Assembly: GCA_945863035.1 (NCBI GenBank)
Contig: CAMAZH010000034.1
Location: forward strand, 1-33,338
Reading direction: 5' to 3'
From: Chitinophaga pinensis
GTDB lineage: Bacteria > Bacteroidota > Bacteroidia > Bacteroidales > GCA-2748055
Length of the DNA stretch: 33,338 nt
Shown here: piece after piece, positions 1-33,338 of the stretch
Layout of the letters: every line of letters begins with the position of its first letter
Position numbering within the stretch: position 1 is the stretch's first letter
Program-made: the position numbers and the translations under genes
The notes under the pieces: generated by a model
What the model saw: only the letters and a program-made list of their open reading frames with translations
What the model was told of the DNA's origin: nothing
Database searches by the model: none

Positions 1-1470
1 TTTTTTTTAACGGGGGAGGTAAACGCCCAGGACCTGACTCCACCGGAACAACCCGTCATTTCTTATGTTACAGTCGACACATCCACGAACAACACGCTTG
101 TTTTCTGGGAGAAAAGCCCCTCGTCCGACGTGGTTGGTTATATAGTATATTCTGAAGAATACGTAGGTGGTTGCTGGCAAGGGCAAATTCTGGACACGGT
201 GACTGCATCCATCACAAACTATATTCACAATGCTGCAGTGCTTTCCGAGAAACAGTCAATCTTATATAGCGTAACAGCTTTCGATACAGCTGGCAACCAA
301 AGCCTTCGAAAACCTGTCTTATGCAAAACCGAAGGTTTGCACAGCACCATACACAACACCCTGGTTTACGATTCCTGCGCCAGCACCATCACCTTGCGCT
401 GGAACAAGTATCTGGGTTGGGGGAACAGTGTCAGCGCATATCGTGTGAATATGAAGATCGGATCCGGCTCCTTTGAAGCCATTGCGGGAACAGACCCCAG
501 CGACACCAGCTATGTAGTTTATGGCATCCCCGAAAACACGCTGTATTCTTTTCTCATCGAAGCTGTAAACTATAACACATTGGTTTCCGCCTCAAACATT
601 GCATCAAAGTTCACTTATATGCCCCCGCCTCCCGACGAGCTCCGCCTAAATTCTGTTGTGGTAACGGGACCCTATACACTAGACATTAGCTTCAGTTACA
701 GCGAAGACTCCCCCATTACCGACTTTGCATTGTTGCGATCCAATCAGGAATTCTCCGAATTCGAACCGGTAAAAACAATCCGGAACATACTTACCTCCCC
801 GGCGGTAATTCAGGACTCGGTCTTTACTACAATAAACAAGTATTATTATCGTGTTGCAGCGGTCAATTCATGCGGATCGGTGATCGGCACAAGCAATCTT
901 GGCGTGAATCTGCTCCTGCAGGGTATAAATTCGGAAGAAACTGTTAACCTGGAGTGGAATATCTATCAGGATTTCCTTCAAGGAATTGAAAAATATGATA
1001 TTTTTCGTTTGGACACTGCCGGCAACTCTGTCCTGGTGGGTTCTGTTGCTAATCAGAATACATATACAGATGACCTCTCCTCCCTTTTTGGTCAAAACTA
1101 TTCCGGGAAAATTCTTTACCAAATCGTCGCATATGAAAAAAACAACGGCAATTATTCGGTTTCGAACCTCTGCGAAATAAAAATCAAGTCCGACATCTGG
1201 ATGCCTAATGCTTTTACCCCTAACGGCGATGGGAAGAACGATGTTTTCGCTCCCGTATTGACCGTTCTCCCCTCTGATTTCCTGATGCAGATATATGATC
1301 GGTTCGGAATTGTGGTCTTCAAGTCCGAAAGCCCCGATTTTGGGTGGGATGGGCGTATCAACGGCAACAACCCGGCCCCGGAAGGGGTATATATTTATCA
1401 TGTCCAGCTATCCTCCTTTAACGGACAAAAGTTTAGTAAAACCGGACATGTCACCGTTTTTTACCCATAG
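1..1470 (+). CDS. T9SS type B sorted surface protein, 5' partial
   Basis: The reading frame is open from the first base of the window, so the start lies just outside. The first residues (FFLTGEVNAQ) look like the end of a signal peptide cut after NAQ, so only a short piece is probably missing. About four fibronectin type III-like segments follow, recognisable by W, Y-x-V and N-x-G strand patterns. The last ~90 residues hold the CHU_C / gliding-motility-associated C-terminal domain: PNAFTPNGDGKNDVF, then IYDRFG and a G-W-D-G motif, ending in a YHV strand. That domain is a known substrate signal for type IX secretion, type B. The protein should be exported through the outer membrane and held at the surface or released. 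No enzymatic domain is visible, so adhesion or scaffolding is the likely role. It lies just upstream of rel but is probably unrelated to it. Confidence 0.9.
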   Translation, partial: FFLTGEVNAQDLTPPEQPVISYVTVDTSTNNTLVFWEKSPSSDVVGYIVYSEEYVGGCWQGQILDTVTASITNYIHNAAVLSEKQSILYSVTAFDTAGNQSLRKPVLCKTEGLHSTIHNTLVYDSCASTITLRWNKYLGWGNSVSAYRVNMKIGSGSFEAIAGTDPSDTSYVVYGIPENTLYSFLIEAVNYNTLVSASNIASKFTYMPPPPDELRLNSVVVTGPYTLDISFSYSEDSPITDFALLRSNQEFSEFEPVKTIRNILTSPAVIQDSVFTTINKYYYRVAAVNSCGSVIGTSNLGVNLLLQGINSEETVNLEWNIYQDFLQGIEKYDIFRLDTAGNSVLVGSVANQNTYTDDLSSLFGQNYSGKILYQIVAYEKNNGNYSVSNLCEIKIKSDIWMPNAFTPNGDGKNDVFAPVLTVLPSDFLMQIYDRFGIVVFKSESPDFGWDGRINGNNPAPEGVYIYHVQLSSFNGQKFSKTGHVTVFYP

Positions 1471-1503
1471 GGGAGATTAGTTTTAAACTTCCCTTGAATT
1501 CAT

Positions 1504-1511
1504 TATCTTTG
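1504..1511 (+). promoter_or_regulatory. -7 promoter element of rel
   Basis: TATCTTTG matches the Bacteroidota -7 consensus TAnnTTTG exactly and lies 50 nt before the rel start. No convincing TTTG -33 partner is present at 19-21 nt. Only the -7 element is therefore supported. Confidence 0.5.
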
Positions 1512-1561
1512 GCATTGAATTTTAAAACAAAAACAATTGTAATTGTATAAAAACTCTGTGA

Positions 1562-3781
1562 ATGACGGCAATTGAGAAGACGGAACAAGCGGAAATACAG
1601 AGGCAATTTGAAGAACTCCTGCAAACTTGCGTATTCTGTAAAACAGATGCCGACAAGGAACTTATCACCAAAGCATTCCATTTCGCTTCTGAAGCACACC
1701 GGGGAATGAGGAGGAAATCCGGCGAGCCTTATATTGTCCATCCCATAGCTGTTGCCAAAATCGTAAACCAGGAAATCGGTCTTGGTGTCAAATCAATTAT
1801 TTCAGCGCTTCTCCACGATGTGGTGGAAGACACCGACTACACCATAGAAGACATACAAATCAATTTCGGGCCCAAGGTTGCATCGATCATCGACGGGCTC
1901 ACGAAGATTTCCGGAGTTTTCGACAACAAATCGTCTCTGCAGGCGGAGAACTTCAGAAAGATGCTTCTAACCCTTTCTGAAGATGTAAGGGTTATCCTGA
2001 TCAAACTGGCCGACCGACTGCACAACATGCGCACCCTGGATTCACTCCCCCGGCACAAACAGATCAAAATCGCAGGCGAAACCATATATCTCTTCGCCCC
2101 ATTGGCGCACAGATTGGGACTCTACGCCATCAAAACAGAACTTGAGGATTTAAGCCTGAAATACAGGTACCCGAAAATTTACGATGAGATTGTCGCAAAA
2201 ATCCGTGACAACGAGGAAAAACGAATTAACCTGATTAACAAGTTTTCACTTCCGATAATGGATAAGCTCGTTAAAAACGATATCAAATTCCAGATAAGCG
2301 GGCGACCCAAATCCATATATTCTGTATGGAACAAAATGCAGCAGAAAAACGTCGAGTTCGAGGAAATCTTCGATTTGCTTGCGATCCGTATCGTGTTTGA
2401 GCCAAATATTACCATTCCCGAGAAAACACAATGCTGGAATATTTATTCCCTGATAACTGATATTTATCCTCCCCGGCCCGACCGGATCAGGGACTGGGTA
2501 TCGACCCCGAAAGCCAATGGCTACGAGGCGCTGCATGCAACCGTTATGGGTCCGTACGGGAAATGGATTGAAGTGCAGATCCGTTCCAAGCGAATGGATG
2601 AAATTGCCGAAAGAGGCTTTGCCGCACACTGGAAATACAAAGAACCGGGAGCCGACGACCGGGAACTTGATAAATGGCTGAAAAAGATCAGAGAACTTCT
2701 TGAAAATCCCACGACCGACGCTCTGGAGTTTCTTGATGACTTCAAGATGAATCTCTTCTCCTCCGAGATTTTCGTGTTTACCCCAAAAGGCCAGATAAAA
2801 ACGCTACCTGCAGGTGCAACGGCCCTGGACTTCGCCTATGAGATCCACACCAAAATCGGCAATAAAGCTATTGGCGCGAAAATCAACCATCACTTGGTAG
2901 CCCTCAACCACCAGCTTCAAAGTGGCGACCAGGTTGAAATCATAACTTCCGAAAACCAAAAGGTTCAGCGTGAGCTTCTCGATTACGCGATCACTGTCAA
3001 GGCAAAAAGCGCAATTAAAACGGCCCTTAAAGCCGAAACAAAAAACAGGATAGAAGTAGGGAAAAAACTGCTTGAAGAAAAGCTCCTCGAGCTAAAGCTT
3101 CAACCCAGCTCACGGATTTTCAAAAAATTGCTCCCCGCTTATGAGGTAGCCTCCAAAGATGAGCTTTACTCAAAAATCGGCAGCGGACTTGTGACTCTTG
3201 AGGACCTCAAAAAAATCCTGCGGAAAAACACAAAAAGCAAATGGATTAAATATTGGGATCTTTCGCTTGCCAAATCGGGACTCACAAAGGCTAAAGAAGA
3301 AAACCCTCCCGATTCGAAAGGCACGTTTGTGGTTCACGAAGGCCTTGAGGACGACGAGAAAAACTATGTTCTCGCAAAATGCTGCAATCCCATTCCCGGA
3401 GATGAGGTAATAGGTTATAAAGACGAATTCGACACCGTAACCATTCACCAGGCACGATGCGAGGAGGCGGTGAGGTTAGCCTCCCGGCAGGGAAACAGGG
3501 TGGTTCCTGTAACTTGGACCAAACACAAAATACTCGCCTATCTCGTGACCATCGCCATCAACGGATTTGACCGCTTTGGCGTCTATAACAATATCACCAC
3601 GGTAATTTCCAAAGAGCTGAGTGTAAACATCCGAACCATTAACCTCCATGGGCACGATGGCATATTCGAAGGCACCATAGAGCTTTATGTACATAACACC
3701 ACCGATCTCAATAACCTAATAATGAATCTGATCAAGATTAAAGGTGTGGAGACTGTTCACAGAGTAGAGAGCAAAGAGTAG
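1562..3781 (+). CDS. rel: bifunctional (p)ppGpp synthetase/hydrolase (Rel/SpoT)
   Basis: This 739-residue protein has the full long RSH layout. The HD hydrolase domain carries the intact motif HDVVEDT (H85, D86). The synthetase domain follows, with GRPKSIYSVWNKM and ANGYEALHATVMGP. Next come a TGS domain (IFVFTPKGQIKTLPAGATA onward), a cysteine-containing region (AKCCNPIPGDEV) and a C-terminal ACT domain (YLVTIAINGFDRFGVY onward). The synthetase loop reads RIRDW, the basic RxKD-like form of bifunctional Rel/SpoT enzymes rather than the acidic ExDD form of RelA. With the intact HD motif, this predicts both synthesis from GTP/GDP plus ATP and hydrolysis of the alarmone. It acts in the cytoplasm as the stringent-response switch. 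The ATG at 1562 gives a normal family length, and the gene appears monocistronic. Confidence 0.97.
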   Translation: MTAIEKTEQAEIQRQFEELLQTCVFCKTDADKELITKAFHFASEAHRGMRRKSGEPYIVHPIAVAKIVNQEIGLGVKSIISALLHDVVEDTDYTIEDIQINFGPKVASIIDGLTKISGVFDNKSSLQAENFRKMLLTLSEDVRVILIKLADRLHNMRTLDSLPRHKQIKIAGETIYLFAPLAHRLGLYAIKTELEDLSLKYRYPKIYDEIVAKIRDNEEKRINLINKFSLPIMDKLVKNDIKFQISGRPKSIYSVWNKMQQKNVEFEEIFDLLAIRIVFEPNITIPEKTQCWNIYSLITDIYPPRPDRIRDWVSTPKANGYEALHATVMGPYGKWIEVQIRSKRMDEIAERGFAAHWKYKEPGADDRELDKWLKKIRELLENPTTDALEFLDDFKMNLFSSEIFVFTPKGQIKTLPAGATALDFAYEIHTKIGNKAIGAKINHHLVALNHQLQSGDQVEIITSENQKVQRELLDYAITVKAKSAIKTALKAETKNRIEVGKKLLEEKLLELKLQPSSRIFKKLLPAYEVASKDELYSKIGSGLVTLEDLKKILRKNTKSKWIKYWDLSLAKSGLTKAKEENPPDSKGTFVVHEGLEDDEKNYVLAKCCNPIPGDEVIGYKDEFDTVTIHQARCEEAVRLASRQGNRVVPVTWTKHKILAYLVTIAINGFDRFGVYNNITTVISKELSVNIRTINLHGHDGIFEGTIELYVHNTTDLNNLIMNLIKIKGVETVHRVESKE

Positions 3782-3799
3782 GCATACTAGGCGTTTCCG

Positions 3800-3847
3800 A
3801 TACGAATAGCGTATTTCCACCTGGATTCAGCAGGTAAGAACACCTGC
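3800..3847. other. two short stem-loops after rel
   Basis: Just after the rel stop codon there are two small inverted repeats: ATACG/CGTAT around a 5-nt loop (3800-3814) and GCAGGT/ACCTGC around a 6-nt loop (3830-3847). Neither is followed by a T-run, so they are poor intrinsic terminators. They could be chance. Confidence 0.25.
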
Positions 3848-3889
3848 GAAAACCGGGTGTCAAAAATTACTTTTCAAGTGATATTACTA

Positions 3890-3920
3890 TTTGGGATCCA
3901 TCCTGCAGACCATACATTTG
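3890..3920 (+). promoter_or_regulatory. Bacteroidota-type promoter of the porin gene
   Basis: TTTG at 3890-3893, a 19-nt spacer and TACATTTG at 3913-3920 match both elements of the Bacteroidota primary sigma-factor promoter (TTTG / TAnnTTTG, spacing 19-21). The porin ATG lies about 63 nt downstream. This is the best two-element promoter in the window. Confidence 0.75.
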
Positions 3921-3983
3921 TCAAAGTAAATTTTGTGTTGTGAGATCAAATTAAGAACTTACGAATCCTCTTAAAAAAAGATA

Positions 3984-5297
3984 ATGAAAAATAAGCTTTT
4001 AAACTTATTGGTTCTTTTGCTCCTCTTACCTGCCTGGATAAACGGGCAAGAAAAAAAAGAAGAGCCTAAATACGGAATCACTTTCTCGGGATTTGTAAAG
4101 ACAGATATATTTTACGACAGTCGCCAGACAGTAAACATCAGAGAGGGTCACTTTATGCTGTACCCCGACAATATCGCACTCGATGCCAATCAAAAAGACA
4201 TCAATGCAAGTCCTTCGATCAATATGCTATCGATTCAGTCTCGCTTAAAAGGTGCGATTACCGGCCCTGATGCCTTTGGAGCAAAAACCTCGGGAGTTTT
4301 GGAAGGTGATTTCTTCGGAAATGAAAACGGATCTTTCAGCGATCTTAACGGGTTCAGATTGCGTCACGCCATTGTCAAACTTAACTGGACAAAAGCTGAA
4401 CTGATGGTAGGTCAATTCTTCCACCCCATGCTGAACGTCGAATCGTTTCCCGAAGTGGTTTCATTTAACACAGGTTCGCCTTTCCAACCTTTTTCACGTA
4501 ACCCGCAAATCAGGTATACCTATAAGCTTGGAAGTCTGAAAGTAATTGCCACAGCACTCACCCAGAGGGACTTTACCAGTATTGGTCCCGAATACACATT
4601 GAAGGGTGGGATTTATGAATCCTCTTCTTTAGGGTCATCAAAGTATCTGAGAAACGCAGGCATTCCCAATCTAAACCTGATCCTGCAGCTGAACCCCGAT
4701 TCCACAGAACATCTGTTTGCTGTGGGGGTTGATTACAAAACACTTGCACCTGAGCTCTACACCGTAAATGCAGCTAAAAACAAAAGGTTCGAATCGAATG
4801 AAAAGCTTGCAAGTGTTTCAGGATTTGCCAATATCAAGCTTAAGTTAAAGCCGGTAACCGTAAGAGCCCAGGCAGTTTACGCCCAAAACGCCACCGACCT
4901 TGTTATGATTGGCGGATATGCAGTGAAGCAGGTATCCGATACGGCCACCGGAGCCAAAGTATTCACCAACCTCAACACCGGTTCGGTTTGGCTCGACTTC
5001 TCAACAAACGGGAAAAAAGTGCAGTTCGGATTATTTGCCGGCTACACCAAGAACATGGGATCCAAAGATGTTATCGAAACAAGTTCATTTTATGCAAGGG
5101 GAACAAACATCGACAACGTCTACAGAATATCACCGAGACTTGTTTTTATCTCAGGTCGCTTGAATATTGCACTGGAAGGTGAATATACTTCAGCAACCTA
5201 TGGCACAGCGAACAGCAACGGCAAGGGTGGGGTTACCGCGGGACTTCAATCGGTAGAAAACATAAGGGGCTTGTTAGCATTTACGTATAAATTTTAA
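3984..5297 (+). CDS. outer-membrane porin-like beta-barrel protein
   Basis: This 437-residue protein begins with a clear signal peptide (KNKLLNLLVLLLLLPAWINGQ). It then alternates short polar and aromatic stretches typical of barrel strands and ends in Tyr-Lys-Phe, the terminal aromatic expected of outer-membrane barrels. Features such as GITFSGFVKTDIFYDSRQ near the mature start and the strand LRHAIVKLNW resemble DcaP-like/porin families in Bacteroidota. The substrate cannot be read from sequence. No TonB plug is present, so it is a diffusion pore or structural barrel rather than a TonB-dependent transporter. It has its own strong promoter and a terminator-like hairpin downstream, so it is probably a single-gene unit. 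Confidence 0.75.
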   Translation: MKNKLLNLLVLLLLLPAWINGQEKKEEPKYGITFSGFVKTDIFYDSRQTVNIREGHFMLYPDNIALDANQKDINASPSINMLSIQSRLKGAITGPDAFGAKTSGVLEGDFFGNENGSFSDLNGFRLRHAIVKLNWTKAELMVGQFFHPMLNVESFPEVVSFNTGSPFQPFSRNPQIRYTYKLGSLKVIATALTQRDFTSIGPEYTLKGGIYESSSLGSSKYLRNAGIPNLNLILQLNPDSTEHLFAVGVDYKTLAPELYTVNAAKNKRFESNEKLASVSGFANIKLKLKPVTVRAQAVYAQNATDLVMIGGYAVKQVSDTATGAKVFTNLNTGSVWLDFSTNGKKVQFGLFAGYTKNMGSKDVIETSSFYARGTNIDNVYRISPRLVFISGRLNIALEGEYTSATYGTANSNGKGGVTAGLQSVENIRGLLAFTYKF

Positions 5298-5334
5298 ACG
5301 CAAAGCATAAAGAAATTCTTAAGATCTGGTTAGT

Positions 5335-5397
5335 TAGTTTAAGTAGTTTAAGTAGGTTAAGTAGGTTAAGTAGTTTAGGTAGTTTAGGTAGTTTAAA
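5335..5397. repeat. 9-bp tandem repeat, 7 copies
   Basis: Seven contiguous 9-bp units follow the pattern TAG(T/G)TTA(A/G)(G/A): two TAGTTTAAG, two TAGGTTAAG, two TAGTTTAGG and one TAGTTTAAA. Neighbouring copies are pairwise identical, which suggests recent slippage or unit duplication. The repeat lies between the porin stop and a palindromic hairpin. The 9-bp period leaves an open frame on the minus strand that would read Tyr-Leu-Asn repeatedly. I regard that frame as an artefact. Confidence 0.85.
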
Positions 5398-5403
5398 GGG
5401 GAG

Positions 5404-5459
5404 GTCATTTCGCTCCGGCTGAAAGAGGTTTTACGCCGGAGTGGAATGACTATTTTTTT
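5404..5459 (+). terminator. long hairpin with T-run, REP-like palindrome
   Basis: A 16-bp stem runs from 5404-5419 to 5435-5450 around a 15-nt loop, with two G-T wobbles (GTCATTTCGCTCCGGC opposite GCCGGAGTGGAATGAC). A T-run follows at 5453-5459. It can terminate the porin transcript. The stem sequence also resembles the GTCATTTCG...CCGGAGTGG palindromes that recur between genes in many Bacteroidota genomes, so it may be an interspersed repeat as well as a terminator. Confidence 0.7.
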
Positions 5460-5492
5460 ACCAATGAATGAAACATTTCTGCGCTCGCTTGT

Positions 5493-5500
5493 TATCTTTG
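5493..5500 (+). promoter_or_regulatory. -7 promoter element of the phosphodiesterase gene
   Basis: TATCTTTG matches TAnnTTTG exactly and lies 64 nt upstream of the preferred ATG at 5565. No clear -33 element is seen at the expected spacing. Confidence 0.45.
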
Positions 5501-5564
5501 ACGAACATTGAAGTAAAAGAAAACACAAAAAGCATCAAAACACTTGCATTTAAAGCTTTCGCAT

Positions 5565-6863
5565 ATGATGAACCTACAAATCCGAACCATACATAAAGGT
5601 CTCGAATCCAAAACCAGCCGCATCGCTTTCCACAGCTTTTTTCTGGGGATATTCCTTGCCTTCCTTCCCTTACATCCCGTTTCCTCTCAATGCAATGGAT
5701 TCCAATCCACGGTAGTTATTTCGCTCGACGGGTTTCGCTGGGATTATCCCGATAAAGCCAACACACCTACTCTTGATCAGATTGCTAAAACCGGAGTAAA
5801 AGCACATTCCCTGATACCGTCATTCCCCTCCAAAACATTCCCAAACCACTATACCATTGCAACCGGTCTGGTTCCCGATCACCATGGGTTGGTTAACAAT
5901 TCGTTCTACGACCCAAAAATGAAAAGGCCTTATTCCATGGGAAATGCCGAAGCACGATTCGACCCTGCCTTTTATGGAGGTGAACCTATATGGATCTCGG
6001 CCCAAAAACAAGGCCTCCGCACCGCATCCTTTTACTGGGTGGGGAGCGATGTTGCTATACAGGGAAAACACCCCGATTATTACAAGACTTATGATGGCAG
6101 CGTTCCCTTTTCGGAGAGAATTGATACAGTAATCGGCTGGCTAAGCCTGCCGCAGTCCCAGCGTCCCCAGCTCATTATGGCCTATTACGAAGAACCCGAC
6201 GGCATCGGGCACGACTTCGGACCCGATGGCAAAGAAACCTTATCCCTTGTACATGAACTCGATAGTATTCTCGGAATATTGTATAGTCGTATTAAAATGC
6301 TACCCGAGGGGGATTGCATAAATTTCATTGTTTTGTCGGACCACGGCATGGGAGCAACCTCTACCGAAAGATATGTAAACCTACGCAACTACATTCCCGA
6401 ATCGTGGCCTGTGAAAATTGTTGGCGGCAACCCAAACTATAACCTCTATGCCGAAGGCAGGTGGATCGACTCGTCATACAACGCGCTCCGAAAAGTGGCC
6501 CACATAAAAACGTGGAAACCAACGGCTGTGCCTGAGCACCTCAGCTATGGTTCGAACCCCAGAACGGGCAACATAATTGTCGCGGCCGATTCCGCCTGGA
6601 GCGTAACGGACCGGGAGCCAAAAAAACCCGCAACCGGGGGAACTCATGGTTACGACATCAGAAACACCGATATGCATGCCATTTTCTATGCAACGGGCCC
6701 TTCGTTCAGGGAAGGTTATGTTCACCCCTCCTTTCAGAACATCCATATTTACCCATTACTGGCGCAGATACTGGTCATAAACCCGGCCCAGACCGATGGC
6801 GATCTGGATCAGGTAATTGATATGCTTAGACCACAGGATATCCCCTCCAATCCAATGGAATAG
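5565..6863 (+). CDS. type I phosphodiesterase / nucleotide pyrophosphatase (ENPP-like), exported
   Basis: This 432-residue enzyme belongs to the alkaline phosphatase superfamily (PF01663 type). A signal or anchor sequence lies near residues 20-43 (AFHSFFLGIFLAFLPLHPVSSQ), so it acts in the periplasm or at the envelope. The two-zinc site is complete: D55 in VISLDGFRWDYPD, nucleophile T91 in FPSKTFPNHYT, D212 and H216 in PDGIGHD, D259-H260 in SDHGMG, and H361 in GTHGYD. Members cleave phosphodiester or pyrophosphate bonds in nucleotides and some lysophospholipids; the exact substrate is not predictable. The frame is open back to a TTG at 5544, but ATG codons at 5565 and 5568 are better starts and keep the signal sequence. 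It appears to be a single-gene unit ending 75 nt before the Fur-family gene. Confidence 0.92.
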   Translation: MMNLQIRTIHKGLESKTSRIAFHSFFLGIFLAFLPLHPVSSQCNGFQSTVVISLDGFRWDYPDKANTPTLDQIAKTGVKAHSLIPSFPSKTFPNHYTIATGLVPDHHGLVNNSFYDPKMKRPYSMGNAEARFDPAFYGGEPIWISAQKQGLRTASFYWVGSDVAIQGKHPDYYKTYDGSVPFSERIDTVIGWLSLPQSQRPQLIMAYYEEPDGIGHDFGPDGKETLSLVHELDSILGILYSRIKMLPEGDCINFIVLSDHGMGATSTERYVNLRNYIPESWPVKIVGGNPNYNLYAEGRWIDSSYNALRKVAHIKTWKPTAVPEHLSYGSNPRTGNIIVAADSAWSVTDREPKKPATGGTHGYDIRNTDMHAIFYATGPSFREGYVHPSFQNIHIYPLLAQILVINPAQTDGDLDQVIDMLRPQDIPSNPME

Positions 6864-6904
6864 TTTTTTTGGTAATAGATTTATCAAAATCGCAAATTTT
6901 TGCT

Positions 6905-6912
6905 TATTTTTG
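6905..6912 (+). promoter_or_regulatory. -7 promoter element of the Fur-family gene
   Basis: TATTTTTG matches TAnnTTTG and lies 26 nt before the ATG at 6939, a normal short leader. The surrounding sequence is very AT-rich, which lowers the weight of the match. Confidence 0.45.
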
Positions 6913-6938
6913 AGGGTAATTTTTAATTAGTCTAAGTT

Positions 6939-7394
6939 ATGGTAAGCGAAGAAACCAAGGAAACCGTTAAAAAAATTTTTACCGATTATCTTGAAAAGAA
7001 AGGGCACCGAAAAACCCCGGAGAGATATGCTATTCTGGACGAAATATACTCCCGCGACGGTCATTTCGATATTGAATCCCTGTATATTTTTATGAAGAAC
7101 AAGAATTACAGGGTAAGCAGGGCAACCTTGTACAACACCATTGAACTGCTTCTCGATTGCAATCTCGTTATAAAACATCAGTTCGGAAAGAACATTGCCC
7201 AGTTCGAAAAAGCCTACCGTTGTATGCAGCACGACCACCTTATCGATCTTGAAACCGGAAAAGTGCTGGAGTTCTGTGATCCGCGCATCGAGGAAATTAT
7301 TAAAACTGCCAGCGTGCTCAATAACTTCGAACCTTCTCACCACTCCCTTTACATTTATGGCAGAAGCCGCGACAATAAAGACCTTAACGGATAA
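6939..7394 (+). CDS. Fur-family transcriptional regulator lacking the structural CxxC motifs
   Basis: At 151 residues this has normal Fur/PerR length. The N-terminal winged helix includes [26 protein letters not shown] and [13 protein letters not shown], the recognition-helix region. The dimerization domain holds the metal-site motif [23 protein letters not shown]. Fur proteins usually carry CxxC after HDHLI for structural zinc, but here that stretch reads DLETG. Only three cysteines occur in the whole protein and none is in a CxxC pair. The sensory histidines and acidic residues (HDH, E, C-terminal HH) remain. It is probably a metal- or peroxide-responsive repressor, but which one cannot be told. 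A perfect terminator follows, so it is likely monocistronic. Confidence 0.9.
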
Positions 7395-7420
7395 CTTCTT
7401 TTTTTAAGAAACTTTCATTT

Positions 7421-7448
7421 AATCCCTCATCTGTGAGGGATTTTTTTT
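7421..7448 (+). terminator. intrinsic terminator of the Fur-family gene
   Basis: A perfect 9-bp stem, AATCCCTCA / TGAGGGATT, closes a TCTG tetraloop and runs directly into eight Ts (7441-7448). It lies 27 nt after the Fur-family stop codon and separates that gene from purA. Confidence 0.92.
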
Positions 7449-7506
7449 ATCTTTATGTCGCCTGAAATTCAGGTTTTTATTGCTTAACCTATTAAATTCC
7501 AACAAC

Positions 7507-8769
7507 TTGAAAATAGACGTTATATTAGGTCTCCAATGGGGCGACGAGGGCAAAGGTAAAATTGTTGATGTGCTATCCCCCGCATACGATGTTATTGCAC
7601 GATTTCAGGGAGGACCCAATGCAGGCCATACGCTGGAGTTTAATAATATTAAGCACGTTCTCCACAACATTCCCTCAGGAATTTTTCGCGAAAACACCTT
7701 GAACATCATTGGAAACGGAGTTGTGCTCGATCCCGTGATTTTCAAGAAAGAGGTCGACAAACTTGCCGGAATGGGTGTTGACATTACCCGAAATCTTGTG
7801 ATTTCGCGCAAAGCTCATCTCATACTTCCCTCTCACCGGATTCTTGATGCAGCCTCTGAAAAAGCAAAAGGCCAAGGTAAAATCGGATCCACCCTTAAGG
7901 GAATCGGTCCTACGTACATGGACAAAACCGGTCGTAACGGACTTCGCGTGGGAGATATAGAAACTGGATTCCAGGACAAGTACATAGCTCTGAAGGAAAA
8001 GCATAAGAACCTGCTGAAAATATACGATTTCGAATACAATATCGAAGAGGCCGAAGCTGATTGGTTTGAAGGAATCGAGACGCTCAAGAAATTCAAATTT
8101 ATCGACAGCGAGCATGTCGTCAATAATTATCTGAAGGAAGGAAAGCGAATTCTGGCAGAAGGTGCACAAGGAACCATGCTCGATATCGACTTTGGCTCCT
8201 ACCCTTTTGTAACTTCGTCAAACACCATCTGCGCAGGCGTATGCACCGGCCTGGGCAACCCACCTTCAAGTATCGGCGAGGTGCTGGGGATATTCAAGGC
8301 GTACTGTACCCGTGTTGGTAGCGGCCCCTTCCCTACCGAACTTTTCAACGAAACCGGAGAAAACCTGAGAAATCTGGGGCATGAATTTGGCTCCACCACC
8401 GGCAGACCCCGTCGTTGCGGATGGATAGACCTCGTTGCCCTCAAATACAGCATTATGCTTAACGGTGTTACCCAGCTTATTATGACCAAAGCCGATGTGC
8501 TCGACACTTTCGACACCATCAGGGTAGCCACCGCATACCAATGCGGCGACAAAACCTACACCGACTTCCCCTATGAAATCGACGACAACACCAAACCCAT
8601 TTACACCGACCTGCCCGGATGGAAAACCGACCTGACTTCCGTCAGGGAGCAAAAACAGTTCCCCGAGGCGCTGAAGAATTACATCCTCTTCCTCGAGAAG
8701 GAGTTAGGCGTGCCCGTTACCTATGTATCAGTAGGACCCGACCGCGTGCAAATTATCAAAACAAAATAA
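7507..8769 (+). CDS. purA: adenylosuccinate synthetase
   Basis: PurA joins IMP and aspartate using GTP, the first committed step from IMP to AMP, in the cytoplasm. The 420-residue product has the N-terminal signature VILGLQWGDEGKGKIVD, including the catalytic Asp and the GDEGKGK phosphate loop. It also has GPNAGHT, the IGPTYMDK stretch, GAQGTMLD, and TTGRPRRCGW near the C-terminus. Length and order match the family. No ATG is available. The frame also permits a TTG at 7480, but TTG at 7507 gives MKIDVILGLQ, the usual start of Bacteroidota PurA, and is preferred. A near-consensus -7 element (TATCTTTA, 7448-7455) overlaps the preceding terminator's T-run. The YhcH-like gene follows after 26 nt and may be cotranscribed. 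Confidence 0.97.
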   Translation: MKIDVILGLQWGDEGKGKIVDVLSPAYDVIARFQGGPNAGHTLEFNNIKHVLHNIPSGIFRENTLNIIGNGVVLDPVIFKKEVDKLAGMGVDITRNLVISRKAHLILPSHRILDAASEKAKGQGKIGSTLKGIGPTYMDKTGRNGLRVGDIETGFQDKYIALKEKHKNLLKIYDFEYNIEEAEADWFEGIETLKKFKFIDSEHVVNNYLKEGKRILAEGAQGTMLDIDFGSYPFVTSSNTICAGVCTGLGNPPSSIGEVLGIFKAYCTRVGSGPFPTELFNETGENLRNLGHEFGSTTGRPRRCGWIDLVALKYSIMLNGVTQLIMTKADVLDTFDTIRVATAYQCGDKTYTDFPYEIDDNTKPIYTDLPGWKTDLTSVREQKQFPEALKNYILFLEKELGVPVTYVSVGPDRVQIIKTK

Positions 8770-8795
8770 GCTGCTGCCCCTAAAAACCAGGATAC

Positions 8796-9386
8796 ATGCC
8801 TATGCCTTCATTTTCAGGTAAATCAGATCCAACCGATTCCCTCAATCCTTTAAACGGTACTGATGAATCCGTAAACAACTGGTTTGAAAAAGCAGAATTC
8901 CTGGGCAGCTGGGCGGTTAAACCCGACAACTCGATCAACCGGAAGGCCTTTGCAAATCACTATTTTTCAAAGCGGGAACGATGGGATAAGGCATTTGCTT
9001 TTTTGGGATCGGAGGGACTTGTCGCTCTTGAAACCGGAAGGTACGAGCTTGACGGAGACAATGTGTTTGTGATGATTAGCGAGTACAACACTATTGACCC
9101 CGGTGACGCGAAGTATGAAGCTCACCGAAAGTATATCGACATTCAATATTTAATCCGCGGCAGCGAATTGATCGGCATAGCTCCTTACGAAACACTCGAC
9201 GCCATTCTGCAGCCCTACGATCCGAACCGGGAAGTGGAGTTTTTTACTGTAAAAGGCGGGGAAATGAAACTTGCCAATCCCGGAAATTTCTTTATATTTT
9301 TCCCAAGCGACGCCCACATGCCGCAAGTAAAAGATGTGGAAAGCGCCATGGTAAGGAAAGCGGTGGTTAAGTTGAAATTCGACTAA
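8796..9386 (+). CDS. YhcH/YjgK/YiaL (DUF386) family protein
   Basis: This 196-residue cupin-like protein contains the family hallmarks GRYELDGDNVFVMISEYNT, EAHRKYIDIQYLIRGSELIG and FFPSDAHMPQ. The His and Glu residues of these motifs form the metal site in characterised relatives. Relatives are linked to sialic acid or other sugar catabolism (anomerase-like roles), but a precise reaction cannot be assigned here. Typical members have about 150 residues; this one has an extra polar N-terminal segment of roughly 35-40 residues (rich in Ser, Pro, Asp and Asn) without a signal peptide. It lies 26 nt after purA on the same strand. Its stop codon is only 14 nt from the stop of the convergent SGNH gene. 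Confidence 0.85.
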   Translation: MPMPSFSGKSDPTDSLNPLNGTDESVNNWFEKAEFLGSWAVKPDNSINRKAFANHYFSKRERWDKAFAFLGSEGLVALETGRYELDGDNVFVMISEYNTIDPGDAKYEAHRKYIDIQYLIRGSELIGIAPYETLDAILQPYDPNREVEFFTVKGGEMKLANPGNFFIFFPSDAHMPQVKDVESAMVRKAVVKLKFD

Positions 9387-9400
9387 AATCTTTCCCAAGC

Positions 9401-10672
9401 TTATTTTTTACTATTCAGTTCCCCTCCCCCGATACGCAATTCCGCTAAACTTTGTGCGTGGTTTTTCACAACTCCGCCCCTGTGGAACTCCGGGTCATCC
9501 AATGGAGCATAAATCTCAAGACTTGATTGCAGCAATTGATCGTGATACAAGGCCCTCACTTCGTCAGGGTTCAGGGATGATCGGTAAATCAAAATATCTT
9601 TGTAATCGGCTGTAAACGGTGGAGCAGAACCTTCAGGGCCCGAACCTCCAAGGATTATTTCATCGGGCTGCAAAAACTCAGAAACCGATCCGACAGGATT
9701 TCCATTTACATAAAAAAACGTTTCGTGCCTTGCATAACTGTGAGTAAGGACCAGGTATTGCCAGCCTTTATTCTCTGAGCTTGTATCGGAAGTCAATTCC
9801 GTGGCGCGGGAAGAACGGTATGAAATTTTCCCGTCGAGGAAAGAAACCGATGTGGTTTGGCTTCCTGAATTAATAGCTGCGAGGAGTCCGTTATCAGTGC
9901 ACCTGACCTTCATTGAAACCGTAAAAGAGTGCAATGAATCCCTGCCGGGCAGATAGGAAAGCGGCTTATCAGCCACTTTTGCCTTCACCTGCAAACAGGA
10001 AGAGCTCCTGATTTTAACCGGAACCGGTTTGCCCATTTCCATAGCATCGAAAAGGGTTGGCACTATAGCGAAATAGAATTCCCTGTGTCCGGCCAGGTTC
10101 GGGTGGGCCTTATCCTGCATATAACCTGCGGCCCAATTACCTTTGCCATTGTCGATAGCACCCATAACATTAATGCTTGGCACGTCCCAGGTATGTATCA
10201 GGAGATTCATGTCCTTAACAGCTTTATACTGTTCGGGGCCAAAATCCTCCCTGGAATAACAGTTCACAACTATCGGATTCATGCCGGCATCCCGACACAT
10301 TCCAATAAGCCGGAGGAGGTTACTTCTGTATTGCTCAAAAATCCTTTTTCTTGTTAGTTCCTCATCCGATGCAATTCCCTCGTTACCGAGAGATAAGCCG
10401 ATTATAACATATTCAGCGTTTACCGGCAGCAGATCGGAATCAAACCTGGGCATTATTTTAAGGGTGTTATCACCTCCCCTGGATACATTAACCACCGTCC
10501 ATCCCCTGTTCCGCAAGGTGTCGCGCATCATTCCCGTATACCCGCCGTTACCGGTGGTGTCGCCAGACCCCTTTGCCACAGACGATCCGAAAACAGCAAT
10601 GGTTTTGTTTTGGGAGAACAAGGCAAAAGTGACAAGTAAAGCACAAACGAATAAAAAAATTCTTTTTGACAT
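9401..10672 (-). CDS. secreted SGNH/GDSL esterase with C-terminal LamG-like domain
   Basis: This 423-residue protein starts with a signal peptide (SKRIFLFVCALLVTFALFSQ). The SGNH hydrolase domain spans about residues 23-215. Block I is AVFGSSVAKG (Ser31 as nucleophile), block II Gly is in NVSRGGDNT, block III is GLSLGNEG (Asn97), and block V is DKAHPNLAGH (Asp187, His190). A concanavalin/LamG-like beta-sandwich follows from about residue 240 (FTVSMKVRC, GWQYLVLTHSYARHETFFYVNG, KDILIYRSSLNPDEVRALYHD). It probably removes acyl groups such as acetate from a glycan in the periplasm or outside the cell. No T9SS tail is seen. It is the last gene of the unit driven by the operator-promoter at 10871-10932, so it should be induced with the PUL. 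Confidence 0.88.
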   Translation of the reverse strand: MSKRIFLFVCALLVTFALFSQNKTIAVFGSSVAKGSGDTTGNGGYTGMMRDTLRNRGWTVVNVSRGGDNTLKIMPRFDSDLLPVNAEYVIIGLSLGNEGIASDEELTRKRIFEQYRSNLLRLIGMCRDAGMNPIVVNCYSREDFGPEQYKAVKDMNLLIHTWDVPSINVMGAIDNGKGNWAAGYMQDKAHPNLAGHREFYFAIVPTLFDAMEMGKPVPVKIRSSSCLQVKAKVADKPLSYLPGRDSLHSFTVSMKVRCTDNGLLAAINSGSQTTSVSFLDGKISYRSSRATELTSDTSSENKGWQYLVLTHSYARHETFFYVNGNPVGSVSEFLQPDEIILGGSGPEGSAPPFTADYKDILIYRSSLNPDEVRALYHDQLLQSSLEIYAPLDDPEFHRGGVVKNHAQSLAELRIGGGELNSKK

Positions 10673-10756
10673 GGTATCGCGGAATCAGAAAACATCTTAG
10701 AAACAACAAAAATTAGCTATGTACCTAAAACGAAAATCACCAATTCAATTTCAAAA

Positions 10757-10849
10757 TTAAATCAGGTAAACCAATAGCAGGATCAAAAATAAAATAAAAA
10801 CAATTATAAATGATTGCCGGAAGAGAAGCTTTTGTTCTTTGGTTCGCAT
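10757..10849 (-). CDS. predicted 30-residue single-span membrane protein
   Basis: A 31-codon frame starts at ATG (10849-10847) and ends in TAA. The product begins MRTKEQKLLFRQ, a positively charged head with K and R residues. It continues as an unbroken hydrophobic run of 18 residues (SFIIVFILFLILLLVYLI) and stops there. That is a textbook small inner-membrane protein, N-terminus in. It sits 21 nt downstream of the -7 element of an operator-promoter and 84 nt before the SGNH gene, so it would be the first gene of that induced transcript. No clear Shine-Dalgarno is visible, which is common in this phylum. AT-rich sequence can produce such a frame by chance. I do not recognise a family. Confidence 0.5.
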   Translation of the reverse strand: MRTKEQKLLFRQSFIIVFILFLILLLVYLI

Positions 10850-10870
10850 ATCGCTGGTGAAATTAAAGTG

Positions 10871-10932
10871 TAAATGTAGCCTAACGGTCGCCGCAGGAGG
10901 TTTTTCATTCAATCAATTTGGTTTCTTGATCA
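10871..10932 (-). promoter_or_regulatory. candidate HTCS operator-promoter of the small ORF and SGNH gene
   Basis: Read on the minus strand, two half-sites, TGATCAAGAAACC (10932-10920) and TGAATGAAAAACC (10911-10899), lie in direct repeat exactly 21 bp apart. They are followed by exactly 20 nt and then TACATTTA (10878-10871), one base off the -7 consensus. The same geometry occurs at three other promoters in this locus. In this copy the distal half-site carries AGAAACC and the proximal one has a single change (AAAAACC). It predicts induction of the SGNH esterase with the rest of the PUL. Confidence 0.65.
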
Positions 10933-10933
10933 T

Positions 10934-10982
10934 CCAACCCGAGGAAGGCATACAGAAGGAGGCTTGAGAAAGCTTGGGTTGG
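10934..10982. other. inverted repeat between HTCS gene and operator
   Basis: CCAACCC (10934-10940) and GGGTTGG (10976-10982) are perfectly complementary. Between them lies an inner stem AGGCTT/AAGCTT with one G-T wobble, closing a GAGA tetraloop. There is no T-run on either strand. It may slow or end HTCS transcription, or protect a 3' end, but it could be incidental. Confidence 0.3.
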
Positions 10983-11069
10983 TAAGAATTTCCCCCAATT
11001 CCCTGTACCTTGGTTCACATTTAAATCACGACGGCATTCCATATAATCAAAGATGAGCGAATTTCTAAG

Positions 11070-14000
11070 CTAATCCTCAGCACTATTATTGTTTAGCCCC
11101 AACCTGACAGATCGATTTTCAGTTCTGAAATCACTTGGGGTTTTGCCAAATTGTTTTCGGAAGGATGTGCTGAAATGTTTGGCGTTGGTAAAACCACATT
11201 GGAAGGCAACCTCAGAAATCGAAAGTGAAGAATCAAGCAACATTCTGGCAGCCTTGCGAAGTTCAACTACCCGAACGAAATCCTGAATGGAACTGCCGGT
11301 TAGTGCTTTCAGCTTCCGGTACAATGCAGAGCGACTCATGCCGATCTCTCTGCAAAGGCCAATAACATCAACCGATTCCATATCGCTTTCCTTTTCGATC
11401 TGTGAAATGATTTTTTGCAGAAATTCCTCATCGAGCTTATTGCTGGTTACTTCTGACAGAACATAATCAACCTTGCCGGAAAATTTTAAACGAAGTTTTT
11501 TTCTTGACTCGAGAAGATTTTCAACGGTAGCCTTCAACACTTCCGGGTTGTAAGGCTTGGCAATATAGGCATCAGCGCCGCTTATCAGACCTGAAATCTG
11601 ACTTTCCTCGCCGCTTTTGGCCGTAAGAAGGATTACAGGTATGTGTGATGTAAACAGATTTTCTTTAACCTTCGCGCAAAACTCAATACCGTCCATTACG
11701 GGCATCATGACGTCCGAGATAATAATATCGGGAAGATACCTTAAGGCGAGTTCGAGACCCTCTCTACCGTCGCTTCCAGACAAAACACTGAACCGGCTTT
11801 TAAATTTATCAAACAGTATCTGTGCAACATCTGGATTATCGTCAACTATAAGAAGTATTGGCTTTTTATCATCAGTAAGCAACGCTGGATCTGTCAACGG
11901 GGTGTTATAAACGCCTTTTTCAGACAACGCGGAATAGTCCATCTTGAAATGATACATTAGTTCCTCCTTGATTTCCTCATCCGACAGGTGATCTTTACCA
12001 AGGGGAAGTGTTACCGTAAAGGTAGTGCCTATGTCCGGCAGGCTGCGCACTGTAATGGTTCCATGATGAAGTTCAACGAGCCGTTTGCTGAACGCCAGTC
12101 CAATGCCAGAGCTTTCGCTTTTAACAGGAGGGGCATCTTTCCAGGAAGAGTGAAAAAAACGCTCAAAAATCCGATCGATATACTCTTCGGGAATTCCAAT
12201 ACCCGTATCCGCGACTGATATTTCGGCATTAGGGGTATTTCCGGAGGATTCCGTCAAACAGGAATTGGTGGTGACCTTATAAATCAGTCGAATTGTTCCG
12301 CCGTCAGGAGTGCACTTGAAAGCATTGGATAGCAGGTTAAACATAACCTTTTCCATTTTCTCGGCATCGAACCATACCTCATGGCTCTCTTCACTTACCG
12401 AATATTCGAATGTGATATTCTTGGAGCGCGCAAGTTCTTCAAAACTCTCACCAATCCCTCGAAGAAACACACCCAGATTCCCTTTCGAAGCATTCAGTTT
12501 CATTAATCCGTTTTCGGCCTTTCTGAATTCAAGAAGCTGGTTGATAAGGAGCAGAAGGCGCTTGGCATTCTTACCTATGTTGTTCAATGTTTCCGTTTGA
12601 TTATCGGCAGTATTGCTTATCAGATTATCAAGGTGTCCAAGAATAAGTGTAAGCGGTGTTTTGAATTCATGGGAGATGTTAGTGAAAAAACGAAGCTTCA
12701 TCTGGTTTAACTCCTCAATTTGCTCTTTTCCTTTTCTCTCCAGGATAAGTTGATGTTTAACCTGAACCCATGCCGTGTTGTACCTCATGAAAAGCAGGAA
12801 AGAGCCGAGAATAAGTGATGCATAAATTAAAAAAGCCCACCACGATTTCCACCAGGGAGGCAAAATCCGTATTTTCAGGATGGTGGGAAATTCAGAAACA
12901 ATTCTGTCACTGTTCATTGCCTTAACCATAAAGGTATATTCACCGGGCCGGAGGTTGGCGTAATTGGCCTGCATGATGTCGGCAAAATCGGTCCACTCCG
13001 GCTCAAAACCAAGCAATTTCCATGAATACATGTACTTCCCCTTATTGATAAATCCCAATCCGCTGAAATGAATGGAGAAATTCGAATTTTTGTGTGGAAG
13101 CCTGATTCTCTCCGTGAGGAACAATTGTTTTATTAAAGGGCCATCGGGCTCTCCAACCGCAACCGGCCGGTTTGATATTGATAATCCGGTAAGCACAACC
13201 ACCGGCGGATGGGTGTTAATAACAAGGTCTCCCGGATAGAAAGCGTTAAAACCATCAATACCTCCGAAATAAATTTTTCCATCCCGGCTTCTGAGAGCAG
13301 AGTTCTGGTAAAACTCATTTCCCTGAAGGCCATCCGCAGCCGAATAAGTGCGGAAACGGGATTCTTCAATCGCCATACTAACAATACCCTTATTGGTGGA
13401 GAACCAGAACATGCCCGTGTTATCCTGCAGGATTGCATAAACCACATTAGGCAGGTTTTCACGTCGCAAAAGAAATCTGAACGACTCGGTCACGGGATCA
13501 AGGATACAAATCCCCCCTCCTTCGGTTCCAATCCAAACATTTCCGTCACGGGCCTCATAAATGGATAATACCCGATTATGGATCAATGAACTGCTGTCCC
13601 CGGGAGAATGAACAAATACCCTAATTTCCTCCGTTTCAGGGTCCAGCCGGTTTAATCCTCGGTTTGTACCCAACCATAGTATCCCATTCTGATCAAGACA
13701 TGCCGATTTAACGGTATTATTGGAAAGAGTCGAATTGGTGGAAGTATATCGTCTAAGTTGATTTGATGATTTATCAAAAATATATATCCCCCCAAGGCTT
13801 GTGAAACACATCTTATTTCCGGGAATTTCAATAATAGAATAAATACTGGCTTTTTGTAACGATTCGTTTTTATCGTCAGGATGGGAAAACTTTCTGAATT
13901 TCCTCCTTTTCTTATCCAGGATACTGATGCCTCCTCCATAAGTTCCAAGCCATAACATTTCAGAACTGTCTTCGTGAATACACAAAACCGTGTTTGAACT

Positions 14001-15230
14001 TAGTGAGCTTGAGTTTTCCTTATTGACAGAATACGAGGTAAATTTCTCGGAAACCGGATCAAACAGATTCAAGCCGCCAAGCGTGCCGATCCAAATGTTC
14101 CCGGCCCGATCCTGCATAAACGACCTGACATGATTATCGGTAAGACTTTGCTCATCATTTAATCGGTGGCGTATGGGCTTAAACTTCCAATCAAACTTGC
14201 TGCTGTAGTTTAAGCCTCCGGCATAGTTCCCAATCCATAAGCCCTTGTAACGATCAAAATAAATCTTATATACTGAGTTGTTGCTTAGGCTGTTGGGATT
14301 GTTGGGATCGCTGATTTCGTGAACGATTTCCCGTGAAACCGGATTAAAAATATTTAAGCCCCCGCCATCGGTCGCTATAAGGATTTCGCCCCCGGGAGAA
14401 CGAACAATATCAACAATCATATCGTTGGAAAGTCTCGAGTTTTCTGTTGTCAAATACTCAAGTGACCTTCCTGATTTTTGATAAAGTATCAATCCGCGAT
14501 CGGTTCCAAGCCATAGTGTGCCATGTCCATCATCAAACATCTTCTGAATTCGGGCGGACAAGAAGCGCCCTTGGAAAAGAACAGGGTGAATTGAGTTCGA
14601 CAGTGAGTTAAACCGGAATAGTCCATCGAGTGTTCCCAACCAAAACAAAGTATCCGATTCGATGAGTATATTCCTTATCCTTCCCGCATTTAGTCCTGAA
14701 TTTAGAGGGTTTGAATACACAACCGGCTCGAAATCCCGCTTTTCCTCATTGAAAATATTTAGTCCGCCACCCTGAGTACCAACCCAGATAGCATTTTTTG
14801 AATCCTCAGCAAAACACAGAATATTGCTGATACTGATATGGCTACTATCGTTTTGGAGAAAATTACAGGGCAGGAAATCATCCTCCTCATGCTGATAAAG
14901 ATATGCGCCTCCCTCCTGTGTCCCTACCCAAAACCGGCCCTGCGAGTCTTTAAACAGGGTATTGATATAGGCATCTCTCAAGGAGCTGTTTCCCAGATCG
15001 TATGTCCGAAATGTATTTCCATCATACCTGTTCATTCCGCTTCGGGTGCCTACCCACAAAAAGCCATAATCATCTTCCAATATAGCATAAACGGAGTTGT
15101 GAGAAAGGCCTTCATCGGAAGACAAATGCCTGAAAAAATAATCCCTTTCCTGTGCAAACGCCATCAAAGACCCAATGTGGAGCAGCAGAACGATACATAC
15201 ATGGATTCTGATTTTCAAGTCCTTGAACAT
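11070..15230 (-). CDS. hybrid two-component system sensor/regulator (HTCS)
   Basis: This 1386-residue inner-membrane protein combines sensor and regulator. A signal peptide (residues 1-27, ending AFAQ) is followed by about 14 propeller repeats (Reg_prop, motif F/L/I-W-x-G-T, residues ~30-665). A Y_Y_Y domain (~715-790) and one transmembrane span (~797-815) come next. Then follow HisKA (H854 in TNISHEFKTPLTL), a HATPase (N969, ADTGIGIP, SSGIGLAFS), a receiver domain (phospho-acceptor D1173 in IISDVMMPVMDG, K1225 in AKPY) and a C-terminal AraC-type HTH (SISEVAFQCGFTNAKHFSTSFRKQFGKTPSDFR). All catalytic residues are present. Relatives bind glycan fragments in the periplasm and activate their PUL. 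The frame extends to a TTG at 15284, but ATG at 15230 gives a proper signal peptide. It is the obvious candidate to bind the four 21-bp direct repeats in this locus; its own promoter lacks one. Confidence 0.96.
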   Translation of the reverse strand: MFKDLKIRIHVCIVLLLHIGSLMAFAQERDYFFRHLSSDEGLSHNSVYAILEDDYGFLWVGTRSGMNRYDGNTFRTYDLGNSSLRDAYINTLFKDSQGRFWVGTQEGGAYLYQHEEDDFLPCNFLQNDSSHISISNILCFAEDSKNAIWVGTQGGGLNIFNEEKRDFEPVVYSNPLNSGLNAGRIRNILIESDTLFWLGTLDGLFRFNSLSNSIHPVLFQGRFLSARIQKMFDDGHGTLWLGTDRGLILYQKSGRSLEYLTTENSRLSNDMIVDIVRSPGGEILIATDGGGLNIFNPVSREIVHEISDPNNPNSLSNNSVYKIYFDRYKGLWIGNYAGGLNYSSKFDWKFKPIRHRLNDEQSLTDNHVRSFMQDRAGNIWIGTLGGLNLFDPVSEKFTSYSVNKENSSSLSSNTVLCIHEDSSEMLWLGTYGGGISILDKKRRKFRKFSHPDDKNESLQKASIYSIIEIPGNKMCFTSLGGIYIFDKSSNQLRRYTSTNSTLSNNTVKSACLDQNGILWLGTNRGLNRLDPETEEIRVFVHSPGDSSSLIHNRVLSIYEARDGNVWIGTEGGGICILDPVTESFRFLLRRENLPNVVYAILQDNTGMFWFSTNKGIVSMAIEESRFRTYSAADGLQGNEFYQNSALRSRDGKIYFGGIDGFNAFYPGDLVINTHPPVVVLTGLSISNRPVAVGEPDGPLIKQLFLTERIRLPHKNSNFSIHFSGLGFINKGKYMYSWKLLGFEPEWTDFADIMQANYANLRPGEYTFMVKAMNSDRIVSEFPTILKIRILPPWWKSWWAFLIYASLILGSFLLFMRYNTAWVQVKHQLILERKGKEQIEELNQMKLRFFTNISHEFKTPLTLILGHLDNLISNTADNQTETLNNIGKNAKRLLLLINQLLEFRKAENGLMKLNASKGNLGVFLRGIGESFEELARSKNITFEYSVSEESHEVWFDAEKMEKVMFNLLSNAFKCTPDGGTIRLIYKVTTNSCLTESSGNTPNAEISVADTGIGIPEEYIDRIFERFFHSSWKDAPPVKSESSGIGLAFSKRLVELHHGTITVRSLPDIGTTFTVTLPLGKDHLSDEEIKEELMYHFKMDYSALSEKGVYNTPLTDPALLTDDKKPILLIVDDNPDVAQILFDKFKSRFSVLSGSDGREGLELALRYLPDIIISDVMMPVMDGIEFCAKVKENLFTSHIPVILLTAKSGEESQISGLISGADAYIAKPYNPEVLKATVENLLESRKKLRLKFSGKVDYVLSEVTSNKLDEEFLQKIISQIEKESDMESVDVIGLCREIGMSRSALYRKLKALTGSSIQDFVRVVELRKAARMLLDSSLSISEVAFQCGFTNAKHFSTSFRKQFGKTPSDFRTENRSVRLGLNNNSAED

Positions 15231-15250
15231 CCGGGCAGTATTTATGATTG

Positions 15251-15258
15251 TAAATATA
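15251..15258 (-). promoter_or_regulatory. possible -7 element of the HTCS gene
   Basis: On the minus strand TATATTTA is one base off TAnnTTTG and lies 20 nt before the preferred ATG at 15230. The nearest TTG upstream is 23 nt away, slightly too far. It lies inside the longer TTG-started frame, which supports the downstream ATG as the real start. Confidence 0.35.
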
Positions 15259-15444
15259 ATCGATATGTTCACATCGGGTTGCAAGAAATATCTTTATTAC
15301 GAAAAATTATGAGTGTTAAGGGATTCTGTACATCTTTTTGCTTGTGTTCAAATCCATGAAACAGCAACCGGGATAGTCTGAAAAGCTAATCTCGATTCAT
15401 GAGCATTGGGGATTATCTGAATAGGGCTTATCAAATCTGTCAGC

Positions 15445-17712
15445 TTAGTTATAAAAAATCCTGCCTGAAAAAAGATGACCCTGAGAATTCACAGAGACCA
15501 TATAAATCTGGGGCAACAGGATACCCAGTGGGAACACCCTTATCCTGTCATCCAAAACTTGGACTTTCGTGGATATCATCTGCCCAGCCATATTATACAG
15601 GTTTACAATAGGGTTCAAGGGTTTTGAATTGTCAGGAAATATAAGATCAATGCTCTTGTCCTGATTGATTACGACAAAGCACTTATTCTTTTCCTGCTCC
15701 CGACTGTTTTCAATGCCTTCCACTCCAAGCTGCACGGAAGGTATTGCAAGGCTTACTTCATTGCTCCAACTCGAATACCCGCCTTCATTGTATGAACATA
15801 TCCTGTAGGTATAGGTTTGGATGTTGGAAATATGCTTTTTCCATTCTTTAATAAAAAACTCGGCCATCCAGTTTTCTATCAGAGGATCGGTGGACGATCC
15901 TGTCGGAGTATGTCCGGCACCTTCGATAGGGTGCAATTCGAACGACACGTCCGCACGACTCAGTTCATCAGCAAGATCCAGGCTATTCTGATATGGGATT
16001 GTCGGGTCGGCTGTACCATGAATAATACAGGTTGGGATGTCCAATTCATCAACAGGATATGCCCATTCCCTCATTTCCGGCTCCAGGCTCCCCCATAGGT
16101 CAGTCAGGGCAACAACACCGGATTTGCTCCAGTTTACTGAAGGATCAGCTTCATCGGGTCCATTAAAATAAGCCAGCGTGATACCAATTCTCCCCCCCGA
16201 GGATCCCCCGGCAAGAAACACGAGATTGGGATCAAAACCATATTCAGTGGCATTCGTTCGCAACCAGGAAAGAGCTGAATTCGCATCCCTCGTTGCATCC
16301 TGCAATGCAGGGAACTCCGAAGCCTGGGTCGGCATATCGGCTCCATCCCGCAAACGATAATCAATGGACGCACATACATAACCCCGCTTCGCGAAATTCT
16401 GGCAATACCGCACAATGTATGACTGAGTGCGGGACGACCCTGTTCGGAATCCTCCCCCGTGAATAAACATTAGTACCGGCCTGTTCTTTGAAGTATCGGA
16501 ATCTGGCTGATAAATATCCATATAGAGGGGAATATTTTTGCCTTTGTAATCAACAACATCCGCGAATTTGACTCCGGAAATCGTTTTCACCGATGGGAAT
16601 CTTTGAGAATGGAAAAGATCAGGATTCACAAACGGATCAAGAAGTTCATTCTCAATGCCATTGTTCCATTGGGTGGAATTCGCTCCGGGCCAACCTACCT
16701 CCATATAAAAACCATTCAGAGGTTTCCGTTGCACAATGAAACCATCTTCGTTGGAAGCGTTGTCAGTCCATGAAAACCGGAATTGCAGGGCCGCCGTTTG
16801 TCCGTTAAATGAGCTTGGGGCAAGAGGGGAAGGAACAAATTCCTTCGTAAGAACCGATACCTCATTCGAATATTCGGAAAACCCAATATCGTTTAATGAA
16901 AAAACCCTGTAACCGTAGCTTGTTTGTTCGACCAATCCTGTATCTGAATAATGATTGGAATTGGAGGGTGTTGAGTCGATGGGTGCGAAATCTCCGGAAT
17001 TCGTTTTTCTTTCGATAACAAAATATTTCTCGTTGTTTGAACTGTCAGACCAGTTGAGGTTAATCTGTTTCCAAGATGAAGCCAGGGCGGTAAGGTTCGC
17101 AGGGGCTTTCGGGGGAAGGAAGCTTGCCTCTGAAACCATTACCAGCTCAGGCATGCTGGAAGATGCATCTTTGCTGTTAAAACTAATCTGCTTATTGGTG
17201 GAGTTGGCGTCATAGACGACTATGCTAATAGCCTCATCGCCGTTAATCTGTGTCTGCACATATTGGGTAACATCCAACTCGTAATATTGTCCGTTGGCAT
17301 TAACAGATATATTCCCGAGGGAGTTCCCTATGGAGGGGGCATTGCTCCAGGTTATATCGGACTCCGTCCAGTTATCATCTGTTTCATATACCGTAACATC
17401 AATCACATCGCCCGACACAGCATACAATCGCAGCTTGGCGCTCTGCAACCCGGTAATTCCGCTACCAGCAAGATCAAACTTAAGAAATGTCTTCCGGTAA
17501 AAGTCAGATACACTGCCTTTCTTAACCACCAATACCGCTTCATTGCCAAAGTTCACATCAGCGCTGGCCCCTCCCCGCACGTATGCATCGTCGGAGGGGT
17601 AATAAACCTGCGCGAAAGATATTTTTGTGCAAAATATAAAAATTAAAATTGCCAGTCCAAGCAATGGCATTCCCGAAATACTATTTTCTGATCTCATTTT
17701 GCTTTTTCTCAA
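15445..17712 (-). CDS. secreted alpha/beta-hydrolase esterase with CBM96-like and FnIII modules, T9SS tail
   Basis: This 755-residue modular protein has a signal peptide ending SFAQ (residue 35). A DNRLRE/CBM96-like module spans ~36-195 (DDAYVRGG, TFLKFDL, DDNWTESDITWSNAP, YYELDVTQYV). A complete FnIII domain spans ~200-290. A second FnIII starts at ~296 and is interrupted after ~350 by a catalytic domain of about 275 residues, then resumes at ~628-657. The catalytic domain is esterase/lipase type: oxyanion HGGG (418-421), nucleophile S505 in GGSSGG, D569 in HGTADPTIPY and H601 in GAGH. A T9SS type A-like tail closes the protein. It should remove acyl or feruloyl-like esters from a polysaccharide outside the cell. 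Its start overlaps the upstream gene by 32 nt (ATG at 17697 is an alternative), so the two are cotranscribed. It is the last gene of the operon. Confidence 0.9.
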   Translation of the reverse strand: MRKSKMRSENSISGMPLLGLAILIFIFCTKISFAQVYYPSDDAYVRGGASADVNFGNEAVLVVKKGSVSDFYRKTFLKFDLAGSGITGLQSAKLRLYAVSGDVIDVTVYETDDNWTESDITWSNAPSIGNSLGNISVNANGQYYELDVTQYVQTQINGDEAISIVVYDANSTNKQISFNSKDASSSMPELVMVSEASFLPPKAPANLTALASSWKQINLNWSDSSNNEKYFVIERKTNSGDFAPIDSTPSNSNHYSDTGLVEQTSYGYRVFSLNDIGFSEYSNEVSVLTKEFVPSPLAPSSFNGQTAALQFRFSWTDNASNEDGFIVQRKPLNGFYMEVGWPGANSTQWNNGIENELLDPFVNPDLFHSQRFPSVKTISGVKFADVVDYKGKNIPLYMDIYQPDSDTSKNRPVLMFIHGGGFRTGSSRTQSYIVRYCQNFAKRGYVCASIDYRLRDGADMPTQASEFPALQDATRDANSALSWLRTNATEYGFDPNLVFLAGGSSGGRIGITLAYFNGPDEADPSVNWSKSGVVALTDLWGSLEPEMREWAYPVDELDIPTCIIHGTADPTIPYQNSLDLADELSRADVSFELHPIEGAGHTPTGSSTDPLIENWMAEFFIKEWKKHISNIQTYTYRICSYNEGGYSSWSNEVSLAIPSVQLGVEGIENSREQEKNKCFVVINQDKSIDLIFPDNSKPLNPIVNLYNMAGQMISTKVQVLDDRIRVFPLGILLPQIYMVSVNSQGHLFSGRIFYN

Positions 17713-19108
17713 AGTAATTTACCAATGCATACCGGTTCATATTCAGCTTTTTCATGTGATCGGTAAGCCCGGGATAGAAATGGTAATAATTGTCTACAAC
17801 CCCCTTATTGGAATCATTATTCGACGGGTCGGCAGTAAGATCCAACGGATCGTTGTCCATATACCTGAACCAGTGCCACCCTACACAGTTGTTCATCTTA
17901 AGCAGTTCCATGCAAAAATTCTCGTAGTGTATCCCTCTGTCGTCCTGAGTTTTCACCCTCCAACCTGCACCTGAAATATTTGGCAATCCGGAGTCGTCTC
18001 CCTTGGTATAAAATTCCGTAATCAAAACAGGCCGGTCTGCCCATCCTCCCCAGGTAGCAAAATGCCCGGGATCCGGTTCCCAGTAACCATAATAATTGAT
18101 TGAAATAATATCCATATATTTTGCCGACGCGCTGATTATGCTTTTAATGTTTTTGGGACGTCCATGGAACCGACATCCCAGATACATGTGATTGGGATCG
18201 TGTTTTTGAAGAACCAGCGACACCGTTGAAAAATACTGTTCAGCCGCAATGCCCAGGAACTCCTTTCGTATGGAGTCATCAATCATTGAAGTGGTGATCC
18301 TGTTTTTCAGAAGCCAGTTTTCCGCAGCCTTTTTATTGGGATCATTTTTGTTGGGTACAGCAAGGTACTCATCCAATATAGATACCGAAAACGGCAACTC
18401 GTTATCTGAAAAATGTCCCAAAAGGTTGGGATCATCTTTTGAGGAGGCAATTGCTTCCCCCATTTTCATACAATAGCGTTTAAAAGCAGGATCAAAAACG
18501 GCAAATGAAATGCTGTCGTTTTTTGTTTTTATTCTTTCCCGCTGATACCCGGAGTAAAAGTTCCATATTTGCGTGTATGCCAAAGGAGGGGCCGTACTTT
18601 TGTTACTGTGTTGCAAAAGAGGTATGTCAGACCAGCATGCGGTACCGTTAAAATCCAGGTTGGCAATTTCCTCATGGGTGTTTTCCGCCCATTTTTCATC
18701 GGTAACAAATTGCTCCTTCAAAGCATTCATGTTTCTTGCCGACTTACCCGGCCGCACACCGTTCACAGCTGCGTTAATCCCTGCATAGCCCTCAGGATCA
18801 ATAACCCACCAGCGGTCTCCGATTTTGGAAACATAAAAAAACCCGGTTGCTAAAGTACGCAGTTCAGGATTACTCCCATACTTTGTGAAGCCTCCTTCAC
18901 TAACCGGGATGAACCCGGGAAGAATATCGATGGTTTTCCCGCTAAACGCCATCCATTCCGAGTAATGCACAACCCCCTTAACCTTACTCCATTTACTTGC
19001 ATAAACCGTTCTTTCCGAAATCTCCGATGTTCCTGTCTGCTGAGCAATTCCCGGAAAAGGAATCAGCAAAAGTAAAAGGATCAGGGTATTCAACTGGCGT
19101 TTCTTCAT
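17681..19108 (-). CDS. agarase-like glycoside hydrolase, clan GH-A fold (GH50-like)
   Basis: This 475-residue secreted enzyme has a signal peptide ending PGIAQ. The motif GDRWWVIDPEGYAGINAAVNGV (residues ~97-118) is typical of agarase-type enzymes, where a beta-rich segment leads into a TIM barrel. The likely acid/base is E237 in LGHFSDNELPF and the likely nucleophile E365 in RPVLITEFYTKG; both are at strand ends, as expected for clan GH-A. Other barrel motifs are YLGCRFHGRPKN, MDIISINYYGYW and VGWHWFRYMDNDP. These resemble GH50 and related agarases, but distant similarity cannot fix the substrate; galactans such as agar or porphyran are possibilities. No T9SS tail is seen. The start codon overlaps the beta-helix gene's stop in a 4-nt overlap, so translation is probably coupled. 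Confidence 0.8.
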   Translation of the reverse strand: MKKRQLNTLILLLLLIPFPGIAQQTGTSEISERTVYASKWSKVKGVVHYSEWMAFSGKTIDILPGFIPVSEGGFTKYGSNPELRTLATGFFYVSKIGDRWWVIDPEGYAGINAAVNGVRPGKSARNMNALKEQFVTDEKWAENTHEEIANLDFNGTACWSDIPLLQHSNKSTAPPLAYTQIWNFYSGYQRERIKTKNDSISFAVFDPAFKRYCMKMGEAIASSKDDPNLLGHFSDNELPFSVSILDEYLAVPNKNDPNKKAAENWLLKNRITTSMIDDSIRKEFLGIAAEQYFSTVSLVLQKHDPNHMYLGCRFHGRPKNIKSIISASAKYMDIISINYYGYWEPDPGHFATWGGWADRPVLITEFYTKGDDSGLPNISGAGWRVKTQDDRGIHYENFCMELLKMNNCVGWHWFRYMDNDPLDLTADPSNNDSNKGVVDNYYHFYPGLTDHMKKLNMNRYALVNYFEKKQNEIRK

Positions 19109-21462
19109 TGAATTGTAAAATTAGTTTGTCTGAAAGTATCATCATTGCACGTTACCCTGAGAATATACATACCCGTGGAACAACCAATTTCAATAGGAGA
19201 AATGTGAAATCCCATTTCACTGTTGTCCGGGAAAAACTCTTTATGCCAAATATGTTTCCCATCGATTGAATAGATATCTGCACGGGTTCTGCCCGGAGGG
19301 ACGCCTTTTAAAGTCGCCATAAGAATAGAACCTGCAGGGTTGGGGAAAACCACCAGGCGGGAGGGCGAAAAAGCGTTGATATCCGACAAAGGGCCGGTAT
19401 ACTCAAAGGCCCCACGATCGGGCAAGGAGTAAAAGGGAACGGGATTGCCGACCAAATCAAAACCGGCTGTACCTGTTATAGACTTTCCGGAGTTTATCTC
19501 AGGAGAATCCTTGCTTAAACGGTAAATCAGACAGGAATCGAATCTTGTTGTTATATCAGCTGCCCCCGCGAACAAGGGATCAGCGGAATGTTTATGCGGG
19601 TCGGTGGGCAGCCCGGTCACCGATGCTCCTGAAAAAGTATTGTAATCGAAGATGTTTCCTGTGCTGGCTCCGAGATCAACTGTTGCTCCCGTTCCCAGGG
19701 TATGGAAAATATTGTTGTAATAACGCGTGTTGGCTACATATCCTTCCCAGCTTTTATGCCAGATCAGTACCGGGTTGGCTATCTGGCTTCCGCTTATGAC
19801 CGTGTTGTTATAAACACTTAGGTTAGTAGCCATCCCTGATGCCCGGATAACGTGATCATGATTATCTTTCATGACATTATACCGGATGATGGTACCTTCA
19901 TTGAAGCCATTGCTTGACAGAGGTCCGCCCGTGATCAGGAGTGCCCCGAATTCGTTATCGTGCGAGTAGTTGTACTGAATTATGGTGTGCTTGGTGTTAT
20001 AATCGCTGTCGAACCCGCCGGCATCCGCATCACCCTCGTTATATTTCGTGAAACAGGCTTCGTTGTATTGCCACACGGCGCTGTCGGTGTTGAAGTTAAA
20101 GCTTGCATTTCCGGAGCCTTTAATGGCACAATGGGTGAAAAGGTTATATTCCATAATCGGTTTATTGGCAACCCTAACAATCAGACCATTGGCGCCTGTT
20201 CTTTCAAAAACATTGTTCCGAATGAGAATATTCTCGCTCGGCACCCAATTGGTGTTTGTGGTAAGGGTTCTGCCGCTCCATGATGACTTATTTGAACAGC
20301 CCGTCCTGTCAACATCGTGGATATAACAGCCTTCTATCACGAGGGAGTCAAACCAGGTAGGCTTATGCGAGCCCGCGATTTCCAGAAATATTCCCCCGTT
20401 GTTTTTTGATATCTCCCCTTCCATACTGCCGTTAACATCTGAAATCTCCAAATCCCGGAGAACAATGTGCCTCACAGCACCCTGATCTTCTGCCAGGATA
20501 TAAAGGGCTCTTCGGAAAGCGACCGATGAGCCCATATTCGTGAGATGGAGGTTTTGAAGTTCAATATATTGCTGATTGGTAAGTTGCACTGTATTTTCAA
20601 CCCTGCCCATTCCTGCAATAATGGGTTTTGCCCCTGTTCCATATTTTGTTACAACAATAGGTTGCCCTACCATACCGCTCCCTCCAAAAGAAAGTAAACC
20701 TTCCCATGTGCAGCCCGATTTGAACAGTATGGAGTCGCCGGGTTCGAAAACCATATCGCTCAATTTCCCGAGGCTTTTCCATGCTTCGTCCGGGGAAACA
20801 GCAGAATTCGAATCATCGCCCAAAACAGAATCGATATAATACGAACCCTTTCGATGAACTGCAACAGGACCAATTGTGAGTTCAAGGAATGGCCCGTTTC
20901 CGGACGCATTTTCTTTTGAATGCCATTTTGTATCCTTGGTTGAAACAGAGCCCGCCACATCTTTAAGAATGAAGGCGATTCGCTGTTTTCCGCTTTTCAA
21001 TGAAAGATTCACATAACGGGAAACATCCCAGGAATAATAACCTTCGCCCGCCTCAAGAACTTCCTCTCCGATAAATACTCCCGCAGGTCGCGTGTTCCCG
21101 GTCAGCGCTTCCTCAGACCAAGCTGTGTCGGTAGAATAAATCTGAACTTTTTTACTCTCGAGCACTTTGCCATAAAGCTTCAGGAGGGCTGAGGAATAGG
21201 TAGTATCGGGACTGCCAAGGTTAAACAACAAATACGTTTCTCGGGTAAACTCATTGGAAGCTATGCTTTTTCGGGTGATGAGGGTATCTTTGTCAAGAAC
21301 TCCGTAGATGTTGTCTGCTTTTAATCCCCCGGCAAAAATATAACAATCCTCATCGGGAAGAAGTTGAATCTGACTAAACCCTGGATTCATGCTTAGCATA
21401 AGAAAAAGTAATTGAACTACTATTCCTTTCGCTTGTAAAATGAAATTTTTGATGAGGCTCAT
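19105..21462 (-). CDS. secreted right-handed beta-helix protein with CBM96-like module, T9SS tail
   Basis: This 785-residue protein has a signal peptide (to residue ~30, NPGFSQ). A DNRLRE/CBM96-like module spans ~33-198 (DEDCYIFAGG, TYLLFNL, DTAWSEEALTGNTRP, GYYSWDVSRYV). A right-handed parallel beta-helix spans ~205-690, starting YYIDSVLGDDSNSA and containing many coil repeats such as NILIRNNVFERTGANGLIVR, IIQYNYSHDNEFGALLITGG and GTIIRYNVMKDN. A T9SS type A tail begins at LVVFPNPAGS (~703). Beta-helix enzymes of this layout include polysaccharide lyases and glycosidases; I cannot place it in a family or name its catalytic residues with confidence. Asp/Glu/His-rich turns at GDADAGGFDSDYNTKHT (~477-493) are candidates. 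It is the first gene of the three-gene operon, driven by the operator-promoter at 21541-21602. Confidence 0.87.
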   Translation of the reverse strand: MSLIKNFILQAKGIVVQLLFLMLSMNPGFSQIQLLPDEDCYIFAGGLKADNIYGVLDKDTLITRKSIASNEFTRETYLLFNLGSPDTTYSSALLKLYGKVLESKKVQIYSTDTAWSEEALTGNTRPAGVFIGEEVLEAGEGYYSWDVSRYVNLSLKSGKQRIAFILKDVAGSVSTKDTKWHSKENASGNGPFLELTIGPVAVHRKGSYYIDSVLGDDSNSAVSPDEAWKSLGKLSDMVFEPGDSILFKSGCTWEGLLSFGGSGMVGQPIVVTKYGTGAKPIIAGMGRVENTVQLTNQQYIELQNLHLTNMGSSVAFRRALYILAEDQGAVRHIVLRDLEISDVNGSMEGEISKNNGGIFLEIAGSHKPTWFDSLVIEGCYIHDVDRTGCSNKSSWSGRTLTTNTNWVPSENILIRNNVFERTGANGLIVRVANKPIMEYNLFTHCAIKGSGNASFNFNTDSAVWQYNEACFTKYNEGDADAGGFDSDYNTKHTIIQYNYSHDNEFGALLITGGPLSSNGFNEGTIIRYNVMKDNHDHVIRASGMATNLSVYNNTVISGSQIANPVLIWHKSWEGYVANTRYYNNIFHTLGTGATVDLGASTGNIFDYNTFSGASVTGLPTDPHKHSADPLFAGAADITTRFDSCLIYRLSKDSPEINSGKSITGTAGFDLVGNPVPFYSLPDRGAFEYTGPLSDINAFSPSRLVVFPNPAGSILMATLKGVPPGRTRADIYSIDGKHIWHKEFFPDNSEMGFHISPIEIGCSTGMYILRVTCNDDTFRQTNFTIQ

Positions 21463-21540
21463 TATTTGCTTTTTAATATTTCCCCGTTAGGATCAAAACA
21501 CCTTCCTTCGCAAGTTAAATTAATCTCTATAGCAAGAATT

Positions 21541-21602
21541 CAAAAATAATATCAATATCGCAAATCAAGGTTTCTCGATTGTCCACATTAGTTCGTGAAC
21601 CA
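21541..21602 (-). promoter_or_regulatory. candidate HTCS operator-promoter of the beta-helix operon
   Basis: On the minus strand the proximal half-site CAATCGAGAAACC (21581-21569) is followed by exactly 20 nt and then TATTTTTG (21548-21541), a perfect TAnnTTTG. A weak distal half-site lies 21 bp upstream (21602-21590, with the conserved AAC core). The stretch TGGACAAT-nn-AGAAACC is shared with the susC promoter at 15 of 17 positions. The predicted leader to the ATG at 21462 is about 75 nt. Confidence 0.7.
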
Positions 21603-21815
21603 TTCATACAATGGGAGCATCCTGATTAGAAGAGCTCAAAGAAAAACATATTTACCGGCAAATTACCTGAACACTGCGGATGTTTCAGCGACTGAATGAC
21701 ATCAACGCAACAGTGAGCCACGACTCATGTTATAAATCTGTTTATCTGCACCTTACCCCATATGCCATAGCCGTTGCATTTAATAAAATCAGCTTGAGCC
21801 GAAAAGGTTTTAGGG

Positions 21816-21877
21816 CAGTCTGACAACCTAAATGGACAATTTAGAAACCAGGTTGAATATAATAATGTATAAGTTTG
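21816..21877 (+). promoter_or_regulatory. candidate HTCS operator-promoter of susC
   Basis: Half-sites CAGTCTGACAACC (21816-21828) and CAATTTAGAAACC (21837-21849) lie 21 bp apart. The second is followed by exactly 20 nt and TAAGTTTG (21870-21877), a perfect -7 element. Conserved positions are shared with the three other copies. The promoter ends 44 nt before the ATG at 21922 and lies inside the longer frame that starts at 21832, so it also decides the susC start. Confidence 0.75.
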
Positions 21878-21921
21878 CTCATCATAGTTTTCCTCTGACA
21901 ATTAAACCCATTGTTACCATT

Positions 21922-24915
21922 ATGAAACCAAAACTACTCAATCTCCTGCTTCTCTTATTATTCTGGAATGGTGTAAACGCTCAAAACATACGCGTTTCAG
22001 GAAAGGTTTCCAGCAAGGATAACGGGCTACCTCTTCCGGGAGTCAACGTTGTTGTTTCAGGTTCCACCAGAGGCACGATCACCGACATTGATGGTATCTT
22101 TAATATTGACGTGAGCCTTGATGACATTCTCAGCTTTTCATCCATGGGATTTTCCACACAGAAAATTTCGATTAATGGCCAGACGCAAATCAATGTAGCT
22201 ATGTCGCCCGACGAAAAACTAATGGATGAAGTAATCGTAATTGGTTATGGGTCGAAAAGGAAAAGTGATATTATCGGGTCGGTTTCGACAATAAAACCCG
22301 ATGAATTGAAAGCAGCTCCTTCTTCCAACCTGCAGGGTTTGCTTACCGGGAAGGTTCCAGGAATGTATGTTTCAGTAAGTAGCGCCCGGCCAGGGGGCTC
22401 GTCAAATATTACAATAAGGGGATTAAACTCCCTGAAAGGAAGTACTGAACCATTATATATTGTGGACGGGATTCCGGTTACCTCTGTTAATGAGATTAAC
22501 ATTAACGATATTGAATCGATAAGCGCATTAAAAGATGCCTCCTCGCAGGCAATCTACGGTGCCCGGGCTTCGAATGGGGTTATTCTCATAACAACTAAGC
22601 GGGGAACCGACTCCAAAGGTAAAATAAACGTTTCCTACAGCGGATATATGAGCGTTCAGAATGTTAAACCGAATTTTGAATTGTTTTCGGGGGATGAATT
22701 CCTTCAACTTCGAAGGGAGGCCTTTAGGGGCGATTCGGCAAGCAGTTCGAATGGTTGGCTCGGGGATTATCCCGACGACAACTCTATGTTTACTCTGCTT
22801 GAACAGGAAAACATCGAAAAAGGGAGAGTGGTTGATTGGCTTGATCTGGCTTTTATCAAAAATGCGCCCCTCATTAAGCACGACTTTTCATTTTCAGGTG
22901 GGAATGAAAAGACAAAGTACTCTGCATCGCTAGGCTATTTCGATCAGGAAGGGGTAAGGTACAGCTCAGGTTACAAGCGTTATTCGGGTAAGTTACAGAT
23001 CGACCAGGAAATCTCGGAGTGGATCAATGTTGGCATGTCGTCTTATTACACCAGTTATGTTCAGGATCAGGAAAACAGTTCATGGACTGACTTCATGGTG
23101 TTTTCGCCCGTTGCGAAATTATATGATGAAAAGGGTAATTTGGAGCTGTATCCCTTAGGTGATGAGAAATCAGTGAATCCCCTGTGGTGGAACCGTACCC
23201 GGAAACTTCAGAATATTGCCAACAGAGGCATATACTCGGGCTATTTGGAAATAGCTCCGCCAGTTATTCCGGGATTAAAATACCGTATGAATCTGAGTTT
23301 TGATATCCGAAATAATGAAAACGATGATTTCCGGAGTCTGGCCGATCCCAGCAATTACCTTGGAAAAGGGCTTGCAGAGGTGGAGATTTCATCAACAAAA
23401 AACTATCTCATAGAAAACATAATCAGCTATGATAAAAAAATCGGGGAAAATCACAGGCTTGATTTTACTATGCTGCAGAGCGCATACGAAAGGAGTTGGA
23501 CAAACACCCGAAGCAGTGCCACCCAGCTGGGAAATGATTTCTTTGGCATAAACAGTTTAAATTCGGCAATCGAATCGCAAGTTAACAGGAGTGTTAACAG
23601 TCGTACCATGCTTTCCTATATGGCTCGGGCGAACTACATTTTAAAGGATCGCTACCTGCTTAATTTCACGATAAGGACTGATGGATCCTCTGTTTTTGGT
23701 GCCAATGACAAATGGGGAAATTTTCCTTCCGCCGCATTTGCATGGAATATCGACAAAGAATCATTCATGAGTTCGATAAACTGGATTAACGAGTCGAAAA
23801 TCCGCTTAAGTTGGGGGAAAATAGGAAATGAAGCAATATCGCCTTATGGCAGCCTTGCCACTGCCGAAAAGGTGTTTTATGTGAGCAACGGGAATCCCAT
23901 TGTCGGATATTTGCCCGGCAGCAGCCTTCCAAATCCAAATTTGAAATGGGAAACCACTACAACACTTAATGCCGGTTATGATTTCTCTCTTTTTTCCGGC
24001 CGGTTAAGCGGTGAGTTCGACCTTTACAAACGAAACACAACCGATTTGCTTGTTGACAGGAGCCTACCCTCCGGGTTGGGTTATACTTCGATGCCTGATA
24101 ACCTTGGTGAAATTGAAAACAAGGGCTTTGAACTGGCTCTGAACGGCTATCCTGTTTCGGGAGAGAACTTTTCATGGAGAGTGGGTGGCAATATCTCTGT
24201 AAATAAAAACAGGCTTGTTAAAGGTGTATTGCAGGATAGTGCCGGCGTTTACATTGATGATGTGTCAAATCGCTGGTTTATTGATCAACCTGTCCGTGTT
24301 TATTACGACTACCAATTTGACGGGATTTGGCAGATCGGCGATGATATTGCCAATTCACATATGCCACTGGCGCGCCCCGGGGATGTTAGGGTAGCCGACA
24401 CCGATAAAAACGACTCTATTACCTCAGCTGACAGGGTTATAATAAATAGGGAACCTAAATGGATTGCATCGGTTAATACTGCTATAACCTATAAAAACCT
24501 CAGATTATCGGCCGATTTATATATTGTTCAGGGAGTTACAAGAAGCTCTGAGTTTATGTCCGAATATAATTACGGAGGAAGCTTGCAAGGTGTATTGAAT
24601 GGTATTAAACGGGATTATTGGACGCCTGAGAATCCGTCGAACACAACCTTCAGACCCCATTCCTCAACATTGTCGGATTACCGTGGGTCGCTCGATTACA
24701 AAGACGCATCCTACATAAGGCTTTCAAATGTAACCCTGACCTATTCGCTTCCACAAAGATGGACCGAAAAAGCCCGGATGTCTTCCGTTAAATTTTATGT
24801 GCGTGGGGATAATCTGCTTACCATAACCGATTATTTGTCGTTAGGACCCGAAACAAACCCCGACGACTATCCTGAAACCGTGAATTACACTATAGGTCTC
24901 AATATTAATTTTTAG
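21922..24915 (+). CDS. SusC-family TonB-dependent outer-membrane transporter
   Basis: This 997-residue protein imports oligosaccharides across the outer membrane using TonB energy, in complex with the SusD-like lipoprotein encoded next to it. Visible parts are a signal peptide (KPKLLNLLLLLLFWNGVNAQ), a carboxypeptidase-regulatory-like domain (~23-95, GLPLPGVNVVVSGSTRGTIT), a TonB-box-like DEVIVIGYG (~102-110) and a plug domain (~128-228, with IRGLNSL and LYIVDGIPV). The SusC signature ALKDASSQAIYGARASNGVI and a 22-strand barrel region follow, ending NYTIGLNINF. Length is normal for the family. An upstream ATG at 21832 would add 30 residues before the signal peptide and lies upstream of the -7 element, so it is rejected. 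It is directly controlled by the operator at 21816-21849. Confidence 0.97.
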   Translation: MKPKLLNLLLLLLFWNGVNAQNIRVSGKVSSKDNGLPLPGVNVVVSGSTRGTITDIDGIFNIDVSLDDILSFSSMGFSTQKISINGQTQINVAMSPDEKLMDEVIVIGYGSKRKSDIIGSVSTIKPDELKAAPSSNLQGLLTGKVPGMYVSVSSARPGGSSNITIRGLNSLKGSTEPLYIVDGIPVTSVNEININDIESISALKDASSQAIYGARASNGVILITTKRGTDSKGKINVSYSGYMSVQNVKPNFELFSGDEFLQLRREAFRGDSASSSNGWLGDYPDDNSMFTLLEQENIEKGRVVDWLDLAFIKNAPLIKHDFSFSGGNEKTKYSASLGYFDQEGVRYSSGYKRYSGKLQIDQEISEWINVGMSSYYTSYVQDQENSSWTDFMVFSPVAKLYDEKGNLELYPLGDEKSVNPLWWNRTRKLQNIANRGIYSGYLEIAPPVIPGLKYRMNLSFDIRNNENDDFRSLADPSNYLGKGLAEVEISSTKNYLIENIISYDKKIGENHRLDFTMLQSAYERSWTNTRSSATQLGNDFFGINSLNSAIESQVNRSVNSRTMLSYMARANYILKDRYLLNFTIRTDGSSVFGANDKWGNFPSAAFAWNIDKESFMSSINWINESKIRLSWGKIGNEAISPYGSLATAEKVFYVSNGNPIVGYLPGSSLPNPNLKWETTTTLNAGYDFSLFSGRLSGEFDLYKRNTTDLLVDRSLPSGLGYTSMPDNLGEIENKGFELALNGYPVSGENFSWRVGGNISVNKNRLVKGVLQDSAGVYIDDVSNRWFIDQPVRVYYDYQFDGIWQIGDDIANSHMPLARPGDVRVADTDKNDSITSADRVIINREPKWIASVNTAITYKNLRLSADLYIVQGVTRSSEFMSEYNYGGSLQGVLNGIKRDYWTPENPSNTTFRPHSSTLSDYRGSLDYKDASYIRLSNVTLTYSLPQRWTEKARMSSVKFYVRGDNLLTITDYLSLGPETNPDDYPETVNYTIGLNINF

Positions 24916-25025
24916 CATCATATAACTCGAATGTCATGAAACCCGCATCTTTTTCAAAGCCAGCAGTTTTTAATTCCAAGTCGGATGCATCCGGATTCAA
25001 GCAAACATTTAAAACCAATTTGGTC

Positions 25026-26657
25026 ATGATACAGTTTACCCGAAAATACACGTTATTTCTTTTCTTATTGCTCCCCATGCTATGGGCATGCGAAAACTTT
25101 TTGGAAGAGGTCAATCCTGCTGAAATCACTACGGATTTCCTATACACAACAAAAGCTGGGCTACAGAATGCCGTGAATGGTTTGTATGCGTTGGAACGCA
25201 ACCAGGTTGATGATCAGGAAAGCACTTATTTTGCTCTTATCCAGGGCGATGGAGGGACAGACATCGACTTTATAAGGGCCGCTGTCTCATCCAACCTTGC
25301 ACGCTATCGGGAAGATGTGGATCTGACAACAGAAGCGGCAGTTAGGAGCTGGTGGAGAAAATGGTATACCATAATTGAACGAACCAACAGCATAATCATC
25401 AACGGAAACAAGGCGGAAATAACGGAAATCGAAAAAAAAGAAATATTACGTGAAGCCTATATTCATCGTGCAAATGCATATTTCTGGCTGCTACGCAAAT
25501 TCGACAATATATGGCTAAACCTGGAGGCCACCGATTACTCGAATCTTTCAGGCAGAACATACGTTGCTGCAAACCAGGAGGATGTTTACAAAGTAATAGT
25601 TTCCGACCTTGACTCGGCAATAAGTTATTACGGAACGAACTACAGCACCATTCCTGGCAAGTATGGCCTGGGTGCAGCATTGTTCCTGCGAATCGACGTT
25701 GCATTGTGGCAGAAAGACTACGTTACTGCCGGAACATTGTCTGAGAAATTGATTAAGGAGGGACCTTACACCTTGGTGGAACCTGCGGAAATATTCACAA
25801 AGGATGGCCGCAATTCCAGTAAAGAGACTATTTACGCTCTGCAATTGGATGAATTTGCACAGGGCGGGGCTATACCGACCACTTCAGGAAGCACCGGGCA
25901 TCGCCTTCCCTTGACTTTCACAACCCAATACCGTTCGGTGCCGGGAATGATTAAAGCCACAGAATTGGGTGGCTATGGATGGGCCCGAATTGCAGCCAAC
26001 GAATACCTGACAGGTCTGTACGACCCGACCTACGATAAAAGATACGATGCCTTCTGGCAACATTATTACCAATATAATGACCCGGCTTTCAATTATGCGG
26101 GAACTGGCTATCAACTGGGTGACACCCTTAAGCCCAATCAAAACAGTTCGCTCACAGGAATTAATTTTTACATTAACGCATCGGTCAGTTGCAAGAAATA
26201 CTGGGACTGGAATAAAGATCCGGATGTAAGGATTTCGTACAACAATATTATCGTTTACCGGTTTGCCGAAGTTTACCTCATGGCGGCAGAGGCCTTTCTA
26301 AAATCGGGAGACATGACAAAGGCCCGATACTACATTAACCTCCTGCGGTTTAACAGGATAAACGCCGGTGCTCCCAACAGACTGTGGGTTAATTTTACCG
26401 AAGACCGGTTACTTGAGGAATATGCGCGGGAAATGGCATTTGAGGGCCGTCGGTGGTTTACCCTGAAACGATTTGGCAAACTGGTCGAACAGGTTCGTTT
26501 GCACGGCGGACAGTCCTCCTTCAGGGGAATGCCATCGCCAGATCCAAATTATTTTATCGGGAGAAGTAATATCCAGGATTATCATCTCAGGTGGCCCATC
26601 CCTCAATCCGAAATTGATGCAATGGGAGGAACCTTTATGCAAAATGACGGGTATTAA
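25026..26657 (+). CDS. SusD-family glycan-binding outer-membrane lipoprotein
   Basis: This 543-residue surface lipoprotein caps the SusC pore and binds the oligosaccharide. The lipobox is LWAC, with lipidated Cys22 followed by ENFLEEVNP. The TPR-rich SusD core is recognisable from DFLYTTKAGLQNAVNGLYAL, the helix EILREAYIHRANAYFWLLRKF and IIVYRFAEVYLMAAEAFLKSGD. The C-terminal portion has the typical LLEEYAREMAFEGRRWFTLKRFGKL and ends with a WPIPQSEIDA motif. The frame could begin at an ATG at 24936, but that places 30 charged residues before the signal peptide; ATG at 25026 is preferred. It follows susC by 110 nt and is almost certainly cotranscribed. Confidence 0.96.
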   Translation: MIQFTRKYTLFLFLLLPMLWACENFLEEVNPAEITTDFLYTTKAGLQNAVNGLYALERNQVDDQESTYFALIQGDGGTDIDFIRAAVSSNLARYREDVDLTTEAAVRSWWRKWYTIIERTNSIIINGNKAEITEIEKKEILREAYIHRANAYFWLLRKFDNIWLNLEATDYSNLSGRTYVAANQEDVYKVIVSDLDSAISYYGTNYSTIPGKYGLGAALFLRIDVALWQKDYVTAGTLSEKLIKEGPYTLVEPAEIFTKDGRNSSKETIYALQLDEFAQGGAIPTTSGSTGHRLPLTFTTQYRSVPGMIKATELGGYGWARIAANEYLTGLYDPTYDKRYDAFWQHYYQYNDPAFNYAGTGYQLGDTLKPNQNSSLTGINFYINASVSCKKYWDWNKDPDVRISYNNIIVYRFAEVYLMAAEAFLKSGDMTKARYYINLLRFNRINAGAPNRLWVNFTEDRLLEEYAREMAFEGRRWFTLKRFGKLVEQVRLHGGQSSFRGMPSPDPNYFIGRSNIQDYHLRWPIPQSEIDAMGGTFMQNDGY

Positions 26658-26696
26658 AAAATTAAACAACGGAATAATCCCTGTGTAGCAATTTAT

Positions 26697-26758
26697 CAAA
26701 TCAGAAACCTATTTGAACAAATCAGAAACCCCTTAAACAAGGTTTAACAATACATTTA
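26697..26758 (+). promoter_or_regulatory. candidate HTCS operator-promoter of the 1561-residue surface protein
   Basis: Two identical 13-mers, CAAATCAGAAACC, lie at 26697-26709 and 26718-26730, exactly 21 bp apart in direct orientation. After exactly 20 nt comes TACATTTA (26751-26758), one base off the -7 consensus. This is the cleanest copy of the shared operator. It starts 39 nt after the susD stop codon and predicts a separate but co-induced transcript with a leader of about 85 nt. Confidence 0.75.
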
Positions 26759-26846
26759 TTGAATAAATCCAAAACTGCAATTTTTTAAACTCTTTAAATC
26801 AAGATTATCAAATACTGATTTAAAAAATTAATTAAAACTGAAGAAT

Positions 26847-29800
26847 ATGAAAAAGAATTTACGTAACCGATTATTGACTGCACTGTTAATCCTGCTTGGA
26901 TTTTACCAGCTCGGATTTGCCCAGGTTTCTGGCGACTACCGTTCCGATACCACTGGACTATGGGATGTTGCCTCGAACTGGGAAACCTTTGACGGCACTG
27001 TATGGAGCATCGCCACGGTTAAACCCGATGCCACAAATAGTGTATACATCCAAAGCGGAGACACCATGATTCTCTCTGCAAATGAAGCGTGCAATGATCT
27101 CCATTTATGCAATAACACAACCTCTTCAACGTCAGGGACTGTCCGTGGCAGACTGAATGTGACATCATTCAACCTTGATGTGAATGGGAAAATACGGAAT
27201 TATTGGGGTGCAGTCGGGGTTATTCCGGGCACTTCATTTTCGACTGTTACAAATCAGCCATATTATTCAAGCGGGGGGAAAATACGATTCGTGGGCAATA
27301 CCCGGATTATTGCTAATACAGGCGAATGGGGATCTCTGGTTAATAATCCCAATTCAACAAACTGCGACATTGAAATCGCACTAAATCCTGGTGAAGTTGG
27401 CACGTTCCAGACAAATTTCAAAGCCGGAAACTGGACATTTACCAGTGGCACCATGAATATTCTGACTGTTGCTGCTGACAAATCAACAACTCCTCTTGCA
27501 AATATCACCATCGGGCCTGATGCAACTGTTATTTCCAGCACCAACAGCAACACTTTTCAAAAATCAGGCTCCGGTCTTGCCGGTGCCTTAACAGTTGATG
27601 GCAAACTCATCTTCACAGGAGTAACACCAAAACTCCAGGTAACCTCTATAGCTTTCAACGGCACAGTACAATATGATTTGGCCGGTGATCAAACCCTGGC
27701 GATTGCCGGTGCTGCAGGTTCAGCACTCCCTAATACATATTCAACCCTTATTCTCAGCAATTCGGGAATCAAAACTCTTGGACTGAATACAACCGTAAAT
27801 AATAGTTTTAGCGTAACGGGAACAGCAACATTGAATAAAGCTGCTTTTTCCTTTACCGATAAATCCGCAAACGATATTACAGCCTTTGATATTCCTCTTC
27901 AAGTAAGTTCGGTTATTGATGCTTCCAACCATACAGTAACTGTAGTTATGCCTTTTGGAACATCATTGTCTGCCTTAACTCCTACAATTGCAGTTTCCCC
28001 GGGATCGGTAATTTCGCCTTTAACAGAGGTTGAACAGAACTTTTCATCGGCTTTAAACTATACCGTTACGGCAGAGAATTCAACTCCACAGGTATGGACT
28101 GTAACAGTTTCCGCACCTGCATCTGTGGCAACTGACATTTTAAGCTTTGATTTGGCTTCACCGGCAGCAGTTGGAAATGTTGATGCTGTTAATCACACTG
28201 TAGCTGTCACAGTACCATACGGAACAAATGTAACCGCATTAGTGCCTGCAATAACTCTGTCTGGAGGCGCAACCGTTTCAGCATTAAGCGGAGTGGCGGC
28301 TAATTTCACCTCGCCTGTTACTTATACGGTTACTGCCCAGGATGGCAATACAAAGCAGGACTGGACAGTTACAGTTACTGTTGCATCAGCAACAGCGACC
28401 GACATTTTAACCTTTAATTTTGCTGCGCCTGCAGTTGTAGGGACAGTTGATGCGAATGCCCATACTGTAAACCTAACCGTAGCCTACGGAACAAATGTAA
28501 CTGCCCTTATCCCTGCAATTACGCTCTCCGACGGCGCTACAATTTCCCCGCTTTCGGGGATTGCACAAAATTTCTCTTCAGATGTTTTGTATACAGTAAC
28601 CGCTCAGGATGGAATCACAAACCAGGTTTGGACCGTTAGCGTGGCAATTACACCCGCGTCCACTGAAACCGACATTCTGACTTTCAATTTTGCAAGCCTG
28701 GCAATTAACGGAATAGTCAACGCCACCGATCACACAGTGGTATTAACAGTTCCATACGGGACAGCTGTATCAGCGCTGGTACCCACAATCACACTTTCGC
28801 CAAATGCTTCTGTTTCGCCATTAACGGGTGTTGCGGCCAATTTCACTTCCAATGTTACATATACAGTAACCGCAGAAGACGGAATAACCAAACAAGCCTG
28901 GACCGTTAGTGTTATTGTTGCAACCAACACTCAAAACAGTATTCTGAGTTTTTCTTTTGCAGGACTGGATCCGGCTGTAAATGGAATAATTAATTCAGAG
29001 ACATTTACAGTAACAGCAGGTGTTCCTTCTGGTACCGATTTATCAGGTATGATAGCCAGCTTTACACTTTCGCCTCAGGCCTCTGCTGCTATAGGGACTA
29101 TTCCTCAGGTTAGCGGTGTCACAAGCAATGATTTTTCAAGTTCGAAGGTTTATATTGTAAAAGCAGGAAACGGATCCACTCAAAACTGGACGGTTAATGT
29201 AAGCATCGCGGGTGAGCCCCTTGCCTATGATGCTTTTGACTATACTGCAGGAGAACTTTTAAGCGCTCAAATCCCACAGGGCTGGGCTACCTACAGTTCA
29301 GCAGGAGTTTCCGAAGTTCTTGTCGCATCAGGAAACCTATCCTATCCCGGCCTTTTTCCTTCCCAAGGAAATAAAATCAGTTTTGACGGTGCCGGAACCG
29401 ATATCAATAAATCGTTTACATCACAGTCAGCGATTGGAAGCAGAGTCTACTACTCCTTTATACTTCAAGTTGACAGTATGAAAAATGTCACATCAAACGC
29501 GGGTGCACATTTTGCAGGTCTAAGTTCTGCAACATCAACTGTTGGAGCCAGTGTGTATTTTAAATGGGATGGCATTGAAGGATCCAATAAATTTCTGATT
29601 GGCACAGCGGTAAGGGGTGCCTCCGCCTCTGTTCCAGTATACACAGCATCAACTTACGACATCAATAAACCGATTCTGATTGTTGGATGCTATGAAATTG
29701 TTGACGGCCTCCTGAACGACAAAACCTATATGTGGATAAATCCTTCTGCCGATGACCTCGGGTTAAGTTCATCCCCCATGGCTATATTAACGGCTGAAGG

Positions 29801-31532
29801 CGGTGCAGCATCCGATTTAACTTCCCTTGGATATTTTTACATCCGTCAGGATGCGGCTACTCTTACTCCCTATATCAATATGGATGAATTAAGGATTGGC
29901 TTGAGCTGGGCCGATGTCACCCCAAAATCGGGCGTCGTAACCTTCAATCCCGGGGATAATGAAGCAGATGTTGATATTGTTGCAAAACCCACAATCACCT
30001 TTATCAAACCTATCCGAAAAATCGGGGGCGCAGCAATTTCAAATTCTGATTTGGCCGGCCTTATAACATTTAAAAAGAACAATGCCTCCGGTGCTTCAGT
30101 TCCGTTTACGGCTGAAATTGACCCGAACAAACAAGTAATAACAATAAGCCCGTCAGCTTCGCTAAGCTTCTCCGGAACGTATTACATTTCGGTAGGCTCG
30201 GTTGAGGATAACACCGGCGCGGTAATTTCGCCCAAAAACAGCAAGTTTGTCACTCGGGCTGCCCGCAATAATGCTGCGCTTACAGATCTCAAGGTAAACG
30301 GCAATACCGTTACCGGTTTTGACGCCGGGAATTTCAGTTACAACATCTCGTTGGATTTCGGAACAACTGCAGTACCCTCACTGAACTATACATTGTCGGA
30401 TGCAAACGCATCGGCTCTAATAACCAATGCTCCTTCCCTGCCGGGTACGTCAACAGTCCTTGTTACCGCGGAAAATGGAACCAGCAAATCAACCTACAAT
30501 GTTATTTTCTCAGTGGCAACAACAGCAAGCAGCGACGCTACGCTTTCGAATATGCTCATGGATGGCGTTACAATCTCAGGATTTGCCAGTTCAACCTATG
30601 AGTATCTTGTTGCATTGCCCTTCGGGACAGTCGTGCCTCCGCTGGTAACAGTAACAACAAATTCGTCAGTTGCAACGGCTGTAGTAACCCAGGCCCAGAG
30701 CATGACGGATATTACATTTGTTGAAGTAACGGCTCAAAACGGAACAACCACCCTAACTTATGCAATTCTCTTCGAGATCGATCCTTATATTTACAAAATC
30801 GGATTCACAAAAACAGGTACCGGTAATAATGAATTGCCATTTATTGGCTGGTCTACCGATAACACCATTGTTTCCAGTAACTGGGGAACCCTGCCGATTG
30901 TAAACCATGGCGAATTCACAGGGCCGGAAGCCTTCAGGTTCATAACAGGGAAATCCGCTTCCGTTCCTCCTTCTTCCCCGGGCTGGATGAAAACCACAAA
31001 ATATCCAAAATCGGGTATTTTAAACTTCTGGCTTTATGTGCAGGCAAGTGATGGGACCGAAGAACTGCTGGTACATAAAAAAGTAAGAGATGCCGATAGT
31101 GTGCTGGTTGCCAAAATTACTTCAGCGGAAATGGTAAGCGCCAACTGGAAGGAATTTACATATGATATCAATGTGACCGACAGTACAGCAATAATTTTCA
31201 CCTCTGTGCTAACCATCGATGCTGCCACAAGGATATGGATGGATGACCTTTCATTAAAAGGAAAAATCACTACAGGCATTTCCCAATTCAATGTAACCGG
31301 TCCGGCAGTTAACCTTTATCCGAACCCTGCTCATGAGCATATGACCATTGATATGAACCAGGCTAAATATGGAGTAATGGACATATACAATTCCGTGGGA
31401 TCAAAGGTATTGAGCTATCCAATTATCGATTCCAATTTTGACCTGGATGTCAGAAATCTGAATGAGGGTGTCTATTTAATCCTATTCACCGGAAAAGATA
31501 TCCTGTACAGAACGAGATTTGTTAAGTTCTAA
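26847..31532 (+). CDS. large modular T9SS-secreted surface protein of the PUL
   Basis: This 1561-residue protein has a signal peptide (ending GFAQ, residue 26). It continues with a ~300-residue beta-rich region of unknown type (SGDYRSDTTGLWDVASNWETF). Five tandem DUF5018-like beta-sandwich repeats of ~88 residues follow, each with HTV-x-VTVPYGT, a TLSP/SGGA segment and YTVTA-x-DG. Then come a LamG-like jelly-roll (GEPLAYDAFDYTAGE onward), an Ig-like Big_5-type domain (VTFNPGDNEADVDI), two cadherin-like beta-sandwich domains (LTDLKVNGNTVTGFD; LSNMLMDGVTISGF), a further beta-sandwich and a T9SS type A tail (LYPNPAHEHMTIDM). No catalytic motif is visible. Its position after SusD suggests a surface glycan-binding role, with repeats acting as a stalk. 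Its own operator-promoter and a strong terminator mark it as a single-gene unit. Confidence 0.85.
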   Translation: MKKNLRNRLLTALLILLGFYQLGFAQVSGDYRSDTTGLWDVASNWETFDGTVWSIATVKPDATNSVYIQSGDTMILSANEACNDLHLCNNTTSSTSGTVRGRLNVTSFNLDVNGKIRNYWGAVGVIPGTSFSTVTNQPYYSSGGKIRFVGNTRIIANTGEWGSLVNNPNSTNCDIEIALNPGEVGTFQTNFKAGNWTFTSGTMNILTVAADKSTTPLANITIGPDATVISSTNSNTFQKSGSGLAGALTVDGKLIFTGVTPKLQVTSIAFNGTVQYDLAGDQTLAIAGAAGSALPNTYSTLILSNSGIKTLGLNTTVNNSFSVTGTATLNKAAFSFTDKSANDITAFDIPLQVSSVIDASNHTVTVVMPFGTSLSALTPTIAVSPGSVISPLTEVEQNFSSALNYTVTAENSTPQVWTVTVSAPASVATDILSFDLASPAAVGNVDAVNHTVAVTVPYGTNVTALVPAITLSGGATVSALSGVAANFTSPVTYTVTAQDGNTKQDWTVTVTVASATATDILTFNFAAPAVVGTVDANAHTVNLTVAYGTNVTALIPAITLSDGATISPLSGIAQNFSSDVLYTVTAQDGITNQVWTVSVAITPASTETDILTFNFASLAINGIVNATDHTVVLTVPYGTAVSALVPTITLSPNASVSPLTGVAANFTSNVTYTVTAEDGITKQAWTVSVIVATNTQNSILSFSFAGLDPAVNGIINSETFTVTAGVPSGTDLSGMIASFTLSPQASAAIGTIPQVSGVTSNDFSSSKVYIVKAGNGSTQNWTVNVSIAGEPLAYDAFDYTAGELLSAQIPQGWATYSSAGVSEVLVASGNLSYPGLFPSQGNKISFDGAGTDINKSFTSQSAIGSRVYYSFILQVDSMKNVTSNAGAHFAGLSSATSTVGASVYFKWDGIEGSNKFLIGTAVRGASASVPVYTASTYDINKPILIVGCYEIVDGLLNDKTYMWINPSADDLGLSSSPMAILTAEGGAASDLTSLGYFYIRQDAATLTPYINMDELRIGLSWADVTPKSGVVTFNPGDNEADVDIVAKPTITFIKPIRKIGGAAISNSDLAGLITFKKNNASGASVPFTAEIDPNKQVITISPSASLSFSGTYYISVGSVEDNTGAVISPKNSKFVTRAARNNAALTDLKVNGNTVTGFDAGNFSYNISLDFGTTAVPSLNYTLSDANASALITNAPSLPGTSTVLVTAENGTSKSTYNVIFSVATTASSDATLSNMLMDGVTISGFASSTYEYLVALPFGTVVPPLVTVTTNSSVATAVVTQAQSMTDITFVEVTAQNGTTTLTYAILFEIDPYIYKIGFTKTGTGNNELPFIGWSTDNTIVSSNWGTLPIVNHGEFTGPEAFRFITGKSASVPPSSPGWMKTTKYPKSGILNFWLYVQASDGTEELLVHKKVRDADSVLVAKITSAEMVSANWKEFTYDINVTDSTAIIFTSVLTIDAATRIWMDDLSLKGKITTGISQFNVTGPAVNLYPNPAHEHMTIDMNQAKYGVMDIYNSVGSKVLSYPIIDSNFDLDVRNLNEGVYLILFTGKDILYRTRFVKF
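27868..29215 (+). repeat. five tandem in-frame repeats of ~260-290 bp
   Basis: Successive units begin at ~27870, 28128, 28395, 28665 and 28932, each opening with a codon run for (T)DILxFxF and closing with YTVTAxDGxTxQxWTV. The middle three are closest to each other, with shared stretches such as TACGGAACAAATGTAAC in units two and three. This indicates expansion by duplication of one ~89-codon module. The last unit is more diverged. Confidence 0.85.
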
Positions 31533-31561
31533 GCCTTAATTACCCTAGTTAAACGCCTGCG

Positions 31562-31601
31562 AAAAGCTGCCCTGAAAATGATTCAGGGCAGCTTTTTTTT
31601 T
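31562..31601 (+). terminator. strong intrinsic terminator closing the PUL
   Basis: A perfect 15-bp stem (31562-31576 paired with 31582-31596, core AGCTGCCCTGAA) has a 5-nt loop and continues into a run of nine Ts (31593-31601). It lies 30 nt after the stop of the 1561-residue protein. Because the stem begins with A's, it may also work in reverse. Confidence 0.95.
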
Positions 31602-31734
31602 AATCCTAAACTGTGTGAACATCGCTGATATGAATTGGAATGGCGGGGTATCATGGTTTGATATATAAATTGTTACCAACCATACTAAAAATGACTTTCC
31701 TGATATTAAAGTTCCCAAATTGAGAATTAATTTT

Positions 31735-31742
31735 TATCTTTG
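31735..31742 (+). promoter_or_regulatory. -7 promoter element of the toxin-antitoxin operon
   Basis: TATCTTTG matches TAnnTTTG exactly and ends 18 nt before the toxin ATG, giving a very short leader. No -33 element is evident at the usual spacing. Confidence 0.5.
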
Positions 31743-31760
31743 AATAGTTCAAAATAAAAA

Positions 31761-32057
31761 ATGGAGCGAATTTATTCAAAAAGTACATTAAGAGAATATT
31801 GGGAGAAACACACGGATTCTGAGCAATATTTAAAGACATGGTATGATACAGCAATGAATTCTGATTGGAAAAACCCAAGTGATATTAAGTTGGCATATGC
31901 AAGTGCAAGTATTCTAAAGAATAGCAGGATTGTTTTTAATATTAAAGGTAATTCCTACAGACTGGTAGCAAAGTTTAATTTTGAGAAACAATGGATCTTT
32001 ATCAAATTCATTGGTACACATGCAGAATACGATAAAATTGATGCCAACTTAATTTAA
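31761..32057 (+). CDS. higB: HigB-family toxin (RelE-like mRNA interferase)
   Basis: This 98-residue protein matches the HigB_toxin family: LREYWEKHTDSEQYLKTWYDTA, the central W-x-x-P-S-D-I-K, then ILKNSRIVFNIKGNSYRLVAKFNF and a terminal FIGTHAEYDKIDA. The conserved NxYRLV and GTHxEYD motifs are those of this family. It should cleave translated mRNA at the ribosome unless bound by its antitoxin. Toxin first, antitoxin second is the usual order for HigBA, and the antitoxin gene follows after only 12 nt. The pair is more AT-rich than the PUL, consistent with a mobile accessory module. Confidence 0.92.
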   Translation: MERIYSKSTLREYWEKHTDSEQYLKTWYDTAMNSDWKNPSDIKLAYASASILKNSRIVFNIKGNSYRLVAKFNFEKQWIFIKFIGTHAEYDKIDANLI

Positions 32058-32069
32058 AACAGTAAAAAC

Positions 32070-32438
32070 ATGAACATAAAACCTATTAAATCTAAATCTG
32101 ATTATCTGGAAGCATTAAGCAGACTTGATGTCATTTTTGACGCGAAAACAGGTTCACCTGAAAGTGACGAAGCAGACGTACTTGGTTTAATGATCGATGA
32201 ATATGAAAAAAAGCATTATCCTATTGACGCTCCAGACCCAATTGAAGCTATTAAAATCAGAATGGAAGAAATGCAATTAAAACAAATAGATTTAATTAAT
32301 GAGATTGGAGGGAAAAGCAGAGTTTCTGAGATACTTAACCGAAAACGTAAACTGACAGTTGAAATGATCCGTAAACTGACCATCAGATTAAATCTTTCAC
32401 CTGGACTGCTAATAAACGATTATCAACTGACTCGATAA
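32070..32438 (+). CDS. higA: HigA-family antitoxin with XRE-type HTH
   Basis: This 122-residue protein has an N-terminal region with GSPESDEADVLGLMIDEYEKKHYPIDAPDPIEAIKI, typical of HigA partners of HigB. The HTH domain follows: MEEMQLKQIDLINEIGGKSRVSEILNRKRKLTVEMIRKLTIRLNLSPGLLI. It should neutralise the toxin and repress the shared promoter. No strong operator palindrome was found around the -7 element. Confidence 0.92.
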   Translation: MNIKPIKSKSDYLEALSRLDVIFDAKTGSPESDEADVLGLMIDEYEKKHYPIDAPDPIEAIKIRMEEMQLKQIDLINEIGGKSRVSEILNRKRKLTVEMIRKLTIRLNLSPGLLINDYQLTR

Positions 32439-32477
32439 ATAAGTACGGTTAGTAACAGCTATATATCAATTCCGACA

Positions 32478-33068
32478 ATGGGTTTAAGTTTTCACTACAG
32501 CGGCAGCATTGCCAAACCAGAGTTATTGCCCGAATTAATTCATGAAATTCAGGACATAGCAAGAACTTATTCTTGGGAATACAATGTGTTCGAAAGACAG
32601 TTTCCCGAAAACAGTTTTGGAAAGCCCGGGTACAACCAAAGTGTTTATGGTATTTGCTTTACCCCGCCCGGTTGCGAAACTATTTCAGTTTGTTTCCTGT
32701 CCAACGGTCGCATGAGCAGTCCTTCTCATCTTACTTTTTTTGGCAAAACAAACGAACAGCCCGAAAGGGATTATTTGTACATGCTTTCGGTAAAAACCCA
32801 ATTTGCCGATGTGGCTACACATCAGTTCGTTATTCAACTCTTTCGTTACCTGAACACAAAATATTTTACCGGTTTCGAGCTAACAGACGATGGAGAATAC
32901 TGGGAAACAAATGATATTGATATTCTTAAGGCTAATTTTAAAAGAAATGCCGATATGATATCCGGGTTTTCATCGGCTCTTGAATATATACCTATGAAAA
33001 CCGGCGAAAAAATCGAGAATTATTTTAAAAGGTTGGCAAACCTGATTCGGAGAAGAAAGAAATCATAA
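32478..33068 (+). CDS. hypothetical protein downstream of HigBA
   Basis: I do not recognise this 196-residue protein. It has no signal peptide or membrane span. It is a mixed alpha/beta soluble protein with a hydrophilic, Lys/Arg-rich C-terminus (KIENYFKRLANLIRRRKKS). Notable segments are MGLSFHYSGSIAKPELLPELIHEIQDIA, a YGICFTPPGCETISVCFLSNG strand pair and TGFELTDDGEYWETND. It starts 39 nt after higA on the same strand and could be cotranscribed with it. A role as passenger or accessory gene of the toxin-antitoxin module is only a guess from position. Confidence 0.7.
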   Translation: MGLSFHYSGSIAKPELLPELIHEIQDIARTYSWEYNVFERQFPENSFGKPGYNQSVYGICFTPPGCETISVCFLSNGRMSSPSHLTFFGKTNEQPERDYLYMLSVKTQFADVATHQFVIQLFRYLNTKYFTGFELTDDGEYWETNDIDILKANFKRNADMISGFSSALEYIPMKTGEKIENYFKRLANLIRRRKKS

Positions 33069-33261
33069 AATAAGTAAAAGCCGGAAAACCATATTGAATA
33101 CAAAGAATCGCAGAGAGATGAATACCTTGAGTGTATTTAGGGTTTTGCAAATACCAGGGGAGGCGGGATTTAAATAGTTGAATATGTGGATTTTGATGTT
33201 GCCGGGCTCAAAAGACTCAATACACGACTGGAAGATATCCCCAAAATAATGCGGGGTAAAC

Positions 33262-33338
33262 ATGCTCAGCTATTTTAAAGATAAGGCGGATATTTTAAAG
33301 TTCTTGGGGACTATTTCAATCCTGGACTTTGCTCTTTT
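33262..33338 (+). CDS. possible gene start running off the window
   Basis: An ATG at 33262 opens a frame still open at the window end (MLSYFKDKADILKFLGTISI...). A purine-rich GGGG at 33253-33256 lies at a plausible ribosome-binding distance. With only 25 codons visible it cannot be identified. Another frame, GTG at 33184 reading VDFDVAGLKRLNTRLEDIPK, overlaps it and ends in TAA near 33280, so a short coding remnant here is also possible. The rest of 33069-33261 shows nothing I can support. Confidence 0.3.
   Translation, partial: MLSYFKDKADILKFLGTISILDFAL

Follow-up and report, generated by a model that had tools for sequence, protein, structure and literature searches.

Four promoters of a Chitinophaga pinensis polysaccharide utilization locus share a direct-repeat operator in fixed register with the -7 element, the probable site of the HTCS encoded beside them

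The window analysed here, a whole 33,338-nucleotide stretch of contig CAMAZH010000034.1 from the Chitinophaga pinensis assembly GCA_945863035.1, contains a polysaccharide utilization locus (PUL). The locus encodes an HTCS on the reverse strand at 11070-15284, in an open reading frame that opens at TTG 15284 and has its likely ATG start at 15230. A single chain carries a Reg_prop propeller sensor, Y_Y_Y, HisKA, HATPase_c and Response_reg domains and an AraC-type HTH, and the receiver contains a SHIP motif, the S/CHIP motif of the HTCS family, at residue 1213. The putative target genes form four transcription units. The first, a reverse-strand operon at 15445-21462, encodes a protein with CBM96 and a right-handed beta-helix related to GH136 lacto-N-biosidases (19105-21462), a protein without a Pfam match (17681-19108) and a CBM96 protein with a BD-FAE type esterase domain (15445-17712). 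On the forward strand are a SusC-like TonB-dependent transporter (21922-24915) with a SusD-like lipoprotein (24936-26657), and a large DUF5018-repeat protein with a type IX sorting tail (26847-31532), while a GDSL-like esterase with a Laminin_G_3 domain is encoded on the reverse strand at 9401-10672. The relatedness of the beta-helix protein is to the GH136 lacto-N-biosidases of PDB entries 7v6m and 6kqs. A small protein at 32070-32438 has no Pfam match, and by eye resembles a HigA-type antitoxin or an XRE regulator.

Upstream of each of these units, in the sense orientation and with predicted leaders of about 40-200 nt, lies one 62-bp operator-promoter; an earlier note on this DNA had described the four, and their coordinates and strands all read from the sequence as given there. 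The one serving the CBM96/beta-helix operon occupies 21541-21602 on the reverse strand (distal copy 21590-21602, spacer 21582-21589, proximal copy 21569-21581, a 20-nt gap, and the -7 element TATTTTTG at 21541-21548) and scores 31.5 bits with an operator-only matrix. That of susC-susD is at 21816-21877 on the forward strand, with its distal copy at 21816-21828, its proximal copy at 21837-21849 and the -7 element TAAGTTTG at 21870-21877. The gene for the secreted DUF5018-repeat protein has a forward-strand site at 26697-26758 (distal copy 26697-26709, proximal copy 26718-26730, -7 element TACATTTA at 26751-26758), the best-scoring site at 41.0 bits by the operator-only matrix. The site of the GDSL-type gene, immediately downstream of the HTCS gene, is at 10871-10932 on the reverse strand (distal copy 10920-10932, proximal copy 10899-10911), and its -7 element at 10871-10878 again reads TACATTTA. 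The layout is the same at all four, 13 + 8 + 13 + 20 nt followed by the -7 element, and the exact 20-nt distance claimed between the proximal half and TAnnTTT(G/A) is found at every one; two of the -7 elements are exact matches to TAnnTTTG, and two end in A instead of the consensus G. All 13 columns that had been called invariant are invariant across the four sites: AAC at 10-12, A15, TG at 18-19, A24, A28, AAA at 30-32 and CC at 33-34. The longest susC open reading frame opens at ATG 21832; because this ATG sits inside the operator (AAATGGACAA), the true start is probably at 21922, which agrees with the signal peptide. An automatic gene caller could misplace the susC start at 21832.

The description of the operator as a direct repeat holds for its register, which is 21 bp at all four sites, but its strength is uneven: the two copies agree at 13 of 13 positions at 26697, at nine at 10871, at eight at 21816 and at five at 21541. 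Identity being perfect at 26697 only, the distal copy is judged the weaker of the two. The half-sites of 13 bp likewise stand as a layout, 13 + 8 + 13, but the repeat unit is nearer 17 bp. A TGRA-like box occurs also on the 5' side of several distal copies, and the G of box A is kept 21 bp further upstream in eight of ten aligned sites; this recurrence lengthens the unit from 13 to about 17 bp, approximately TGAACAATnnnGAAACC, and leaves a gap of 4 bp. Within each copy, box A (TGAAC) and box B (GAAACC) are separated by about one helical turn. The two HTHs of an AraC-type domain would call for such a distance, and presumably each HTH takes one box.

AT-rich intergenic DNA yields many weak matches to loose patterns, and chance similarity among AT-rich promoter regions has to be weighed for this reason. 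Markov-shuffled promoter regions gave at most three invariant columns with the gap fixed at 20 nt (2,000 trials) and at most four with the gap left free (300 trials), a null that is generous because many shuffles contained no -7 match at all; from base composition, with 3 real -7 combinations x 41 possible gaps, the chance probability is near 1e-11. The earlier note had called for a whole-genome scan, and a pattern search of the genome (4.19 Mb in 241 contigs, about 92% complete) found no other promoters with the 62-bp architecture. The exact pattern occurs four times, always inside the window, and its reversed control does not occur in the 4.19 Mb; a 53-bp pattern that includes the -7 element, with up to three mismatches allowed, again returns the four window sites only, against one match for the control. 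A short 25-mer pattern was rejected as a query, being too permissive at three mismatches in the window or one mismatch in genomes. Genome-wide uniqueness, together with the exact geometry found in other genomes and the cross-training of matrices described below, leaves chance with practically no probability, and the genome searches already refute it. About ten further HTCSs are encoded in the genome, and no comparable motif was found at their loci. Nor did the matrix find the operator in the upstream region of the HTCS gene itself, which was also read for it.

Two HTCS orthologs stand out among 198 relatives, those of genome G145, from another family of the order (55% identity over the whole HTCS), and G026, from the same family (45% identity). 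Relatives of the beta-helix protein adjoin the HTCS ortholog in both. A matrix built from the four window sites only selects exactly four top sites in G145, at 35-38 bits with the next at 22, and all four share the 13-8-13-20 geometry; in the reverse direction, a G145 matrix picks out all four sites of the window, although two score no more than 24-28 bits, close to other matches. In G026 the locus itself holds two sites, and a third lies on a different contig. This third, unlinked copy, at 4160-4221 (-) of locus L219 (G026:C53), lies upstream of a gene for a secreted SASA-type acetylesterase, which is likely an extra member of the regulon. The statement that the motif defines the regulon is true of the C. 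pinensis genome, with four sites in its approximately 92% complete assembly, but at least one relative, G026, has an unlinked member.

A search that began from the pattern, in 393 genomes of the order, found clusters of at least three matches only in the window genome (G000), G145, G322 and G385, with two matches in G026; the remaining genomes of the 393 gave singletons only, at the level of the reversed control. G322 and G385 were picked by the motif alone, and an HTCS ortholog was then found in both, at 54% over the whole chain in G322 and at 57% over the C-terminal part in G385, where the gene is cut by the contig end; these two genomes are close relatives of each other, not independent cases. 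G242, of the same genus, has no motif and no HTCS ortholog. The operator-only matrix, built without the -7 element, finds 20 strong sites in five genomes, three to five in each genome with an ortholog. The strong sites adjoin a gene start, upstream and on the same strand, and the TA of the -7 element lies exactly 20 nt downstream in 19 of the 20, the sole site with a 21-nt gap being that at 16844 (+) of L203 (G145:C8). A site just downstream of the HTCS gene is present in all five genomes (the window genome, G145, G026, G322 and G385). At this site in G145, G322 and G385 (L203 14329, L340 1374 and L343 1503), the -7 element is TAATTTAG, not TAnnTTT(G/A), and is kept in all three. The scan of relatives that the earlier note proposed has in this way returned the same motif and geometry beside orthologous HTCS genes in G145, G026, G322 and G385.

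The motif also follows the DNA-binding domain among close relatives. Across 94 HTCS loci, the three closest DNA-binding domains, those of G145 (65%), G026 (59%) and Carboxylicivirga sp. M1479 (50%), have the recognition-helix segment N-x-K-H-F-S-T in common, and in the ranking by motif their loci take places 1, 2 and 4. The Carboxylicivirga site is a susC promoter, reading ATTATGAACCGTTTAAAAACC ATTACGAACGCATTTAAAACT, 20 nt, and TAATTTTG. Taken over all 94 loci, domain similarity and motif score show no rank correlation (rho -0.06), which is what a separate motif for each HTCS would produce; only the top relatives lend support. The nearest loci from the contig search have just 32-37% identity over the HTCS, and mostly other operators. 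At an HTCS locus of Pelobium manganitolerans (L075), where the DNA-binding domain falls outside the closest set, AATTnTTAAACC repeats with a 21-bp period occur at 14351 (+) and about 6292 (+), 20 and 21 nt before the -7 element.

The motif is known from sequence alone, and its owner could be an unlinked regulator that happens to act on this locus, such as a stand-alone AraC-type protein or a repressor. We consider this improbable: the motif cluster accompanies the HTCS ortholog in five genomes and is absent from G242, which lacks it; the more alike the HTCS DNA-binding domains are among the top relatives, the more alike the motif; apart from the HTCS, regulator calls in the window are limited to one Fur-family gene and one RelA/SpoT gene; and HTCS-linked promoters in general, unlike controls, are enriched in the 21-bp spacing, as detailed below. 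Phylogenetic footprinting, whole-genome specificity and the tracking of domain similarity by the motif all point to the HTCS at 11070-15230, to which the site had originally been attributed, as its probable owner.

To place the operator within the promoter, we used as controls 120 TAnnTTTG promoters of the order (L280-L299), from regions not chosen for HTCS genes. In these, TTTG is most frequent 23 nt ahead of the -7 TA (8 occurrences, against a mean of 1.2 per position); the empirical -33 spacing in generic TAnnTTTG promoters of the order is 19 nt. The AACC of the proximal copy spans -24 to -21 before the -7 TA, which is the -33 slot to within one base, and a -33 TTTG is absent at all four sites, AACC occupying its slot. 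Of the 27 HTCS-linked promoters in which the 21-bp repeat is strong, none has TTG in the slot, as against 21% of the controls. That the operator may replace the -33 element, as the earlier note held, is thus supported by position, the link of the proximal copy to the -33 slot being positional only.

Two other explanations bear on this slot. A GAAACC near -35, where the -33 TTTG is absent, could serve an alternative (ECF-type) sigma factor as its -35 element and not be an activator site, since ECF -35 elements are often AAC-rich. A sigma factor, however, would have no need of the conserved second copy 21 bp upstream; the -7 element belongs to the sigma-ABfr type, domain calls in the window include neither an ECF sigma nor an anti-sigma domain, and the motif tracks the HTCS, all of which makes an ECF promoter very improbable. 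Alternatively the HTCS may bind these sites but act chiefly in repression, or in a dual role, and keep polymerase off the -33 region until the glycan arrives. The proximal copy does overlap the -33 slot, and one Bacteroides thetaiotaomicron HTCS without the consensus interface is reported to repress its genes (PMC11253607), but at all four promoters there is no -33 TTTG to block, and the SHIP motif, tied to suppressed DNA binding in the unstimulated state (PMC11253607), is present here. We give repression a small probability, and favor activation.

The same register appears in a pooled set of 457 TAnnTTTG promoters from 150 HTCS loci across Bacteroidota, comprising 90 first loci and 60 validation loci, where the evidence is statistical rather than per-locus and its design was settled partly after data were seen. 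In the zone from -36 to -17 before the -7 element, a lag of 21 bp gives the highest identity of all lags from 13 to 35, both in the 90 and in the 60 loci. Among the 457 HTCS-linked promoters, those with at least 10/17 identities number 62 at lag 21 and 9-27 at other lags, and those with at least 13/17 number nine at lag 21 and zero or one at other lags, making 21 bp the sole strongly enriched repeat spacing. The 120 control promoters have no 21-bp excess (4 at lag 21, range 1-9). A histogram of where the best 21-bp repeat falls in 35 promoters was not retained, since half-site edges are ill-defined and the positions scatter as a result; the pooled position profile is clearer. The shared register suggests that HTCSs in general may work in the manner of XylS, as activators that take over from -33 recognition. 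We lean, with some reserve, toward the broader reading that HTCS promoters across Bacteroidota are one class, with an HTCS-specific repeat of 21-bp period in a fixed register and its proximal copy standing about 20 nt ahead of the -7 in place of the -33 element, so that HTCSs would be phylum-wide XylS-type activators of promoters without a -33 element. If that is true, HTCS operators could be predicted from a single genome by searching for the 21-bp register.

For the locus itself we hold with high confidence that the 62-bp element is an activator-dependent PUL promoter, bound by the AraC-type domain of the HTCS and working as follows. The periplasmic propeller would sense a glycan, and the phosphorylation that ensues would release the DNA-binding domain. 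The AraC-type domain of the HTCS encoded at 11070-15230 would then bind as a head-to-tail dimer to the two TGAACAATnnnGAAACC-like copies, which lie 21 bp, or two helical turns, apart. Its proximal box B would occupy the slot that holds the -33 TTTG in ordinary sigma-ABfr promoters, 20 nt ahead of the -7 element, and the bound dimer, through its proximal monomer, would recruit RNA polymerase in place of -33 recognition, much as XylS does at Pm (PMC5481539). The four transcription units would thereby be switched on together. Presence of the SHIP motif agrees with a published scheme in which the unphosphorylated receiver masks the recognition helix (PMC11253607). The sequences themselves show the motif, its geometry, its conservation, its specificity and link to the HTCS ortholog, and the lack of TTTG; binding by the HTCS, the head-to-tail orientation of the dimer, control by phosphorylation and activation are inferred from them. 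HTCSs are major regulators of glycan harvesting in Bacteroidota, and accounts of their action at promoters have mostly stopped at the binding of a direct repeat. Here operator and -7 element are locked together base by base across several genomes, with the same register in pooled HTCS promoters, and the outcome is a testable model of activation, by replacement of -33 recognition, as well as a sequence-based route to predicting HTCS operators, regulons and inducible promoters, also outside gut Bacteroides.

Direct-repeat HTCS operators with 21-bp spacing are a kind known since 2013, when they were predicted for 16 HTCSs of B. thetaiotaomicron with an average spacing of 21 bp (Ravcheev et al., PMC3878776), among them those of HTCS_Rgu-1, with two 12-bp sites and a 9-bp spacer, and HTCS_Man, with two 16-bp sites and a 5-bp spacer; motif similarity was found to follow the HTH domain. 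Some B. thetaiotaomicron HTCSs bind promoters with predicted sites in EMSA (PMC5061871, PMC11253607). The present case has the sequence-level features of these operators: a two-site direct repeat with centres about 21 bp apart and the same spacing in relatives, a position upstream of PUL units that adjoin the HTCS gene, retention at orthologous HTCS loci (G145, G026, G322 and G385), and a motif that follows the HTH domain, the nearest three of 94 ranking 1, 2 and 4. It differs in its GAAACC-type sequence and in coming from a different bacterial family. A fixed distance to the -7 element and occupation of the -33 slot were not found described in the searched passages of PMC3878776, and would seem a useful addition to what is known of HTCS operators.

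The promoters themselves resemble sigma-ABfr promoters of Bacteroidota in their -7 TAnnTTTG, at -12 to -5 (PMC7366714, PMC9723704), and differ from them in the missing -33 TTTG, whose slot is filled by the AACC of the operator. Among AraC-family activators, the layout resembles that of XylS at the Pm promoter of Pseudomonas putida, whose two direct repeats also recur every 21 bp (15 + 6 bp) and each hold a box A and a box B (PMC5481539). Here too the proximal site overlaps the -35/-33 region and the distal one lies a 21-bp period upstream, a likeness of geometry only. XylS binds its proximal site first, and the sites of XylS and polymerase overlap (PMC5481539). XylS is a soluble sensor of benzoate acting at sigma-32/sigma-38 promoters (PMC5481539), whereas the C. 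pinensis regulator is a membrane HTCS and its promoters carry a sigma-ABfr -7 element.
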